Assembly: GCF_012427705.1 (NCBI RefSeq)
Contig: NZ_CP048602.1
Coordinates: 1,178,001 to 1,242,000 of the forward strand
Direction: 5' to 3'
Source: Vreelandella piezotolerans
GTDB taxonomy: Bacteria > Pseudomonadota > Gammaproteobacteria > Pseudomonadales > Halomonadaceae
DNA: 64,000 nt
Shown: piece after piece, positions 1-64,000 of the stretch
Layout: each line of letters begins with the position of its first letter
Numbering within the stretch: position 1 is the stretch's first letter
Made by a program: the position numbers and the translations under genes
The notes under the pieces: model-generated
Database searches by the model: none
The model's input: only the letters and a program-made list of their open reading frames with translations
Told to the model about the DNA's origin: nothing

Positions 1-2
1 TA

Positions 3-95
3 CGTCGCGAATTTGGCACGCTGACCGTTCACTTGGAGAACGACGCGGTGTCATTGCAGCCATCGCTTCAGGCGGCGGGTTTTTGGATTGCCTAA
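3..95 (+). CDS. C-terminal end of an unidentified protein (partial)
   Basis: The window opens inside a gene. Frame 3 reads 30 codons without a stop, ending LQAAGFWIA and a TAA at 93-95. The other two plus frames either stop early or give unlikely peptides. A good hairpin terminator follows at once. Too little is present to identify the family. The choice of frame is an inference from the terminator position and the plausible amino acid composition. Confidence 0.45.
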   Translation, partial: RREFGTLTVHLENDAVSLQPSLQAAGFWIA

Positions 96-100
96 ATTAA

Positions 101-124
101 CAAGGCCCGCATTAGCGGGCCTTG
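101..124 (+). terminator. Hairpin terminator after the first partial gene
   Basis: Inverted repeat caaggcccgc / gcgggccttg with a 4-nt loop, lying between the end of the partial plus-strand gene and the convergent end of htpX. It probably serves both directions. Confidence 0.6.
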
Positions 125-150
125 GCATCTTTTATCGCGCGGTTTGTCGC

Positions 151-1056
151 TTACTGACGGTAAGCCGCTTCTTTCAGGGCACGAATACGGTCATCCAGCG
201 GCGGGTGGCTGGCGAAGAGCTGCTCGACCAGCGAGCGGGTCTGGCCTTTGGTGATTGCCATGGCGCGCAGGGTGTCCGGCATTTGGTCGGGCATTTCGGT
301 TTCGGCCTTCAAACGTGCCAGGGCGTTGACCATCGCCCCCGTGCCTGCCAGGCGGGCACCCGCTTCGTCGGCACGGTACTCACGGTAGCGGGAGAACCAG
401 GCCACGATGGCGGAGGCGACGATACCAAAGACGATTTCGGCCACCATCACCACGGCGAAGTAACCCATAAAGCCCAGGCCACCTTCGCCATCGCTGCGGC
501 TTTTCAGGAAGCTATCGACCAAGTGGGCGACGATACGAGCGAAGAACATGACGAAGGTATTCACCACGCCTTGAATCAGCGCTAGTGTCACCATGTCGCC
601 GTTAGCAACGTGGCCAATTTCGTGGGCAAGCACCGCGCGCACCTCCTCTGGGCGCATACGGTTGAGCAAGCCCGCCGATACTGCCACTAGGGCATCGTTT
701 TTATTCCAGCCAGTGGCAAAGGCGTTGGACTGTTGGGCGGGGAAAATGCCCACCTCTGGGGTTTTGATACCCGCTTCACGGGAAAGCTCGGCCACGGTAT
801 CCACCAGCCACTGCTCGGTGGCGTTCGACGGATTTTCGATGATCACCGTGCCGGTCGAGCGTTTCGCCATCCATTTAGAGATGAACAGCGAGACCAGTGA
901 ACCGGCCATACCGAACACAAAGCAGAAGATCAGCAGGCTGGTAAAGTTAATGCCCTGGCTGTTGAGATAGCTCTCAACGCCAAACAGCCTTAGCGTCAGG
1001 CTGGCGACCAGCAACACCGCTAAGTTGGTGGCTAAAAACAGCACGATTCGCATCAT
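151..1056 (-). CDS. htpX: HtpX family membrane zinc metalloprotease
   Basis: 301 residues, the usual length for HtpX, an inner-membrane M48 protease that cleaves misfolded membrane proteins and is induced by envelope stress. Two hydrophobic segments sit at the N-terminus (about residues 5-25 and 35-58). The zinc site HEIGH lies near residue 146 in the context [12 protein letters not shown], and two further hydrophobic stretches follow near residues 160-215. The downstream ExxxAD motif (EYRADEAG) supplies the third zinc ligand. A GGAG Shine-Dalgarno lies 10 nt before the first of two consecutive ATG codons. It is transcribed alone, away from the aminotransferase gene to its right. Confidence 0.95.
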
Positions 1057-1154
1057 GGGTGACGATCTCCCTCAAGGTCATAACAAGCGTTAATGGAATG
1101 ATGGCTTAGATACGTGCATTTCATGTCAGTTTCAAGTCGCTGGTAGCGTGTCGA

Positions 1155-2405
1155 TCACGTTTGGCGATAGCGGGACAAGAAATTGGCAAAGCGGTCGAGC
1201 GCGTCGCCGAGCTGGTCGGCCCAGGGCAGCGTCACGATACGCACGTGGTCGGGGGCTGGCCAGTTGAAGGCGGTACCTTGCACCAGCAGTATTTTCTCTT
1301 GCAGAAGCAAATCCAGCACCAGCTGCTGGTCATCTTTGATATTGAACACCTTGGGGTCCAAGCGCGGAAAAGCGTAGAGCGCGCCTTTGGGCGTCACGCA
1401 GGAGACCCCGGGAATCGCGTTGAGCTTCTCGACGGTAATGTCGCGTTGGGCCAGCAATCGCCCGCCCGGCAGAATCAGGTCGTTGATCGACTGATACCCG
1501 CCAAGCGCCGTTTGAATAGCGTGTTGGGCCGGTACATTGGCGCATAGCCGCATCGAGGCCAGCATGGTCAGGCCCTGAATGAAGTCCTTCGCCCGCTGCT
1601 TCGCTAGGGTTCCAGAGATCGTCATCCAGCCAGAGCGAAAGCCGGCGCAGCGGTAACTTTTCGACAGGCCATTCATGGTGATCACGAGCTGGTCATCGTC
1701 GGCTAGTGCGCCAGTGGCGGTGTGCTCGACCCCGTCGTAGAGGATCTTGTCGTAGATCTCATCGGAGAACACCACCAAGTTGTGTTCTTGGGCGATATCG
1801 AGCACTTCCCTGACCACTTCCGGGGGGTAGACCGCCCCGGTGGGGTTATTGGGGTTGATGACCACGATAGCACGGGTGCGGCTGGTGACTTTGGCGCGAA
1901 TATCGGCGATATCCGGTGCCCAGTCGGCCTGCTCGTCGCACAGATAATGCACGCCATGGCCGCCGGAGAGATGAGCGGCTGCCGTCCATAGCGGGTAGTC
2001 GGGCGCGGGAATCAGCACCTCGTCGCCATCATTCAATAGCGCCTGCATGGCCATGACGATTAGCTCGGACACGCCGTTACCAATGTAGATATCTTCGATA
2101 CCCACCCCAGGAATCTGCTTACGCTGACACTCCTGCATGATCGCCTTGCGGGCGGAGTAGAGGCCTTTGGAATCACAGTAGCCCTGGGCGGTGGGCAGGT
2201 TGCGCATCACGTCCTGCAAAATCTCTTCCGGCGCCTCGAAGCCAAACGGTGCCGGGTTGCCAATGTTGAGCTTCAAAATCCGCTGGCCTTCCTCTTCCAG
2301 GCGCTTGGCGTGGTCGAGGACCGGGCCGCGGATGTCGTAGCAAACGTTGTGCAGTTTGTGTGATTTTTTTAGCGTGTGTGATTCTCTAGGCTGGGGCGTG
2401 TCCAT
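1155..2405 (-). CDS. alaA: Glutamate-pyruvate (alanine) aminotransferase, AlaA type
   Basis: 416 residues, class I/II PLP-dependent aminotransferase. It interconverts pyruvate plus glutamate and alanine plus 2-oxoglutarate in the cytoplasm. The N-terminal segment VCYDIRGPVLDHAKRLEEEG and the LNIGNPAPFGF motif are typical of the E. coli AlaA/YfbQ group. The PLP lysine is in NGLSKSYRCAGFRSGW near residue 250, and NPNNPTGAVY is the conserved substrate/cofactor loop. The first ~10 residues extend beyond the usual family start, so a slightly later start is possible. Confidence 0.93.
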   Translation of the reverse strand: MDTPQPRESHTLKKSHKLHNVCYDIRGPVLDHAKRLEEEGQRILKLNIGNPAPFGFEAPEEILQDVMRNLPTAQGYCDSKGLYSARKAIMQECQRKQIPGVGIEDIYIGNGVSELIVMAMQALLNDGDEVLIPAPDYPLWTAAAHLSGGHGVHYLCDEQADWAPDIADIRAKVTSRTRAIVVINPNNPTGAVYPPEVVREVLDIAQEHNLVVFSDEIYDKILYDGVEHTATGALADDDQLVITMNGLSKSYRCAGFRSGWMTISGTLAKQRAKDFIQGLTMLASMRLCANVPAQHAIQTALGGYQSINDLILPGGRLLAQRDITVEKLNAIPGVSCVTPKGALYAFPRLDPKVFNIKDDQQLVLDLLLQEKILLVQGTAFNWPAPDHVRIVTLPWADQLGDALDRFANFLSRYRQT

Positions 2406-2459
2406 GGGGTGCGTTATCCAAAAGTGTCCAGTGCCGTGGAAGTGTCTGTTGTTGGCTTA

Positions 2460-3413
2460 TTATGCGTCGGATAGGGCCGGGCTGTCTTGGTCGTTTTGCT
2501 CGGGCGGCGGCGGAATGTCTGCGGGGGTTTCAAGCGTTACCCGGCCAAGCTTTCCATCGCGTAGCTCATGCAGCAGCACCTCGGCGCCACGGTGAAGATC
2601 CACTTCGCCGCCGGGGCGCAGGCCACCGCGTTTACCGGCAATCTCTTTGAGAATGGCGTGACCATCGAACCCGGCCAGCGCCAGGAAGTCGGGCCTTTTC
2701 GGCCCGTCGGCATCTACGTCATCTGACTCGGGGGCTGCGTAGGTGGGCAGCGCTTTGAGCTTGTAACGGGCGGTGAGCTCGGCGGGGTAGCGTTTGGCGA
2801 GCTCTGCGCAGGCAACGATGGCCACGTCGGTATACTCGATGGCAGTATCGCGAATCGCACCGCTAGCCGCCAAACGGTAGGCGCTCGCTTGGTCTTCGAT
2901 TTTCGGCCACAGCACTCCGGGGGTGTCGATCAGCGCGACACGCCCGTCGATGCGCACTTTTTGCTGGCGCTTGGTGACCGCCGGCTCGTTACCGGTTTTG
3001 GCAATTTTGCGACCGGCCAAGCCGTTGATCAGCGTCGATTTACCGACGTTAGGGATGCCCATCACCATCACGCGTACATCGCGGTCGGCACGCACCGCAC
3101 CGGCCAGCTCGTGGCACAGTTTGGGAATCTTCTTGAGCTCGCGGGTCTGTGTGGTGGTAATCGCCAGAGCGCGGGTGTCTGCCTGGGCATCAAAAAAGGC
3201 CACCCACTCGTCGGTACGAACGGGGTCGGCCAAGTCGGCGCGGGAAAGAATTTTCAGCACCGGCTTATGGCGAGTCAGCTCGGCCAGCATCGGGTTGGCG
3301 CTGGAGTAGGGCAGGCGCGCGTCGAGCACCTCGATGACCACATCGATTTCTGGCAGCGCGTCCTTGATCTGGCGGCGGGCCTTATTCATATGTCCGGGGA
3401 ACCAGCCGAGCAT
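2460..3413 (-). CDS. ylqF: YlqF/RbgA-type circularly permuted ribosome-biogenesis GTPase
   Basis: 317 residues. It starts with the family hallmark MLGWFPGHMNKA. G motifs occur in permuted order: the G4-like SRAD (near residue 56) precedes the P-loop GIPNVGKST (near residue 118) and the G3-like DTPGVLWP (near residue 162). Proteins of this family bind the large ribosomal subunit and act late in 50S assembly. The C-terminal ~40 residues are acidic and proline-rich, and poorly conserved in such proteins. It is separated from msrB by a terminator, so it is probably its own unit. Confidence 0.9.
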   Translation of the reverse strand: MLGWFPGHMNKARRQIKDALPEIDVVIEVLDARLPYSSANPMLAELTRHKPVLKILSRADLADPVRTDEWVAFFDAQADTRALAITTTQTRELKKIPKLCHELAGAVRADRDVRVMVMGIPNVGKSTLINGLAGRKIAKTGNEPAVTKRQQKVRIDGRVALIDTPGVLWPKIEDQASAYRLAASGAIRDTAIEYTDVAIVACAELAKRYPAELTARYKLKALPTYAAPESDDVDADGPKRPDFLALAGFDGHAILKEIAGKRGGLRPGGEVDLHRGAEVLLHELRDGKLGRVTLETPADIPPPPEQNDQDSPALSDA

Positions 3414-3432
3414 GGGGGTCTCCTACAAGCAC

Positions 3433-3470
3433 AAAAAAAGCGGGCGACCATTCTAGCAGATGGTGCCCGC
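3433..3470 (-). terminator. Rho-independent terminator of msrB
   Basis: Read on the minus strand, the arms tggtgcccgc and gcgggcgacca form a stem and are followed by a run of seven T. It lies just after the msrB stop and before the GTPase gene. Confidence 0.85.
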
Positions 3471-3493
3471 CTTGCCGTGCTTCCTTTCAAAGG

Positions 3494-3892
3494 TTACTCG
3501 TCGGGGTGGAACTCCAACGAGACGGAGTTGATACAGTAGCGCAAACCGGTGGTGTCAGGAGGTCCATCCGGAAAGACGTGGCCCAGATGAGCGTCGCAGT
3601 GCGAGCAGACCACTTCGGTGCGAGTCATGCCGTGGGACGTATCGCGGTGCTCCTCGACACAACGAGCCCCCAGTGGGCGATCAAAGCTGGGCCAGCCGCA
3701 GCCCGCATCGAACTTATGCTCATTCTCGAACAGTGGCGCGTGGCAGCAAACGCAGTGGTAAATACCTTGAGCATCGCTTACCTGGTGATCTCCGGTAAAC
3801 GGTCGTTCGGTGCCTTTCTCCCGGGCAACCCGGTACTGCTCGGGCGTGAGCTGCTTGCGCCACTCGTCGGGGGATTTTTCAATTTTCGCCAT
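3494..3892 (-). CDS. msrB: Peptide-methionine (R)-S-oxide reductase
   Basis: 132 residues, full-length MsrB. It reduces the R epimer of methionine sulfoxide in proteins with thioredoxin as electron donor. The two structural zinc-binding CxxC pairs are visible (CVCC near residue 48 and CSHC near residue 97). The catalytic region [11 protein letters not shown] near residue 118 carries the resolving/catalytic cysteine. There is no signal peptide, so it is cytoplasmic. It is monocistronic, with its own terminator. Confidence 0.96.
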
Positions 3893-4064
3893 GGGAATCT
3901 CCTCTCCCTCTGGTTGCCGTTTATCAGAGGCTGTCTAAGGCGGCTAGCCTATTAGCGTTAGCACGCATCGTAGCGAGTGCGGCAAGGCTAACGACAATGG
4001 GCCGCCTGTCCAAGTTCAGCATGTGCGAAAGTGATAAAATCCGCCAGTCGCTTTCCACACTAAA

Positions 4065-4103
4065 CCGCTGAAGGCTCCTTAAACACCCGCTGAAGGCTCC
4101 TTA
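4065..4103. repeat. 17-bp tandem direct repeat at the ggt stop codon
   Basis: ccgctgaaggctcctta occurs at 4065-4081 and again at 4087-4103, separated by 5 nt. The second copy contains the TAA stop of the gamma-glutamyltransferase gene (minus strand). It looks like a local duplication that left the reading frame intact. Confidence 0.7.
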
Positions 4104-5687
4104 CACGCTAGCCGCTCCCCCGTTGCTGCGCGGGTCGTGGGCGCTCTCGATCAGGCCATTCGGGTGGCGCACGATGCCGCCTGCGTGGCCCATGGTGTCG
4201 CTGAACGCCTCTGGCAGTACCTCTACGTCGTGGCCTGCGGTGGCAAGTTCGGCCACTAAGCGGTCATCAAAGCGCTCTTCTAATTTCAGGTTAGTGCTGG
4301 ACTCTCCCCAGGTGCGCCCCAATAGCCAGCGCGGTGCGGTGACGGCTTGCTGCAGTGGCATGCCGTGCAGCGCGTAGCGGGAGAACACGGCGGCTTGAGT
4401 TTGCGGCTGGCCTTCGCCGCCCATGGTGCCGTACACCATCGTGCGCCCATCGTTGAACAGTGCCAGCGCGGGGTTGAGCGTGTGGAAGGGTTTGCGGCCA
4501 GGGGCTAAACCGCGTAAATCGTCAGGGTCGAGCGAGAAGCTAATGCCGCGGTTTTGCCACAGCACGCCGCTCTCAGGCAGTACCACGCCGCTGCCAAACT
4601 CCCAGTAGATGCTCTGAATAAAGCTCACCGAGCGGCCTTCGCTGTCGACGGTGCCCATCCAAATAGTATCGCCGGGCGCAGGTTCGTGAGGCCAAGGTAG
4701 CGCCTGGTTAGGATTAATCTCGGCAGCTTCTGCACCAATGCGCTCTTCGCTGAGAAGCTCCTGTAGCGGCGTGGGAACTCGGTGTGGGTCTGTAACGTAG
4801 CGGTCGCGCAGCATAAAGGCGCGTTTGGTGGCTTCAATTAACCCGTGCAGGTGGTCAAAGCCATTGGGCTCGGCGGCTTTAACGCGCTCGTAAATGCCCA
4901 AAATCATCAGCGATGCCATGCCTTGAGTAGGCGCGGGCAGGTTATACAGTGTTGCGTCGTTGAGGCGCACGTGCAGCGGTGTGACTTGCTGAGCGCGGTA
5001 AGCGTGAAAATCGGCTAAGCGTAGTGGGCTGCCGAGTGCCTCCAGATCCTTCGCCATGCTGGCGGCGAGTTCACCCCGGTAGAAGTCTTCCAGCCCGGCG
5101 CTGGCGAGGCGTTTCAACGTCTTCGCCAGGCGGGGCTGGCGCAGGCGCTCGCCTTCGCGGGGGACTTGACCGTCAAGCAGCAGGGCATCGCTGAAGCCGG
5201 GGCTTTGGCGCAAGCGCTCCAGGTGTTTGGCGGTGAGCGTTTCCTGGCTTTGCGAAACGGCCACCCCTTCATCGGCGTGACGAATGGCGTCGGCCAGCAG
5301 CGTGGTCAGCGGCAGCGCGTTACCCCAACCCGCCGCCACATTGAGCGCTTCCTGCCAGCCACTAATCGTGCCTGCCATGGTAAGCGCGGCTTTTGGGCCG
5401 CGTTCAGGGATGTGCGATTCCCCGGCGTAAAAATCGCCGTTGGCGAGTTGTGCAGCGGGGCCGCAAGCGTCGATGGCCACTGGCGATTTGCCGGGCTCGT
5501 GAATCAACCAAAAACCGTCGCCCCCCAGGGCGTTCATGTGTGGGTAGACCACGGCGATGGCCGCTGCTGCTGCGACCATGGCTTCGACAGCGTTGCCACC
5601 CTGTTTCAAAACATCGCGACCGGCGCTGGCGGCCAAGTGGTGTGACGCGACACAGCTGCCGCCGTAACTACGTTGGGTGTGGAGCAT
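4101..5687 (-). CDS. Gamma-glutamyltransferase family protein
   Basis: 528 residues of the Ntn-hydrolase gamma-glutamyltranspeptidase family, which cleaves or transfers gamma-glutamyl groups. N-terminal motifs include GGNAVEAMVAA and NALGGDGFWLIHE. The probable autoprocessing nucleophile is the Thr in GDTIWMGTVD near residue 340, where classical enzymes have TTHxSVVD. The glycine-rich MVYGTMGGEGQPQTQ matches the oxyanion region. There is no signal peptide, so unlike the periplasmic E. coli enzyme it is predicted to be cytoplasmic. It lies 27 nt downstream of the TRAP transporter operon in the same direction, which suggests that the imported substrate is processed by this enzyme. Confidence 0.85.
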   Translation of the reverse strand: MLHTQRSYGGSCVASHHLAASAGRDVLKQGGNAVEAMVAAAAAIAVVYPHMNALGGDGFWLIHEPGKSPVAIDACGPAAQLANGDFYAGESHIPERGPKAALTMAGTISGWQEALNVAAGWGNALPLTTLLADAIRHADEGVAVSQSQETLTAKHLERLRQSPGFSDALLLDGQVPREGERLRQPRLAKTLKRLASAGLEDFYRGELAASMAKDLEALGSPLRLADFHAYRAQQVTPLHVRLNDATLYNLPAPTQGMASLMILGIYERVKAAEPNGFDHLHGLIEATKRAFMLRDRYVTDPHRVPTPLQELLSEERIGAEAAEINPNQALPWPHEPAPGDTIWMGTVDSEGRSVSFIQSIYWEFGSGVVLPESGVLWQNRGISFSLDPDDLRGLAPGRKPFHTLNPALALFNDGRTMVYGTMGGEGQPQTQAAVFSRYALHGMPLQQAVTAPRWLLGRTWGESSTNLKLEERFDDRLVAELATAGHDVEVLPEAFSDTMGHAGGIVRHPNGLIESAHDPRSNGGAASV

Positions 5688-5714
5688 TGAAGAGTCCTTT
5701 GTTATTAGTTGTGG

Positions 5715-7040
5715 TTACCAGCCAATGGCATCGGGTAGCCACGTGGCTATGCTTGGGAACATAAACACTAGCGCCACGGCTAAAAATTGCAGCCCGATAA
5801 AGGGTAGCGCCCCTTTGTAGATATCCAGTGTGGTCACCTCTTTGGGCGCGACGCCTTTCAAGAAAAATAGCGACCAGCCAAAGGGCGGGGTAAGAAACGA
5901 TGTTTGCAGCACCAGTCCCACTAAAATACCCAGCCACACCATATCCACGCCCATCTGTATAAAGAAGGGCAAAAAGAGCGGTAGAGCAATATAGCTAATT
6001 TCGATCCATTCCAAGAAGAAACCCAGCACGAACATCAGTAGTAGCATGAACAGCAGTGCGCCAAACTCGCCACCGGGCACCCAGTCAAACATGCGTTCTA
6101 CCAAGTGTTCGCCCCCCAGCCCGCGGAAGGCAAGGCCAAAGACCTGCGCGCTGATTAAAATAAAAAAGACCATGGCGGAGATCACTAGCGTGGCTTTGGC
6201 CACGTCGCTTAATAGCGATATGGTCAACCGTCCCGAGCAGGCAACGAACACCAACGCCCCCAGCGCGCCCATGGCGGCGGCTTCCGTGGGAGCCGCAATG
6301 CCGCCAATAATGGAGCCGAGTACTGCAAACACCAGACCCACGGGTGGACCCACTACCGTCATCACCTTGTACAGTAACTGCCTTTTGCTAAGCTCAGCGC
6401 GCTCTTCTGCCGGGATGGGGGGCATCATGCCGGGATAAAGCTGTGCCACCACTAAAATCGCCACGATGTAGATACCCGCTAGCGCTAACCCGGGGACCAT
6501 GGCAGCGGCGAACATCGTGCCCACCGATTCACCCAGGATTTCGGCCAATAGAATGAGTACCAAGCTAGGCGGAATGATTTGGCCCAATGTGCCTGAGGCG
6601 CAAATCATGCCGGTGGCCAAGGTTTTGGGGTAGCCTCTGCGAAGCAGGGTGGGCAGTGTCAGCAGGCCCAGGGTGACGATAGTCGCGCCCACGATACCGG
6701 TAGCGGCTCCTAACAGCACGCCAACGAAAATAATCGCCACGCCCATCCCGCCGGAAAGCCCGCCGAACAAGTGGCCAATCACATCGATCAGCTCTTCGGC
6801 TAGCTTCGATTTCTCCAGCATGACGCCCATGAACACGAACAGGGGTATCGCCATGAAGGTGTAGTTGGTCACCACGCCGTAAATGCGCGAGGGCAGCAGG
6901 TTAAATAGCACAGGGCCAAAGCCGAGATAGCCAAATACAAAAGCCGTGACGGCAATACTGATCGCTACCGGAATGCCGATTAACAGCAGTACAAAAAAGG
7001 CGACGATCATGCCGATCGCGAGCCACTCATTAGGAGACAT
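5715..7040 (-). CDS. dctM: TRAP transporter large permease, DctM type
   Basis: 441 residues, almost entirely hydrophobic, with about 12 membrane segments as expected for the ion-coupled large TRAP subunit. Family features include the segment FVFMGVMLEKS near residue 70 and the PPSLVLI motif. It begins 3 nt after the end of the small subunit, in the order P-Q-M, so the three are co-transcribed. The substrate is unknown. The binding protein resembles the group that imports 2-oxo acids and related organic acids, which is only suggestive. Confidence 0.93.
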   Translation of the reverse strand: MSPNEWLAIGMIVAFFVLLLIGIPVAISIAVTAFVFGYLGFGPVLFNLLPSRIYGVVTNYTFMAIPLFVFMGVMLEKSKLAEELIDVIGHLFGGLSGGMGVAIIFVGVLLGAATGIVGATIVTLGLLTLPTLLRRGYPKTLATGMICASGTLGQIIPPSLVLILLAEILGESVGTMFAAAMVPGLALAGIYIVAILVVAQLYPGMMPPIPAEERAELSKRQLLYKVMTVVGPPVGLVFAVLGSIIGGIAAPTEAAAMGALGALVFVACSGRLTISLLSDVAKATLVISAMVFFILISAQVFGLAFRGLGGEHLVERMFDWVPGGEFGALLFMLLLMFVLGFFLEWIEISYIALPLFLPFFIQMGVDMVWLGILVGLVLQTSFLTPPFGWSLFFLKGVAPKEVTTLDIYKGALPFIGLQFLAVALVFMFPSIATWLPDAIGW

Positions 7041-7043
7041 GCG

Positions 7044-7553
7044 TTATTCACCTCGGTTTGGTAGAGCAAACCCTTGGCGCAGCGCATGGGCCAAGCCCTG
7101 AAGCGCCAATAAAAGAAACCCGAAGGGGATAAGAGCTTTGAGCACCCAGCGCAGCGGCAGGCCGCCTGGGTTGGGAGAGGCCTCGTTCCGAAGATAGGAC
7201 TGCTCGACCCAGGGCAGCGTTAACCAGGCGATATAGAGCCCCATGGCCAGCAGCAGCAAGCCGCCAATCACTTCGATCACCCGCTGTAAGGCTTCCGGAA
7301 AGCGCTCGTAAAACACATCGACCCGCACCTGTTCGCCCATGAACAAAAGGTACGACATACCGAATAGCGCAATGGGGGAGATCAAGTGCCACTGCAACTC
7401 TTGTAGCCACACGGCGCCAATGCTGAACAGGTAGCGCATCACCACATCGCCTGCGACTAGGGCCACCAGTACCACGCAGATCCAAGCGGCGATCCAGCCA
7501 AATAGCCGGACCACCGCCTCGATCCCGTGGACAACGCGTTCCACGGTTTGCAT
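7044..7553 (-). CDS. dctQ: TRAP transporter small permease, DctQ type
   Basis: 169 residues with four hydrophobic segments (about residues 18-40, 55-75, 90-110 and 130-150), the standard topology of the small TRAP subunit that bridges the large permease and the binding protein. An ATG at 7553 follows one nucleotide after the dctP stop with a GGGGTG box just upstream, so I prefer it to an upstream TTG that would overlap dctP. Confidence 0.88.
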   Translation of the reverse strand: MQTVERVVHGIEAVVRLFGWIAAWICVVLVALVAGDVVMRYLFSIGAVWLQELQWHLISPIALFGMSYLLFMGEQVRVDVFYERFPEALQRVIEVIGGLLLLAMGLYIAWLTLPWVEQSYLRNEASPNPGGLPLRWVLKALIPFGFLLLALQGLAHALRQGFALPNRGE

Positions 7554-7554
7554 A

Positions 7555-8658
7555 TCACACCCCAATGATGTCGTTTAACCAAGCGCGTTCGCTGGCGCCT
7601 GCCCAGCGGTCATGGTTGGCCTTGAAGGCCATGTAGCTGTCGTGGACTTTGCGCACCATTGGGTCGGCGTTGGCTTCGGTGGCCAGCGTATCCATGGTGG
7701 CTTCGCGCAGGGCATTCACTACGGGGTCGGGCAGCATGCTGGCGGTGACGCCGTGGTTATCGACCAGGTCGGTCATCGCTTCGCCGTTCACCGCTTCGGA
7801 CCAGGTGACACTCTCAAGACATGCGGCCATGCAGGCGCTCTTCACGATCATCTTCAGGTCTTCCGGCAGTTCGTCCCAGTGCTGCTTGGAAATGAGCAGC
7901 TCGCCGGTAGTAGAGGGTTCATGCCAGCCCGTGGTGTGATAGAACTTGGCCGCGTTTTGCAGCCCCATGCGGCGGTCTTGATACGGGCCAACGAACTCAG
8001 CGGCGTCGATCACGCCACGCTCTAGCGCCGGGAAAATTTCACCGCCGGGCAGTACACGGGCATCGACGCCCAGTGCCGAGTAGACTTTGCCTGCAAGGCC
8101 GGGCACGCGCATGCGTAAACCGTTGAGTTGTCCGATATCCTCGATGGGCTCGCGGAACCAGCCAGTCATCTGCACGCCAGTGTTGTTGAGCGGTAGGGCG
8201 ACCATGCCGTAAGGAGCATAGACCTCTTCCCACAGTTCTAAGCCGCCGCCGTGGTAGAGCCATGCCATATGCCCCATGAAGCTCATGCCGAAGGGCACGG
8301 TGGTGAAGTATTGAGCGGCAAAGGTGGTGCCCGACCAGAAGTAGCTGTTGGCTGCGTTCATTTGGATGGTGCCGCTCTGCACGGCTTCGAACCCTTCCAG
8401 TGCAGGAATCAATTCACCCGCTGCGAAGTGCTGGATGTTCAAACGCCCGCCGGACATCGCGTTGATCTTGGCAATCACATCGGTAGGGCTGCCGGGGCCT
8501 TCGACATAGAAGGGCGAGCCGGGGCTGTAAGCGTTGGTCATGCGCCAGTTGAAGCGCTCGGAGGATTGAGCGCTTGCCACACTAGGTGCGCCAAGCACTA
8601 AGCCAGCCGTGGAGGTCAGTGCAGCGGTGGTAAGAAACTTGCGACGAGTAAAAGACAT
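7555..8658 (-). CDS. dctP: TRAP transporter periplasmic substrate-binding protein (Tat-exported)
   Basis: 367 residues from the ATG at 8658, chosen because gaggtgcc stands just before it. The N-terminus SFTRRKFLTTAALTSTAG is a twin-arginine (Tat) signal followed by a hydrophobic stretch and an ASA-type cleavage site near residue 30. The mature part carries typical DctP motifs such as RMRVPGLAGKVYSALG and a DAAEFVGPYQD loop. A binding protein exported folded through Tat is a feature of a subset of TRAP systems. It is the first gene of dctPQM with the gamma-glutamyltransferase gene behind. Confidence 0.92.
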   Translation of the reverse strand: MSFTRRKFLTTAALTSTAGLVLGAPSVASAQSSERFNWRMTNAYSPGSPFYVEGPGSPTDVIAKINAMSGGRLNIQHFAAGELIPALEGFEAVQSGTIQMNAANSYFWSGTTFAAQYFTTVPFGMSFMGHMAWLYHGGGLELWEEVYAPYGMVALPLNNTGVQMTGWFREPIEDIGQLNGLRMRVPGLAGKVYSALGVDARVLPGGEIFPALERGVIDAAEFVGPYQDRRMGLQNAAKFYHTTGWHEPSTTGELLISKQHWDELPEDLKMIVKSACMAACLESVTWSEAVNGEAMTDLVDNHGVTASMLPDPVVNALREATMDTLATEANADPMVRKVHDSYMAFKANHDRWAGASERAWLNDIIGV

Positions 8659-8963
8659 AAGGCACCTCAAGCAGTCGGGAAGCGAAGAGTCGTGGAGCAG
8701 TTACGTCGTTGGATCGTTAATGAGACTGCAAGGGGTGTGCCAAAAAATCGATTTTATTGTAAATGAAAGATTTTTAGCGGTTTGTCGTTACTGTCAGAGA
8801 ACAGGAGGGCTACACGGTCGATGAACTCAGTAGCGGCAAGTGCACCGATGTGATGCGTATGCGCGCTGTAAACACTCTGTTAGGCACTACAATTGCGCAG
8901 CGTTTGTTTTGAGCCACCTTACTGCCTCATGAACCATCAATTAATGTTTTGATATCAGAGTGC
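8659..8963. other. Intergenic region between dctP and the tRNA array
   Basis: About 300 nt without a supportable ORF. It must contain the dctP promoter (minus strand), and its right edge leads into the tRNA promoter. An AT-rich patch near 8735-8790 is the likeliest place for the dctP control elements, but I cannot point to a specific operator. Confidence 0.4.
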
Positions 8964-8993
8964 TTGACACTCGACCCTCGTCCTGAGTAATAT
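8964..8993 (+). promoter_or_regulatory. Sigma-70 promoter of the tRNA array
   Basis: TTGACA at 8964-8969, an 18-nt spacer and TAATAT at 8988-8993, followed by a GC-rich discriminator (acgcgcc) as is usual for stringently controlled stable-RNA genes. It lies 29 nt before the first tRNA. Confidence 0.8.
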
Positions 8994-9021
8994 ACGCGCC
9001 ACCTCGACGAGGCAATGAAAC

Positions 9022-9097
9022 GTCCCATTCGTCTAGTGGTCTAGGACACCGCCCTTTCACGGCGGGAACAGGGGTTCGAACCCCCTATGGGACGCCA
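9022..9097 (+). tRNA. tRNA-Glu(TTC), copy 1
   Basis: 76 nt including an encoded CCA. The acceptor arm gtcccat pairs with atgggac, the anticodon loop is ctttcac (anticodon TTC), and the T-arm ggttcgaacc is intact. First of three near-identical Glu copies alternating with Gly genes. Confidence 0.97.
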
Positions 9098-9122
9098 ATT
9101 AAGTCGTTCAGGTATCGGAGTT

Positions 9123-9197
9123 GCGGGAATAGCTCAGTGGTAGAGCATCGCCTTGCCAAGGCGAGGGTCGAGAGTTCGAATCTCTTTTCCCGCTCCA
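9123..9197 (+). tRNA. tRNA-Gly(GCC), copy 1
   Basis: 75 nt including CCA. The acceptor gcgggaa pairs with ttcccgc, the anticodon loop is ttgccaa (GCC), and the T-arm gagttcgaatctc is intact. Confidence 0.97.
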
Positions 9198-9201
9198 GTA
9201 C

Positions 9202-9277
9202 GTCCCATTCGTCTAGTGGTCCAGGACACCGCCCTTTCACGGCGGGAACAGGGGTTCGAACCCCCTATGGGACGCCA
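9202..9277 (+). tRNA. tRNA-Glu(TTC), copy 2
   Basis: Same sequence as copy 1 except for a single T-to-C change in the D-arm/loop region (gtggtccagg instead of gtggtctagg). Encoded CCA at 9275-9277. Confidence 0.97.
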
Positions 9278-9317
9278 ATCCGATAGCAGAAATGCTAATA
9301 GTGAGACAGCCTGTTTA

Positions 9318-9392
9318 GCGGGAATAGCTCAGTGGTAGAGCATCGCCTTGCCAAGGCGAGGGTCGAGAGTTCGAATCTCTTTTCCCGCTCCA
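9318..9392 (+). tRNA. tRNA-Gly(GCC), copy 2
   Basis: Identical to Gly copy 1 as far as I can see, with encoded CCA. Confidence 0.97.
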
Positions 9393-9396
9393 GCAC

Positions 9397-9472
9397 GTCC
9401 CATTCGTCTAGTGGTCTAGGACACCGCCCTTTCACGGCGGGAACAGGGGTTCGAACCCCCTATGGGACGCCA
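9397..9472 (+). tRNA. tRNA-Glu(TTC), copy 3
   Basis: Identical to Glu copy 1. It starts only 4 nt after the preceding tRNA-Gly, so the array is processed from one precursor. Confidence 0.97.
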
Positions 9473-9504
9473 CTCACTCTAAAGCATCGTTGCATGTTTG
9501 CGTT

Positions 9505-9579
9505 GCGGGAATAGCTCAGTGGTAGAGCATCGCCTTGCCAAGGCGAGGGTCGAGAGTTCGAATCTCTTTTCCCGCTCCA
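9505..9579 (+). tRNA. tRNA-Gly(GCC), copy 3
   Basis: Identical to the other two Gly copies. It is the last member of the array. Immediately downstream is a T-rich run (cccttttttta near 9611) but no convincing stem. Confidence 0.97.
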
Positions 9580-9738
9580 TGCAAACCCCTTCTTGTTTCG
9601 TTACATACTCCCTTTTTTTAATCCCCTTTCGAAAAATGTTGCTACCGCCTCGTTGCGGCGCTTTCGTGTGCGCGTGTGTTGCGTTGACCGATACGTAGGG
9701 TGGGCGTGCCCAGGCGCAGGGCCTGGGCAGTGGGTGGG

Positions 9739-11370
9739 TCAATCCACTAGGGTGAAGTGGCCGACGACGCTATTGAGCGACTGGGAGCGCTGCTTCAAGT
9801 CGTGAGCAGACAGAGCAGTTTGCTGAACCATGGCGGCGTTGTCCTGGGTGGCTTGATCGAGCTGAGCAATGGCGACGTTGATCTGCTCGATGCCGCGCGT
9901 CTGTTCATGGGTCGCGGTAGTGATGTCGGTAAACAGCTCGTTGACGCGCTGGATGCGCTGATCGATCTCCTGCATGCGCTGTTTGGCGGCATCCACTAAG
10001 TTGGCGCCGTTGCTGACCTGGGCGTTGGAGGTATTGATCAAGCCTTTGATCTCATGCGCCGCGTTGGCCGAGCGGTTGGCTAGCTGGCGAACTTCACCAG
10101 CCACTACTGCGAACCCCCGGCCATGCTCACCCGCGCGGGCGGCCTCGACCGAAGCGTTGAGCGCCAAAATATTGGTCTGGAAAGCAATGCTGTCGATCAG
10201 CGTGACGATCTCGGTGATTTTATCCGCTTCGGCTGTTATCTCCTTCATGGACGCCACTGTATCACCGATGGCTTTCTGGCCCGCCTGAGACGTTTCATTC
10301 GCACTGTTGACCAGTGCTTTCGCCTGCTCGACGCTGTCAGCGGTTTGGCGAACCGTGGCGGTCACTTCTTCCATGCTGGAGGACGTCTGTTGAAGCGCGG
10401 CGGCCTGCTGCTCGGTGCGCGATGAAAGCTCTTGATTGCCTGCGGCGATATCGCCTGCGTTATGGTCTACGGACGTGCTGGTGGCATGAATCTCCTGCAT
10501 GGCATCGTGTAGTTTGTCGCGCATCTGACAAATGTCATGCAGCAGGCTGCTCGTGTCGTTGGGATGAAGCGCCACAGGGGCCGTCAAATCGCCTTGCGCG
10601 ATGCGTGATACCACGCCTGCGGCATAGCGCGGTTCCCCGCCTAGTCGGCGTAGAATGAGAGAGATCATGCCCCAAAAGGCCAGCGTGACCAGCGCGCCTG
10701 CCACGATGCCTACCAAGATGCTTTTGACGAGCTGGCGCATGATGGTACTACTGACGTCACCGACGAACACGCCGCTAGCCACGTAGACATCCCACGGCGT
10801 AAAGGCGGCTGAGTAAGCGCGCACTTTGGGCTTGGCGTCGCCCCCACGAGCAAAGTTGGAGAAGTACTCGGTAAAGCCACTGCCGGCTTGCTGCGTATTA
10901 TCCAGAATGGTTTGGAAGATCAGCGTCCCCTCGGGGTCTTTGACTTGCGAAATGTCCTCTCCTACGTCACGGCTTGGGTGAGCAAGCATGCGCAGGCTGC
11001 CGTTGAACGCGAACAGGTAGTTGTCCTCTTCGCCGAAGCGCACGTCGCGTAGGGTGTTGAAGGCTTGTCGCTGCGCTTCTGGCATGGAGAGCTGGCCCTG
11101 TTCGGCAAGCTGATGGTAATGCTCCAGCGTAGACACGGCGATATCCACGGCGGTGACCATGCGCTGTTCGCGCTCGGCATACAGCAACGCGCGGCTTTGC
11201 CAAGCGTTGATCGTGATCATCATCGCCAGAATCAACCAAAGAACAACGACGCCCAGCCATCGTTGGCGGCGCAGCGGCAGTGTGGATAGCTTTTTTTGTG
11301 TGGAGGCAGACGACTCTGATGGCGAGAGATGGGTATTAGCGCCGGAGGGCGAGGTAATGGCGGTGCTCAT
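9739..11370 (-). CDS. Methyl-accepting chemotaxis protein with periplasmic single Cache domain
   Basis: 543 residues. TM1 is near residues 37-57. The periplasmic region (about 60-210) contains the sCache-type stretch [15 protein letters not shown] with a following [18 protein letters not shown]2 is near 215-240 and is followed by a HAMP linker. The cytoplasmic signalling domain contains the highly conserved hairpin tip [19 protein letters not shown]. Cache sensors of this type usually bind small organic ligands such as carboxylates, but the ligand cannot be deduced. There is no C-terminal pentapeptide for CheR/CheB tethering. It is monocistronic and not near other che genes. Confidence 0.93.
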
Positions 11371-11643
11371 TATCGATAGGCTCTCTTGTATGATCAGTAT
11401 GTTCCCTTGAGGTGCTGCTGCCTAGCTAGGCAGGCACTGGCCTAATACTAAAGTATTAACTTGAGCGCTGCCGCAGTAATCGAGTGGCAAAGTGTCACTT
11501 AATGTAGTGCTTAATAGAGGGCAACCAGCAGCATGGAAAAGGCTTTGACGCGCTTTATGCTGCTAACTTGAAAAAATATACGCGTGCCCCGATATCTTAC
11601 TCTTATCGCTTTATGCTTCCCCACTTGCTGACAGGACATGTTC

Positions 11644-12606
11644 ATGGCCGAACCGGCATTGTCGATCCGTGGCCTTACCAAAGCGTATGGCAACGGCTTT
11701 CAAGCGTTAAAAGGTATCGATCTAGACGTCCAGCAGGGCGATTTTTTTGCGCTGTTGGGCCCCAACGGCGCAGGAAAGTCCACCACCCTAGGCGTCGTGT
11801 GTTCGCTGGTGCAGAAAACGGCGGGCAAGGTGTCGATTTTTGGGATCGACATCGATAAGGACTTCGCCAAGGCGAAGTATCAGCTCGGCGTGGTGCCTCA
11901 AGAGTTCAACTTCAACCAGTTCGAGAAGGTGCTGGATATCGTGCTGGCTCAGGCAGGCTATTACGGTATGAAGCGCAGCGAAGCGCTGCCCCGCGCCAAG
12001 CAGCTCTTGACCGATCTAGGGCTGTGGGAAAAACGCAACGGTAGCGCGCGGATGCTCTCGGGGGGCATGAAGCGCCGCCTAATGATTGCCCGCGCGTTGA
12101 TGCATCGTCCCAAACTGCTGATTCTCGACGAGCCCACGGCGGGCGTCGATATCGAACTCCGCCGCAGCATGTGGGAGTACATGCGCCGCATCAACCGCGA
12201 TGAGGGCACGACGATCATCCTGACGACGCACTATCTCGAAGAGGCCGAGAGCCTGTGTCGCAATATCGCCATCATCAACCACGGTGAGATCGTACGGAAT
12301 ACCAGCGTGCGCGAGCTGTTGGCGGAGCTGGACACCGAGACTTTTCTCTTGGACCTGGCCGAACCGTTGACACGCGTGCCTGCCATCGAAGGATTCGAGC
12401 TACAGCAGATCGAGCCGTCCCAGTTGGCGCTGGTCATTCACCGTGGCCAGCAGCTGAACGATGTGTTCAGTGCGCTGAGTGCGCAGGGGATTCAGGTGGT
12501 CTCCATGCGTAACCGTGCCAACCGCCTAGAGGAGATGTTCGTTTCCATGGTAGAGAGCAGCCAGCAGGCCATTGATCAGCGTGAGCAACAGGAGGCCAGC
12601 GCATGA
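11644..12606 (+). CDS. yadG: ABC exporter ATP-binding protein, YadG type
   Basis: 320 residues. Walker A is GPNGAGKST near residue 40, the signature is LSGGMKRR near residue 140, Walker B is LLILDEPTAGVD and the H-loop is TTHYLEEAE. The C-terminal ~90 residues match the regulatory tail of the YadG-type ABC-2 subfamily (ending in NRLEEMFVSMV). Two in-frame ATG codons lie at 11638 and 11644. The second has the better distance to the AGGA box. It overlaps the permease gene by 4 nt (ATGA), showing translational coupling. The transported substrate is unknown. Confidence 0.9.
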   Translation: MAEPALSIRGLTKAYGNGFQALKGIDLDVQQGDFFALLGPNGAGKSTTLGVVCSLVQKTAGKVSIFGIDIDKDFAKAKYQLGVVPQEFNFNQFEKVLDIVLAQAGYYGMKRSEALPRAKQLLTDLGLWEKRNGSARMLSGGMKRRLMIARALMHRPKLLILDEPTAGVDIELRRSMWEYMRRINRDEGTTIILTTHYLEEAESLCRNIAIINHGEIVRNTSVRELLAELDTETFLLDLAEPLTRVPAIEGFELQQIEPSQLALVIHRGQQLNDVFSALSAQGIQVVSMRNRANRLEEMFVSMVESSQQAIDQREQQEASA

Positions 12607-13376
12607 ATATCATGCAAACTCTGGTGGCCCTTTGGACGTTGGTGCTCAAAGAGATCAAGCGTTTTACCCGTATCTGGCCGCAAACCCTGCTGCCGCCGTC
12701 GATTACCATGGCCATGTATTTCATCATTTTTGGTAACCTGATCGGGTCGCGCATTGGTGATATGGACGGCTTCAGCTATATGGACTTCATTGTGCCAGGA
12801 CTGATCATGATGTCGGTGATCACCAACAGTTACTCCAACGTGGCGTCCAGCTTCTTCTCCAACAAGTTTCAACGCTCCATCGAAGAGATGATGGTGTCAC
12901 CCATGCCCAACGGCGTGATTCTCTCCGGGTTCATACTCGGCGGCATGGCGCGGGGGTTGGGCGTGGGGTTGATCGTTACTCTGGTATCGCTGTTCTTCAC
13001 CCGTTTGACGGTCGAACATCCGTTATTGACGATACTGGTCGTGGTGCTGACCTCGGCGCTGTTCTCCATTGGCGGATTTATCAACGCGCTGCTGGCGAAT
13101 AAATTCGACGATATCTCTATCGTGCCGACGTTCATTCTGACCCCATTGACCTATTTGGGTGGCGTGTTCTACTCGATTTCGATGCTGCCGGATTTCTGGC
13201 AGGGCGTATCGATGCTCAACCCGATCTTGTATATGGTGAACGTCTTTCGCTACGGCTTTTTGGGCGTTTCCGATATTCCGGTAGGCTGGGCACTGGCCGC
13301 TATTTTTGCCTTTATCATCGTGCTATTCATGGTCGCGCTGACCATGCTAGAGCGCGGCAAAGGCATTCGCAGCTAA
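12603..13376 (+). CDS. yadH: ABC-2 type permease, YadH type
   Basis: 257 residues with six hydrophobic segments. It contains the ABC-2 family region (SMLPDFWQGVSMLNPILYMVN) before the last membrane span. It is the partner of the preceding ATPase, sharing the ATGA overlap, and together they form a half-size exporter dimer in the inner membrane. Confidence 0.9.
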   Translation: MNIMQTLVALWTLVLKEIKRFTRIWPQTLLPPSITMAMYFIIFGNLIGSRIGDMDGFSYMDFIVPGLIMMSVITNSYSNVASSFFSNKFQRSIEEMMVSPMPNGVILSGFILGGMARGLGVGLIVTLVSLFFTRLTVEHPLLTILVVVLTSALFSIGGFINALLANKFDDISIVPTFILTPLTYLGGVFYSISMLPDFWQGVSMLNPILYMVNVFRYGFLGVSDIPVGWALAAIFAFIIVLFMVALTMLERGKGIRS

Positions 13377-13438
13377 TGGGTGGTAACGGCCGCCCACCGA
13401 CATGCCTTCATTGACATCGCACGACTGAGAGAGTGTCC

Positions 13439-14272
13439 ATGGCACATCGCCCCGATACCTTAGAACACGCGCCCTTGGGGCGCGACTCCACTTACCCGGA
13501 GCAGTACGACGCGGGGCTTCTATACCCCATTCCTCGCGCAGCCAACCGTGCGCCGCTGGGCATCGACGAGCGTACGCTGCCGTTCGTCGGTGAAGACGAG
13601 TGGCATGCTTTCGAGGTCTCTTGGCTCAACGCGCGCGGTAAACCCATCGTCGCGGTGGCGCGTTTTCGCTTACCCGCCAGCTCGCCGCATCTCATCGAGT
13701 CCAAATCTTGGAAGCTCTATCTCAACAGTCTCAACCAAACGCGCTTTGCTAGCCAGACCGAGGTAGAGGAGACGTTGGTACACGACCTGAGCCGCGCTGC
13801 CGGTGCCAGCGTTAGCGTCGAGCTGTTGGGCGTTGATGATAGTGAGCTGGCGCCCAAGCGACTGCCGGGTGAGTGCCTGGACGACCTGGATATCGAGGTG
13901 AGCGATTACACCCCGAGTGCCATGCACCTTGCTATCAGTGATGAGATCGTCGAGGAGACGCTGCATTCGCATCTGCTAAAATCCAATTGCCCGGTGACCG
14001 GTCAGCCGGATTGGGGAAGCGTCTTGATTCGCTATAAAGGTCCCAAACTCGACCGAGAAGGGCTACTGCGCTACCTGATTGGCTACCGGCAGCACCAGGA
14101 TTTTCACGAGCACTGTGTCGAGCATATCTTCACTGATTTAATGCAGCAGGCGAAGCCGGAAGAGTTGCTGGTGTTGGCGCGCTACGTGCGACGCGGCGGC
14201 TTGGACATCAGTCCGTGGCGTGCCACACCGGGCCTTGCCCCTCCCAGCCCTCTGCGCTTGGCGCGCCAGTAA
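13439..14272 (+). CDS. queF: NADPH-dependent 7-cyano-7-deazaguanine reductase (long QueF)
   Basis: 277 residues, the long two-domain (bimodular) QueF found in Gammaproteobacteria. It reduces preQ0 to preQ1 in queuosine biosynthesis. The catalytic cysteine is in SNCPVTGQPDWG near residue 187, and the N-terminal half carries the NADPH-side motif SKSWKLYLNS (usually ESKSFKLYLNS). The QueF consensus acid/His site FHEHCVEHIF is near residue 225. I use the ATG at 13439. A GTG two codons upstream is also possible. Confidence 0.94.
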   Translation: MAHRPDTLEHAPLGRDSTYPEQYDAGLLYPIPRAANRAPLGIDERTLPFVGEDEWHAFEVSWLNARGKPIVAVARFRLPASSPHLIESKSWKLYLNSLNQTRFASQTEVEETLVHDLSRAAGASVSVELLGVDDSELAPKRLPGECLDDLDIEVSDYTPSAMHLAISDEIVEETLHSHLLKSNCPVTGQPDWGSVLIRYKGPKLDREGLLRYLIGYRQHQDFHEHCVEHIFTDLMQQAKPEELLVLARYVRRGGLDISPWRATPGLAPPSPLRLARQ

Positions 14273-14299
14273 CGCTCACCTCAATGGATAGGAGTTTCC

Positions 14300-14860
14300 A
14301 TGGACGCACTCACGCTGCTTCACGAACGTAGTTCCATGGGCAAGCTCGCCGAGCCTGCCCCTAACGCCGATCAGCTCAGCGCCATTTATCAGGCGGCCCT
14401 GCGTGCCCCTGACCACAAAGAACTGCGCCCGTGGCGCTTCATCGAGTTTACTGGCGAAGGCCGGGAGCGCCTAGGCGAGCTGTTTGCCGAAGCGGAGTTT
14501 CAGGAAGACCCCAGCGTCAGCGATGATACGCTCGATGCCGCGCGTAAAAAGCCGTTACGCGCGCCGATGATCATTGCCGTGATTGCCAAGGTCACTCCGG
14601 ATATTCCCAAAGTACCCAAAATGGAGCAGGTGATCTCTGCTGGCTGTGCGGCTCACGGCATTCTGCTGGCCGCCCACGCGTTGGGCCTGGGAGCCATGTG
14701 GCGCAGCGGTAAGTACGCTTTTGATCCGGTGGTGCGTAAAGGTCTTGGTCTCGATGAGGAGGACGAGGTCGTGGCGTTCATCTACCTCGGCAGCCTGGGC
14801 GGACGTCACAAACCCGTGCCAAAGCACGACGCGGCAAGTTTCGTCGAGCACTGGCGCTAA
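14300..14860 (+). CDS. ydjA: NAD(P)H nitroreductase, YdjA type
   Basis: 186 residues of the small FMN-dependent nitroreductase family. N-terminal RSSMGKLAEPAP takes the place of the FMN-phosphate RRS motif, followed by ALRAPDHKELRPWRFI. The C-terminal half has GIAAHALGLGAMW-like and FIYLGSLGG motifs. It is close in length and motifs to E. coli YdjA (183 residues). It has a GGAG box before the ATG and lies 27 nt behind queF, possibly co-transcribed. Confidence 0.85.
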   Translation: MDALTLLHERSSMGKLAEPAPNADQLSAIYQAALRAPDHKELRPWRFIEFTGEGRERLGELFAEAEFQEDPSVSDDTLDAARKKPLRAPMIIAVIAKVTPDIPKVPKMEQVISAGCAAHGILLAAHALGLGAMWRSGKYAFDPVVRKGLGLDEEDEVVAFIYLGSLGGRHKPVPKHDAASFVEHWR

Positions 14861-14891
14861 TGCACGCCGCCTAGCGATGAAGGAGAGCAAC

Positions 14892-15398
14892 ATGCGCCAT
14901 ACGCGTCAGCCGGGTATGCCATACCCTCGTTTGCCGTTACCAGACGGGGAGGAGGATCTGCGGGCTTTTCAACGTTGGCTAGAAGCCGCCATCCCTATGG
15001 TAGAGGCGCTGGGTATTACCCATATGAGTCAAGCCAATGGCGCGCTCACGTGGCAACTGGCGCTTACGCCTAATCTCAATGACAAAGGCACTGGCTTCGG
15101 CGGAGCACTGACCGCGCAAACCACGCTGCAAGGCTGGTGTTGGGTCACTCTGTGGCTTCGTCAGCAGGGCAGAGCGCAAGACGTGGTGGTCGCCGAGGCC
15201 GACCAACGGTTTCTTGCTCCGGTCACAAGGGACTATCGCCTCATCTGCACGCCCAGCCATCCGGAGGGCCCTGTCCAGCTTGCCGACAAACTCAACGAGC
15301 GAGGCAAAGGCAGTATCGAATTGACCCATCAGCTCTACTGCGGTGATGCACTCTGTTTAGAAGCCCACGGACGCTACGCCGTGCTGCCCAATGCCTAA
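14892..15398 (+). CDS. YiiD-like thioesterase (hot-dog fold)
   Basis: 168 residues. The region LTPNLNDKGTGFGGALTAQTTLQGW is the hallmark of the C-terminal putative thioesterase domain of E. coli YiiD. Here it occurs without the N-terminal acetyltransferase domain. The start is set by AAGGAGAGCAAC directly before the ATG. Substrate unknown. It follows the nitroreductase in the same direction. Confidence 0.8.
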   Translation: MRHTRQPGMPYPRLPLPDGEEDLRAFQRWLEAAIPMVEALGITHMSQANGALTWQLALTPNLNDKGTGFGGALTAQTTLQGWCWVTLWLRQQGRAQDVVVAEADQRFLAPVTRDYRLICTPSHPEGPVQLADKLNERGKGSIELTHQLYCGDALCLEAHGRYAVLPNA

Positions 15399-15410
15399 TC
15401 AGGAAAAGGC

Positions 15411-15439
15411 TTGCTATTTCACGGCTTAGGCCATAGAAT
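15411..15439 (+). promoter_or_regulatory. Sigma-70 promoter of tRNA-Ser
   Basis: TTGCTA at 15411-15416, a 17-nt spacer and TAGAAT at 15434-15439, with the same acgcgcc discriminator as the Glu/Gly array promoter. It lies 50 nt before the tRNA gene. Confidence 0.7.
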
Positions 15440-15489
15440 ACGCGCCGTTCTGTTGAGAAAGGCAGCGCCCGACGGCAGAGCAACAATGT

Positions 15490-15577
15490 GGAGAGGTGTC
15501 CGAGTGGTCGAAGGAGCACGCCTGGAAAGTGTGTAAGTCGAAAGGCTTCGAGGGTTCGAATCCCTCCCTCTCCGCCA
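15490..15577 (+). tRNA. tRNA-Ser(GGA)
   Basis: 88 nt including CCA. The acceptor ggagagg pairs with cctctcc, there is a long variable arm (gtgtaagtcgaaaggcttcg) as in class II tRNAs, and the anticodon in cctggaaag is GGA. Its 3' end is the integration site of the adjacent genomic island and is intact on this side. Confidence 0.97.
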
Positions 15578-15578
15578 C
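15564..15578 (+). repeat. attL core of the genomic island
   Basis: ctccctctccgccac covers the last bases of the tRNA-Ser gene and recurs exactly at 47020-47034. The next ten bases also match with only two mismatches (ending aatataga in both). The direct repeat at a tRNA 3' end with an integrase at the other end is the standard signature of site-specific integration. Confidence 0.9.
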
Positions 15579-15590
15579 CGAATATAGATA

Positions 15591-15619
15591 AGCCGCTGAT
15601 TTCAGCGGCTTTTTCTTTT
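15591..15619 (+). terminator. Terminator at the left island edge, serving tRNA-Ser
   Basis: agccgctga / tcagcggct with a 2-nt loop followed by ttttcttttt. It lies inside the island, 13 nt after the attL core, and ends tRNA-Ser transcription in place of the chromosomal terminator now displaced to 47044-47075. Confidence 0.85.
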
Positions 15620-15633
15620 TCAGGCTATCTCCA

Positions 15634-15653
15634 GTCCCCCACTCAGTCCCCCA
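15634..15653. repeat. Paired integrase arm-type repeats near attL
   Basis: gtccccca at 15634-15641 and 15646-15653, 12 bp apart from start to start. An inverted tgggggac follows at 15667-15674. The same octamer pair with the same 12-bp spacing occurs at 46891-46910 near attR, so these are probable arm-binding sites of the integrase or its AlpA-type excisionase. Confidence 0.6.
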
Positions 15654-15944
15654 GTCGTTTTTGTAATGGGGGACCGTGTCATTCAGCCCCCTTGAGCCAT
15701 CCTTCGCCTTCTGTGGCAGCGGTCCGGGGTCAGATGCCAGCCTTTCGCTCGGCAACGTCATTGGTGCCCTGTCACTCCTCGGCTGTAGCCGACCCTTGGC
15801 CCAGAGATCAATTACGTCTTCTATGGCCCTTCAGTGCCTGGATAGCAGCACGCATGCAGGGCATAGGACTAGATCGAGGTCATCAAGGGTGAGACTGCGG
15901 ACCGTGACTTGGAGCACTCCTCCCGGGAGGTCCGCTCAATATTC
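15654..15944. other. Left edge of the island without a gene
   Basis: About 290 nt in which I see only the third, inverted tgggggac octamer and the palindrome ctcctcccgggaggtcc near 15918. ORFs that cross it run through the tRNA and are not credible. Confidence 0.5.
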
Positions 15945-16838
15945 TCAAACATGACTGTCATATTCTTTGTCGATTAGCCACTCGAGTGTCTTGTTTATAT
16001 TTTGCCCGCGCTGCTTGGCTAGCCAATTAAGTCTCTGCTTGGAATCTTCGTTGATGAATGTATTTAAAGGTTTTTTACCTTTTAGTTTCTCGCGATATTT
16101 TTTCTGATCACATGCCTTCTTCATGTTCATCAGGAAAATTCTTTTTGTATCCCTATGGACACCAGCTAAGTCCATGGAGGCAACGGCTGAAAGGTATTTC
16201 TCTTTATTGTTTGTCGGGCTGAAAATGGACATGCTGGCACCATGTTTTTGCAAGTACTCCCACGCCCAGGCGCACTGTAACTCATTTGAAGGATCGATAA
16301 ATTTCAACGGATGCGGGCTATCCAAAACCGACATCCATGTTGCTTTCATCTTCTCAATATCCTGCTTCTTTTCTTCTAAATTTACTGATCTGGTATCGAA
16401 AAAATAAACTATCGAATTAAATCGTTCCCTTGTGTTGGTAGGAAATGTTTTCAAGCTATTTTGAAACTCAGTCGTAGGAGGATAAGACATACTTCCGTCA
16501 TTGTTGAAAACTGGACTGCTTAGATGACTTGTCATCAGCCATCCCCAAGCCCAGCAACATACACGCTCATCAATCTTTATCCATTCGAAGTGCTCGTCTG
16601 GTAGCAGGCTTAAGTTTCGTTGAGAGTTAAGCCAATTGATTTGTTCAGATCTATCGCTGCCTGTATATCTGGATAGATAGCTTAATACTTCCTGCATGCA
16701 CGCGCCGGGGGTTGAAGTGACGGCATTAAATATTTTGAAACTAGAGCTAAGCAGGTGCGCATAAAAAACAAAATCCCTTCCGGACATTCCTTTCAGGCCT
16801 TTAAATTCTTTATGCTTGGTTCCTATGAGAACAGCCAT
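15945..16838 (-). CDS. Hypothetical protein with C-terminal ribbon-helix-helix-like segment
   Basis: 297 residues from the ATG at 16838, chosen because AAGGAAG stands 8 nt upstream. A longer reading to 17021 has no ribosome site. I do not recognise the family. It is distinctly AT-rich compared with its neighbours, uses many Lys/Asn/Ser codons and contains a Trp- and Cys-rich patch (RVCCWAWGWLM) near residue 95. The last ~40 residues (FINEDSKQRLNWLAKQRGQNINKTLEWLI) look like a ribbon-helix-helix DNA-binding segment. It is the first gene inside attL and probably a recent acquisition. A regulatory or phage-derived role is only a guess. Confidence 0.65.
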   Translation of the reverse strand: MAVLIGTKHKEFKGLKGMSGRDFVFYAHLLSSSFKIFNAVTSTPGACMQEVLSYLSRYTGSDRSEQINWLNSQRNLSLLPDEHFEWIKIDERVCCWAWGWLMTSHLSSPVFNNDGSMSYPPTTEFQNSLKTFPTNTRERFNSIVYFFDTRSVNLEEKKQDIEKMKATWMSVLDSPHPLKFIDPSNELQCAWAWEYLQKHGASMSIFSPTNNKEKYLSAVASMDLAGVHRDTKRIFLMNMKKACDQKKYREKLKGKKPLNTFINEDSKQRLNWLAKQRGQNINKTLEWLIDKEYDSHV

Positions 16839-17334
16839 TATTTGCTTCCTTTCTAGTTTAACTAAATCTCGATATTTTTTGAGCAACAGCAGAACTACGT
16901 AGTATTTTTGTGTTTTTCTAGAAACAATTCTGTATGGATATCGATAGGATTTCAAGGTTTTTCTGTAAATTTTGCGAATTTTTATTATTACCAAAAAGCC
17001 TGCGATTCTTAATAAATACAATGGTTTACTGACTTTTTTTCGGCATGAATCGCAGATTCATCTTGATTTTCCTGCTGAATGCAAGGGGGGGGGCTGCGAG
17101 CCCCTGGTTTCTTCTATGGGTGAGCTGTGGGCGAACAGTGGTGTGGATGTTTAGTTTAGCCGGCGCAGCCTTGAATGACTCATTTTAAAGATTGGGGTTA
17201 TCAGCCATCCAGTCCGACTATATGGTTGAGACAGGATGGGATCCGCTTAATCCTGAGCCGCCCCGACGGGAGTGACTTTTAGTAATTTTTCACATGCATG
17301 GCCTATCTCATGGGATCAAATCGGAGACTTTCTC
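16839..17334. other. Low-GC intergenic region upstream of alpA
   Basis: About 500 nt, AT-rich in the left half and with a run of seven G near 17085. It must hold the promoter of the minus-strand hypothetical gene and that of alpA. I see no credible ORF and no clear operator. Confidence 0.4.
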
Positions 17335-17538
17335 ATGAGGCTCATCAAGCTTGCAAAGGTCATGGATAACACAGGGCTCTCACGTTCAACTATCTACAAG
17401 TACATTTCTGATGGTAGCTTTCCAAAGCCAGTTTCTCTGGGAGTTAGGAACGTTGCTTGGGTTGAAAGCGAAGTGGAAGACTGGATTCTTGAAAGAATAA
17501 GGGAGCGGGATGATGAAACTGCTTTAGTAGTACCCTGA
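17335..17538 (+). CDS. alpA: AlpA family transcriptional regulator / excisionase-like
   Basis: 67 residues, the normal AlpA size. The MerR-like winged helix-turn-helix is visible as TGLSRSTIYKYISDGSFPKPVSLG. Family members activate prophage or island excision genes, or act directly as recombination directionality factors with P4-type integrases. The start is set by CGGAGA 9 nt before the ATG. It sits near attL, at the opposite end of the island from the integrase. Confidence 0.88.
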   Translation: MRLIKLAKVMDNTGLSRSTIYKYISDGSFPKPVSLGVRNVAWVESEVEDWILERIRERDDETALVVP

Positions 17539-17613
17539 TGCTGAGGTTCGTATCTCCTGCGCATCAGTATAATGCGTGCCACTCTCTTGGAATAAAAAAA
17601 ATTCTGTCTCCCC

Positions 17614-17653
17614 ATAGGCTACTGTGACGCCCACCGGCGTCACAGTAGCCTAT
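17614..17653. terminator. Perfect 18-bp palindrome between alpA and radC
   Basis: Arms at 17614-17631 and 17636-17653 (ataggctactgtgacgcc and its exact complement) with a 4-nt loop. It lies between the convergent ends of alpA and radC. On the minus strand a T-rich run (aattttttta) follows some 12 nt later, so it can act as a terminator. Its perfect symmetry is stronger than termination needs. Confidence 0.75.
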
Positions 17654-17664
17654 ATGTCGCGAAG

Positions 17665-18162
17665 TTATAGGTATCCAAGGTCTGCAAATGAAGAGCAACC
17701 GTCGTTACCGACTACAATGTGGTCAATTACTCTCACCTCAATAAGTCTAAGAGCTTCTTGAAGTCGCTGAGTGATACGTCGATCAGAATCACTTGGTTTG
17801 GGATCGCCAGATGGATGGTTATGTACAAAAATCACAGCGGCGGCGTTGTTGGCCAAAGCCTGCTTGACCACCTCGCGTGGGTAGACGCTGGCCGAGTCGA
17901 TGGTGCCGCGGAACAGCTCCTCGAAGCTGATAACGCGGTGCTGGCTGTCGAGGAAGACGGCGCTGAACACCTCGTACTCGTAGTCCTGCAAAAGGATCTG
18001 TAGGTACTCGAACGCCAGCGCTGGCTGGGTGATCTTGCGCCCCTTGGCCAACCGTCGACGAGAAAAGGCCTTGGCGATGCTCAAGAGTTCCGCCTCTGTT
18101 ACCGGGGCGGTGATGCGATAGGTGCCGGCGGTCTCGCCGGCACTCAGCTTACGGTGATTCAT
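17665..18162 (-). CDS. radC: RadC family JAB-domain protein
   Basis: 165 residues. The JAMM/JAB metal site is visible as [14 protein letters not shown] near residue 118, with the family signature [10 protein letters not shown] near residue 72. Mobile-element RadC proteins are common in ICEs and genomic islands. Their activity is unsettled (putative metallo-hydrolase). The start at 18162 is supported by GAGGAGA 5 nt upstream; the reading frame open further upstream lacks a ribosome site and overlaps the YqaJ gene. Confidence 0.9.
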
Positions 18163-18173
18163 GGTGTCTCTCC

Positions 18174-18785
18174 TCAAGCCGCCATGACCATGGCCATGCG
18201 GCGCTCCAGCTCTTCGTAGAACGCCTCGACGCGCTCCGCGATGGTCCGGATCATGTCCTCGTCCCGGTAGGCGCGCTTCACAAACAGCGGCATCCCCGGC
18301 CAGTAGCTGACGAAGTCGATCCACTCCCGCTCGCTGACCCACAGGCCGCCCTGGCACTGGGCCAGGTGCTCCTGGGGCAGCTCATCGGCCAGCAGCAGCT
18401 CAATCTGGTATTTAGGCAGCTTGGTCTTGATCTCCACCAGGCCGTTGTTGTCCACCAAGCAATCCGGGGAGTAGCCCGCCCCGTGGTTGAGGATGATGCC
18501 CACCTGCTCCAGACGGGGCAGACCGGTGGCTTCGTGATAGAGCTCCCGGGCCACGGGCTCGAGCTCATGACCGCGCTGGGTGTGGGCGTTGCCCTGGAAG
18601 GCATCCGAGGGCTCGCCGGTAATGCGCTCACCGATCAGCTGGTGCATGTAGCTCAGCGCCCCGGTACCGAAGCCACCCGGCCCCTTGCCCTTGACCAGTA
18701 GGGTCTTCAACTCGGACATGGTGACGATGCCGAGACGGGCGGCATGCCACTCAGGCGTGCCCTGTTCCAGTGTCAGGATCTGCAT
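18174..18785 (-). CDS. YqaJ-family recombination exonuclease (lambda Exo-like)
   Basis: 203 residues. N-terminal [18 protein letters not shown] is the YqaJ start motif. The PD-(D/E)xK nuclease site appears as [22 protein letters not shown] near residue 105. These enzymes resect one DNA strand and hand it to a single-strand annealing protein, here the ERF protein encoded next to it. The start at 18785 follows AAGGAG; a longer frame starting 27 nt upstream has none. Confidence 0.9.
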
Positions 18786-18843
18786 GACAATCTCCTTGGT
18801 GAAATGCGGCATAGCCAGCGAGGGAACGCCCCTCGCCGGGTTG

Positions 18844-19608
18844 TCAGTGCTGTTGACAGTTAGTTAGTGCTCGCTTTTGCAGCGAGGCGCGTAGCCTGTC
18901 GAAGTCGTCGCGCGGCACCTGCTCGGCATCGCCGTACTTGCCGACGAACCACTCCTGGGTGGCGGAAGGACAGGCGGCGATCAGCTGCCGGATCTGTCCC
19001 GCCTGGAAGGGCGTGACGAGCTTTACCGGTGCCGCGGCATGGCCGTCGTCGTCCTGGCCGCGGGTGGTGATGTTGAGCAAGGCGCACAACACATAGCGCT
19101 TGCCGTAGCTGGTGGAGGAGCCGAAGGCCTGCACGGCGTTCTTGCTGCCGCTGGTATCGGCCGGCAGCAGCATGCTGGTCTCCTCGCGGTGTCCGTCCTT
19201 GTGCATCAGCACACCGGTCACCTGAATGCCGCGTTCCTGGGTCTGGATGCGGAAGCTCACCGCGAAGCCATGCTTCTTCATGATCGGCCTGACGGTGTCG
19301 ACGATGTCCTCCAGGGTGGCGTAGCAGCCGGTGTTGGTGCGGCCCCGCTCGGCGATACTGGGCAGTTCGGTCTGCATGGCCGCCATGGCGGTGCTGTAAG
19401 CCATCAGCGCCTGGCGGTCGAGTACGCGCTCCTGCATCTGCAGCAGGCGCTCCATCTTGTCGATGTCGACCTCGGGGTTGAGGGCGGCCCGCTCGATCAC
19501 CTGGATGATCGCGGTGCTCTCCTGCAGGGGCTGAGCCATCGGCTCGGGAGTGAGCTGGCCGTTGGGCTGACTGCCCCGACGGCTCTGGGGAGGAATGGGC
19601 GTTGCCAT
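18844..19608 (-). CDS. ERF family single-strand annealing protein
   Basis: 254 residues. The central part (about 60-190) matches the ERF superfamily: PSIAERGRTNTGCYATLEDIV, then VTGVLMHKDGHREE and the AFGSSTSYGKRYVLCALLNI stretch with the conserved YxxRY-like core. It anneals complementary single strands in recombination together with the YqaJ exonuclease. The ATG at 19608 has GAGGTGA upstream. The last ~45 residues are a separate small C-terminal segment, common in this family. Confidence 0.87.
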   Translation of the reverse strand: MATPIPPQSRRGSQPNGQLTPEPMAQPLQESTAIIQVIERAALNPEVDIDKMERLLQMQERVLDRQALMAYSTAMAAMQTELPSIAERGRTNTGCYATLEDIVDTVRPIMKKHGFAVSFRIQTQERGIQVTGVLMHKDGHREETSMLLPADTSGSKNAVQAFGSSTSYGKRYVLCALLNITTRGQDDDGHAAAPVKLVTPFQAGQIRQLIAACPSATQEWFVGKYGDAEQVPRDDFDRLRASLQKRALTNCQQH

Positions 19609-19618
19609 GGGAATCACC

Positions 19619-19804
19619 TCACAGGTAGCGGTTGATGACGTCCGGGAGCTGCTCGGTGGGCACCGGCTCCAGGGAGACGACCACGCGGTAGACCTGGCCC
19701 TTGGCCAGCACATGGGTCTGGGCTTCACGCTCGCCGGCCCCCAGCAGCTGACGGGTCAGCTGGGTCAGGGCGCGGCAGATCTCGAATGACAGTCGCGATG
19801 ACAT
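19619..19804 (-). CDS. Small hypothetical protein in the recombination operon
   Basis: 61 residues. A good GGAGGATTCC lies before the ATG, and it ends 10 nt upstream of the ERF gene. No motif is recognised. The composition is ordinary and soluble. The position suggests co-expression with ERF, YqaJ and RadC. Confidence 0.6.
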   Translation of the reverse strand: MSSRLSFEICRALTQLTRQLLGAGEREAQTHVLAKGQVYRVVVSLEPVPTEQLPDVINRYL

Positions 19805-19920
19805 GGAATCCTCCAGAAGCAGAAACGCCCGGCCGAGGTGGGCCGGGCGCTATGCCGTGATGGGAATGGGTTGGATGAAGTGACGAGGCTTACTGCTGAT
19901 GTCGCTGCCGATGGAGCCAA

Positions 19921-20889
19921 TCAGGCCACCAGCGCCATGGCCGATTCCAGCGCCTTGTCCTTGAGGCTCGCCCCCTGGCCGAACCAGGCGGAGTCCATAC
20001 GGTAGTCGTTGCTGCGAGCACGCTTCTCGTGGTCGACGTACTCGGTGATGGCGTTGAGCAGGCCCCAGGCCGTGCCCTGGGCGGTGCAGAGCTGCGCTCC
20101 ACGCCCCTCCCCATGGAACAGCTTCTGGACGCGATTCAGTGCCCGGACGTTGGGCAGCTTGGAGGGATCGTCCTGCGGCTCCTCGGCGTTGCAGATCACC
20201 GACTGGAAGTAGCTCTGGATCTCCTCCTGGCTCACCTTGCGCTCGGCCAGGGTCTTCATGCGGTACATGAAGTCGTCCCACTGCGAGACCGAGATGCCCA
20301 GCTGCTGCTTCACCAGTTGCGGGCGGAACTCGGTGCTGTGCGGAACCTTCACGCCCTGGGCCATGCCATCCACGGCGATGGTCAGGGTGTTGTTGCAGAC
20401 CACCCGTACCGAGGTGGGCGTCGCCACCGTGGCAAGTGACCCGTCACAGGAGGTCGCCAGCAGCAGATAGGCATTCACTTGATCCTGCCCCTTCAGCGCC
20501 GTCCCTAGGCCACTACGGGCCAGCGCCCAGAACTTGCGGCCGCCCTTGAGCACCCCGGCGGTCTCCAGTTCGTAGCCGGCGTACTCGGTGAGGTCGCGGT
20601 AGAACTCCAGCACCTCCTCGGGCTGGACCACCTTGTAGCGCTGGGAGACCACCGACAGCGGGGTTCGGGTGTCGGAGCGGTAAAGCACCTTCTGCTCCGG
20701 GAAGGAGTGGATGCTGCCCAGGTGCCCAGCGCCATCGGCAATAAAGCGCACCGGGGACTCCTTGATGTGCCAGTCCATCCCGGCTTGTTCCCGCCATACT
20801 TCCAGCGGTTGATGACGCGACAGTTGCTGCCCCAGGCCATGCCAGGGCGTGTCCCCGATGTAAGCCATTTGCTCGATCAGATGGGCCAT
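19921..20889 (-). CDS. DUF932 phage/plasmid-like protein
   Basis: 322 residues from the ATG at 20889 (GGAG box 12 nt upstream). The N-terminal pattern DTPWHGLGQQLSRHQPLEVW and the middle segment YKVVQPEEVLEFYRDL are characteristic of DUF932/TIGR03299 proteins. These are found on phages, plasmids and ICEs next to recombination genes; their biochemical role is unknown. It heads the minus-strand recombination operon. Confidence 0.88.
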   Translation of the reverse strand: MAHLIEQMAYIGDTPWHGLGQQLSRHQPLEVWREQAGMDWHIKESPVRFIADGAGHLGSIHSFPEQKVLYRSDTRTPLSVVSQRYKVVQPEEVLEFYRDLTEYAGYELETAGVLKGGRKFWALARSGLGTALKGQDQVNAYLLLATSCDGSLATVATPTSVRVVCNNTLTIAVDGMAQGVKVPHSTEFRPQLVKQQLGISVSQWDDFMYRMKTLAERKVSQEEIQSYFQSVICNAEEPQDDPSKLPNVRALNRVQKLFHGEGRGAQLCTAQGTAWGLLNAITEYVDHEKRARSNDYRMDSAWFGQGASLKDKALESAMALVA

Positions 20890-21024
20890 GAGAATGACTC
20901 CTGCTTGAGTGTTTATCACGGCATAAAGGCCCGCCACCTCCAGGGCAGCGGGCTAACCGTGAATGCGTGTGAAAGGAAAAGACGAGAGAAGAGATGACCG
21001 GGAGCGGAGCGACACGCTCCATGG

Positions 21025-21357
21025 TTACTCGGCGTGGGGCCGGAAGGTGTGATGGCAGCGACAGCACTCAACGTTGTCGAGTACCTTGGTGTCCAGCTCC
21101 TCACCCAACCGGGCACCGGCGATGCCGCCTGCGGTGCCCCCGACCAGACCGCCAAAGACGGCCCCGGCCAGACTGCCAATGGTTGCCCCCAGAGGACCAC
21201 CCACCGCACCAACCAGGGCACCAGCCTTGGCCCCCGACAAAGCCCCGGCAGCGCCTGATGCGGTGCCCGCCACCGCTCCGGTTGTGCCGCCGACCTTGCG
21301 ACCGATGTTGCGGGTGATGACGTGATGCGAGCCGCAGCTCGGACAATGAATCGACAT
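21025..21357 (-). CDS. Glycine-zipper protein with terminal zinc-ribbon cysteines
   Basis: 110 residues from the ATG at 21357, preceded by a strong AGGAGGT box. It starts with a CPSCGSHH knuckle, continues with a long Gly/Ala-rich hydrophobic zipper (about residues 20-85) built from GxxxG repeats, and ends with a second CCRCHH knuckle. The two Cys pairs could form one zinc ribbon split by a membrane-inserting glycine zipper. Such proteins recur on ICE-like islands, and the function is unknown. Confidence 0.75.
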   Translation of the reverse strand: MSIHCPSCGSHHVITRNIGRKVGGTTGAVAGTASGAAGALSGAKAGALVGAVGGPLGATIGSLAGAVFGGLVGGTAGGIAGARLGEELDTKVLDNVECCRCHHTFRPHAE

Positions 21358-21968
21358 GCGCTTACCTCCTGTCGTGTGGTGTGAACGTTCATCGAAGCTA
21401 TCGCCTGACAGCTTCATGGAGGTAATACAGGGCTGAGATTATTTTGAATCGAATCGGTAGGTGGGCAGCCAGTATTCCCATGGCGAGCCTTGTCTTCGAC
21501 ACTAACTTTTTCAATCGCTTACGGCCCAACTTCCTGGTGGATACCGTCCTTGATAGCTCTTGTCTCCCCGTAGTCTCTACCTGAGCCATCCATGCTAATT
21601 TGGCTTTGTATGTTATTAGTTATAGCCAATAGCTCTAATAGGGATAACCAGTAGACTCAGAGAGAGCAATGGGCTCACGTAGTAAGAGCCCACAAGGCAG
21701 AACAGGAGAGAGAGGCGAAAGACTGGGAGGGACGATCCCCCAAAGGATCGCACCGACTCCCTGACAGCGAGAAAGACACCGGAGAAAGCATCGAGGGAGT
21801 GACGGCGAAGCCGAATCACGACACGTCCTCAGGTAGGGAATCTTTGGTCGCGATGGGCAGGCCTCCTTTCTGGTGACCTGACCCGTTGCCCGGTGGTGAC
21901 GTAAATTTCTACAGGCCTCGGCGATGGTACGAGCGAAACGCTCCACGACCATCAACAGAGGCTTTCCC
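21358..21968. other. Divergent intergenic region with a stem-loop before the YagK/YfjJ gene
   Basis: About 610 nt without a convincing gene. A 63-codon minus-strand ORF (21398-21589) has no ribosome site. At 21923-21953 an interrupted hairpin (gatggt, gagcg, aaa, cgctc, accatc) ends 15 nt before the ATG of the next gene and could control its translation or mark a replication or nicking site. A weaker gggctc/gagccc hairpin is near 21670. Confidence 0.5.
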
Positions 21969-23114
21969 ATGTACGACGATGTTTACGACGACACCCTGAA
22001 CGAGACCGACATGCTGGCCATCTGCCAAGGCATGGACGCTACCGTGTTGGAAACCACCGCCCTGGGCCAGGAGATCGCCACGCTGTCTCACCACCTGTGG
22101 CGACAGGACGTGATCGAGGTGGATCGCCAACTCAAGGCATTGGCGACGACAGAGACCTTGCTGGACAGCCAGCGCTTAATGCTGCCGGATGGCTACGGCA
22201 GCGATATCGTGGTGCTGGCACCGGACGCTCTGCTGGACACGCTGACCACGCTCTACACGGTGCTGATGACGATATTCCAGGAGACCGATATCGGTCAGCA
22301 CTACCGGCCGAGCCCCTACGCTCTGCGTTTTCTGTGGGCGTTTGCGAGCAGTGCGTACCTGCGCGAGGCAGGGTTTCATCAGCCTCCCAGCATGAGTCGG
22401 CAGGTAGCCGAGCAGACCGTGATGGAGCTCAACCAACGCCTGACGGCCTGGTACCAATGCCTAAAGCAGCCGGACTTTGTCTACGAGTGCAATAAAAATC
22501 GCCGCAATAGCCGCAACAACTACCAGCGTCTCCAGGCGTTGATGGATGCTCTGTTCGCTCGCCATAGCCGCCTGACGGTACTGAGAGTGGATCTAAGTTA
22601 TAGCGAGCATGATGGTCCCTCCATCGACTACGAGACAGCACGCTACCATCGTAAGCAGCTGTGTCAGGCATTCCACACGAACCCGCTCTTCAAGCACTTG
22701 CTCGGCTTTGCCTGGAAGCTGGAGTGGAAGCCCAAGAAAGGCTTCCATTATCACTTCGTGTTCTTCTTCCACGGCCACCACGTGCAGGAAGACGTTACCC
22801 AGGCCCGGCGTATCGGCGAGCTGTGGGCGCGCTCGATCACCGGGGGCCAAGGCCATTACTTCAACTGCAATCGCAATGCGGAGAACGTGTACCACTACAA
22901 CGCCTTGGGACGCATCGAGTATCACGACTTTGAGAAGCGGCGCGGGTTGGATTACATTGCTCGCTACCTGACCAAGGTCGACGAATACGCCGCCATGCTG
23001 GTGACAGGGCGCAAGTTCCAGACCAGCCCCATGCCCCATGTACCGGCAGGACCTCGCCCTGGGCGTCCACGTCAGCCCCCCGCCACCTGGTGTTACGGCG
23101 AGCTCAGTTTCTGA
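21969..23114 (+). CDS. YagK/YfjJ (inovirus Gp2-like) protein
   Basis: 381 residues. The C-terminal half carries the YagK/YfjJ C-terminal-domain pattern: LRVDLSYS, then the His-rich motif FHYHFVFFFHGHH near residue 260, GQGHYFNCNRN and YIARYLTKVDEY. Related domains occur in replication-associated proteins of inoviruses and in E. coli prophage genes. The HxH-type motif and the Y-x-x-Y-x-x-K recall HUH endonucleases, but I have not verified an HUH fold. It is probably involved in replication or mobilisation of the element. The N-terminal 170 residues are unrecognised. Confidence 0.75.
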   Translation: MYDDVYDDTLNETDMLAICQGMDATVLETTALGQEIATLSHHLWRQDVIEVDRQLKALATTETLLDSQRLMLPDGYGSDIVVLAPDALLDTLTTLYTVLMTIFQETDIGQHYRPSPYALRFLWAFASSAYLREAGFHQPPSMSRQVAEQTVMELNQRLTAWYQCLKQPDFVYECNKNRRNSRNNYQRLQALMDALFARHSRLTVLRVDLSYSEHDGPSIDYETARYHRKQLCQAFHTNPLFKHLLGFAWKLEWKPKKGFHYHFVFFFHGHHVQEDVTQARRIGELWARSITGGQGHYFNCNRNAENVYHYNALGRIEYHDFEKRRGLDYIARYLTKVDEYAAMLVTGRKFQTSPMPHVPAGPRPGRPRQPPATWCYGELSF

Positions 23115-23279
23115 CCTCTCTACCTGCCTATGCTATGTCACGCCCCGGCAATCACGGGAAAACGTCAGGGATTCCGCCCCGCCGACGACCAACGCCGGGT
23201 TTGTTTTCACGCCACACGAGACTCGGCCTGCCCCTTGATGGGGAGCAGGCCTTCTTCGTTTCACCATAAGGAGTTCGCC

Positions 23280-23693
23280 ATGTTCCCGTTCCGCTTCCGA
23301 CAGGATACCCATCAGAACGCCGCAGACGCCGTTCAGCCAAATGCAAGCCACACAAGTAGCCCATTGCCCTGGCAGAGCGCTGCCGACGCGCCAGAGGACG
23401 CTCAGCGTCGGCTCGATGCGATGGAGCGGGATCAGCCTAAGCGACGCTTGATCCGGGATGCGAAGGCACTGGCCAAGATCCGCAAGATCACTCAGGCTCA
23501 GATGGCTGAAGAGGTGGGTGTGCCGCACCGGACCCTCGAGGAGTGGTTACAATTCCGGCGGATGCCCAAGGCCCCCGGGACAACGCTTCTTCGGCGGTGG
23601 GTAGAGACGTATCACCGCGAGGACTTAAAAACTTCCCACATCGACTCCCCTCCCAAGAGTACTTCAACACAGCGATCATCTCAGTACCAGTAG
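23280..23693 (+). CDS. Small helix-turn-helix protein
   Basis: 137 residues from the ATG at 23280 (AAGGAG 8 nt upstream). The N-terminal third is disordered and Gln/Asn-rich. A Cro/XRE-like helix-turn-helix is seen as KITQAQMAEEVGVPHRTLEEWLQFRRMP near residue 80. It is probably a regulator of the island. It lies downstream of the YagK/YfjJ gene in the same direction. Confidence 0.7.
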   Translation: MFPFRFRQDTHQNAADAVQPNASHTSSPLPWQSAADAPEDAQRRLDAMERDQPKRRLIRDAKALAKIRKITQAQMAEEVGVPHRTLEEWLQFRRMPKAPGTTLLRRWVETYHREDLKTSHIDSPPKSTSTQRSSQYQ

Positions 23694-23743
23694 CGCAGTG
23701 AGCTCGCTCTGCTGCTGGTTCACCCTCACAGGAGATGATCACC

Positions 23744-23902
23744 ATGGCGAAAGGTAAGACACCCATGACCCAGGCAGCTGCCTCACGTATCCAGAGCAGC
23801 ACGGCAAAATCGAGTGGTGGCAAAGTGTCACCGGGTGACTTTGCTGCTCGAGCTGCCAAGGCGGCCGCTCACAATACTGGTGGTAGTCGCGGTAAGAGGT
23901 AG
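23744..23902 (+). CDS. 52-residue basic Ala/Ser-rich protein
   Basis: A short frame with a GGAGATG box before the ATG. The product begins MAKGKTPMTQAAASRIQ and ends GGSRGKR, and is strongly basic and low-complexity. Similar small proteins with AxRIQS repeats are frequent on ICE-like islands. Function unknown. Given the position after the helix-turn-helix gene, it is likely expressed with it. Confidence 0.65.
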   Translation: MAKGKTPMTQAAASRIQSSTAKSSGGKVSPGDFAARAAKAAAHNTGGSRGKR

Positions 23903-23926
23903 CGTTTCAGTGCTATGGTCCCAGGC

Positions 23927-25204
23927 TCACCGCTGGTGAGCCTGGGCTTTGACGTGTGCCCAATAGTCCGGATAACTCGAGAATCTGGCTAACAGCCAAT
24001 CTCGATTCAAGTGCACGGTAAGGGATGGGTCTTCCTGCAATTGCTTTTCAAGGTTAGCTAGCTCTTGTTCGATCCAATTTGTCCAAGCGGTTGCAACATG
24101 AGTCATTATTAGTGGCATGAAGGCGCCATAGCTCTCGCCGGTTAAGGATTCGATAAAAGCGATCAACTGATCTATTTTGGGAGCTGTGCCAGTTCTCCAT
24201 TCTTTGAGCCTGCTGCGGCGTGTCTCATTAGCAGCGTTATGAATGTCCTCTAAGGTTGCCTGATCACCGACACGAGTCCGTGTGATCGAGGGGGTCGGTA
24301 GGTGCAGTGACATGGTGCGGTACGACATCGGTTTCTCGCTATTTAGCGAGAATGCGCCAAGCCAGAGTTCGTACAGCCGATATGTCGGCGTGACGAGTTT
24401 TTCTCCTTCAAGAAATGGCATCAATTGCCCCATGCCACCGTGGTTGACCAGAGCATCTGTCAGTGTGTCTGGAATCCTGAGTGATTCTTTTATTTTCAGC
24501 ATGTCAGTCATGAAGCTGGCAAGGAGCTGATGATAAAAATCCACCCGGAGGCAAAATAAAACTTTTAATGCTTCTGCTACCAGCTCTGTCGTTCTCTGCT
24601 GACCAGGCCGACTGGCATCGATCATGGCAGTGCTATAGCTTCGGATCTCCTGTGAGTTGAGCAAAGTATGGTGTCGGAACACTTCGCAAATGGCCTTGCG
24701 CATTCGTGTAAGTTTCTCTTCAGGCGAGGTCTCCATCTTCCTGGCCTGATGGCATGTCAGAATCAGTTGCCTCTCCGCTTTGGCGCGCTTCTCCAGGAAA
24801 GAGAGCGTCAGGGGGAGTTCGAGCTTCTGTATCGGCTGATGCTGGTTGATTCCCTCGAGAAGTCCTTGGCTGAACACCAGCCACTTGGTTCCATTAGTAT
24901 CTCTAACTATAGGCTCTTTCGGAGTAATATGACTGAGCAGATCAGCCATATTTTTTTGTTCCGCCACTTTATGGAGGTTTCTCTCGATCTTCTCGGCAAT
25001 GCGAGGAGAAACTCCATTCCGGTAGGCCTTCTTGAGAGTCTGCCTATGGACTGGTGTCAGTTTTAGACTTTCATCTTCCTGCATGCGATGGAGGAGCGTG
25101 TGCATGCCGGTGCACTTATCATCGAGCCAGCCGACAAGCTCCCATACCGGTGGCATGAACGGAAAAAGGGTGTCGGGCATATTGATGATGACTTTCTCTG
25201 CCAT
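23927..25204 (-). CDS. Hypothetical protein, 425 residues
   Basis: No family recognised. The N-terminal 100 residues include a helix-rich segment (TPVHRQTLKKAYRNGVSPRIAEKIERNL) that could be a DNA-binding helix-turn-helix. The rest looks all-helical and soluble. It is convergent with the preceding small gene and divergent from the SH3 gene. It stands alone on its strand immediately before the defence operon, a position often taken by a regulator, but that is an inference. Confidence 0.7.
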   Translation of the reverse strand: MAEKVIINMPDTLFPFMPPVWELVGWLDDKCTGMHTLLHRMQEDESLKLTPVHRQTLKKAYRNGVSPRIAEKIERNLHKVAEQKNMADLLSHITPKEPIVRDTNGTKWLVFSQGLLEGINQHQPIQKLELPLTLSFLEKRAKAERQLILTCHQARKMETSPEEKLTRMRKAICEVFRHHTLLNSQEIRSYSTAMIDASRPGQQRTTELVAEALKVLFCLRVDFYHQLLASFMTDMLKIKESLRIPDTLTDALVNHGGMGQLMPFLEGEKLVTPTYRLYELWLGAFSLNSEKPMSYRTMSLHLPTPSITRTRVGDQATLEDIHNAANETRRSRLKEWRTGTAPKIDQLIAFIESLTGESYGAFMPLIMTHVATAWTNWIEQELANLEKQLQEDPSLTVHLNRDWLLARFSSYPDYWAHVKAQAHQR

Positions 25205-25408
25205 TGAGTGACCTCCAAGTCAGTATTCTCCCCGCACAGGGTGATCTCTCTAACCTACCCCATTCCCAAGTCGTTAAGTATAATTCAGCTTCGCTGCCTG
25301 AGCTGTTATGATAGCGATGCGGAGGATCGGGCCGGCTGCACACGCCGCCATGCAGCAGCTTCTGGGATACCATGCCAGTGGGGGCATAAGGGAACTGAGG
25401 GGGGGGGA

Positions 25409-26071
25409 ATGACAAAAATTCTATTATTTGCGTTGTTGTGGCTGATGCCGGTGGCTATGGCGGTGGCCATGCCGATCGGGATGACAACGGCCCAGTCATT
25501 GAATGTCCGGTCAGCACCATCGGGTGAGGTAGTGGACTCTTTGCCAATGGGCACGGTTGCTGGCGTGCTGGATATGCAGGGGGACTGGCTGAAGGTCATG
25601 TACTTCGAGGGAGGGGATACCAGCCGTTCTCGCGAAGGCTGGATTCACGGCCAGTACTTCCGCTTGACCTCCGCGTCCGGTGTTGGTGGCTCGAGCTGCG
25701 AAACGGAATATCGTTCCGGGGCAGAGGTCTGCCTGAATATCATCGATACCAACCTCGATTGTCGCGAAGACTTCTCCAGCGACACCTACCGGAGCTGCGA
25801 CGTCACTGCCGAGTACGAACTGACGACCGACTACCGTGGGCAGTCGTCCCTGGGGGTGGATGTCTCCTGCGACGCCGAGATTACCCATCACGCCATCAAC
25901 GGCAGGCGACGCAGTAGTTCAGAGTCAGACTGGTTCAGCCACTCGCTGTACTCACAGAGCTCCGACTGGAACTCTATGAATTTATCCTTCAGATTCAATA
26001 CGTTTGATGAGATCCGTCGTGTTCAACTCGATTCGGTGACGTGCCGCATCGAGAGCGTTCAGCTGTGGTAG
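25409..26071 (+). CDS. Secreted SH3-domain protein
   Basis: 220 residues from the ATG at 25409, chosen because it begins a signal peptide (MTKILLFALLWLMPVAMAVA). A G-run directly upstream can serve as ribosome site. A bacterial SH3 (SH3b) domain follows: SLNVRSAPSGEVVDSLPMG, then GDWLKV and REGWIHGQYF. The C-terminal ~120 residues contain five or six Cys and no known motif, presumably a disulfide-bonded periplasmic domain. It may bind peptidoglycan. Its link with the island functions is unknown. Confidence 0.75.
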   Translation: MTKILLFALLWLMPVAMAVAMPIGMTTAQSLNVRSAPSGEVVDSLPMGTVAGVLDMQGDWLKVMYFEGGDTSRSREGWIHGQYFRLTSASGVGGSSCETEYRSGAEVCLNIIDTNLDCREDFSSDTYRSCDVTAEYELTTDYRGQSSLGVDVSCDAEITHHAINGRRRSSSESDWFSHSLYSQSSDWNSMNLSFRFNTFDEIRRVQLDSVTCRIESVQLW

Positions 26072-26109
26072 CCGGGGCAAGGGGAGGAAGGGCTCGCCAT
26101 TCATGACAA

Positions 26110-26130
26110 GAGGGCCTCAAGCTGGCCCTC
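26110..26130 (+). terminator. Weak hairpin after the SH3 gene
   Basis: gagggcc / ggccctc with a 7-nt loop, about 40 nt after the stop. There is no T-run, so termination is uncertain. Confidence 0.4.
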
Positions 26131-26300
26131 ATCCCCCTTACCTATCTTAGTCAACTGGCGTAACATGACCTCCTAATACCCATAAGCGAGCTGGCCAGGG
26201 GTCTACGCCTCGTCGAAGCATCCCTATGCCGGCCTTGAACCTCGTCGCTGATCAGAGGGGCACCTTGGTCGGCAGCAAGCAGCACTGCAGGGAGCAACCG

Positions 26301-29300
26301 ATGCGAGACGTCCTTTCCACCTGCCAGCCACGACCCGAGATCCTGGCGGGCACCTTCAACCCTGAGATCTTCACGGCCAGCCTGAGCCGCGTACTGGGCG
26401 ACTATCGCAAGGGGGAGGCCCGCGAAGGAGCCAGCTCGCTCTACTCCGACCCAGTGGCCTTCTTCCGGGATGCCACACACCCGACCCAGGGCCTATGCAC
26501 GATCCTGGATAACGCCCTGGCCAGGTTGACCAACGGCGATTTGTCCCGGCCAGCGATGCAGCGGTTGGATACCGCCTTCGGTGGCGGCAAGACCCACACG
26601 CTGATCGCCTTGGCTCATGCGGCCATGCAGGGCCAGCCCCTGGCCGAGCACATGACAGGGATCGTGGAGCCTGAGCGGCTGCCGGAGCCCAACCTGGTCC
26701 AGGTGGTAGGGATCATCGGCGACACCGTGGACACGCTCAGAGAAACCGCCGGCGGGGCGGCTCCCAAGCCCAACACCCTGTGGTGGCAGATCGCCCAGCA
26801 GACCCTTTCATCCGACCAGCAGGCTTCCATTCAGGCGCGCCTTGATGATGCCTCGGCGCCGGCCTCGGATGAGTTCTTCGAGACGCTGTTCGGCGACCGG
26901 CCGACGCTGATCATCATCGATGAGATCGCACAGTACCTGTCGCGGATGGAAGCCGCCTTCCCGGGCGTGGGTGCCGAGCAGTCCGCTGCCTTCCTGATGT
27001 CGCTCTCCACCTACGCTGCCGGTAAACCCAATGTCGCAGTCGTGCTGAGCCTGGCCTCGGCAACCAATGCCTTCGGGAGCTTCAACAAGCTAATCGGAAG
27101 TCTGAAAAGCACGCACGGTTTCACCGATGCGCAGGCTGAAGCTATCGTGGCCGATGCCCAGAAGAGCGTGCTGGACGTCGTCAACCGCACCTCCGAGGCT
27201 ACGACGCCGGTGCAGGAGGGCGACCTATCGCGCATCATGGCCAAGCGCCTGTTCGTGTCGGTCGATCTCGAGGCGGCAAGCGAAGTTGCCTCAGCGTTCA
27301 TCGAGACCTATCGCCAAGCTGGGACGGATCTGCCGGCCGGAGCCAACGACCCACAGCTGCATGATCGCCTGATAGCGCACTATCCCTTCCACCCCACGCT
27401 GATCGAGTTCCTCTCCGAGGAGCTGGCCCAGGTCGAGAGCTTTCAGGGTACCCGGGGGCTGCTACGCACCCTGGCACGGGCCGTGCGGCGGATCTGGGAG
27501 GCCAAGCTCGCTATCCCGCTGATCCAGACCGGCCATATCGATCTCTCGGATGGGACCATCCGCGGTGAGCTGCTGGGCAAGACGGACAACACCGATTTCG
27601 TCTCCGTGCTCGACTCCGATATCAGCAAGGCCTCAGGCACTCAGACCACTAGCCGTACCGTGGCCGGCGAACTGGATGCCGCCAACCCCCATCCCGATGG
27701 CTACCCGGTGCACGAGTGGGCTTGGCGCGTGGTCTTCCTGCACAGCCTGATCGGTCGTGGAGGTGGTCAGCAGGACGAGAAGTTCGGCATCGACATGACC
27801 TCGGCGGTCTATGAGATGGCCTCACCCGCCATCAAGCCGGCCACCGTGCGTTCCGCCCTGGAAACCATCGAGCGTGAGGCGAACTACCTCCGCGAGCGTA
27901 ACGGTCGGCTGTATGCCGACACGGTACCGACGCTCAACAACATCCTGCGTCGTATCGAGGGCAACGTGGCCTACCCGGAGGCCATGACGCGTGTCGAGCA
28001 GGTCGTTCGGGGCCTGATCAAGCAGTCGTCCGTGTTCGATATTCATCCCAATATCGATGATGGTGAAGGGATTCCCGACAAGACGCGCAAGCCGCAGCTG
28101 GGCGTCATCGCCTTCGGGGTGGAAGCACTGGATCCGGCGCGCTTTATCGAGCGCCGCGGCGAGGCAGTTCGCGAGTACCAGAACCAGGTGTTCCTGCTAG
28201 CTCCCAGCACCACCCATATTGCCGGCTCGACCTGGACGGAAGCGCGTACGCACCAGGAGCACCGCACCCGGCAGAACATCCTTACCCTGGCGCGCAAGGC
28301 CATCTCCGTGGAGCGCCTCAAGGAAAACCCCGAGAACTGGGGTGTCAGTCATGACCAGCTTCAAAAAGGGGAGTTCAGGGAACGGGCCGCCAAGAGCCCG
28401 GCCGAGCTGCGCACGGCCATCGACGAAGCCTATCGTTTCCTGATCTACCCGGGGCGTGATGGTGGCCGTGTGGTGGTGCGCGATCTGGGCAAGCGTGGTG
28501 CCGGTCCCACCGCAGGTGGCTCCAGCGGCCTGCACCTGGAAGATGCCATCCTCAAGCAGCTAGCCGAGGAAGGCGAGCTGATCACCGAGGAACGTGCTTC
28601 CACCGCAGAAGCGGCGACGCTGCTCGGCAAGCTGTTCTTCGAGAACCAAAAGCAGGTCAATGTCAGTGACCTCGTGGAGCGCTTCGCCACGCGCCGTAAC
28701 TGGCCGATACTGCAACGTCCAGCGCTGCTGGCCAACGTGCTGGTAGAAGGCGCCAAACGCAGCAGTTGGTGTCTGGGCCACATGCCCGATAAGAAGGCCC
28801 ACAAGCCCGATGCCCTCTATCACAAGGACAACCCGCCGCCGTTGACGGTGGAGCCCCTGGGGAAGGATGGCGAAGGCTGGATTCTCTGCACCAAGGAGCA
28901 CGCCAAGCAGCTGGGCTGGCTGGAGAGCATCGTACGCGACCCCAATACCGTCGCAGCCTGGATCGAGCAGACCATCCAGAGCCGTGATCAGGTCGACCTC
29001 AGCCAACTGCCGCAGATCATCGAGCAGGAGCATGACAAGGTCGACCCACACGTCTACCAGCAGCAGCTGGAGAATCTCTTCGCTCAGCGGCAACTGGCGG
29101 CCTATCCGCAGGAAGCGTTCAACGAGGAGGGTGACGCCGACCCCGAACAGGCGATGACAGGGGATACTGTACCCGTTGGCGGCGTGACGGGCGGCATCGT
29201 GGTGCCCTACCAGACGGCACAGGCGCGGGGCTGGATCAGCAAGCCCAAGGTCGAGAACCGCGCATTCCTGCTGCGCACACCCGACAAGGTCAAGCAGCTC

Positions 29301-29567
29301 TTTAACCTGCTGGCGGGTACCGTACTAAGTCAGTCCACCACTGAAGTTCAGATGCTGCAGATTCAGGCGGAAACCCCCGACAAAGGCCGTTTCCAGCTGG
29401 CCATGGGTCCTACCACGGTTGGTGGCCTGGTCGAAAGCCGCTCCCTGTTCGCGGCCCTGAACAGCCGTTTACGCTTTACTACTGAACAGCATCAGGTTCG
29501 CCTGACCCTCGGTGAGCTGGATCAGAACTGCAAGTTCACCAAGATGCTCGAGCAACTGGAAGGATAA
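26301..29567 (+). CDS. DUF499 ATPase of a restriction-like defence system
   Basis: 1088 residues from the ATG at 26301 (AGGGAG 8 nt upstream). The Walker A variant AFGGGKTHTL lies near residue 95 and the Walker B PTLIIIDEIAQYL near residue 205. RPEILAGTFNPEIFTASLSRV near the N-terminus and a long C-terminal region complete the DUF499 architecture. DUF499 proteins are related to BrxC/PglY of BREX systems and accompany DUF1156 methyltransferases in defence islands. First gene of a run of nine plus-strand genes, it probably supplies the ATP-driven core of the complex. Confidence 0.88.
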   Translation: MRDVLSTCQPRPEILAGTFNPEIFTASLSRVLGDYRKGEAREGASSLYSDPVAFFRDATHPTQGLCTILDNALARLTNGDLSRPAMQRLDTAFGGGKTHTLIALAHAAMQGQPLAEHMTGIVEPERLPEPNLVQVVGIIGDTVDTLRETAGGAAPKPNTLWWQIAQQTLSSDQQASIQARLDDASAPASDEFFETLFGDRPTLIIIDEIAQYLSRMEAAFPGVGAEQSAAFLMSLSTYAAGKPNVAVVLSLASATNAFGSFNKLIGSLKSTHGFTDAQAEAIVADAQKSVLDVVNRTSEATTPVQEGDLSRIMAKRLFVSVDLEAASEVASAFIETYRQAGTDLPAGANDPQLHDRLIAHYPFHPTLIEFLSEELAQVESFQGTRGLLRTLARAVRRIWEAKLAIPLIQTGHIDLSDGTIRGELLGKTDNTDFVSVLDSDISKASGTQTTSRTVAGELDAANPHPDGYPVHEWAWRVVFLHSLIGRGGGQQDEKFGIDMTSAVYEMASPAIKPATVRSALETIEREANYLRERNGRLYADTVPTLNNILRRIEGNVAYPEAMTRVEQVVRGLIKQSSVFDIHPNIDDGEGIPDKTRKPQLGVIAFGVEALDPARFIERRGEAVREYQNQVFLLAPSTTHIAGSTWTEARTHQEHRTRQNILTLARKAISVERLKENPENWGVSHDQLQKGEFRERAAKSPAELRTAIDEAYRFLIYPGRDGGRVVVRDLGKRGAGPTAGGSSGLHLEDAILKQLAEEGELITEERASTAEAATLLGKLFFENQKQVNVSDLVERFATRRNWPILQRPALLANVLVEGAKRSSWCLGHMPDKKAHKPDALYHKDNPPPLTVEPLGKDGEGWILCTKEHAKQLGWLESIVRDPNTVAAWIEQTIQSRDQVDLSQLPQIIEQEHDKVDPHVYQQQLENLFAQRQLAAYPQEAFNEEGDADPEQAMTGDTVPVGGVTGGIVVPYQTAQARGWISKPKVENRAFLLRTPDKVKQLFNLLAGTVLSQSTTEVQMLQIQAETPDKGRFQLAMGPTTVGGLVESRSLFAALNSRLRFTTEQHQVRLTLGELDQNCKFTKMLEQLEG

Positions 29568-29576
29568 ACACGACCG

Positions 29577-30209
29577 ATGGCCACCACCGCCACCAAGACG
29601 GCGCCCCGCGGGCGCCGCAAGAGCTCACAGGCCGATGAAGCGCAGTTGGCCAAGCTGGCCAGGCGCTCGCCCTATGTGCTGCGCCTGACGCGCCACAAGG
29701 ATCTGCCGCCCCCGGTGCTGGTTGTCAAGGAGCGCATTGCACCGGAAGACCGTGACGATACCGAAGGGCTGACCAATCCCAGGGCCAAGCACGTGGAGCG
29801 CGGCACCCTACACGGCGAGAGCGTGCGTGCCTGCCTGCCGGTCCTCAAGCGCATCCTGGAAGAGGTAAATGACGAGCAGGGTATCCCGCTGGGCCTGGAG
29901 CGTTTCATGTCCGCCCAGGGGCTCAAGCAGACCGATATCAACTTCCCTCTGGATGAAGCTGCCGGTGCACGACTGGCGCTGTTCTTCCGCCTGCAAACCA
30001 AGGTGAAGGACGTCGACCGCATCGAGCTGATCGGACGCCGGGTCGCGATGTTCTCCCGGGAGGAGGCCGTCTACTGGCTGGCCAACGTGACGACCGCCGA
30101 CCCGGCGTTGCGCAGCTGGGCCACCAGTGGATTACGCATGCTGCTTTGCGGCGAGGCCGGTGACAAGCGCGTGCCGCGTATCCTGGAGAAAGTGCGCGCT
30201 CGTGGCTGA
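29577..30209 (+). CDS. Small partner protein of the DUF499/DUF1156 system
   Basis: 210 residues, beginning 9 nt after the DUF499 stop. The N-terminal ~25 residues are basic and Ser/Thr-rich (RGRRKSSQ). The rest is predicted helical, with the C-terminal segment AVYWLANVTTADPALRSWATSGLRMLL. In related loci this position holds a small DUF3780- or DUF7680-type protein. The assignment to either is from position and size, not a motif I can prove. Confidence 0.7.
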   Translation: MATTATKTAPRGRRKSSQADEAQLAKLARRSPYVLRLTRHKDLPPPVLVVKERIAPEDRDDTEGLTNPRAKHVERGTLHGESVRACLPVLKRILEEVNDEQGIPLGLERFMSAQGLKQTDINFPLDEAAGARLALFFRLQTKVKDVDRIELIGRRVAMFSREEAVYWLANVTTADPALRSWATSGLRMLLCGEAGDKRVPRILEKVRARG

Positions 30210-30224
30210 GGGATAGGAATCGAC

Positions 30225-30293
30225 GTGGCTCGCAGAGCGGGCCGGAAATGGCAGCTTAGCCGTGTCAAGAACGGCAGCGCCAAGAATGCATGA
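30225..30293 (+). CDS. Possible 22-residue basic peptide
   Basis: A GTG at 30225 preceded by GGATAGGA opens a short frame (VARRAGRKWQLSRVKNGSA...) ending at TGA 30291-30293. It fills part of the 131-nt gap between two tightly packed genes. Only the ribosome-like box and the basic composition support it. Confidence 0.2.
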   Translation: MARRAGRKWQLSRVKNGSAKNA

Positions 30294-30340
30294 TCAGCCA
30301 GGCCCGCCGCCTGGCTGTCACTTTACAAGGAAGCAGCACC

Positions 30341-33300
30341 ATGGATTTCAGCAACGACCAGCGCCTGATCGAAGCCGGCTTTCCCTGCCACCAGGTGGGG
30401 GCGGAGACCCAGCGTGAGCGCGGTGCCAGCTCGGCACTGCCGCCGCTCTACTACCTGCACGTCTGGTGGGCCCGGCGGCCCCTGACGCCTAGTCGTGCGG
30501 CCATCCTGGCGTCTCTGCTGCCTGCTGATGCCGACTCCGAGGAGTTTGTTAAAGGCCTTGGTATTCGACTGCAAGTAGCCGAAGTGGGTGGTGTTGGTTG
30601 GGTGCTGAATGAAGCTAAGCTTCGTGATCGCGTCACTGTGCAGGATGGTCAAGCGATACTGGAAGTGGATGGCGTCATTCACCGTGCCTTGATCAAAGAG
30701 CAGGAAGCACGTTATGAGCAGCAGGCCTTAATTGGGGAGATGCTCAACAAGACACCTGAGCTTGCAGAGGAAGAGGCTATACAGAAATGGCAACAGCTAG
30801 TTCAGGACTTTCCTTATTTGCCACAGCAGGGTGAATGGCTCCATGTTCATGAAGAAATGGGCGACCCAGCTTGGTTCAAGGAGCTAATGGAGCTTGCCAA
30901 ACAGGCTGGAGTGAGGGTGCCCAACCTTTATGGCTATGACCGTGCGTACCAGAATGCGGCACCGCTTACCAAAGATCCCAAGGTGATCCTGGATCCTACC
31001 TCGGGTGGTGGTTCCATTCCTTTCGAAGCACTCCGACTAGGTCATAAGGTCATCGCCAACGAGCTTAACCCTGTTGCCAGCGTGATCCTCAAGGCCACTC
31101 TCGATTATCCAGCTCGTTTTGGCTCTGAATTGCTGAAGGATATTCAGCACTGGGGAGAGCGTCTTGAGTCTACTCTCGACGCAAGGATGAGGCCTTTTTT
31201 TCCTAGCTGCGATGCCGAAATCGATCTGTCACATCCTGAAGCAGTTAATCGGGATGCGTCATATCTTTATTGTCGTCAGGTGACCTGCCCCCACTGTTCG
31301 GGCGATGCACCTCTACTTAACTCCCTATGGCTTTCCAAGGTGGGTGACAAGTGGGGAGTGGCAGTCAAGCCTCAGCCCGACAGGACAGTGCGCTTCGAGC
31401 CCTTCGAGGTGACCAGCGGCAATCGCGGCCCCAACGGAGAAGACCTGGATGCCGGCACCGTAACCCGCGGCGTGGGCCAGTGCGTGCACTGCCATCAGGC
31501 GATCTCGGGGGATGAAATCAAACGTCAGGCCCGTGGCGAGTCAGAGCTGGGGAAATGGAAGGACGTGCTGTACTGCGTGGTCGGCATCCGCATCGAGCCC
31601 AATCTAGACAAACATGGCAAAGTGCAGCGCTTCGCCTCAGGTGAGCGGAAGGGAGAGATCAAGACAGGCAAGGTACGCTACTTCCGTGCGGCGAATCAGA
31701 AAGATTTGGAAGCGCTGCATGCGGCAGAGCAGGAGCTGGAGGAGGGTCGCCTTGAGTTTGAGATGAAGGGGCTTATGCCAAATGAGCCTTTTCCTCAAGG
31801 TAACGATATGCGCCCGGTCAACTATGGCATGCCAACCTGGGCAGACCTGTTTACCCCGCGTCAACTGTTAGGCCATCTTAGTGTGATGGAGGCACTGCAG
31901 GAGGCGAAACCTGAAATTCTCTCAGAATTTGGGGAAGATAAGGGGCGGGCACTGATTACCTATCTTCAGTTCGCGATTGACAAAATTGTGGATTATAACA
32001 GTCGGCAGACGCGCTGGGAGTATACCCGAGGTGTCATTAAAGGAGGTTTTGGTCGGCATGACTTTTCTTTAAAGTGGACTTTCGGTGAGATGGTCTATGC
32101 TGGCCCATCATCAGGGTTAAAATGGGGGCTTTCTCAAGCGGCTGATGCATATAAGGGGATAGCAGCCTTGGTGAAAGAGCGGGGGGCGCTCGGGATCAAG
32201 GAAGGTGAAGTTTTACAGATTCAAGGCTCAGCGACAGATATGTCCGATGTCGCTGATGAAAGTGTCGATGCTGTGGTGATGGACCCACCTTACTACGACA
32301 ACGTCCAGTACAGCGAGCTCTCTGACTTCTATTACGTCTGGCAAAAGAAAACGCTCGGGGATCTGTATCCAGGTTGGTTCGATCAGGAAGTGACTGACAA
32401 GGCGTTGGAAGCCGTCGCCAATCCGGCTCGCGACGGCTCAGCCAAGAGCGCCAAGGCTCGCTATGAGGAGCTGATGCAGGGCATCTTTGCCGAGAGCAAG
32501 CGGGTGCTCAAGCCGGACGGCATCATGACGCTGATGTTTACCCACAAGAGCTCTGATGCTTGGGAAACCCTCACCAATGCGCTTATTCAGTCCGGTTGGG
32601 ATATCACAGCCTGTATGCCAGTCGAGTCTGAAAGCGGCTACTCAACCCACCAGATGAATATGGCCTCGGCCGCCTCCACCATCTTTATCGCCTGCCGCCC
32701 GGCAGACCGCCGTGATCGCGAGCCCTCCAGCTGGGCCTATGAGGTCAAGGGCAAGCTGGAAGCCGCGGTGCGTGAGGGTCTGGTCGAGTTCGAGCGCCTC
32801 AAGCTTAACCCCGTCGACCGCATGATTGCCTCCTGGGGCCGCGCCCTGCGCGTCTATTCCGCCCACTGGCCGGTTCAAGATGGCGACGAAGAGGTACCAC
32901 CCACCCGCGCCATGCAGGAAGCCGCCCGCGTGGTGGCTGAGGAGGAGGTCAGCCGCCTCTCCGGTGGCCTGGTCACCGTCGACGACCTGGATGCCGAATC
33001 CCGCCTGGCGGTGATCGCGCTCGGCATCAATGGTCTGGGCGACTTCGCCTTCGACGATGCTCTGCAGATGAGCCGCTCGCTCAACTTCCGCCTGCAGAAC
33101 CGTAACGGCAACTACCGCGTCAGCGACGATATGGTGGCCTATGCCAACGTCGGTGAGGACGAGCGCGCCGCGCCTCTGGCCATCAAGGGTAACAAGCTGC
33201 GCTTGCTCAAGCCGGAAGAGCGTGCCGCTGCGCGTCTGGAGAATCCGCAGACCCTGTGGGATGTGCTGGGTGGTCTGATCGTCACCTACCGCGACGGCGG

Positions 33301-33442
33301 CATCGTGGCAGCGCGTAACTTCCTGACCCAGCATGGCAAGCGCGACAGCGACGCCCTGCGCGGCCTGCTCAAGGTATGGGCCAAGGAGTGCCGCGACGAC
33401 GAGCTCAAGCGCGAAGCCCAGCTGATCGACTACGAGCTGTAA
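30341..33442 (+). CDS. DUF1156 DNA methyltransferase
   Basis: 1033 residues. N-terminal DUF1156 signature: EAGFPCHQVGAETQRERGA followed by PPLYYLHVWWARRPLTPSRAA. SAM-binding motif LDPTSGGGSIPFEALRLG near residue 220 and catalytic DPPY in VMDPPYYDNVQYSEL near residue 650, as in amino-methyltransferases (N6-adenine or N4-cytosine). Two CxxC knuckles lie between (CPHC near 325, CVHC near 385), likely a zinc site. It is the modification subunit of the cassette. GC content and codon use change several times inside the gene: AT-richer from about 30530 to 31370 and from 31620 to 32300, GC-rich elsewhere. Confidence 0.9.
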   Translation: MDFSNDQRLIEAGFPCHQVGAETQRERGASSALPPLYYLHVWWARRPLTPSRAAILASLLPADADSEEFVKGLGIRLQVAEVGGVGWVLNEAKLRDRVTVQDGQAILEVDGVIHRALIKEQEARYEQQALIGEMLNKTPELAEEEAIQKWQQLVQDFPYLPQQGEWLHVHEEMGDPAWFKELMELAKQAGVRVPNLYGYDRAYQNAAPLTKDPKVILDPTSGGGSIPFEALRLGHKVIANELNPVASVILKATLDYPARFGSELLKDIQHWGERLESTLDARMRPFFPSCDAEIDLSHPEAVNRDASYLYCRQVTCPHCSGDAPLLNSLWLSKVGDKWGVAVKPQPDRTVRFEPFEVTSGNRGPNGEDLDAGTVTRGVGQCVHCHQAISGDEIKRQARGESELGKWKDVLYCVVGIRIEPNLDKHGKVQRFASGERKGEIKTGKVRYFRAANQKDLEALHAAEQELEEGRLEFEMKGLMPNEPFPQGNDMRPVNYGMPTWADLFTPRQLLGHLSVMEALQEAKPEILSEFGEDKGRALITYLQFAIDKIVDYNSRQTRWEYTRGVIKGGFGRHDFSLKWTFGEMVYAGPSSGLKWGLSQAADAYKGIAALVKERGALGIKEGEVLQIQGSATDMSDVADESVDAVVMDPPYYDNVQYSELSDFYYVWQKKTLGDLYPGWFDQEVTDKALEAVANPARDGSAKSAKARYEELMQGIFAESKRVLKPDGIMTLMFTHKSSDAWETLTNALIQSGWDITACMPVESESGYSTHQMNMASAASTIFIACRPADRRDREPSSWAYEVKGKLEAAVREGLVEFERLKLNPVDRMIASWGRALRVYSAHWPVQDGDEEVPPTRAMQEAARVVAEEEVSRLSGGLVTVDDLDAESRLAVIALGINGLGDFAFDDALQMSRSLNFRLQNRNGNYRVSDDMVAYANVGEDERAAPLAIKGNKLRLLKPEERAAARLENPQTLWDVLGGLIVTYRDGGIVAARNFLTQHGKRDSDALRGLLKVWAKECRDDELKREAQLIDYEL

Positions 33443-33454
33443 GGAGACAGGCCC

Positions 33455-34849
33455 ATGCTCACTGAGCTGCGACTGCAGAACTTCAAGGCCTGGCGTGATA
33501 CCGGTCCCATGCGCCTGGCACCGCTTACGGTGATCTTCGGCACTAACAGCTCAGGCAAGTCGAGCCTGGGCCATCTGTTGATGGCTCTGAAGCAGACAGC
33601 GCTGCTGACCGATCGCAAGCGCTCTCTGCATCTGGGCGACGACAACTCGCTGATCGATCTGGGCACCTTCGAGGATTGCCTATACGACCACGACCTGAAC
33701 CAGACGCTGGGCTTCTCGCTGAGCTGGAAGAGTCGGGAGCTTCTTGAGCTGAGCGACATCCTCAATCCTGACCAGACTTTTTGTGGCGATGAGCTAACGC
33801 TTGCGGCGGAGATCGCGGCCAGCAAGACGCAGCAACCCGAGACGCGGCAGTTCTCCTACACTCTGCACAGGGGCGATGATGAGGTGCTCAAGGTTCGGCA
33901 TGGGCGCCGTGATGGAAAGCCTTTCCTCAAGTGCGAGCCGCTGCGCCTGGTGCATGCCCAAGGCCGAAACTGGGGTGTCGAATCGCCGGAGAAATTCTAC
34001 CGTTTCTCGGACAAGACGCTGTCGCGCTACCAGAATGCGCACTTCCTGACCGACTTCGTGCTGGAGACCGAGCAGCTGCTGGAGAACTTCTACCACCTCG
34101 GCCCGCTCCGCAGTCCCCCCAAGCGTGTCTATCCCTGGTCGGGTGATACCCCGCCCGATGTCGGAGCGGAAGGCGAGCTGACCATACCGGCGCTCCTGGC
34201 GGCCACCCAGCAAGGTAGGAAGCTGAATCGTGGGCCCAAGCAGAAGTATCAGCCCTTCGATGCCTTCATCGCCGGTTGGCTCAAGAACTTGGGTATCATC
34301 CACGAGTTCAAGGTCGAGCCCATCGCGGAGGGACGTAAAGAGTACGAGGTGCTGATCCAGACCCATACTGGCGCCCCCGAGGTAAAGCTGACCGATGTGG
34401 GGTTTGGCGTCTCGCAGATCCTGCCGGCCCTGGTTCAGGCCTTCTATGCCCCGCCGAACTCGGTACTATGGATGGAACAGCCGGAAATCCATCTCCACCC
34501 GCGCGTTCAAGCCAATCTGGCGGATGCCTTCATCAGCGCGATCCAAGCACGAGAGGATGGCGAACATCGCAATACCCAACTGATCATCGAGAGCCACTCC
34601 GAGCACTTCCTAAATCGTCTGCAGCGACGCATCGCCGAAGGCGGGGTGACACCCGATGAAGTAGCGATCTACTTCGTGACGCGCAATCGTCATGGCGCCC
34701 ACCTCGAGCCGCTACTACTCAACGAGTACGGCGATATCGAGAACTGGCCAGACGATTTCTTCGGTGATGACATGGAGGACATCACCCAGAGGGCGCTGGC
34801 GGCGGCGCGCAAGCGCAAGGTCAGGAAGGCACAGGGGGCAGGTACATGA
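33455..34849 (+). CDS. DUF3696-type AAA ATPase (SMC/OLD-like)
   Basis: 464 residues. N-terminal LTELRLQNFKAWRDTGPMRLAPLTVIFG leads into Walker A GTNSSGKSS near residue 32. The C-terminal half has the ABC-like Walker B VLWMEQPEIHLHPRVQANL near residue 345 and the switch-like IIESHSEHFLNRLQRRI. This is the AAA15/21 architecture shared by OLD-family and AriA-like ATPases that sense phage proteins and control a partner effector. Here the partner is probably the PIN protein encoded with a 4-nt overlap. Good AAGGAG box before the ATG. Confidence 0.88.
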   Translation: MLTELRLQNFKAWRDTGPMRLAPLTVIFGTNSSGKSSLGHLLMALKQTALLTDRKRSLHLGDDNSLIDLGTFEDCLYDHDLNQTLGFSLSWKSRELLELSDILNPDQTFCGDELTLAAEIAASKTQQPETRQFSYTLHRGDDEVLKVRHGRRDGKPFLKCEPLRLVHAQGRNWGVESPEKFYRFSDKTLSRYQNAHFLTDFVLETEQLLENFYHLGPLRSPPKRVYPWSGDTPPDVGAEGELTIPALLAATQQGRKLNRGPKQKYQPFDAFIAGWLKNLGIIHEFKVEPIAEGRKEYEVLIQTHTGAPEVKLTDVGFGVSQILPALVQAFYAPPNSVLWMEQPEIHLHPRVQANLADAFISAIQAREDGEHRNTQLIIESHSEHFLNRLQRRIAEGGVTPDEVAIYFVTRNRHGAHLEPLLLNEYGDIENWPDDFFGDDMEDITQRALAAARKRKVRKAQGAGT

Positions 34850-35385
34850 GGCGAGCCGTGGTCGATACCAACGTGCTGCTGGTGGCGAATGATGATCATG
34901 AGGGCGTTTCAGAGGAATGCATCATTGCCTGTATCGAGGCCATTGACGAGATCCGCCGTCGCGGCGTCGTGGTCATCGATGATAGCTGGAGGCTGCTCGA
35001 GGAGTACCTGCACAAGCTGGATCCAAACAAGGGCCAGCCCGAGCCCGGCGACGCCTTTCTCAAGTGGCTGCTGCAGCGTCAGGCCAATCCAAAGCATGTC
35101 GCCCAGGTGTCGGTGACCGAATCGGCAGCGGACTGGTTCGAGGAGTTCCCCAATCACGAACTCCAAAAGGTGTTCGATCCACCGGATCGCAAGTTTATCG
35201 CTGTGGCGGCGGCTGATGATGGCAATCCACACGTGCTTCAGGCCGCCGACTGCAAATGGTTGAGCTGGTGGCCGCAGCTTGCCGAGGCAGGGGTTCGCTT
35301 CCGCTTTGTGTGCCCAGTGGATGTGAAGCGCTTTTACCGCGGTAAGTTCGACGGTCCTGTTCCGGAGCTACCGCAGGATGAGTGA
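34846..35385 (+). CDS. PIN-domain nuclease
   Basis: 179 residues. N-terminal VVDTNVLLVAND gives the first acidic residue. DDSWRLLEEY near residue 46 supplies the second acidic patch, and FDPPDRKFIAVAAAD near residue 114 and QAADCKWLSW near residue 138 supply the remaining aspartates of the PIN active site. PIN domains are metal-dependent ribonucleases. It starts inside the stop of the AAA gene (ATGA) and overlaps the RNA ligase gene by 8 nt. It is most likely an effector RNase gated by the AAA ATPase. Confidence 0.82.
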   Translation: MRRAVVDTNVLLVANDDHEGVSEECIIACIEAIDEIRRRGVVVIDDSWRLLEEYLHKLDPNKGQPEPGDAFLKWLLQRQANPKHVAQVSVTESAADWFEEFPNHELQKVFDPPDRKFIAVAAADDGNPHVLQAADCKWLSWWPQLAEAGVRFRFVCPVDVKRFYRGKFDGPVPELPQDE

Positions 35386-36061
35386 GTTCTTCCGCTTTCC
35401 CCATACACCGCACCTTGCCTGGCTCGGCGAGGGGGAGCCCCGCGACGACAAGCTGCTCGATCCTCCAGAGGTCGAGGCGATGTTGGCCGGCGAGGTGCTG
35501 ATTGAGGAGAAGCTCGACGGTGCCAACCTTGGCATTTCCTGGGGAGAAGAAGGTCAGCTGCGCACACAGAACCGTGGGGCTTACCTTGAGGCGCCTTACC
35601 GTGGCCAGTTCTCGCGCCTTAACCAGTGGCTGATGCAGCACCTCGCGGTGTTCCAGGAACATTTACTCGAACACGTCATTCTCTTCGGCGAGTGGTGCGC
35701 TGCGCGCCACTCGCTGGATTATGCCGCCTTGCCGGATTGGTTCCTGGTTTTCGATGTTTACGACCGACAGGCCCAGCGCTTTTGGAATCAGGCAAGGCGC
35801 AATGTGCTGGCCAGCCAACTGGGGCTTTCCGTGGTGCCGCTACTCAATCGAGGGCGTTTCACCGTCAAGGAGCTGGAAGGCCTGGTACTTACCGGCCGTA
35901 GCACCTACCGAGATGGCAGGCTGGAAGGCCTCGTGATTCGCCAGGATGGGCCGCAGTGGTGCGAACGCCGCGCCAAGCTTGTTCACCCTGATTTTGTGCA
36001 ACAAATCGAGGAACACTGGCGGTCAAGGGCATTGGAATGGAATGAGCTGGCGGTGAACTAG
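35378..36061 (+). CDS. RNA ligase family protein (Rnl2-like nucleotidyltransferase)
   Basis: 227 residues. All nucleotidyltransferase motifs can be read: motif I EEKLDGANLGIS with the adenylated Lys near residue 44; motif III LFGEWCAARHS near 103; IIIa WFLVFDVYD near 121; motif IV RLEGLVIR near 184; motif V RAKLVHPDF near 197. That is the T4 Rnl2/REL-type adenylyltransferase domain without a C-terminal accessory domain. Such enzymes seal nicks in RNA. The gene overlaps the PIN nuclease gene by 8 nt, so the two are made together. Confidence 0.85.
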   Translation: MSEFFRFPHTPHLAWLGEGEPRDDKLLDPPEVEAMLAGEVLIEEKLDGANLGISWGEEGQLRTQNRGAYLEAPYRGQFSRLNQWLMQHLAVFQEHLLEHVILFGEWCAARHSLDYAALPDWFLVFDVYDRQAQRFWNQARRNVLASQLGLSVVPLLNRGRFTVKELEGLVLTGRSTYRDGRLEGLVIRQDGPQWCERRAKLVHPDFVQQIEEHWRSRALEWNELAVN

Positions 36062-36092
36062 ATTTTGACATTTGGACGAAGAGTACGCAGGG

Positions 36093-37793
36093 ATGAATTC
36101 GATAACAGGTCAAGATAAAAAAGTTCACGAAATATTCTCTAAGGAGAATAAATTCAATATTCCTGAGTATCAAAGGCCTTATTCTTGGGGTGTTGATCAG
36201 TGCGATGAGCTATTGGGAGATCTGATTGGTTTTCAAAAAGAAGAAGAGTCTGATGATTACTTTCTTGGTAGTATAGTTGTTGCCAAAAGCCCTGGAGATA
36301 ATTTTACTTTTGATGTTGTTGATGGGCAGCAGCGACTCACCACTTTGACTATCTTGCTCTCTGTTATTTCTCATTGCCTGCGTGGTGCAGAAGGAGAAGG
36401 TGCGTTTGAAAAGTATATTGCCCCTTCTGATGTGTCGTTGAATATACCTCCGCAGCCTAAGCTTTACCTCAGGAAGAATGACAGAGATTTCTTTAAAAAA
36501 TTTATTCAAGATCCAGGTGGTATCGAAGGGATAAGGTCTGTCAAGGAATCCAGTTTGAAGGATTCTCAGTTTAATATTTACAAGAACGCAAGGTTTTTTT
36601 TGACCCGGCTTGAGGGCGTGAGCTCAAAGGAAATATTAGAGTTCGGTCGCTTTGTTGTTGCCAGATGTGTGGTTGTTTTTGTGACAACTCAAGGAATCGA
36701 AACTGCATATCGTATCTTTTCAGTTATGAATGACCGAGGCCTTGACCTTCAAGCATGCGACCTTCTGAAAGCGGAAATAATAAGCAAGATAGAAAATTCG
36801 GAAGAAAGAACAGGCTACAATGAGATGTGGGAAGAGATGGAGGAGCGACTGGGTCGCGATTCATTCAATTCACTATTCCCATATGTGAGAATGATTAAAG
36901 CAAAGTCCAAAGCTAGAAGATCTACCGTAGAGGAGTTTAGGCGAGAGGTTGTTAAGGGGTGTGATCCGAAGAGTGTAGTTAATGATACTCTTCTTCCTTA
37001 TAGCGAAGCGCTGACTATAATCAGCCACCAATGCTATCAAGATGGAGGGACCGAAGAAGAGAAAAAGATAAACCAGTTGCTGACTTGGTTAGGGCGGCTA
37101 AATAACTCGGACTGGGTGCCAGTTGCTATGGAGCTGGTAAGGATATTTGAAAGTGATCCCAAGATATTGCTTTCACACTTGGAAAAGCTGGAGCGCTTGG
37201 CGGCAGCAATCCTTATTCGTGGCAGCTATGTCAACTCTCGAATAAAGCGATACTCCAGAGTGCTTGCAGCGATAGAGGCCCGAGAGGATCTGCTTCAGGC
37301 TGGATCCGCGCTGGACATTGCTGAGGAGACTCAGCTTGAGGTTCTCAAGTACCTTAACGGTGATATTTACTGGTATGCAGGTCCGATAAAAAGCTATGTG
37401 ATGCTTCGCCTGGATTCATTCTTATCTGGCGAGGGCGTGGATTATGAGCATAGCGTCACGACAATTGAGCATGTGCTGCCACAAAATCCTAAAAATGAAT
37501 CGGTATGGAACAAAGACTGGTCAGAAGAAGAGCGTGTGAAATGGACGCATCGGCTTGGTAACCTGGTGCTTCTTTCCAGGAAGAAGAATCCTCAGGCTTC
37601 CAATCATGACTTCAAGAAAAAGAAAGAGGTTTATTTCAAAACCGATAAAGGAGTTTCTCCCTATGCATGCACTACTCAAGTTTTGAACCATGAAAACTGG
37701 ACGCCAAAAGAAGTTCAGGAGCGACAGAAGGACATACTTAAGGTTTTGGCGAGCAATTGGAGCTTGAAGGGACTCGAGCTCGTTGAGGTTTAA
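36093..37793 (+). CDS. DUF262-DUF1524 (GmrSD-like) nuclease
   Basis: 566 residues. N-terminal DUF262: FNIPEYQRPYSWGVDQCDELL, then the DGQQR motif in FDVVDGQQRLTTLTIL near residue 85 (the NTPase/sulfiredoxin-like site). C-terminal DUF1524 HNH-like nuclease: IEHVLPQNP near residue 455 and HRLGNLVLLSRKKNPQASNHDF near 485. Fused proteins of this kind include type IV restriction enzymes that cut glucosylated-hydroxymethyl-cytosine DNA. It is much more AT-rich than its neighbours on both sides and looks like an insertion into the operon. Confidence 0.88.
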   Translation: MNSITGQDKKVHEIFSKENKFNIPEYQRPYSWGVDQCDELLGDLIGFQKEEESDDYFLGSIVVAKSPGDNFTFDVVDGQQRLTTLTILLSVISHCLRGAEGEGAFEKYIAPSDVSLNIPPQPKLYLRKNDRDFFKKFIQDPGGIEGIRSVKESSLKDSQFNIYKNARFFLTRLEGVSSKEILEFGRFVVARCVVVFVTTQGIETAYRIFSVMNDRGLDLQACDLLKAEIISKIENSEERTGYNEMWEEMEERLGRDSFNSLFPYVRMIKAKSKARRSTVEEFRREVVKGCDPKSVVNDTLLPYSEALTIISHQCYQDGGTEEEKKINQLLTWLGRLNNSDWVPVAMELVRIFESDPKILLSHLEKLERLAAAILIRGSYVNSRIKRYSRVLAAIEAREDLLQAGSALDIAEETQLEVLKYLNGDIYWYAGPIKSYVMLRLDSFLSGEGVDYEHSVTTIEHVLPQNPKNESVWNKDWSEEERVKWTHRLGNLVLLSRKKNPQASNHDFKKKKEVYFKTDKGVSPYACTTQVLNHENWTPKEVQERQKDILKVLASNWSLKGLELVEV

Positions 37794-37808
37794 TGATTGG
37801 AGGTGGGC

Positions 37809-40800
37809 ATGACATTACGTGACTTTTCTTGGGAGCCGAGCTATGCCACTTCCGATATTCGTGAGGATGGTAAGCTGGTCGATGTGCTGCATGACTTCTA
37901 TATCCCGGCGCTAAGGCGGGCGACCCGCTATGACCGTGTCGCCGGCTATTTCACGTCCTCTTCGCTTGCAGCGGCATCACAAGGGTTTTCACGTTTTGTC
38001 GAGAACAGTGGTGTGGCGCGCTTCGTGGTAGGCATGCAGCTCGACCCCGAAGATGCCGCCGCGATTCTGCAAGGCGATGAGCAGCGTGCGAGTCAAGTGA
38101 TGCTGGCTGAGCTCGAGTCTTCCCAGCAATGGCCCACCGCATTACGCCATGGCGTCGAACTGTTGGCGTGGATGGTGGCTAATGGCCATCTGACCATTCG
38201 GGTGGGTCTGCGTGTACATGCTCAGGATGGTACCCCACAACCCATGGACTTTGCCCAGGATGGTTACCTGCATGAGAAGTGGGCGATCATTGGCGATGGC
38301 CAAGATGAGCTATTCATTTCGGGCTCGTTGAACGAATCCCGAACGGCGCTTGCCATCAATGCCGAAAACATTACCGTCCAGCCCTCGTGGGAAGAGTGGA
38401 ATCGCAAGCTCTTCGCACAAAAGCATCGCAGTTTTCTCGCTCTCTGGGAGGGGAAGCATCCTGCCATCAAGACGTTCTCCCTACCCGAGGCGGTCAAGGC
38501 CGAGTTGGTAAAAATCGCCAGTCGCACCAGTGGGCTGTTTGAGATCGATGGCACGCCCATGTCGCGGAGTCCACACCAAGTCCGTGAGAAAGACGAGCTA
38601 AAGCCCAGCCTGTCCGAGCGCCTTAGTTTTGCTTTGATCCGCCTGGCGCCATTGCTCCCTGGTGGCGAGCGAATTGGGATTGAGACCACGCCTATCGAGC
38701 CCTGGCCTCATCAGCGCTTCGTGGCCAGCCGCTTGTTGGACACCTATCCGCGCAATCATCTGCTCTGTGATGAGGTGGGTCTTGGCAAAACCATTGAGGC
38801 GGGTCTGGCTTTTCGTTCCCTTTGGCTCAGTGGCCGTGCCAGCTCAATACGGGTGTTTGCCCCGGCCTCGTTGACCTCGCAGTGGCTGGTTGAGATGGCC
38901 GAGAAGTTCTTCCTGCCCTTCGTGAGGCGCACGTCTCGCAAGGGGCGCTGGGAGCGTCTTGACATGCTCAGCGGCGAGCCCATCCAGGGCGATGGACAGA
39001 TGTTCGATGCCCCGCTGGAGATCGTCTCTACTGGTTTGGTTATCAACCGCCATGGAGGCCGATTGCTGTCGAGCTTGCCAGAGACGGATCTGGTGCTGGT
39101 GGATGAGGCCCACAAGGCCAGGCGCCAGACGCCCGATAACCAGACCACCATGCCTCGCTTCAATAAGCTCTATCAGGAGCTGCAGAGCTCGCTGTATGGC
39201 AAGTCACGGACCCTGCTGCTGGCTACGGCGACACCGATGCAGCTCAATCGGGTCGAGGCCTTTGATCTGCTTAAGCTGATGCCCTCTGCAGGCGCCGTAC
39301 AGTTCTCCGAAGACCTATGCGAGATCTTCTACCGGGTCCGGGACAAGCTGCTGAACAACGATCCCATGGCGGACTACGAAAGCGAGTGGCTACGCCGCTA
39401 CCTGAACAATGTCCGTGCGTCATCGCCCGAGCAGTGGCAGTTCGTGCATGAGCATGTGCTCTCTACCTTTGGTAAGAGCGGTTTGGATGACTTTGTCGAG
39501 CGCTGGGTTGAGCCCATCTTTGGCTGGGATGAGGTGCAACCGGCGCTGAGCCTGCTGGCACCGCTGGGCCGCAGCATGCTTCGCCACACCCGCTCGCTGC
39601 TGCGCGCTTATCAGCGGGAAGGTCTGCTGAATGCCAACCTGGCATGGAGAGAAGTCCACCCGGGTATCATCCCCCTGGCTGGGGTGGAGCGTGAGGTCTA
39701 TGACGAGCTACAGGCTTACTGTGCCGAACTGGCCAGCCATATGGCCGCCAACATGGAAGAGGGTCAACAGAGAGCGGCTATCGGTTTCTACCTCAGCTTC
39801 CTGCGCCTCCGTTATTCGTCCTCTTTCCATGCACTGCGATGTTCTCTCGAGAGGCGCCTGGTAAAAATTCAGCAAACCCTGGATCACAAGGCTCAGCAGC
39901 TCACCAATAATGATGCCGATCGGGAAGAGTTGGAAGAGCTAGGTGATGAAGAGGTCGAAGGGTTGATCCTCAAGCATCGCACCGAAAGTGATCTGACGTG
40001 GGAGCAGGGCGCTGTAGCCCGTTTGATTTCCACAATGGACCGGCTCCCGACGACGCCGTCTAAGATGCAGCAGTTACTGAAGGACATCGAAAAGCGACGA
40101 ACCAATGGCACCGACCGTGTACGGCAGTTGGTACTGTTTACACGTTACGCCGACACCATGAACTACCTTCATGATGAGTTGAGGCGGCTACTCCCTGGGT
40201 GTCCAATCGGTACCTTCTCCGGAGCTGGTGGTACCCTGCGCCGTGCTGGTGAATACCATCCTGAAAGGCTTGATCGCACGACGATCAAGCAACGTTTCGT
40301 CGCTGGCAAAATCGACATCCTGTTATGTACAGATGCGGCAGCAGAAGGTTTGAACCTGCAGAGCGCTGACCTGCTGATCAACTTCGATTTACCCTGGAAC
40401 CCGATGATGCTGGAGCAGCGCATCGGCCGCATCGATCGTATCGGCCAGCATCACGAGCACATCCACGTGCTTAACTACCTCTATCAGGATAGCGTGGAAG
40501 AGGTGGTGTACTCGCGCTTGGTCAGGCGTTTCCGTGAGGCACTTACTGTATCCGGCGAGCTGCAATTCTCGCTTCTTCCCATCCAGCCAGAGGATTTCGA
40601 GGATTACGCCAAGGCAGAAGGTGAGGAAGGCAAGATCGACGAAGAGGAGCTGATTCGCCGAGCCCAGCGGCATGCGGAGCGCATCAAGGAGCGACAACAG
40701 CTCACTGAGTTCAAGGCGGAAGAGCAGAAGGCGGCTTATGAACATCTCGAGGCCCAGCGTCGTGCAGAGCCGATGCCGGCGACTCTGGAGGATATCTGGC

Positions 40801-41588
40801 GGGCCATTAGCGAGAGTCAGTATCTCAGGGCTCTGGGAGGCGGCATCGAAAGCTTCAAGCATGGGGATGCTTACCGGGTGGTCGACGTCCCCGGGTTACC
40901 TAAGGAAGTGTTGCTGACGACCTCTCGGGAGCTCTATGAGCATGGCCTTGGAGAGTCTGATCATCGCAGACTGCACTTTGCGACCTATGGCGACCCTGTC
41001 TTTGAGAAGCTGCTGGATTACATGCTGCAACCGCTGGAAGCGGTGCAAGCCGCATGGCAGTCGCGCAAACCACTGGGATCCGTGCGCGTAGCTGACTATG
41101 ACCTGAAAACCTTCGAGGAAGCCTTTGGCGTTAAAATTGGTGAAGAATCTGATATTGAGCTGGTAGAGCGCTCCCTCCCGTTAGCGAAACGACAAGATGA
41201 CCGGATTGGGCGTCAGCAGAAGGTCATGCTGGATACCGTATCCGCCAGCCTTGCCGAGCTGAAGTTAAAACCCAACCCCGAGACAGCTAATAACCAGATT
41301 GCTGAGATTGATCGGTTCCGATCTGATGTCAACAACCGACATGGACAACGAGTGCATCTGAAGTTTGATGCGCCGGATCGCAGTGGAATGCTGGCGTTGA
41401 AGGATAAGCTTCTGTGGCCAGTGTTGCAAAAGAAAGATGGGCTAACAGTCGATGCGGATCCTCTGCTGTTAAGTGCAGCTAGAGATGTCATATTCAGGCA
41501 GCTTGGGGATATGAAAAGAGACAGTCGGACTAGCCATGATGTGGCTAGGCGTTTAGATGACGGCGCAAAACAGCTCTTGTCGAGATGA
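37809..41588 (+). CDS. PLD-SNF2 helicase of the restriction-like system
   Basis: 1259 residues from the ATG at 37809, preceded by GGAGGTGG. The N-terminal 250 residues carry a phospholipase-D-like segment with HEKWAIIGDGQDELFISGSLNES (HxK...GSxN) near residue 155. The SNF2 motor follows: motif I CDEVGLGKTIEAG near 320, motif II DLVLVDEAHKAR near 428, and C-terminal motifs LLCTDAAAEGLNLQSADLLINFDLPWNP and EQRIGRIDRIGQ near 840-875. The PLD part may be the nuclease and the motor a DNA translocase. The last ~530 nt are less GC-rich. It overlaps the next gene by 4 nt. Confidence 0.9.
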   Translation: MTLRDFSWEPSYATSDIREDGKLVDVLHDFYIPALRRATRYDRVAGYFTSSSLAAASQGFSRFVENSGVARFVVGMQLDPEDAAAILQGDEQRASQVMLAELESSQQWPTALRHGVELLAWMVANGHLTIRVGLRVHAQDGTPQPMDFAQDGYLHEKWAIIGDGQDELFISGSLNESRTALAINAENITVQPSWEEWNRKLFAQKHRSFLALWEGKHPAIKTFSLPEAVKAELVKIASRTSGLFEIDGTPMSRSPHQVREKDELKPSLSERLSFALIRLAPLLPGGERIGIETTPIEPWPHQRFVASRLLDTYPRNHLLCDEVGLGKTIEAGLAFRSLWLSGRASSIRVFAPASLTSQWLVEMAEKFFLPFVRRTSRKGRWERLDMLSGEPIQGDGQMFDAPLEIVSTGLVINRHGGRLLSSLPETDLVLVDEAHKARRQTPDNQTTMPRFNKLYQELQSSLYGKSRTLLLATATPMQLNRVEAFDLLKLMPSAGAVQFSEDLCEIFYRVRDKLLNNDPMADYESEWLRRYLNNVRASSPEQWQFVHEHVLSTFGKSGLDDFVERWVEPIFGWDEVQPALSLLAPLGRSMLRHTRSLLRAYQREGLLNANLAWREVHPGIIPLAGVEREVYDELQAYCAELASHMAANMEEGQQRAAIGFYLSFLRLRYSSSFHALRCSLERRLVKIQQTLDHKAQQLTNNDADREELEELGDEEVEGLILKHRTESDLTWEQGAVARLISTMDRLPTTPSKMQQLLKDIEKRRTNGTDRVRQLVLFTRYADTMNYLHDELRRLLPGCPIGTFSGAGGTLRRAGEYHPERLDRTTIKQRFVAGKIDILLCTDAAAEGLNLQSADLLINFDLPWNPMMLEQRIGRIDRIGQHHEHIHVLNYLYQDSVEEVVYSRLVRRFREALTVSGELQFSLLPIQPEDFEDYAKAEGEEGKIDEEELIRRAQRHAERIKERQQLTEFKAEEQKAAYEHLEAQRRAEPMPATLEDIWRAISESQYLRALGGGIESFKHGDAYRVVDVPGLPKEVLLTTSRELYEHGLGESDHRRLHFATYGDPVFEKLLDYMLQPLEAVQAAWQSRKPLGSVRVADYDLKTFEEAFGVKIGEESDIELVERSLPLAKRQDDRIGRQQKVMLDTVSASLAELKLKPNPETANNQIAEIDRFRSDVNNRHGQRVHLKFDAPDRSGMLALKDKLLWPVLQKKDGLTVDADPLLLSAARDVIFRQLGDMKRDSRTSHDVARRLDDGAKQLLSR

Positions 41589-43057
41589 GCAGGGGAGGGG
41601 ATGTGAGCGAGACGTTACAGGATGAAGTTGCTGATATCAGTGAAGCCCAGAGTCTTCGTGAGCTGGACGACCAGCTGACTGCCGTTATGGCGGCTCGCCA
41701 TGTGCAGGAATTCATCCATGGTGACCGCCTTTCCTTGATTGTACAGCGCGCTCAGGCGCTTTGTGAGTTGAATAGTGCTGAGGAGAGGCTGTTGTTGGCC
41801 TCGGTGCTGGGACGCCTTGCTGCCGTAGCGCGAGGCCGAAGCGGCGAGGTGTTTGAAGGTTTTCAGCACTTCATGACGGAACCACCGGCTTCACTGGCAG
41901 TGCTACAGGATGGTGACGAGAAGGCCTATGCTGCCTTGGCATTAGCCAACTTGGGAGAGCTCAGCCCTGCCTGGTTGAGTGACTACGTCATTCGTGAGGC
42001 CTTCGCCCTGGATGCCGCCGAGAATGCCAGGAAGGCACTTCTGATCATTCTAAGGGATCATTCTGATGACTATCTGGCGATATTGAACAGCCTGGCTCAG
42101 GGCTTTGATGGCCTGCAGATCGAGGCACCGGATGCACGGCTGAGAAGAGTCAAGCGGGTGCTCGAGGCCTGGAAGGAAGTAGCTCAAGACCACTTCTGGG
42201 CGCTTGAGGCAAACCCAGGGGAAGCCATCTCCCGTGTCGTTAAGGCGGCCATGCGCAAAGTGACTGGAGCCAAGGAAGAAGCACTCGCAAATGAAGTTGG
42301 TGACCTGCTCTTCGAACTGCTGCTGCGCGTGGTACAGCTTCGGTTCTCCTATGCGCTGGAGTCGGCTACCTATGCGCCTCTGGCTACCCTGAAGGCGCAT
42401 CTGGGAACTCGTTTATGGACATATCTGCGTGGTCACTCCGCCGTCAAGCCCCGGGTGCTCTCCTGCTTGCGCGAGGCGTGTCTCGTACTTGCACGCCAGG
42501 GGCAGACTGACATGGCCATGCTCGATGCCATGAAGGTGATGTATGCCACTCGTACCAGTATGGGCAATGACCTGCGGCGCCACTTCGAGGGCCATCACGA
42601 GTTGGATTCCGAAGTGGCGGAGTGGTGGACCTCAGGGGGCACTAAGCGAGCCTCCAACGCTAAGAAGGAAAAATCGCTAAAGTCCGATGAGGACATGCTG
42701 ATCGGCCAGCTGTTGCTGGAAGGTGAAAGCGCCCGGCGCCCGCTGGACAATGTGCGAACCAATCTGCTGCCACTGATCGAGGAGTTCGTTCATGATCCTG
42801 TGGTGACCGCTTCACTGCGCAAGGGGCTTGGTGGCTTCGTGGAGCTTTCCACAGTCCTGCGTCAGCTATGCCGCATGCGACGCTTGGAACTGTCTGGGCT
42901 TGAGGGAGAAATCATCACCTACAACCGCACCCGACATGAAATGGTTAGCGGGCATCAGCCGGGGGTAACGAAAGTCAGAGTGGTACGTGATCAGGTCGTG
43001 CAAAAACTCTATGGTCGTGAAAGAGTTTTGGTGAAAGCGTTAGTTGAGCCGGTATAG
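41585..43057 (+). CDS. Uncharacterised helical protein in the defence operon
   Basis: 490 residues starting in the ATGA overlap. A GTG at 41603 behind GGAGGGGAT is an alternative start. I do not recognise the family. The sequence reads as repeated amphipathic helices (a HEAT-like pattern from about 60 to 330), a short charged linker near 355-370 (KRASNAKKEKSLKSDED) and a C-terminal helical domain. It is followed after 38 nt by the Hsp70-like gene, so an adaptor or nucleotide-exchange role for that ATPase is imaginable but unproven. Confidence 0.75.
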   Translation: MSRGGDVSETLQDEVADISEAQSLRELDDQLTAVMAARHVQEFIHGDRLSLIVQRAQALCELNSAEERLLLASVLGRLAAVARGRSGEVFEGFQHFMTEPPASLAVLQDGDEKAYAALALANLGELSPAWLSDYVIREAFALDAAENARKALLIILRDHSDDYLAILNSLAQGFDGLQIEAPDARLRRVKRVLEAWKEVAQDHFWALEANPGEAISRVVKAAMRKVTGAKEEALANEVGDLLFELLLRVVQLRFSYALESATYAPLATLKAHLGTRLWTYLRGHSAVKPRVLSCLREACLVLARQGQTDMAMLDAMKVMYATRTSMGNDLRRHFEGHHELDSEVAEWWTSGGTKRASNAKKEKSLKSDEDMLIGQLLLEGESARRPLDNVRTNLLPLIEEFVHDPVVTASLRKGLGGFVELSTVLRQLCRMRRLELSGLEGEIITYNRTRHEMVSGHQPGVTKVRVVRDQVVQKLYGRERVLVKALVEPV

Positions 43058-43095
43058 TCAGCAGGCGACTAAAAATATAAGGGAACGGAGGGGGA

Positions 43096-44856
43096 ATGGA
43101 CAACAACAAGGCAAAGTGGCTGCTGGAGAATTTGCTCTTTCGTTTGGCTGATCGGGACGACGGAAAGCAGGAGCTACCTGGCATTATTACCGAAGCGGAA
43201 CAGCAGGCATTATCAGCAGCTATCGGTGCATTGAGTACACCACCTCAGACGACACCGGAAGAGCCCACCGATACACTCTCTTTGCGTGCAAGGGCGCCGG
43301 TAGCCAGTATTGTTGCTGAGAAGTATAGCAGTGGCGATAGCGATGCCTTAGCGGATGAAGCGCAGGAAGCTGCCGTAGAATCGGAGCCAGTCGATGGTGA
43401 CGTTGAGATCGAAGAGCCACTAGAGTCGAAAGATGATGAAATTGAGATCAGCTTGCCTAGCTTCGCTGATGAGCCTGTATCGCCGGACTTCAGGCTTTGC
43501 ATAGACTTTGGCACGGCTATGTCCAAGGTAACCCTGGTACACGATGGCGCGGGAAAGGACGGAGGCGACGAGATCCGGGTGCTTGAGCTTGGCGAAGTCG
43601 CTGGTCAGGACCCTTCCGACGGCCCTCTAGAGCTGTTGATTTCCTCCGTCTACATTAGCAACGATGGCTATGTTTACTTTGGCAAGGATGCTCTGGAGGT
43701 CTCCGAGCAAGAAGCCGGTGACGGCAACCGTCAGCGTATCGATAACATGAAACGTTTTCTCTCCGAAGACGGTATCGATCAGGTTCTTTCAGATGAGTTC
43801 AATCCGACCAGTGTCGAGATTGACTATCGAGATATCGTTCTATTTTACCTTGTCTACCTGACATGGGTGATCAACCAATGCTCGGATGAGCTGGGTTACG
43901 AGAAGGCGATCTGCCGGCGGTTCGCTATGCCATGCTTCGAGGTTGGCAAGGCACGACAGTATTCGAGCATGCTCTCCCGCATGCTGGGGGATGCTCAGGT
44001 GGTAGCTGATTTAGTGGCTGAGGAGATCAGCGAAGGCATTGCTCTGGATAAACTCAAGCTTATTTGTGATAAAGTTCAGGAAAAGAACTTTGAATACTCC
44101 TTTGTTGGAAGCCCCGTCACAGAACCTCTCGGCGTTGCGTCTGCACTGGTTAGTGAGGATGGTGCCGCAAATAATCTATCCATGGTTATCGATATCGGTG
44201 CTGGCACTACTGATATTAGTCTTTTCCGTATTCGCGTGGATTCCAATGAGAGTGTTTATGTTGCCAATCAGGTCCCCGGCGCTGCACGCGGTCTGACTAT
44301 GGCCGGAAATTACATCGATCGTGTGCTGGTGCAGAAAATTCTTTCGTCAGCCGGGATAACCTACCAGTCAGACAATTATCGTCGTATCAGAAATGATCTC
44401 GAACGCAAGATCAGAGTGTATAAAGAAGAGCTGTTTGAAACCGGAAGTATCGATGTGCCGCTTCCAAACGGTGAAGTCATCGAGGTGATGCTTGAGGAGC
44501 TGCTTCAATCTCAATCTATCCATGAATTTCAGAAAGAGCTTCGCAACAAGATCGTAGAGGTGCTTGAGGAAGTTGATGATTTTATTCTCAGGACTGCTCC
44601 GCGTAAAGAGTTGGTTTTGGTGCTGACGGGAGGCGGTGCATCGCTTCCGTTTGTGCGAAGCATGGTGGGAGAAAATATCGAAGCCAGAAATATTTCACTT
44701 AAAACTGTTAAATCGCATGATTTCCCTGAATGGCTGGAGGAAGATCATGCGGATCTAGAGAATATTTTTCCTAGGATAGCTGTTTCACTTGGTGGTGCCA
44801 GAGAAAATGTCATTGTCCCGTATGATCAGCAAAATATGGAGCTTGCTGACGCCTAA
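43096..44856 (+). CDS. Hsp70/actin-fold ATPase with acidic N-terminal extension
   Basis: 586 residues, with ACGGAGGGGG before the ATG. Residues 1-130 are unrelated to Hsp70 and become strongly acidic (DGDVEIEEPLESKDDE). The actin/Hsp70 nucleotide-binding fold follows: PHOSPHATE 1 LCIDFGTAMSKVTL near 135, PHOSPHATE 2 VIDIGAGTTDISLF near 365 and ADENOSINE-type VLVLTGGGASLPFVRS near 515. It has no Hsp70 substrate-binding domain or lid. Last gene of the defence operon, just before a 15-bp palindrome. Its role is unknown; assembly or remodelling of the complex, or sensing of phage protein, are possibilities. Confidence 0.82.
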   Translation: MDNNKAKWLLENLLFRLADRDDGKQELPGIITEAEQQALSAAIGALSTPPQTTPEEPTDTLSLRARAPVASIVAEKYSSGDSDALADEAQEAAVESEPVDGDVEIEEPLESKDDEIEISLPSFADEPVSPDFRLCIDFGTAMSKVTLVHDGAGKDGGDEIRVLELGEVAGQDPSDGPLELLISSVYISNDGYVYFGKDALEVSEQEAGDGNRQRIDNMKRFLSEDGIDQVLSDEFNPTSVEIDYRDIVLFYLVYLTWVINQCSDELGYEKAICRRFAMPCFEVGKARQYSSMLSRMLGDAQVVADLVAEEISEGIALDKLKLICDKVQEKNFEYSFVGSPVTEPLGVASALVSEDGAANNLSMVIDIGAGTTDISLFRIRVDSNESVYVANQVPGAARGLTMAGNYIDRVLVQKILSSAGITYQSDNYRRIRNDLERKIRVYKEELFETGSIDVPLPNGEVIEVMLEELLQSQSIHEFQKELRNKIVEVLEEVDDFILRTAPRKELVLVLTGGGASLPFVRSMVGENIEARNISLKTVKSHDFPEWLEEDHADLENIFPRIAVSLGGARENVIVPYDQQNMELADA

Positions 44857-44858
44857 TC

Positions 44859-44901
44859 GGAGTACTTCACGCCAGGCAGCAAGCCAGGCGTGAAGTACTC
44901 C
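44859..44901 (+). terminator. 15-bp palindrome ending the defence operon
   Basis: ggagtacttcacgcc and its exact complement at 44859-44873 and 44887-44901, loop 13 nt, 3 nt after the Hsp70-like stop. No U-run follows, so it may stop RNA decay or pair with a protein rather than terminate strongly. Confidence 0.6.
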
Positions 44902-44908
44902 TGTTATG

Positions 44909-45210
44909 TCACTCTGCTTGCGAGAGAACCCTCCTTGCTGTCTCGATGATTTCCTTTCGCCAGCACTCAGGTTCGAGCACCTCAACGTTGGCGCCCATGC
45001 CCATCAGCCACCACAAGGTCTGCTGATCGTCAGGCACCAGGGCCTTTAATCGCTTCCAGTCGCTGCCTGGAAGAAGTGCAAGGTTCTGCTCGACGGACAG
45101 GGGTGTCTCGGTGAGCAGCCAGGCTACCTGAGGCGCCACGTTGGCGACCAGTGTCACGTCTTCTGGGCTCTGCCGGTAGCCGAGGGCTCTGAGAGTACTC
45201 GGAAATGGTT
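44909..45210 (-). pseudogene. Remnant of a WYL-domain transcription regulator
   Basis: The minus frame ends with WWLMGMGANVEVLEPECWRKEIIETARRVL, the typical C-terminus of WYL regulators, and reads upstream to about LRALGYRQSPEDVTLVANVAPQ. The helix-turn-helix and most of the WYL domain are missing, because the frame breaks at about 45210 where the YkgJ-like gene begins on the other strand. WYL regulators commonly guard defence islands (BrxR/CapW type). This one is evidently broken. Confidence 0.65.
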
Positions 45211-45216
45211 GGCATC

Positions 45217-45495
45217 ATGCATCAAGTGATAAGCACGTTTCCATGCACCCAGTGTGGCCTTTGTTGCCAGCATGTCAATTTGGCGAACGAGACTAAGCCC
45301 CTTGATCGGGGAGATGGTACTTGCAGGCATTACAGTGATGCTGATAGGAGGTGTACCATTTACACTGATCGACCTGACATTTGTCGGGTTGATCGGCAGT
45401 ATGAGTTGCACTACGCCGAGCAATACAGTTGGAATGAATTTGTCGATTTGAATCTTCAGGTATGCAATCTTTTGTGGGAAGCATCTGAAAGTTAG
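45217..45495 (+). CDS. YkgJ-like cysteine-cluster protein
   Basis: 92 residues. The N-terminal FPCTQCGLCCQHV contains the CxxCxxCC motif of the YkgJ/UPF0153 family, and two more Cys (CRHY, CTIY) plus CRVD complete the putative metal (zinc or iron) site. The start at 45217 avoids overlap with the regulator remnant; no strong ribosome box is visible. Function unknown in the family. Confidence 0.7.
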   Translation: MHQVISTFPCTQCGLCCQHVNLANETKPLDRGDGTCRHYSDADRRCTIYTDRPDICRVDRQYELHYAEQYSWNEFVDLNLQVCNLLWEASES

Positions 45496-45598
45496 TTTTT
45501 GTATCTAAAAAAATTGGGCCGATGACGATTTCGCCAGAGAGCGCTCTGTCAAAACCTAAGTGTCGATAGCTACATGCAAAAAATGCTTACTCGTCAAG

Positions 45599-45628
45599 CC
45601 AGTGCTGCCCCCGTGGGGGCAGCACTGG
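45599..45628. repeat. Perfect 14-bp palindrome upstream of the integrase 3' end
   Basis: ccagtgctgccccc and its complement with a 2-nt loop, 50 nt beyond the integrase stop. It lacks a U-run on either side. It is likely a transcription barrier between YkgJ and the integrase, or a protein site. Confidence 0.6.
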
Positions 45629-45677
45629 CATTATGTCGTGTATCGCTTCCACAGGTATCCCAGCATGTTATGCATTG

Positions 45678-46862
45678 TTAGTCAGTAATAAAGTCACTCC
45701 AGTCCTGCATCATCGAGCGGCGTTTTTCGAACAGGTCACCTCGGCGGTAGGCAGCTTCCACCTTGTTCTCGATGGTGTGGGCCAGTGCCATTTCGGCGAC
45801 ATCCCGCGGATAGCTGGAAACCTCACCTGACCAGTCACGAAAGCTCGAGCGGAAGCCGTGGGGTACGTAGTCGCCACGCTTGCCACCGACGCCATACCCC
45901 ATGCCGCGCATCAGTTGCAGCATTGCCATGTTCGACAGGGGTCTGCCGAGCCGTGCCCCAGGGAATACGTATGGATTACCCTGCACCCGCGGCAGGTCGG
46001 AAAGCAGTGAGACAGCCTGGGTAGATAGCGGAACTCTATGCTCCCGGCGCGCTTTCATGCGCTCTGCTGGTATTGTCCAGGTTGTGTTCTCAAGGTCGAT
46101 TTCCGGCCACTCCGTCCGCAGGACTTCCGAAGTCCTCGTCGCTGTCAGGATCAGGAACTGCAGCGCCTTGGAGGAAATGCTGGTATAGCCCTGAAGCTCG
46201 GCCATGAAGGCAGCAACTTCATCGTATGGCATAGCCGGGTGGTGGCTGACCCTCTTGACCCGGGAGGGCTTGGCCAGCAGCTTGTCCAAGTGGCCGCGCC
46301 ATCGCGCCGGATTGGCTTCATCGCGGTACTTGTGAGCTGAGGCATAGTCCAGGACGTTTTCGATTCGCCCCTGTACCCGCTTCGCTGTTTCTGTCTTCGA
46401 CGTCCAGATAGGATTGAGAATCGATACGATATCTTGGGTATCGATCTCGTCCACCGGCATATTGCCAATTACCGGGCGAGCGTATGTCTTCAGCGTGCTG
46501 ACCCACTGTCGAGCGTGCTTCGCATTGCGCCAACTGCGCCGGTGGGATTGGATGTACCTAGCAGCGCAACTCGTGAAGGTTGGCGTAGAGGTCTCTTGCT
46601 GTTCTGCATCTCGTGCCTGAATCGGGTCGGCTCCGTCCTTGGCGAGACGACGGTAATGCTCAGCCTTGCGACGAGCATCAGCCAGGCCGGTGTCAGGGAA
46701 GCTTCCCAGCCCCATCTCACGGCGCTTGCCCTTCAGCGTGAATCGGAGCACCCACTTCTTTGCCCCGCCCCCTGAGACCACCAGACGAAGTCCGCCGCCA
46801 TCCTCATGCTTGCCAGGCCCCGCGGTTGCGACCTTGCGCGGACTGAGCTTGTGTATTGCCAT
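45678..46862 (-). CDS. int: P4-type tyrosine integrase
   Basis: 394 residues from the ATG at 46862 (GGAGGCAGGG upstream); a longer frame runs further but overlaps the arm sites. N-terminal DUF4102 arm-binding domain (LSPRKVATAGPGKHEDGGGLRLVV), then the catalytic domain with the Arg box TATRTSEVLRTEWPEI near 260, HGFRSSFRDWSGE (HxxR) near 335 and the ALAHTIENKVEAAYRRGD tyrosine motif near 365. It recombines at the 3' end of tRNA-Ser. It is transcribed towards the island interior, 158 nt from attR. Confidence 0.95.
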   Translation of the reverse strand: MAIHKLSPRKVATAGPGKHEDGGGLRLVVSGGGAKKWVLRFTLKGKRREMGLGSFPDTGLADARRKAEHYRRLAKDGADPIQARDAEQQETSTPTFTSCAARYIQSHRRSWRNAKHARQWVSTLKTYARPVIGNMPVDEIDTQDIVSILNPIWTSKTETAKRVQGRIENVLDYASAHKYRDEANPARWRGHLDKLLAKPSRVKRVSHHPAMPYDEVAAFMAELQGYTSISSKALQFLILTATRTSEVLRTEWPEIDLENTTWTIPAERMKARREHRVPLSTQAVSLLSDLPRVQGNPYVFPGARLGRPLSNMAMLQLMRGMGYGVGGKRGDYVPHGFRSSFRDWSGEVSSYPRDVAEMALAHTIENKVEAAYRRGDLFEKRRSMMQDWSDFITD

Positions 46863-46890
46863 CGATGCCCTGCCTCCATGGAAGGGGAAA

Positions 46891-46910
46891 GTCCCCCAAA
46901 TGGTCCCCCA
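46891..46910. repeat. Paired integrase arm-type repeats near attR
   Basis: gtccccca at 46891-46898 and 46903-46910, again 12 bp apart, between the integrase start and attR. They match the pair at 15634-15653. Confidence 0.6.
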
Positions 46911-47019
46911 GGTTGATTGGATTAAGGTAGACCTTGTTGGACTTTGTGGCAATACAACTATCTGATTTAATGTGAGTATGTGGAGCTTTCAGGACATCGT
47001 GGGAAGCTAAAACAACGGA

Positions 47020-47034
47020 CTCCCTCTCCGCCAC
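47020..47034 (+). repeat. attR core of the genomic island
   Basis: Exact second copy of ctccctctccgccac, with the tRNA 3' end sequence but no tRNA body in front. The following aatataga also matches attL after two mismatches. Confidence 0.9.
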
Positions 47035-47043
47035 GAAATATAG

Positions 47044-47075
47044 AAGGGGAATCAACACTTATGTTGATTCCCCTT
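47044..47075 (+). terminator. Displaced chromosomal terminator of tRNA-Ser
   Basis: aaggggaatcaac / gttgattcccctt, a 13-bp stem with a 6-nt loop, 9 nt after attR. Before integration it would have followed the tRNA-Ser gene directly. Confidence 0.7.
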
Positions 47076-47258
47076 CGTCGTTTCTGGGCTTTGGGAGCGG
47101 TTTTGGGAACATTCTGGTGAGATCTCCGTGAAACAAGGTTGGCTGGAAACTTCATCGAGTTCACAGTGTTAATTTCGATGGAAGGGTCGAGACAGACGGT
47201 ACTCATACAGCTCTTGATCCGTCTATACTCGGGAGAAAGTCACCCCACCAGGCTGCCC

Positions 47259-48140
47259 ATGACCGTCGATTTGCAGGCGCTTTACCCCAAGCTGATTCAC
47301 CTGATGCTCGATACCGTGTTCGTGGTAGATGCAGAGCATCGCATTCTATTCGTCAGTGATGCCTGCGAGTCGCTATTGGGGTATCGCGCTGATGAGCTGA
47401 TAGGCACCCTAATTACCCGCTATATGCACCCAGAAGATGTGGCGATGACGCATGCTTCCATCAAGCGAGTAATGAATGGACAGCCTCATCTCGATTTTCG
47501 TAACCGCTACCTGCACAAGAGTGGCAGCGTGGTGCATATATTATGGTCTGCGCGCTGGTCCGAGGAGGAGCAGGTGCGTATTGGCGTCGCACGCGACATC
47601 ACCCCCCAAGTTCAAGCGGAAGAGGAGTTGCGTTTTCTCGCACACCACGACCCGTTGACGAAGCTGACCAATCGCTCGCTGTTTTATGACCGCCTAGCCT
47701 CGGCGTTGACTACCGCTAGGCGTTATCAAGCCCGTTTGGCTCTTCTATTCTTGGATGTGAATGACTTTAAAAGTATCAACGATGTGCACGGTCATGCGGC
47801 AGGAGACGCCGTGCTGTGTGAGATAGCCCGCCGCTTGAGTAGCTGTGTTCGTGATACCGACACGGTGGCACGCATGGGTGGGGATGAATTCACGGTACTC
47901 TTGACCGATCTTCACTCCAAAGAAGCCGCGATGGAAAAAGCGGCTCAACTGCTTGACGAGTTATCCTCGAACGAGAGTGTGAGTACACTCTGCATGGGTA
48001 TGCCGTCTTGCAGCGTGGGTGTGGCCGTCTATCCCGAAGACGGCCAAGATGCCAACACACTGCTTCGCCATGCCGATGTCAACATGTACCGGATGAAAAA
48101 ACAGCGTGTTCGTGCATACTCCGGTGCGTCAAAACGGTAG
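47259..48140 (+). CDS. PAS-GGDEF diguanylate cyclase
   Basis: 293 residues from the ATG at 47259; earlier ATG codons in the frame lack ribosome sites. The PAS domain (residues ~10-120) begins LMLDTVFVVDAEHRILFVSDACESL. The GGDEF domain (~130-290) has LFLDVNDFKSINDVHGHAAGD and an intact active site RMGGDEFTVLL. It makes cyclic di-GMP. There is no I-site RxxD five residues before GGDEF that I can see, and no membrane segment, so it is a cytoplasmic sensor cyclase. First chromosomal gene after the island. Confidence 0.9.
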   Translation: MTVDLQALYPKLIHLMLDTVFVVDAEHRILFVSDACESLLGYRADELIGTLITRYMHPEDVAMTHASIKRVMNGQPHLDFRNRYLHKSGSVVHILWSARWSEEEQVRIGVARDITPQVQAEEELRFLAHHDPLTKLTNRSLFYDRLASALTTARRYQARLALLFLDVNDFKSINDVHGHAAGDAVLCEIARRLSSCVRDTDTVARMGGDEFTVLLTDLHSKEAAMEKAAQLLDELSSNESVSTLCMGMPSCSVGVAVYPEDGQDANTLLRHADVNMYRMKKQRVRAYSGASKR

Positions 48141-48212
48141 GCCACCGCTAAAACCAAAGATCACCACGGCAACCACGACAACGACGACCACGATAGTAGT
48201 AGTAGATGGCAT
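48129..48212 (-). CDS. 27-residue poly-valine membrane peptide
   Basis: ATG at 48210-48212 behind a purine-rich box (AGAGGACGAGAG), ending at TGA 48129-48131. The product is MPSTTTI, then seven Val, AVVIF and a short GFSGGLPF tail: one perfect transmembrane segment. It overlaps the last 12 nt of the GGDEF gene in antisense. The alternation of gtg/gtc/gtt codons argues against a simple repeat. No homologue is known to me. Confidence 0.5.
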   Translation of the reverse strand: MPSTTTIVVVVVVVAVVIFGFSGGLPF

Positions 48213-48277
48213 GCTCTCGTCCTCTGAGAAATAAGTGAGTCTACAGCCTAGTCGCTAGCAAAAGATTTTGCACATCG

Positions 48278-49057
48278 CTATTGCTCAAGGCTCAGCGCTG
48301 CGCCAAGGCTAGAGAAGTAGTGGTTAAATGCGCGGTTGATCGCTGCGCGTTGCTCACCTACCGGGTACAAGCCGCGTTCGGCGTCAGGAGAGCACTGGGT
48401 GCCTTTGACTAAAAAGTGGTTTTTGATCGGAGCATCTTGAACGAAAGCTTCGAAAGCGCGAGCGCACATCTCTTCGGGTTTGCTGTAGTAAAGCTGCCCC
48501 AGCGCTTTGTCCATTGCGGCAGCGTTAAAAAACAGCGCGCTAGGCTGCTGGCCGTCCGGTTGAAGTAAGATGGCCCGGAAACAGGCGAGTAATCGCTGGT
48601 TGAGGGGGTGGCGAATGGGCGCGGCATTGGTCAACCAGGCGGCTGAGGCGAAGGCGTTACTAGGCAGGTCTTGAAAACATTTGGGGGCAATGAAGTGGTC
48701 GAATGCGTGAAACCACTCATGAGCGATGCTGCCGGGGCCAGCGTTTTTGGCAAGCGCAAAGCTACGCTGGCTGGGATCATAGTGTGCCGACACGCCAGGA
48801 CGTCCACCGGTGCCGTACTGCAGCGCTAGTGCGCCTCTAAGTGAAATCAGCGTTTCGTTGCCTTGTAAAATGAGCATGAGGTCGCAGAGCGCATCATGAA
48901 ACAGGGCTGCCGCTCGATCGCGCTCTTCACGCGTTACCCAGCGGCCAATTTCGATAGAGCGGAAGTCAAATTGGCGGCGAATTGCGCCAAAGCTACTGGC
49001 GGAGTCTGCGCGATGTGTAGGGCCGTTCCGAAAAAATGGTCGTTCATGAAAGCTCAC
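48278..49057 (-). CDS. CLCA_X family protein (HExxH-containing)
   Basis: 259 residues. The pattern RRQFDFRSIEIGRWVTREE with LRGALALQYGTGGRPGVSAHY and SIAHEWFHAFDHFIAP is that of the CLCA_X family. The HEWFH in the last is a zincin-type HExxH-like motif (HEWFHAFDH), so a metallopeptidase-like active site is possible. C-terminal EEMCARAFEAFVQD may give the third ligand. No signal peptide. Function unknown. Monocistronic. Confidence 0.75.
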   Translation of the reverse strand: MSFHERPFFRNGPTHRADSASSFGAIRRQFDFRSIEIGRWVTREERDRAAALFHDALCDLMLILQGNETLISLRGALALQYGTGGRPGVSAHYDPSQRSFALAKNAGPGSIAHEWFHAFDHFIAPKCFQDLPSNAFASAAWLTNAAPIRHPLNQRLLACFRAILLQPDGQQPSALFFNAAAMDKALGQLYYSKPEEMCARAFEAFVQDAPIKNHFLVKGTQCSPDAERGLYPVGEQRAAINRAFNHYFSSLGAALSLEQ

Positions 49058-49107
49058 GTATCACCTATGTCGGTGGAAATCATAGCGTTAGCTACCTTTC
49101 GCCCATG

Positions 49108-49140
49108 AAAAAGCGCCCTCAAAACTGAGGACGCTTTTTT
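49108..49140. terminator. Bidirectional hairpin terminator
   Basis: aaaaagcgccctc, loop, gaggacgctttttt: a stem with one mismatch, flanked by A-run and T-run, so it works on both strands. Confidence 0.8.
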
Positions 49141-49313
49141 AAGCACCGATGCTTCTAGTACCTTGCCTTCCATGGTCATCGCTTAGCGCTTCCTTGGCTA
49201 GCTCCTTCCGTGGCTTTGCATGGCTCTTCCTGAGCACGCTCTCTTTCCATGAGCTGGGTGTCGCTATTCCTTAGCGTACATTCCTTTGTGCCGCGGTATC
49301 CCTGCCGCCGACC
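49108..49313 (-). ncRNA. Candidate minus-strand small transcript
   Basis: A strong minus-strand promoter (49320-49348) and a good hairpin followed by T-rich sequence (49108-49140) delimit about 205 nt with no credible ORF longer than 45 codons. The RNA would carry several ggaa/aggaa motifs. A short frame running through the terminator is unlikely. It could be a regulatory RNA or the leader of the CLCA_X gene. Confidence 0.45.
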
Positions 49314-49319
49314 CTTCAA

Positions 49320-49348
49320 ACTATAGGTTAGGGATAAATAATGTACAA
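49320..49348 (-). promoter_or_regulatory. Minus-strand sigma-70 promoter
   Basis: On the minus strand TTGTAC (49343-49348), exactly 17 nt, then TATAGT (49320-49325). It is the best promoter match in this AT-rich gap and has no annotated gene behind it. Confidence 0.6.
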
Positions 49349-49368
49349 GATTAAATTGTATATTTATT

Positions 49369-49383
49369 GTACCTGAATGGTAC
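49369..49383. promoter_or_regulatory. Inverted repeat upstream of the DJ-1/PfpI gene
   Basis: gtacc-tgaat-ggtac, a short dyad between the divergent minus-strand promoter and the PfpI gene. It is a possible operator; no regulator can be named. Confidence 0.3.
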
Positions 49384-49557
49384 GAAATGATGATTTATGT
49401 CGTTTAATTTATATAAAACAAAGAGTTACTTTTCGTTTGTTCGCGATGGTTTTGCTATACAATATCAGGAGGTAGGGCTTGTAAGCCTCGATGAGCGCCC
49501 CAACGTAGCCCTAGGAGTGCAAATGCTATCCCATGCGTGACCAATAGGAGCATCGAG

Positions 49558-50244
49558 ATGAGTAAGCGTATTCTAATGGTGTTGACCTCGCACGATCAGC
49601 TAGGTGATACAGGAGAGAAAACCGGCTTTTGGCTGGAAGAGCTGGCGGCACCTTACTACGTCTTCAAAGACGCGGGCGCTGAAATAACGCTTGCCTCACC
49701 TAAAGGTGGGCAACCGCCGCTGGACCCCAAAAGCGATGCGGAAGAGAGCCAAACCGACGACACCCGACGCTTTCAGCAAGACGAGACAGCTAAAGTCGAA
49801 TTGGCGAATACGCATCGCCTGAGCGACATGAGCGCAGACGATTTCGACGCGGTGTTTTACCCTGGTGGCCATGGGCCGTTATGGGATTTGGTGGACGATG
49901 AAGACTCTATCCATTTGATCGAAACTTTTATCGCCCAAGGTAAACCGGTGGCGTCAGTATGCCACGCACCTATCGTGCTGGTGAATGCCAAAGACGTAAG
50001 CGGCGAGCCGCTGGTGAAAGGTCGTCAAGTGACCGGTTTTACTAATGGTGAAGAAGAGGCGGTGGGTCTCACTAATGTCGTACCGCATTTAGTAGAAGAT
50101 GCGCTACAGAAATGTGGCGGTATCTACAGCAAAGCCGATATCTTTACACCCTACGTACGTGAGGACGGTCAGTTGATCACCGGCCAAAACCCGCCCTCTT
50201 CTGCTCCTACGGCAGAGGCGCTGATGGCATGGTTCACACGCTAG
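49558..50244 (+). CDS. DJ-1/PfpI family protein (type 1 glutamine amidotransferase-like)
   Basis: 228 residues from the ATG at 49558 (TAGGAG box). The nucleophile elbow ASVCHAPIVLV with its Cys is near residue 138, and the upstream YPGGHGPLWDL contributes the GGHG loop. The family includes glyoxalase III/Hsp31-like enzymes and stress proteins. C-terminal GQNPPSSAPTAEAL is also typical. It probably acts on reactive aldehydes or damaged proteins; the exact reaction is unknown. Its own terminator follows. Confidence 0.88.
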   Translation: MSKRILMVLTSHDQLGDTGEKTGFWLEELAAPYYVFKDAGAEITLASPKGGQPPLDPKSDAEESQTDDTRRFQQDETAKVELANTHRLSDMSADDFDAVFYPGGHGPLWDLVDDEDSIHLIETFIAQGKPVASVCHAPIVLVNAKDVSGEPLVKGRQVTGFTNGEEEAVGLTNVVPHLVEDALQKCGGIYSKADIFTPYVREDGQLITGQNPPSSAPTAEALMAWFTR

Positions 50245-50267
50245 TACGCTGACGTAATGCCATCGAC

Positions 50268-50294
50268 AAGGCGGGCCTTCGAGCCCGCCTTTTG
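50268..50294 (+). terminator. Terminator after the PfpI gene
   Basis: aaggcgggc / gcccgcctttt with a 6-nt loop, 23 nt after the stop. Confidence 0.8.
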
Positions 50295-50440
50295 CGTAGG
50301 TAAGCAGCCCATCGGCCGTTAAAGCGTCGCGGTCTCACTCATCGATGAGTGGCCAGCGAAGCGTGGGACGTTTTTGATGCCGACCTGCGTAAGCACGCGT
50401 AGATGGTGCGCGCACGAAACTAAAAACTTTTCGCGTTTCA

Positions 50441-50472
50441 TATCCCAGGTTAGATAACTCGAGCTTTATAGG
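50441..50472 (+). promoter_or_regulatory. Shared upstream element and -10 box of sRNA 1
   Basis: TATCCCAGGTTA at 50441-50452, then TATAGG at 50467-50472. The same dodecamer (one base different) stands before the second sRNA. Confidence 0.55.
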
Positions 50473-50478
50473 GCGCAC

Positions 50479-50626
50479 TGTGTGCACATAACGCAAGGAA
50501 GGCGTTACAAGGAAGTGCAAGTAGGGAGTGCTTGCGGCGCACAAGGAAGCATGAACAGGATGTTCGTGATGTAAGATTAGGGAGGACCTGATGAAACCCC
50601 GGCCAGCGATGGTCGGGGTTTTTTTT
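50479..50626 (+). ncRNA. CsrB/RsmZ-like CsrA-sequestering sRNA 1 (candidate)
   Basis: About 148 nt. Hairpins present GGA in their loops: aacgc-aaggaag-gcgtt, gcaag-tagggagtg-cttgc and gaaca-gga-tgttc. Further AAGGA, AGGGAGG motifs lie between them. A strong terminator follows (ccccggcca gcga tggtcgggg, T8; 50597-50626). Alternating GGA in loops and linkers plus a GC-rich terminator is the design of RNAs that titrate CsrA/RsmA. The start is estimated from the -10 box. Confidence 0.7.
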
Positions 50627-50663
50627 GCGAGCCGCACTTATGTGCTCGAGTTCATCTAAGCCA

Positions 50664-50879
50664 TTAACAGGCGTAGTGATAGAACAGAGCGCTTAGCTGG
50701 CTCATGGGGGCCGACACCGACGTTTGGCAACTCAAACAGCGAAGCAGCACGCTGTCCTTACCGGTGCCTTCCAACCGGAACCGATTGAGGTACGATGTGG
50801 TGGCGGATTCTGCATTGCCGCAGTGGCGGCACATGATATCCACACCGTGGACGGTCGAACTGATCATGATATGTCTCAC
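50664..50879 (-). CDS. Small zinc-ribbon protein
   Basis: 71 residues beginning with GTG at 50879, directly behind the perfect box TAGGAGGTcagc. CRHCGN near residue 17 and RCLSCQ near residue 48 provide two CxxC pairs, a probable zinc ribbon. Single gene on the minus strand between two plus-strand sRNAs. Function unknown. Confidence 0.65.
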   Translation of the reverse strand: MRHIMISSTVHGVDIMCRHCGNAESATTSYLNRFRLEGTGKDSVLLRCLSCQTSVSAPMSQLSALFYHYAC

Positions 50880-51064
50880 GCTGACCTCCTACCGCTAGGG
50901 AATGAGTGGGTTCAGGCGTGGTAACGTCCGTGTAGAGAAACATCACGATGGATGCAGAAAAAGTATAGGCGGTCGCCTGGTAAAGCGCTAAGAAAAGCAT
51001 GCTGCGCGCCTGAAGGGGGCTCGGTATGCCAAAAGGTAAAATTTATCAAAAGTGCGCTATTTTC

Positions 51065-51094
51065 TATCTCAGGTTAATGTTTTTGACACATAGA
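51065..51094 (+). promoter_or_regulatory. Shared upstream element and -10 box of sRNA 2
   Basis: TATCTCAGGTTA at 51065-51076 and CATAGA at 51089-51094. The pattern and spacing match within 2 nt those of sRNA 1. Confidence 0.5.
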
Positions 51095-51100
51095 AGGTTC

Positions 51101-51249
51101 AAGGTAAGTAGCAACACAGGGAGAGGTGTTAAGGAGCGAGAGCAAGCATGGAACGCTTGTCAGACCAGGGATGCACGAACAGGAGGTTCGTGAAGAAGGA
51201 TTACGGAGGAATTACTACTACCCCGGCCAGCAATGGCCGGGGTTTTTTT
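51101..51249 (+). ncRNA. CsrB/RsmZ-like CsrA-sequestering sRNA 2 (candidate)
   Basis: About 149 nt. Loop-exposed motifs: aacac-agggagag-gtgtt, aagc-atggaac-gctt and cgaac-agga-ggttcg; linkers carry TAAGGAG, CAGGGA, AAGGA and ACGGAGGA. The terminator (ccccggcca gcaa tggccgggg, T7; 51221-51249) is almost the same as in sRNA 1, and the preceding hairpin and GGA-rich linker are also recognisably related, so the two probably arose by duplication. Confidence 0.7.
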
Positions 51250-51256
51250 ATAGGGA

Positions 51257-52519
51257 TCAAGCGGATTTTTCGTCATCGTTCTCAGGTTTGGCGCTGCCTT
51301 GATGGGTTAGTGGGCTGGCTTGATCGAGACGCGGATGATTATCCAAAAATGCCTGCTTGGGATTGGGCAGGGTATCCAGCGTTTTAATGGTGTGGTGTAG
51401 CGCGTGAATTGCCGCCAGCACGTCATGGGTGTTACCGGTTTCCGAAATAGTGTGCATGTTGCGGATTGGGAACCCCATAGACGTTGCTGCGCTATCGATG
51501 GAGGCCAGAACGCCAGCCATGCCATCGGTGCCGGTATCCACCCCCACGATATCCCGCTGCATGGGGATGTCTTGCTCTTTGGCAGCGCTGGCAATGATAC
51601 GGTTGAGCTGTTCACTGGCAATCGAGCCCACCGACAGCGTAAACCCTTTACCCATTTCCAGCGGCTGCATGCGCTTGTCGCCGATGCCAGGGGCGGCCAC
51701 ATAGTCGTGGTTAACGTCCACGCCAATGAGCGCATCGGGCTTGAGCTCACCAGCCAGCACGCGGCTACCGAAACGGCCAATCTCTTCGTAGCTGGCGATG
51801 GCAAACATCACGCGCACCTTCTCGGTGCCGCCCGCTTCGGCGATTAGGCGCGCCACTTCGGCGGTGACAAAGCAGCCTAGGCCGTTATCTAAATACGCGC
51901 CATAGAACGTATTCGGGCTAAAGCCAGAGCGAATAGGGCGGTTGAAGATAATCGAGTCGCCTGGACGCACGCCTAGGTTCAGTACCTGCTGCTTTTTGTT
52001 CTCGCCATGGATTTGCAGGTCAAGATAGATCTGTTCCTTTTTGATCCCTTTGCTGCCATCGCGCTGAGCGGGATCAGAAAAGTGGATAGCGCCGAGTGCT
52101 TCTACTGTGCCGCCTTCGATGCTGCGGTAGTGGCCTGGGGCGTTTGGATCTTCGCTGAACAGCGTGACTTCATGGCCGATTAATACGCCGGGCAAGAAAG
52201 AGTCGGTGTTGATCCAGACCTTGCCGTCTTCGCCAATCGAACGAACTTGCATACGGATTTTGTCTGCGTGGCCGATGATCATCAACTTGAACATGTCATC
52301 GCGGCCCGGATGCGTGTCTAGCACCACGCCTGCGTTGCCTTTGAACTGGTGCAGGTGCCAGTCGCTGGGCGCGAAGCTCTCGAAGTAGGGCTTTAGTACG
52401 CCGTAGGTCATCGCGCCTTCCAAGCCCACTGGGCTGGGGGCCGCCAAAATGTCGCGCATCAATTTGAACTGCGCATCGGGCATCGGTTGCGTCCAGGGTT
52501 TTGCGGTATCGCTCATCAT
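51257..52519 (-). CDS. M42 family peptidase (NAGGN osmoprotectant type)
   Basis: 420 residues of the M42 glutamyl aminopeptidase family. Metal ligands are visible as GHADKIRMQ near residue 80, AYLDNGLG near 205, EEIGRFG near 245 and DVNHDY near 271. The full length and the ending resemble the M42 peptidase that accompanies N-acetylglutaminylglutamine amide synthesis genes in halotolerant bacteria. Those synthesis genes are not in this window. Its stop lies 8 nt from the terminator of sRNA 2, which therefore serves both transcripts. Confidence 0.82.
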   Translation of the reverse strand: MMSDTAKPWTQPMPDAQFKLMRDILAAPSPVGLEGAMTYGVLKPYFESFAPSDWHLHQFKGNAGVVLDTHPGRDDMFKLMIIGHADKIRMQVRSIGEDGKVWINTDSFLPGVLIGHEVTLFSEDPNAPGHYRSIEGGTVEALGAIHFSDPAQRDGSKGIKKEQIYLDLQIHGENKKQQVLNLGVRPGDSIIFNRPIRSGFSPNTFYGAYLDNGLGCFVTAEVARLIAEAGGTEKVRVMFAIASYEEIGRFGSRVLAGELKPDALIGVDVNHDYVAAPGIGDKRMQPLEMGKGFTLSVGSIASEQLNRIIASAAKEQDIPMQRDIVGVDTGTDGMAGVLASIDSAATSMGFPIRNMHTISETGNTHDVLAAIHALHHTIKTLDTLPNPKQAFLDNHPRLDQASPLTHQGSAKPENDDEKSA

Positions 52520-53115
52520 GCTTACTCACTTCTGAGGGGGTATAAACACACTAGTCTGCCAGATTGTGGCTGGCTGTATAGCGTTCGCCAGTACTTGAAG
52601 TTAGTTGATTAAGTATCATTTGGGTCGCTGGTCAATTGCTCATCAGCATGAACGGCTAGGGCACGTCATGCTGGCGGTATCAGTGGCTACTGTCCATGGA
52701 TACCTGAATGGCAATTTTTATCGATATGAATATTCTTAAAAGTAATTAATTCAACGTATTAGTCAGCGATGACGAGGGCTAACCTTCCGCGGTCTACACA
52801 AGGCAACCTTCAGTGTGCTCCTCTATCAGCGTCTCATCCTCAAGTCTGGAACTAACATTTTTTCGCTCAATACACCTCTAGAGGTCCCAATGCGACTTAC
52901 AACATGTTATTTGCGACTTTTGCGAGCAGATGAGTGTAATAGTCTTGTCTCTAACCGCTCTATTCGTGCCAGTATACGACGACGGAGCAAGACGCCCCCT
53001 TGGATGAGTTAGCATTCAGGCATACTGCATCAGGGGAGGCTATGAAACGCCAGGGATACCAAAAAACTCTAATAAAAAAGACGAATGGTTTAAAAAGGTG
53101 AGTGAGGGTAGGACC
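52520..53115. other. Intergenic region upstream of gbdR
   Basis: About 600 nt between divergent genes, AT-rich in the centre (52690-52760). It must contain the promoters of the M42 peptidase and of gbdR. A 65-codon plus-strand ORF (52815-53012) has neither a ribosome site nor a coding-like composition. I see no clear operator. Confidence 0.4.
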
Positions 53116-54258
53116 ATGACATCACATTCAGTAAAAGACTCGGCCACGACTAACCGTGCGTGCGAACCACAGACCCTTGGCTTTCTGCTGTTGGACAATT
53201 TCACCCTGATTTCGCTGGCATCCGCCATCGATCCACTGCGTATGGCCAACCAGTTGGCCGGTCGTGAGCTTTATCGCTGGTACACGCTGACCCAGGATGG
53301 CCTGCCGGTGCGTGCCAGTGACGGCTTGCAGGTGACGCCAGACGCTTCCATTCATACGCCGCTGTCGCTCGAGTGGGTCGTCGTGTGTGGCGGAGTGGGC
53401 CCGCAGCATAGTGTGACCCGCGAACACCTCCGTTGGCTGCAGGCACAGGCGCGTCAGGTGAAGCGGCTTGGCTCGGTATGCACGGGTAGTTGGGCATTGG
53501 GCCAGGCGGGGCTGCTGGATCATTACGAAACCAGCGTGCATTGGGAGTGTTTGCCCTCCATGCAGGAGGCGTTCCCTAATGTGATTCTGACCCCGCACCT
53601 GTTCTCTATCGATCGCGATCGGTTCACGGCCTCAGGAGGTACCGCCCCGCTCGATATGATGCTCAACCTGATTGCTCACGACCATGGCAAAGAGCTGTCG
53701 GCGGGTATCTCCGAAATGTTCATCTACGAGCGCGTGCGTAACGAGCAGGATCAGCAGCGCGTGCCCCTCAAGCATGTGCTGGGGACGACTCAGCCCAAGC
53801 TGTTGGAAATCGTGGCGCTCATGGAAGCCAATCTAGAAGAGCCTATCGAACTAAACGAATTGGCGAGCTACGTAGGCGTCTCACGGCGCCAGTTAGAGCG
53901 GCTTTTTCAACGCTATCTGCTCTGTTCACCTTCCCGCTACTATCTCAAGCTGCGGTTGACCCGGGCGAGACAGCTGCTCAAGCAAACGCCGTTGTCGATC
54001 ATCGAAATTGCGTCGGTCTGCGGCTTCGTCTCTACGCCGCACTTTTCGAAATGCTATCGAGAGTACTTTGGCGTGCCGCCCCGCAACGAGCGCCTGGGTG
54101 TCTCCGACCGCCAGGAGAGTCACCCCGATAAATCTGCGTCTCTGATCAAGCGGTGGGGAATCAAGCCTTACAAGAACGAGCCGTTGTCGAGTGCCCAGCA
54201 GGCGTTGGCCTACGCTCAGGGGGAGCCCACCTTTGCTAGCGTACCGGTATTGAGCTGA
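53116..54258 (+). CDS. gbdR: GbdR, AraC-family activator of glycine betaine catabolism
   Basis: 380 residues from the ATG at 53116 (AGGGTAGG box; a GTG six codons earlier is an alternative). N-terminal DJ-1/GATase-like sensor domain with GFLLLDNFTLISLASAIDPLRMAN and the GSVCTGSWALGQAGLL loop. The C-terminal AraC domain has two helix-turn-helices (ELASYVGVSRRQLERLFQRY and IIEIASVCGFVSTPHFSKCYREYFG). In Pseudomonas GbdR senses glycine betaine and dimethylglycine and activates gbc, dgc and plc genes. Here it stands directly before the dgc operon. Terminator at 54284-54317. Confidence 0.92.
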   Translation: MTSHSVKDSATTNRACEPQTLGFLLLDNFTLISLASAIDPLRMANQLAGRELYRWYTLTQDGLPVRASDGLQVTPDASIHTPLSLEWVVVCGGVGPQHSVTREHLRWLQAQARQVKRLGSVCTGSWALGQAGLLDHYETSVHWECLPSMQEAFPNVILTPHLFSIDRDRFTASGGTAPLDMMLNLIAHDHGKELSAGISEMFIYERVRNEQDQQRVPLKHVLGTTQPKLLEIVALMEANLEEPIELNELASYVGVSRRQLERLFQRYLLCSPSRYYLKLRLTRARQLLKQTPLSIIEIASVCGFVSTPHFSKCYREYFGVPPRNERLGVSDRQESHPDKSASLIKRWGIKPYKNEPLSSAQQALAYAQGEPTFASVPVLS

Positions 54259-54283
54259 TGTGACGTGTGAAAGTCCCTTTAAA

Positions 54284-54317
54284 ACGTGCCGCTTACTGAG
54301 AGCGGCACGTTTTTTTT
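54284..54317 (+). terminator. Terminator of gbdR
   Basis: acgtgccgct / agcggcacgt with a 7-nt loop and a run of seven or more T. Confidence 0.9.
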
Positions 54318-54489
54318 ATGGGCACGGCTCCCCTTTGGCCGGTCGGCTGTTGCTCTGTTGGCGGGGAATCGGGCTGCGTCGTTTTAGCGACAGAATGACG
54401 CTTTTGGAATTTCCACGGTCGTTTCCAAGCGTCGCCCTGCCCAGCGTCGGCGCTATGCTCGCTTCATTCACCCATGTTGGAGCTTAGCC

Positions 54490-55467
54490 ATGACCCCCTC
54501 TGAACTGCACGATGACGCCATCGTCATCGATGGATTGATCATCGCCAAATGGAACCGCGAACTGCTCGAAGACATGCGTCGCGGCGGTTTGACCGCTGCC
54601 AACTGCACCGTCTCGGTGTGGGAGGGGTTTCAGGCCACGGTCGACAACATCGTCAAATCCAATCAGCTGATGGCAGAGTGCAGCGATCTGGTGCGTCCGG
54701 TGCGCACCACCGCCGACATCACCCGCGCCAAGGAGGAGGGCAAGACTGGGATCATCTTCGGTTTCCAGAATGCCCATGCCTTCGAAGACCAGATCGGCTA
54801 TGTCGAGATCTTCAAGCAGCTGGGCGTGGGCATCGTGCAGATGTGTTACAACACCCAGAATTTGGTCGGTACCGGTTGCTATGAGCGCGACGGTGGCCTG
54901 TCCGGTTTTGGCCGCGAGATCGTGGCCGAGATGAACCGTGTGGGCATGATGTGCGACCTTTCTCACGTCGGCGCCAAGACCTCCGAGGAAGTCATCCTCG
55001 AGTCCAAAAAGCCCGTCTGCTACTCCCACTGCCTGCCCTCGGGCTTGAAAGAGCATCCCCGCAACAAGTCCGACGCAGAGCTGAAGTTCATCGCCGATCA
55101 CGGCGGTTTCGTCGGCGTCACCATGTTCACCCCGTTCCTCAAGAAAGGCGTCGACTCGACCATCGATGATTACTGCGAGGCCATCGAGTACATCATGAAC
55201 ATCGTCGGTGAAGACGCCATCGGCATTGGTACCGACTTCACCCAGGGACACGGTCAGGAGTTCTTCGAGTGGCTGACCCACGACAAGGGCTACGCACGCC
55301 GCCTGACGGACTTTGGCAAGATCATCAATCCCGAGGGAATCCGCACCGTGGGAGAGTTCCCCAATCTCACCGAGGCGCTGCTTAAGCGCGGCATGAGCGA
55401 AAAACAGGTGCGCAAGATCATGGGCGAGAACTGGGTGCGCGTGCTCAAGGACGTCTGGGGCGCCTGA
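54490..55467 (+). CDS. M19 family dipeptidase of the dimethylglycine locus
   Basis: 325 residues of the membrane-dipeptidase (renal dipeptidase, M19) family, which has a TIM-barrel with a two-zinc site. Recognisable are DDAIVIDGLII (metal-binding Asp), GFQNAHAFED, MCDLSHVGAKTSEEV, SHCLPSG and GIGTDFTQGHGQEF. The same gene stands at the head of the dgc cluster in P. aeruginosa, where its role in betaine breakdown is not clear. Start as predicted, with a GGAG box 5 nt upstream. No signal peptide. Confidence 0.88.
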   Translation: MTPSELHDDAIVIDGLIIAKWNRELLEDMRRGGLTAANCTVSVWEGFQATVDNIVKSNQLMAECSDLVRPVRTTADITRAKEEGKTGIIFGFQNAHAFEDQIGYVEIFKQLGVGIVQMCYNTQNLVGTGCYERDGGLSGFGREIVAEMNRVGMMCDLSHVGAKTSEEVILESKKPVCYSHCLPSGLKEHPRNKSDAELKFIADHGGFVGVTMFTPFLKKGVDSTIDDYCEAIEYIMNIVGEDAIGIGTDFTQGHGQEFFEWLTHDKGYARRLTDFGKIINPEGIRTVGEFPNLTEALLKRGMSEKQVRKIMGENWVRVLKDVWGA

Positions 55468-55504
55468 CGCCGAGCAGATGACTGCCTCCGAAGCGAGGGG
55501 CGCC

Positions 55505-55595
55505 GGGAGCATGCCGTAGAGGAGGTCCGACGCCAGGGATGGCGTCGGTAGCGTCCAAGGATGGATTCATAGCGCCTCCTCGTAGGCATGCTCCC
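55505..55595. repeat. Structured intergenic repeat 1 (dipeptidase/DUF5943 gap)
   Basis: A 21-nt outer inverted repeat (gggagcatgcc-gta-gaggagg ... cctcctc-gta-ggcatgctccc) encloses two small hairpins (gacgcc-agggat-ggcgtc and tcca-agga-tgga). A related element lies in the dgcA/dgcB gap. Confidence 0.75.
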
Positions 55596-55646
55596 GGGGT
55601 AGCCCCGTCGATAACCTGACATAACAAAGATTCGAGGAATATAACC

Positions 55647-56192
55647 GTGACCAAACTGGCCCCCGCACTGCCCATCGAAGTCGATAGCGAAACCGGCGTC
55701 TGGACGAGTGATGCCCTGCCGATGCTGTATGTGCCGCGTCACTTTTTCATCAACAACCACGTGGCCATCGAAGAGGCGCTGGGTGCCGAAAAGTACGCCG
55801 AGATTCTCTATCACGCTGGTTACAAAAGCGCCTGGCACTGGTGCGAAAAAGAGGCCGAATGCCACGGCATCGAGGGCGAGGCGGTCTTCGAGCACTACAT
55901 GAATCGTCTCTCCCAGCGCGGTTGGGGGCTTTTCCTGACTGAGCAGATCGATCTCGACTCGGGTACCGCCCAGGTGCGTCTCGAGCATAGCGCGTTCGTT
56001 TACCAACTCGGCAAGACCGGTAAAAAAGAGGAGTACATGTTCACTGGCTGGTTTGCTGGTGCCATGGATCAAATCCTCGCCGCGCGGGGAAGCTCGCTGC
56101 GCACCGTGGCCGAGCAGACCCAAAGTGCTGCCGAAGAGGGCTGTGACGTTGGGCTCTTTACCGTCCAGCCGCTGAACGACGCCGCCCGCTAG
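55647..56192 (+). CDS. DUF5943 protein of the dimethylglycine locus
   Basis: 181 residues from GTG at 55647 with a GAGGAAT box. The same small protein sits between the dipeptidase and dgcA in P. aeruginosa. PRHFFINNHVAIEEALG and YHAGYKSAWHWCEKE recall a V4R/heme-NO-binding-like small-molecule domain, which is weak evidence. Function unknown, conserved in context. Confidence 0.82.
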   Translation: MTKLAPALPIEVDSETGVWTSDALPMLYVPRHFFINNHVAIEEALGAEKYAEILYHAGYKSAWHWCEKEAECHGIEGEAVFEHYMNRLSQRGWGLFLTEQIDLDSGTAQVRLEHSAFVYQLGKTGKKEEYMFTGWFAGAMDQILAARGSSLRTVAEQTQSAAEEGCDVGLFTVQPLNDAAR

Positions 56193-56215
56193 CCAGAGGT
56201 AGAGGAGAGACGTAC

Positions 56216-58288
56216 ATGGCATTCGACGCAATTTTTCAGCCGATCGAAATCGGTAAACTGACGATCCGTAACCGTGTGGTCAGCACCGCCCACGCCGAAG
56301 TACACGCCACCGACGGCGGCATGACCACCGAGCGTTACGTGAGGTACTACGAGGAGAAGGCCAAAGGCGGCTGCGGTCTATGTATCTGCGGCGGCTCCTC
56401 GGTGGTCTCCATCGACAGTCCCCAGGGCTGGTGGAGCTCGGTGAACCTCTCCACCGACCGCATCATTCCGCACTTCCAGAACCTTGCCGATGCCGTGCAC
56501 AAGCATGGCGGCAAGATCATGATCCAGATTACTCACATGGGCCGCCGCTCCCGCTGGGACGGTTTCAATTGGTCGACGCTGGTCTCACCCTCCGGTATCC
56601 GTGAGCCGGTGCACCGCTCTACTTGTAAAACCATCGAAGTCGAAGAGATCTGGCGCATCATCGGCGACTTCGCCCAGGCCGCGCGCCGAGCGAAAGAGGG
56701 CGGCCTCGACGGAGTCGAACTGTCGGCCGTGCACCAGCACCTGATCGACCAGTTCTGGAGTCCGCGAGTCAACAAGCGTACCGACGAGTGGGGCGGTAGC
56801 TTCGAAAACCGCATGCGCTTCGGTATGGAAGTGCTCAAGGCGGTACGCGCCGAAGTGGGTGACGACTTCTGCGTCGGCATGCGCATCTGCGGCGACGAGT
56901 TCCATCCCGACGGTCTTTCTCACGATGACATGAAGCAGATCGCCGCCTACTACGACGCCACCGGCCAAGTCGACTTCTTCGGCGTCATCGGTTCCGGCTG
57001 TGACACCCACAATACCCTGGCCAACGTCATTCCCAACATGTCCTACCCGCCGGAGCCTTTCCTCCACTTGGCGGCGGGCATCAAGGAAGTGGTCAGCGTG
57101 CCGGTGATCCATGCCCAGAACATCAAGGATCCCAACCAGGCGCAGCGTATCCTCGAAGGGGGCTATGTCGATCTGGTCGGCATGACGCGCGCCCACATCG
57201 CCGATCCCCACCTGATCGCCAAGATCAAAATGGGGCAGGTCGACCAGATCAAGCAGTGCGTCGGCGCCAACTACTGCATCGACCGCCAGTATCAAGGCCT
57301 GGACGTGCTGTGTATCCAGAACGCGGCGACCTCGCGGGAGTACATGGGACTGCCGCACATCATCGAGAAGAGCGAGGGTGGCAAGCGTAAGGTCGTCGTG
57401 GTCGGCGGCGGTCCTGGTGGTATGGAAGCGGCGCGGGTGGCGGCCGAACGCGGTCACGATGTCACGCTGTTTGAAGCGGCGGACGCCCTGGGTGGCCAGA
57501 TCACCATTGCCGCCCAGGCACCGCAGCGCGACCAGATTGCCGGTATCACCCGCTGGTATCAGCTCGAACTGGCGCGTCTCAAGGTCGACCTGCGCCTCGG
57601 TACCCGCGCCGACGAGGCAACGCTGCTCGATTTGCGCCCCGACATCGTCGTCCTGGCCACCGGCGGACAGCCGTTCCTGAGCCAGCACCCCGAGTGGGGC
57701 TACTCGGACAATCCCGAGGAAAGCCTAGTGGTCAGTACCTGGGACATCCTCTCCGGTAAGGTCGAGCCGGGGAAAAACGTGCTGATCTATGACGCCATCT
57801 GCGAGTTCTCCGGCGTCTCGGCGGCCGACTATTTGGCCGACAAGGGCGCCAAGGTGGAGATCGTCACCGACGACATCAAGCCCGGCGCAGCGGTGGGCGG
57901 CACCACCTTCCCGACCTACTACCGCAGCCTCTACGAGAAGGAGGTGATCATGTCCTCCGACCTGATGCTGCATAAGGTCTACCGCGAAGGCGGCAGCCTG
58001 GTGGCGGTGCTCGAAAACGAGTACACCGGCGCCCTGGAAGAGCGCGTGGTGGATCAAGTGGTCGTCGAGAACGGCGTGCGCCCCGATGAGTCGCTCTACT
58101 ACGCCCTCAAGGAGCAGTCTCGCAATAAAGGGCAGGTGGATCTGGAGGCGCTCTATGCGATTCAGCCTCAGCCCTGCCTGAGCGAAGAGGGGGATGGCTT
58201 CCTGCTGTTCCGCCTGGGCGACTGCACGGCACCGCGTAATACCCACGCGGCCATCTACGATGCCCTGCGAATCTGCAAGGACTTTTGA
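56216..58288 (+). CDS. dgcA: Dimethylglycine demethylase subunit DgcA
   Basis: 690 residues. N-terminal FMN-binding TIM barrel of the old-yellow-enzyme type (LTIRNRVVSTAHAEVH, QITHMGRRS), a 4Fe-4S cysteine set around CVGANYCIDRQYQGLDVLC near residue 345, then a FAD/NAD domain with VVVVGGGPGGMEAARVA near 395. It demethylates dimethylglycine to sarcosine with DgcB and passes electrons to an ETF. It follows the DUF5943 gene after 23 nt, with an AGAGGAGAG box. Confidence 0.92.
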   Translation: MAFDAIFQPIEIGKLTIRNRVVSTAHAEVHATDGGMTTERYVRYYEEKAKGGCGLCICGGSSVVSIDSPQGWWSSVNLSTDRIIPHFQNLADAVHKHGGKIMIQITHMGRRSRWDGFNWSTLVSPSGIREPVHRSTCKTIEVEEIWRIIGDFAQAARRAKEGGLDGVELSAVHQHLIDQFWSPRVNKRTDEWGGSFENRMRFGMEVLKAVRAEVGDDFCVGMRICGDEFHPDGLSHDDMKQIAAYYDATGQVDFFGVIGSGCDTHNTLANVIPNMSYPPEPFLHLAAGIKEVVSVPVIHAQNIKDPNQAQRILEGGYVDLVGMTRAHIADPHLIAKIKMGQVDQIKQCVGANYCIDRQYQGLDVLCIQNAATSREYMGLPHIIEKSEGGKRKVVVVGGGPGGMEAARVAAERGHDVTLFEAADALGGQITIAAQAPQRDQIAGITRWYQLELARLKVDLRLGTRADEATLLDLRPDIVVLATGGQPFLSQHPEWGYSDNPEESLVVSTWDILSGKVEPGKNVLIYDAICEFSGVSAADYLADKGAKVEIVTDDIKPGAAVGGTTFPTYYRSLYEKEVIMSSDLMLHKVYREGGSLVAVLENEYTGALEERVVDQVVVENGVRPDESLYYALKEQSRNKGQVDLEALYAIQPQPCLSEEGDGFLLFRLGDCTAPRNTHAAIYDALRICKDF

Positions 58289-58295
58289 CCCGAGC

Positions 58296-58475
58296 GAGAG
58301 CCGGGGCGCCGGTGGAAGACCGTAGCGAGGGTCGTTTGACAGGGCCGTAAAACAGTTCCGTACGTTTACGGCATTTCCGCCATCCATGGCGGTCATATGT
58401 CGAAAGTAGCGCCCAGGGATGGGCAGACAGCGCCCTCGCCGAGGTCTGCCGCCGGAGCAGCCCCGCCGCGAAAGA
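58296..58475. repeat. Structured intergenic repeat 2 (dgcA/dgcB gap)
   Basis: An imperfect outer inverted repeat (gcgccgg..gcgaggg / ccctcgcc..ccgg) encloses three hairpins: gccgtaaa / tttacggc (exact), ccgcc-atcc-atggcgg and gccc-agggat-gggc. It shares the agggatgg motif and layout of the element at 55505-55595. Confidence 0.7.
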
Positions 58476-58488
58476 TGAGGTGAGTACT

Positions 58489-60492
58489 ATGCTCGAAACG
58501 CTCTTGCCGATACTGATTTTTAGCGCTTTGGCCCTGGCCGTCATCGGCGCCGTGCGCCGCGTGCGTCTATGGCGCCAGGGGCGCCCGGCGCAGGTCGATC
58601 TGCTCAAGGGGCTGATCGCCATGCCGCGCCGCTATTTGGTAGATCTGCACCATGTGGTGGGGCGCGACAAGATGATCTCCAACACCCACGTGGCCACCGC
58701 CGGTGGCTTCGTGGCCGCTGCCGTGCTGATGATCCTGGTGCACGGTCTTGGGGTCGCTAACCCCGTGCTGGGTGGATTACTGCTCCTGGCCAGCACTTCG
58801 ATGTTCGTCGGCAGCCTCTTCGTGGCGCGTCGGCGGCTCGATCCACCCGCGCGGCTCTCCAAGGGGCCCTGGATGCGCCTGCCCAAGAGTTTGATGGCGT
58901 TTTCGCTAGGCGTTTTCCTGATCACTCTGCCCACGGTGGGCCTACTGCCCGAAGGGCTGCTGGAAAACAGTGGCGGCTGGCTGCTGGCGCTGGTGCTGGT
59001 GGGCGTCGTCGCCTGGGGGCTGGGTGAGATGTTCTTCGGCATGACCTGGGGCGGGCCGATGAAGCACGCTTTTGCGGGGGCTTTGCATCTGGCGTTTCAC
59101 CGCCGCGCCGAACGCTTCTCGACGCACAAGGGCGGCACCGGCCGCTCGACGGGCCTCAAAGCGCTGAATCTCGACGATGCCAAGGCGCCGCTGGGTGTGG
59201 AAAAGCCCGCCGATTTTACCTGGAACCAGCTGCTGGGCTTCGATGCCTGCGTCCAGTGCGGTCGCTGTGAAGCGGTGTGCCCGGCGTTTGCCGCAGGCCA
59301 GCCGCTCAACCCCAAGAAATTGATCCAAGACATGGTGGTGGGCATGGCCGGGGGCAGCGACGCGGGCTATGCCGGCTCTCCCTACCCGGGCAAGTCGGTC
59401 GGCGAACACGCCGGTGCGCCCCATGCACCCATCGTGGCGCTGGAGGGCAAGGCGCTCGTCGATGCCGAGACCCTATGGTCCTGTACCACCTGCCGTGCCT
59501 GCGTGGAAGAGTGTCCGATGATGATCGAGCACGTGGATGCGATTGTCGATATGCGCCGCCACCTGACCCTGGAGCGTGGCAAAACGCCCAATAAAGGCGC
59601 CGAAGTGCTCGATAATCTGATTGCCACCGACAACCCCGGCGGTTTCGATCCAGGCTCGCGGCTGCACTGGGCGGCGGATCTCAACTTGCCGCTGATGGCC
59701 GATCTCAAGCAGGTCGACGTGCTGCTGTGGCTGGGGGATGGCGCCTTCGACATGCGCAATCAGCGTACCCTGCGCGCCCTGGTGAAAGTGCTGCGCGCCG
59801 CCGAGGTGGACTTCGCCGTGCTAGGTACCGAGGAGCTCGATAGCGGCGACGTAGCGCGTCGTCTGGGTGACGAGGCAACGTTCCAGTCACTTGCCAAGCG
59901 CAACATTGCCACGCTGTCCAAGTATCACTTCCTGCAGATCGTCACCTGCGATCCGCACAGTTTCCACGTACTGGGCAACGAGTATGGTGAGCTGGGTGGC
60001 CACTACAAGGTTCGCCACCACAGCACCTTCATTGCCGAGCTGTATGAGGCCGGACGGCTGGCGTTCGCACCTTGGAAGGGCGGTCGCGTGACGTATCACG
60101 ACCCCTGCTACCTGGGCCGCTACAACGGTGAATACGATGCCCCGCGCAACGTGCTCAAGGCATTGGGTATCGAGGTCAAGGAGATGGAACGCTCCGGCTT
60201 CCGCTCGCGCTGCTGCGGCGGCGGTGGCGGCGCGCCGATTACCGATATTCCCGGCAAGCAGCGTATTCCCGACATGCGCATGAACGACGTCAAAGAGAGC
60301 GGTGCCGAGCTGGTGGCGGTGGGCTGCCCGCAGTGTACCGCCATGTTGGAAGGCGTGGTGGATGCCACTGCCGAGGTGCGTGACATTGCCGAACTGGTGG
60401 CCGATGCCCTGGTCGAGCGCCCTAATGACCCTGCGCTCGAGGCGGCCCGTCGATCTGCTACCACCACGCCCGCCGAGGAGGTGACCGTATGA
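58489..60492 (+). CDS. dgcB: Dimethylglycine demethylase subunit DgcB (Fe-S, membrane)
   Basis: 667 residues from ATG 58489 (GAGGTGA box). Three or four membrane segments lie in the first 190 residues. A ferredoxin-type pair of 4Fe-4S motifs, CVQCGRCEAVCPAF near 255 and CTTCRACVEECPMM near 335, is followed by two CCG (cysteine-rich) domains, the second with HDPCYLGRYNGEYDAPR and SRCCGGGGG near 575. The architecture is that of HdrD-like electron carriers linked to ETF. It is the membrane-bound partner of DgcA. Overlaps etfA by 4 nt. Confidence 0.92.
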   Translation: MLETLLPILIFSALALAVIGAVRRVRLWRQGRPAQVDLLKGLIAMPRRYLVDLHHVVGRDKMISNTHVATAGGFVAAAVLMILVHGLGVANPVLGGLLLLASTSMFVGSLFVARRRLDPPARLSKGPWMRLPKSLMAFSLGVFLITLPTVGLLPEGLLENSGGWLLALVLVGVVAWGLGEMFFGMTWGGPMKHAFAGALHLAFHRRAERFSTHKGGTGRSTGLKALNLDDAKAPLGVEKPADFTWNQLLGFDACVQCGRCEAVCPAFAAGQPLNPKKLIQDMVVGMAGGSDAGYAGSPYPGKSVGEHAGAPHAPIVALEGKALVDAETLWSCTTCRACVEECPMMIEHVDAIVDMRRHLTLERGKTPNKGAEVLDNLIATDNPGGFDPGSRLHWAADLNLPLMADLKQVDVLLWLGDGAFDMRNQRTLRALVKVLRAAEVDFAVLGTEELDSGDVARRLGDEATFQSLAKRNIATLSKYHFLQIVTCDPHSFHVLGNEYGELGGHYKVRHHSTFIAELYEAGRLAFAPWKGGRVTYHDPCYLGRYNGEYDAPRNVLKALGIEVKEMERSGFRSRCCGGGGGAPITDIPGKQRIPDMRMNDVKESGAELVAVGCPQCTAMLEGVVDATAEVRDIAELVADALVERPNDPALEAARRSATTTPAEEVTV

Positions 60493-61757
60493 GTGAGATC
60501 ATTCGCCGCGACCCGCGTCGCGAATGGATTGCCCGCAACCGCTTGCACCCCGAGCACGCTAGCGTGGCGTCCGAGATGAATGGCGCTGCTGTCAGCGAGT
60601 GGCTGGGGCCCAACGGCGTGATGCGCAAGAACCCCCACGCCATGGGCTTCATCGGCCCCAATGGCGTGAAGCGTATCGACCGCAGCGGTCTCCAGCAGGG
60701 CGAGGCATCCACGGCGGCCGCCACGGCCAGCCGTGATAGCCGTCGCACGGTGACCATCGAGCAACCGGCCTTCCTGGTTGCCGTGGTGCCCGATCTGACC
60801 GGCGGACGCCTATCCGGTCACGACAAAGATCTGTTGGGCCTGGCTCGGCGGTTGGCGGATGCCGACGCCGAGCGCCCTGGTGCGGTCGTGGCGGTGCTGT
60901 TTGGCGAGCACAAAGAGGAAGCGCTAGGTGAAGCCGGTATTGATCGGGTCGTGCATCTGGACGATGAGTACTACGCTGGGTTCGCGCCCGAAGCGCGCCT
61001 GGCGGCGCTAAACGCCGTCGAACGGGAGATGGCACCGCGCTTTTGGCTGCTGCCGGACTCGCCGCTGGGCGGTGCCGACCTGGGGCGGCGGCTGGCCGTG
61101 CGCCTGGGCGAGCGCGCCGCCACCGGCGTTTGGCAGGTCGATACCGATCCAAGCGCTTCGCTGGGCTGGCGCTGTACCGCACGCGGTGCCGCCGACAGCC
61201 TAGACATTCAGCGTCCGCTATGCCGCGTCACCCTGGCGCTGGCCGAGTGCGCCGAGCCAATGGACGAAACGCGCCATGCGGCGGAGCCGGTGAGCCTAGC
61301 GGCGTCGATTCCCACCACGCTGTCGCGGATCGAGGATCTGGGGCAGGTGGCCGTGGACCCAGCGGGCGTGGCGCTGGCCGAGGCGGAGTTCATTCTCTCC
61401 GGCGGCAACGGTGTCAAAGAGTGGGAGGCTTTCCACCACGCTGCCAAAGTGCTCGGTGCTACCGAAGGGGCGTCCCGGGTGGCGGTGGACGATGGTTTCA
61501 TGGCCCGCGACCGTCAGGTAGGCGCGACCGGCACCTGGGTCACGGCTCGCGTGTACATGGCCGTCGGCATCTCAGGCGCGATCCAGCACCTGCAGGGCAT
61601 TCAGCGCTGCGACAAGGTGGTGGCGGTCAACGTCGATCCTGGGTGCGACATGATCAAGCGGGCCGATCTGGCCGTCATTGGTGATAGTACGCAGATTCTG
61701 GCCGCCCTGGTGGCCATGGTCGAACGGCAGCGAGGAGGAGAGCGCGATGCGGCCTGA
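60489..61757 (+). CDS. etfA: Electron transfer flavoprotein alpha subunit (dgc-linked)
   Basis: 422 residues, about 110 longer than housekeeping EtfA, with an added ~85-residue N-terminal segment (NRLHPEHASVASEMNGAA ...) found in dgc-type EtfA. The C-terminal FAD domain is clear: FILSGGNGVKEWEAFHHAA, SRVAVDDGFMARDRQVGATG and ISGAIQHLQGIQRCDKVVAVNVDP. It receives electrons from DgcA/B. Confidence 0.9.
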   Translation: MSEIIRRDPRREWIARNRLHPEHASVASEMNGAAVSEWLGPNGVMRKNPHAMGFIGPNGVKRIDRSGLQQGEASTAAATASRDSRRTVTIEQPAFLVAVVPDLTGGRLSGHDKDLLGLARRLADADAERPGAVVAVLFGEHKEEALGEAGIDRVVHLDDEYYAGFAPEARLAALNAVEREMAPRFWLLPDSPLGGADLGRRLAVRLGERAATGVWQVDTDPSASLGWRCTARGAADSLDIQRPLCRVTLALAECAEPMDETRHAAEPVSLAASIPTTLSRIEDLGQVAVDPAGVALAEAEFILSGGNGVKEWEAFHHAAKVLGATEGASRVAVDDGFMARDRQVGATGTWVTARVYMAVGISGAIQHLQGIQRCDKVVAVNVDPGCDMIKRADLAVIGDSTQILAALVAMVERQRGGERDAA

Positions 61758-62577
61758 TTCAACGCAGCAGAAGCAGCCATCCCAGCAGGCGTTGAGCATC
61801 GCGGTGCTGGTTTCCGTTGGTCGCCACCCGACCACCGGTCGTCCGCGGCGTGCCGAGCAGGATGCCCGCGGGCTGGAGCTGGCGCTGGCCATGCAGACCG
61901 AGCAGCCGGGCGCGCGGCTAAGCGTCTTGCATGCCGGTCCGAAGGACGATGAGAGCGACGCCGCGCTGCGCGGTTACTTGGGGATGGGGCTCGATGCCAT
62001 GACTCTATTGGAGCAGCCCGAAGGCAGCGACGCCATTCCGGCGTTGGCCGAGCACCTGACGGCGACGTCACCCCAGCTCGTGATCACCGGCACCCGCGCG
62101 GAGCGCGGGGAGGGCTCGGGGCTGTTGCCCTACGCGTTGGCAGAACGCCTGGGATGGCCGTTGATCAATGGCTTGGCGGCCGTCGAAAACGTGGAGAACG
62201 GCGTGCTGACCCTGCTGCAGGCGCTGCCACGCGGACAGCGTCGTCGCCTCAAGGTGCGCCTGCCGGCCATCATCAGCGTGGACGAGGCGGCGCCGGTGGC
62301 GCGTCAAAGTGCCTTTGGTCCGGCGCGGCGCGGGGAACTGGCCGTCGAGCCGACCCAGCCCGAAGCCGATACGGCACTGGCCGAGTGGCACCTGGCCCCC
62401 GCCCGTAAACGGCCCAAGCGTTTGAAGATCGTCAAGGCCGCGTCGGCCAGGGATCGCTTCAAGGCGGCGGCCGCCAAGTCCGAGGGCAAGGGCGGTCAAG
62501 TGCTCACCGACGTGACGCCTGAGCAGGGCGCCGAGGCGATCTACAAGCTGCTCAAGGAGGAGGAGGTGCTACGCTGA
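61747..62577 (+). CDS. etfB: Electron transfer flavoprotein beta subunit (dgc-linked)
   Basis: 276 residues from the ATG at 61747, with a GGAGGAGAG box and an 11-nt overlap with etfA. Motifs: LVSVGRHPTTGRPRRAEQDARGLE, LVITGTRAERGEGSGLLPY and RRLKVRLPAIISVDEAAP. It binds AMP/FAD with EtfA. The last gene of the operon, ended by a hairpin at 62604-62628. Confidence 0.9.
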   Translation: MRPDSTQQKQPSQQALSIAVLVSVGRHPTTGRPRRAEQDARGLELALAMQTEQPGARLSVLHAGPKDDESDAALRGYLGMGLDAMTLLEQPEGSDAIPALAEHLTATSPQLVITGTRAERGEGSGLLPYALAERLGWPLINGLAAVENVENGVLTLLQALPRGQRRRLKVRLPAIISVDEAAPVARQSAFGPARRGELAVEPTQPEADTALAEWHLAPARKRPKRLKIVKAASARDRFKAAAAKSEGKGGQVLTDVTPEQGAEAIYKLLKEEEVLR

Positions 62578-62603
62578 CGTCTATCCCTCTAGCGTTACCT
62601 ACC

Positions 62604-62628
62604 AAGCCCGCACTCCCGCGGGCTTTTC
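62604..62628 (+). terminator. Terminator of the dgc-etf operon
   Basis: aagcccgc / gcgggctt with a 6-nt loop and a short T-run. Also terminates towards the convergent EamA gene. Confidence 0.8.
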
Positions 62629-62654
62629 ATTGCGTGCGCATGTGGGGGCGTTGG

Positions 62655-63542
62655 TTACTTGGCGCAAAAGGCGGGAGATACCCGTAGCCGCTGGCGTTCG
62701 AGGCGCAGGCCTATCCAGGCGTGCAGCACTAGCACCAGGATCACCACGCCGCCACCGATCAGCGTCGAGACGCTGGGCGCTTCGCCCAGTAACCACCACA
62801 CCCACGCCGTGCCCAGGGCGGTTTCGACCAGATAAAACAGCGCCACTTCGGTGGAGGGCAGGTAGCGGGTGGCGCTGTTGATCAGTACCGTCGCCAAGGG
62901 CATTTGCACGAGCCCCATCAAGGCCAGTACGCCGTAGCGCTGGGCATCGAGGGCCAGCGGCGTGGCCATGGAGAGTGCCACCGCGGCGGATAGCAGCCCA
63001 CCTCCGGCGACCACCGTCATGGTATCGACGGCTGGAAAACGGCGCAGCAGCGTCAGGTTGCCACCGATGGCGACGGAGGCCGCCAGGGCGTACAGGTTAC
63101 CCAGCAGCATCCCGTGGGCGCCGTGGCCCATGAAGACCAGGCTCATGCCCAGCATGCAGGCCACGATGGCCGCCAGCGTGTGCCGGGCGACCCTCTCCCC
63201 CAGGAACATCCGTGAGAACACGGCGGCGAACAGCGGCGCGGTGCTGAGAATCACCACCACGTTGGCAACGCTCGCGTTCATCACCGCCAGCACGAACAGG
63301 CTGGAGATCAGCGCCAGCAGAACGGCCGAGGCCAGTGACGCCATCGGGTAACGTCGCAAGGCCGTCAGCCGCTGGCCGACAGTGCATATGAGCCCCAGTA
63401 CGCAGAACATCAATAGGCCGCGCCAGAAGATGACGGTCCAGCCGTCGGTGGCGGCGAGCCGGATCAGCAGACCGTCGAAACTGAGAAATACCACACCGAG
63501 TATCACGATGAGCAGGCCGCATTGATACGTTGTGAGCTGCAT
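62655..63542 (-). CDS. EamA/DMT family transporter
   Basis: 295 residues, about ten hydrophobic segments in two EamA repeats (about 8-140 and 150-280). FWRGLLMFCVL early in the first repeat and YLVETALGTAWVWWLLGE in the second are typical of drug/metabolite exporters of this superfamily. Substrate unknown. Convergent with the etf operon. Confidence 0.88.
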   Translation of the reverse strand: MQLTTYQCGLLIVILGVVFLSFDGLLIRLAATDGWTVIFWRGLLMFCVLGLICTVGQRLTALRRYPMASLASAVLLALISSLFVLAVMNASVANVVVILSTAPLFAAVFSRMFLGERVARHTLAAIVACMLGMSLVFMGHGAHGMLLGNLYALAASVAIGGNLTLLRRFPAVDTMTVVAGGGLLSAAVALSMATPLALDAQRYGVLALMGLVQMPLATVLINSATRYLPSTEVALFYLVETALGTAWVWWLLGEAPSVSTLIGGGVVILVLVLHAWIGLRLERQRLRVSPAFCAK

Positions 63543-63640
63543 GATCGCGTCTCCTTGGTCGTCTTGAAGTGAAGCGCCCGCCGAGTAGGCGGGCGATGGA
63601 CGTCGTCAGGCCGATGAGGCGAGCGGCCTCGCGGTGATCG

Positions 63641-64000
63641 TCACTGGGTTGGACGGCTGGCTATTGCCGGGTTCTTCGCGTGACGTTCGCGCACTATCCA
63701 GACACCCACGGCACCCGCGATCAGCGGCATGCTGCCGCAGCCGATGGCCAGCAGATAACCGCCCTGAACCGCCCCGCTGGGCAGCGCGAAGCGCTCGGCG
63801 AACCCCGCCAGTATGGCGGCGTACTGCCGCCACAGAAACACGCCGATGGCGACGCCCGAGAGCATGGTGCACAGGGCGATCCAGCGGGTGCCGGATACCC
63901 AGCCGCTCATGGCGCTGGCATCGAATTCGTGCAGAAAGGCTCGATACGCCGACTCGGCCTCGCTCACCTGGGTCACACGCGAGGCCAGCGTAATGGCCAC
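63641..64000 (-). CDS. Small membrane protein, possibly truncated by the window end
   Basis: 119 residues read to the right window edge, where a GTG may be the start or the frame may continue. Two hydrophobic segments (about residues 40-60 and 80-102) are followed by a short basic C-terminus. No family recognised. Confidence 0.6.
   Translation of the reverse strand: MAITLASRVTQVSEAESAYRAFLHEFDASAMSGWVSGTRWIALCTMLSGVAIGVFLWRQYAAILAGFAERFALPSGAVQGGYLLAIGCGSMPLIAGAVGVWIVRERHAKNPAIASRPTQ

Follow-up and report, generated by a model that had tools for sequence, protein, structure and literature searches.

A recurrent trio of ATPase, PIN nuclease and RNA ligase genes in a restriction-type operon, predicted to cut and reseal host RNA

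Three overlapping genes in Vreelandella piezotolerans encode an ATPase, a PIN nuclease and an RNA ligase, and the same trio recurs in other genomes and on plasmids. It is likely a virus defence that would cut the cell's own RNA under attack. For its working we propose one conserved module: the ATPase would gate an RNase, and the ligase would reseal the cuts that this RNase makes in host RNA. We give this reading about an even chance. The pair of ATPase and PIN is already catalogued as the PADLOC candidate HEC-03, so that the novelty is confined to the ligase.

The trio and its operon

The window is the whole stretch of 64,000 nucleotides analysed (contig NZ_CP048602.1, positions 1,178,001 to 1,242,000). 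In its coordinates the trio and the surrounding genes are:

26226 to 29567, + strand: DUF499 ATPase of the restriction operon, HmaC-like (HmaC 217.9 bits; NF042962 162.9 bits, under the cut-off of 1200)
29577 to 30209, + strand: DUF7680 protein of the operon (PF24728, 112 bits)
30290 to 33442, + strand: DUF1156 DNA methyltransferase, HmaB-like, directly upstream of the trio (HmaB 218 bits; DUF1156)
33455 to 34849, + strand: ABC/SMC-type ATPase with a DUF3696 C-terminus, predicted sensor and gate (HEC-03B, AAA_15, DUF3696)
34846 to 35385, + strand: PIN nuclease (HEC-03A), modelled VapC-like fold, predicted RNA-cutting effector
35378 to 36061, + strand: ATP-dependent RNA ligase, a nucleotidyltransferase domain alone with a conserved C-terminal tail
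36072 to 37793, + strand: embedded GmrSD-type (DUF262 + DUF1524) restriction enzyme (GmrSD_N, GmrSD_C; Orf5 510 bits, HEC-06 236 bits)
37797 to 41588, + strand: SNF2-type helicase, HmaA or PLD-helicase type (PLD_Helicase 225 bits, HmaA 184 bits)
41585 to 43057, + strand: PDC-M61A candidate defence protein, operon end (633 bits)
43096 to 44856, + strand: PDC-M61B candidate defence protein, Hsp70/actin-like (742 bits; HSP70 20.9 bits)

The trio sits within an operon of restriction-type genes, with overlaps of 4 nt between ATPase and PIN and 8 nt between PIN and ligase; gene coordinates and family matches thus agree with the earlier account of this arrangement. Its helicase scores higher against PLD_Helicase than against HmaA, which makes the operon Hma-like and not a classical Hma. 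The active-site residues of the trio are nearly invariant among relatives in the alignment of the loci. Comparing sequences with solved structures yielded no firm match.

The ATPase matches HEC-03B best among the PADLOC models (426.5 bits), followed by NsnB (199.9 bits), which we take to be a Menshen component, and the candidate PDC-M55A (179.7 bits), and it gives 81 bits with the AriA model. Its Pfam matches are AAA_15, AAA_21, DUF3696 and a weak SMC_N, and nothing else. Pfam found no Toprim domain, a feature of OLD and Gabija, in this protein, and a search of all ten operon proteins at 1e-3 gave none either. K35 of Walker A, the Walker B-type E344 and the motif D314-G-G-S320-Q321 are each kept in at least 100 of the 101 loci.

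The PIN protein scores about 94.5-94.9 bits against HEC-03A. Structure prediction gives it a VapC-like fold, and the alignment shows the conserved acidic pattern, in agreement with the PIN ribonuclease with the expected aspartates described before; RNase activity is predicted. VapC as the first-ranked structure is the result of the second aligner only, and Foldseek alone returned no PIN match with E < 0.001. No Pfam family matched at 1e-3. The four pattern matches to PIN in viral contigs include no relative.

The ligase (227 aa) was modelled with an Rnl5/Rnl2-like fold, and its nucleotidyltransferase domain carries what we take to be motifs I, III, IIIa, IV and V, so the complete Rnl2-like domain claimed earlier is there and RNA sealing is its predicted activity. 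Structural matches cover one domain, e.g. residues 139-339 of 340 in 6vt3. In the short conserved tail (residues 209-227) H213, W214 and N222 are kept in 90 of 91 sequences. In viral contigs the ligase profile found 15 loci, one close (L113, 58%, on a contig that starts at the ligase) and the other 14 at 27-33%. The protein matches no PADLOC model; it is the sole PF09414 ligase in the host genome, from which RtcB is absent.

Recurrence of the trio

Using the PIN protein alone as query, we retrieved 163 loci in which PIN was found. Among the best 80 of these, the ATPase adjoins PIN in all 80, and the ligase also adjoins, in the same order, in 76; one of the other four stops at the contig edge. 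The ligase has a match in 16 of 398 genomes of the phylum, 12 of them close (at least 200 bits) and four distant. Eleven of the 12 close relatives lie in a trio and one is a remnant, and no PIN was found within the surrounding 1.5 kb of the four distant ones. The presence is sparse (13/398 genomes), and the ATPase is present in all 13. On plasmids, each of the nine records with a ligase of at least 45% identity has PIN alongside, among 25 of the 33 ligase records. Chance adjacency is therefore rejected, and the preliminary view of the three genes as one unit, which would have failed had they been adjacent only here, is upheld.

The spacing is tight as well. Of the 88 unique loci with a ligase, 75 have overlapping ATPase and PIN genes, 57 have PIN overlapping the ligase, and 86 have a gap of no more than 30 nt from PIN to ligase. 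In one genome (G438) PIN is 23% and the ligase 57% identical to the window's counterparts, so the ligase was retained despite a deep change of the nuclease. The trio was found across the Pseudomonadota, and beyond them in two bins of Sphaerochaeta and on a plasmid of Rhodococcus. We take the spread over phyla cautiously because in a Chloroflexota bin (L065), probably misbinned, the ATPase has branch length 0 beside Piscinibacter.

The ligase is missing, with the contig edge not to blame, in nine of 98 unique loci, and it is interrupted on one plasmid; the PIN frame is open in all of these. Two of the nine (L049 and L128) have an HNH gene at the ligase position, which could substitute for it. 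The top HEC-03A scorers, L100 (251 bits) and L101 (174 bits), belong to a group without ligase in the ATPase tree (L093, L094, L100, L101), a placement that is unsure, as this quick type of tree warns of long branches there among others. The earlier suggestion that the ligase limits leakage is weakened, as a strict need, by these ligase-less relatives with intact PIN sites.

The same loci bear on a toxin-antitoxin reading, in which PIN would be a VapC-type toxin, the ligase its antitoxin by repair or binding, and the ATPase secondary. The VapC-like fold and the ligase adjoining PIN in 76 of the best 80 of 163 loci fit this reading, and PMC12153264 put the same suggestion forward for HARP and Rnl3. 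However, the partner that is never missing is the ATPase and not the ligase, the PIN frame stays open where the ligase is lost or interrupted, and binding alone would not require the conserved catalytic residues of the ligase. We consider the toxin-antitoxin reading unlikely.

Restriction genes around the trio

A probed restriction gene lies near 28 of the 64 unique loci that have 3 kb on both sides, compared with none of 20 control windows; scoring of these controls covered 20 kb and both strands, at hand-chosen coordinates. The 14 restriction probes had no match within 3.5 kb on the same strand at 65 of the 98 unique loci or, counting the well-flanked ones alone, at 36 of 64. The probes were drawn from these same neighbourhoods and ORFs were picked crudely, so that other defence genes may be missed. 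Nine loci were classed as 'Hma', one of which (L069) has a helicase match only; most of the loci thus have the trio outside an Hma-like operon. In L019 the GmrSD gene is found upstream of the trio, and L013 has no match to it. Nine of 30 neighbour proteins have no PADLOC match at 1e-10.

Dependence of the trio on the surrounding operon was rejected on the strength of the 36 well-flanked loci without probed restriction genes. The preliminary proposal that the ATPase senses inhibition of the restriction system is likewise not required, and could describe at most one mode. By analogy, the recurrent placement suggests that in many hosts the module may guard a restriction system, like PrrC in EcoprrI, and it also occurs without one.

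These neighbourhoods also bear on a reading without any defence role, in which the two enzymes, PIN and ligase, would process a cellular RNA into a circle. This was proposed for HARP and Rnl3, a published case of PIN-ligase co-occurrence (PMC12153264). Against it stand the excess of restriction genes over the control windows, the carriage on plasmids, the sparse presence and the HEC-03 status. Moreover, the window's operon holds no Rfam or tRNA gene, the Rfam scan having yielded only a tRNA-Ser 18 kb off; HARP was among the Pfam families unmatched by PIN at 1e-3, and the ligase reaches only 24.7 bits with TIGR01209 (Rnl3), whose cut-off is 136.9. RNA maturation is thus a quite improbable role.

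A proposed mechanism

In the gated module that we favour, the ATPase likely senses infection and holds PIN in check. We infer the gate from the ATPase being the partner that is never missing. Once released, PIN would cut host RNA, e.g. a tRNA, and so stop the virus from growing; the predicted part of the ligase is to reseal these cuts and undo damage that is stray or outlived. Metal-dependent cleavage by PIN is expected to yield 5'-phosphate and 3'-hydroxyl ends. An ATP-dependent ligase can seal such ends with no help from a kinase or phosphatase, and the three-gene unit itself has no gene for either.

The modelled VapC-like PIN and RNA-ligase-like fold point to RNA as the substrate. It is very doubtful in our judgement that the target is DNA, with PIN making nicks and the ligase closing them, e.g. 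to spare the chromosome during restriction. Cutting and sealing presumably act on the same molecule.

We give still less weight to a reading in which the damage is locked, PIN cutting twice or trimming and the ligase joining the wrong ends, so that the shortened RNA could not be mended by phage repair. Phages do carry relatives of the ligase and hence a repair enzyme to defeat: 193 records, all below 60% identity, nine of which cover 80% of the query. The conserved catalytic residues of the ligase fit as well. But there is no sign of a second cut or of trimming, and plain resealing is the smaller assumption.

If cut and seal share one RNA, a cell could abort an infection without killing itself, and the ligase would be an enzymatic answer to the basal toxicity of defence nucleases. 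We tentatively speculate that this is a resettable abortive infection, a module with its own antidote. An attack on the restriction system or on the cell would make it stop the cell through cuts in the cell's own RNA, and the ligase from the same operon would then mend the same molecules, so that the cell may recover and not die. The module is small, overlapping and testable.

Comparison with known systems

Both models of HEC-03 are matched here by adjoining genes inside an Hma-like operon; PADLOC as inspected has the A and B models only, and the ligase is extra. Several HECs, HEC-06 among them, are active according to the available text of PMC12988326, which does not name HEC-03. In the literature searched we found no ATPase-PIN-ligase module and no pairing of DUF3696 with an RNA ligase, bioRxiv, including the preprint that names the HECs, lying outside that scope.

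The trio shares with PARIS an AriA-family ATPase, a separate metal-dependent nuclease, the proposed gate-effector logic and the expected 5'-phosphate/3'-hydroxyl ends. In PARIS, AriA keeps AriB inactive and frees it as a tRNase, with 3'-hydroxyl ends shown and 5'-phosphate expected in the text available to us (PMC12409363). The earlier comparison with PARIS therefore stands for the ATPase family and the logic and not for the effector, which is the Toprim tRNase AriB there and PIN with a ligase here. Menshen, whose model scores best after HEC-03B together with PDC-M55A, has a DUF262 gene, as the window's operon does in GmrSD; unlike the trio, no PIN or ligase gene is mentioned in the accessible part of its description (PMC10952713).

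In HARP-Rnl3 a PIN-superfamily RNase is likewise linked genomically to an ATP-dependent RNA ligase, but the PIN and ligase families are different, the genes run mostly in opposite directions, and neither an ATPase nor a defence context is given (PMC12153264); the genes of the trio overlap in line. VapBC has the same PIN fold and active-site pattern, whereas the trio has no VapB-type antitoxin gene; the neighbours of PIN are the ATPase and the ligase, with no space between. Two unrelated systems, DS-3 and DS-5, need their PIN residues for defence, according to the portion of PMC13092281 at hand. T4 Rnl2 and Naegleria Rnl (Rnl5) share the nucleotidyltransferase domain and motifs with our ligase. 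Rnl2 and Rnl5 RNA ligases have an extra N- or C-terminal domain; here there is no additional domain at either end, only the short conserved tail.

The PrrC gene lies between hsdS and hsdR, and in PrrC and RloC a single protein combines an ABC ATPase with an anticodon nuclease. Our trio lies between hsdS and hsdR in three loci (L042, L043 and L048) and these only among the 98 unique ones, the window's operon being of another type; this strengthens the comparison with PrrC made before. The trio has separate genes for ATPase and nuclease, and the Pfam matches show no such fusion. PrrC is embedded in EcoprrI (PMC12707154, available part) and has a HEPN nuclease in place of PIN, and T4 repairs the tRNA that it cuts (PMC12409363, available part). 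Accounts of RNA repair in phage conflicts usually take this side of the phage, which carries the ligase against PrrC; here it is the host operon that carries the ligase.

The three-gene unit and its operon

The preliminary description placed three overlapping genes within a restriction-like operon, and our analysis bears this out: the ATPase, PIN nuclease and RNA ligase genes overlap by 4 and 8 nt, and the trio is flanked by a DUF1156 methyltransferase gene, 12 nt upstream, and a GmrSD-type restriction enzyme gene, 10 nt downstream. A ten-gene run holds the trio, and PADLOC reads it as Hma-like (HmaC, HmaB, HmaA), with GmrSD and a PDC-M61A/B pair as extras. We consider it a relative of Hma and not the type form, since its helicase matches PLD_Helicase (225 bits) better than HmaA (184 bits) and the matches to the stricter NCBIfam DUF499/DUF1156/PLD models are below cut-off. 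The host genome has 3.95 Mb in a single contig, and the closest relatives of the window ATPase on the ATPase tree are from Halomonas. The features of the window are as follows.

9022-9579: six tRNA genes, Glu and Gly alternating three times
15490-15577: tRNA-Ser gene
26226-44856, + strand: ten-gene run with the trio
41585-44856, + strand: PDC-M61A/B candidate pair at the operon end (633 and 742 bits), the second protein Hsp70/actin-like
45678-46952: tyrosine-type integrase-like ORF, found by eye

The tRNA-Ser gene and the integrase-like ORF flank the operon region as in a genomic island.

Linkage across genomes and plasmids

The ATPase-PIN-ligase unit is real, old and widespread. We searched species genomes with an alignment of 20 PINs. 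Of the 238 stretches that matched, 163 encode relatives, and the best 80 of these were analysed, so the sample is the nearer half of the PIN family. The ATPase adjoins the PIN in all of these best 80 of 163, and the ligase is present in 76, in the order ATPase-PIN-ligase, so the gene order is not a local accident. As for the other four, the contig of L083 stops 17 bases past the PIN gene, an HNH_2 gene occupies the ligase place in L049, and no ligase was found at the expected place beside the PIN in L028 and L084.

Among 369 genomes from the class, the PIN was found in 6 and a ligase match in 6, with both in 4 and adjoining in 4/4. In a phylum sample of 398 genomes, which shares some genomes with the class sample, the family of the PADLOC PIN model HEC-03A occurs in 13, with the ATPase adjoining in 13/13 and the ligase in 10/13. 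The ligase profile gave 16 matches in the same 398 genomes, 12 at no less than 200 bits and 4 at 111-124 bits. Eleven of the 12 are in a trio and the other (genome G007) is half a ligase next to an HNH_2 gene, while no PIN was found within the surrounding 1.5 kb of the 4 weaker ones.

Twelve plasmid records carry the PIN and 33 a ligase match, 25 of which are listed. Among the matches listed, nine ligases have at least 45% identity, and all nine (one interrupted) are in the 12 PIN records and adjoin the PIN; the other 16 have at most 33%. The three PIN plasmids without a ligase among the matches listed are from Acinetobacter soli, and in L128, the one of the three that was inspected, an HNH gene comes next after the PIN. 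The ATPase of L128 (7639-9004) is annotated as two overlapping CDS, and the ATPase profile matches are split in L128 and L049.

At 14 of the 80 genome loci the module has a further companion, an HNH_2 protein of ~250 aa. Its gene usually follows that of the ligase, but in L035, L063 and L078 it precedes the ATPase, and in L049 and L128 it stands where the ligase would be. Examples, among others, are listed here.

L024, 11235-12002: HNH_2
L040, 11234-11986: HNH_2
L049, 10537-11292: HNH_2
L128, 9538-10296: HNH_2

Ligases 27-33% identical to that of the window occur in fourteen viral contigs (L114-L127). Further ligase matches, each below 60% identity, come from 193 phage records, of which 179 are Staphylococcus phages. 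These are possibly phage-side counterparts of the module ligase.

Depth of the bond

Removing 3 repeats left 98 unique ATPase-PIN loci, 88 of them with a ligase. The PIN-ligase gap is at most 30 nt in 86 of the 88, the other two being L081 (214 nt by script) and the plasmid whose ligase is interrupted. The pairwise distances are correlated, with rho at 0.63 for PIN-ligase, 0.68 for ATPase-PIN and 0.48 for ATPase-ligase, and 0/999 permutations were as high; we take this as consistent with the bond only, since the relatedness of the loci inflates the values. The PINs of genomes G391, G418 and G438 are far diverged from that of the window; in G438 the PIN is 23% identical (E 0.002) and the ligase 57%, hence the ligase stayed beside very different PINs. 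Mapped on the ATPase tree (97 loci, quick method), ligase presence and absence require 6 changes, versus 9.7 in shuffles; this pattern suggests a trait acquired long ago and seldom lost, not one inserted recently.

In loci L111, L112 and L137 the ligase and the ATPase are of the same type, and the PINs of L137 and L111 are only 23-27% identical to that of the window; the nuclease of the module seems to have been swapped here or to evolve fast.

Active sites and loci without ligase

Residues were counted in 91 ligases and 101 PINs, i.e. before the repeats were removed. The ligases keep K45, D47 and G48 in 90/91, E105 and F125-D126 in 91/91, and E183 and K200 in 90/91; the PINs keep D7, D45 and E53 in 101/101, D111 and D114 in 100/101 and D135 in 99/101. 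Selection thus maintains both chemistries. The 10 PINs without a ligase retain the same residues, the sole exception being E for D135 in L101, so a PIN without a ligase is not a dead gene.

These loci bear on the idea that the ligase alone keeps the PIN harmless as a simple antitoxin. Ligase-less loci should then be rare or dead; however, nine lack the ligase with no contig edge responsible (an HNH gene takes its place in two), and in an Aeromonas caviae plasmid (L129, 9538-11615) an IS256-type element interrupts the ligase frame and leaves PIN and ATPase intact. We therefore regard a simple antitoxin as improbable, and assign to the ligase a putative role in repair and reset, with the ATPase as the likely gate. 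Plasmids related to L129 have an intact ligase.

Restriction setting

We typed 30 neighbour proteins with PADLOC (29 picked from 160 operonic ones plus one beside them), and 21 matched at 1e-10. The 98 loci were then probed with eleven of the typed genes plus three from the window itself; in 33 of them a probed restriction gene lies on the same strand at a distance of up to 3.5 kb.

Restriction types near the 33 loci, by probe matches
Hma type: 9 loci, one of them (L069) by helicase alone
DISARM or type IIG-like: 14 loci
Type III: 5 loci
Type I: 3 loci
Mixed: 2 loci

Where at least 3 kb is available on both sides, a probed gene is found in 28/64 loci, versus 0/20 control windows (20 kb each, from 8 genomes); as the probes are biased to what was already seen, the finding is the contrast, and the share itself is not to be taken as exact. 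The gene order is hsdM-hsdS-trio-hsdR in L042, L043 and L048, and PrrC has the same place in a type I locus. PrrC is described as embedded in a type IC locus (PMC12707154).

Over this range and strand, none of the 14 probes matched in 65/98 loci, including 36/64 well-flanked ones, and 37/97 loci have no operonic neighbour (by script, short contigs counted in). The module is thus self-standing and in places plasmid-borne, with a preference for restriction operons. Seven loci (L044, L046, L059, L062, L070, L083, L092) from Denitrificimonas-like genomes show a seemingly fixed chromosomal place, with ion antiporter-like and ATP synthase-like genes adjoining where the contig reaches (sequence by eye) and no probed restriction operon.

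Proposed mechanism

The earlier interpretation is partly supported: the conserved three-gene unit holds, and the resealing role stands as a prediction. Of the partners only the ATPase is present throughout, in keeping with a gate by analogy with PARIS, where the binding of a phage protein ends the inhibition of AriB by AriA (PMC12409363). The VapC-like PIN is predicted to act on RNA; VapC enzymes cut tRNA anticodon loops (PMC12409363), and two other systems, DS-3 and DS-5, need their PIN residues for defence (PMC13092281). Cleavage by a metal-dependent PIN should yield 5'-phosphate and 3'-hydroxyl ends, and the 3'-hydroxyl is confirmed for AriB (PMC12409363), although VapC products have been treated as 5'-hydroxyl (PMC6459853). 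The ends left by metal-independent RNases require healing before sealing (PMC9503650). With the expected ends, the PIN and an ATP-dependent ligase would together suffice for cutting and sealing; the three-gene unit contains no kinase or phosphatase. RtcB, which reverses MazF cuts in rRNA (PMC5408214), is a precedent for a ligase undoing toxin damage. Neither RtcB nor a PF09414 ligase besides that of the trio was found in the host genome, hence the module brings its own ligase.

Comparison with known systems

The preliminary description knew of no described system with a host-encoded ligase in the same unit. The ATPase-PIN part is already catalogued as the PADLOC candidate HEC-03 (426.5 bits for the ATPase, 94.9 for the PIN). 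The ATPase also matches NsnB (200 bits), PDC-M55A (180) and AriA (81), in that order, and the ligase has no match to PADLOC models at 1e-3. HEC stands for Hma-embedded candidate; several HECs are reported to be active (PMC12988326). HEC-03 appears in a survey listing (PMC13356809). The HEC-03A model fits best two ligase-less loci, L100 (251 bits) and L101 (174 bits), which cluster on the ATPase tree (with a long-branch warning). The entry was probably drawn from this ligase-less branch, which would explain why the ligase is absent from it. The novelty is thus the third component of an already catalogued candidate system; no description of the trio was found in the journal literature searched. 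In the nearest published relative, the PIN-family RNase P HARP is linked to the RNA ligase Rnl3, with toxin-antitoxin and circularisation ideas weighed (PMC12153264), but both families differ from the PIN and ligase families of the trio.
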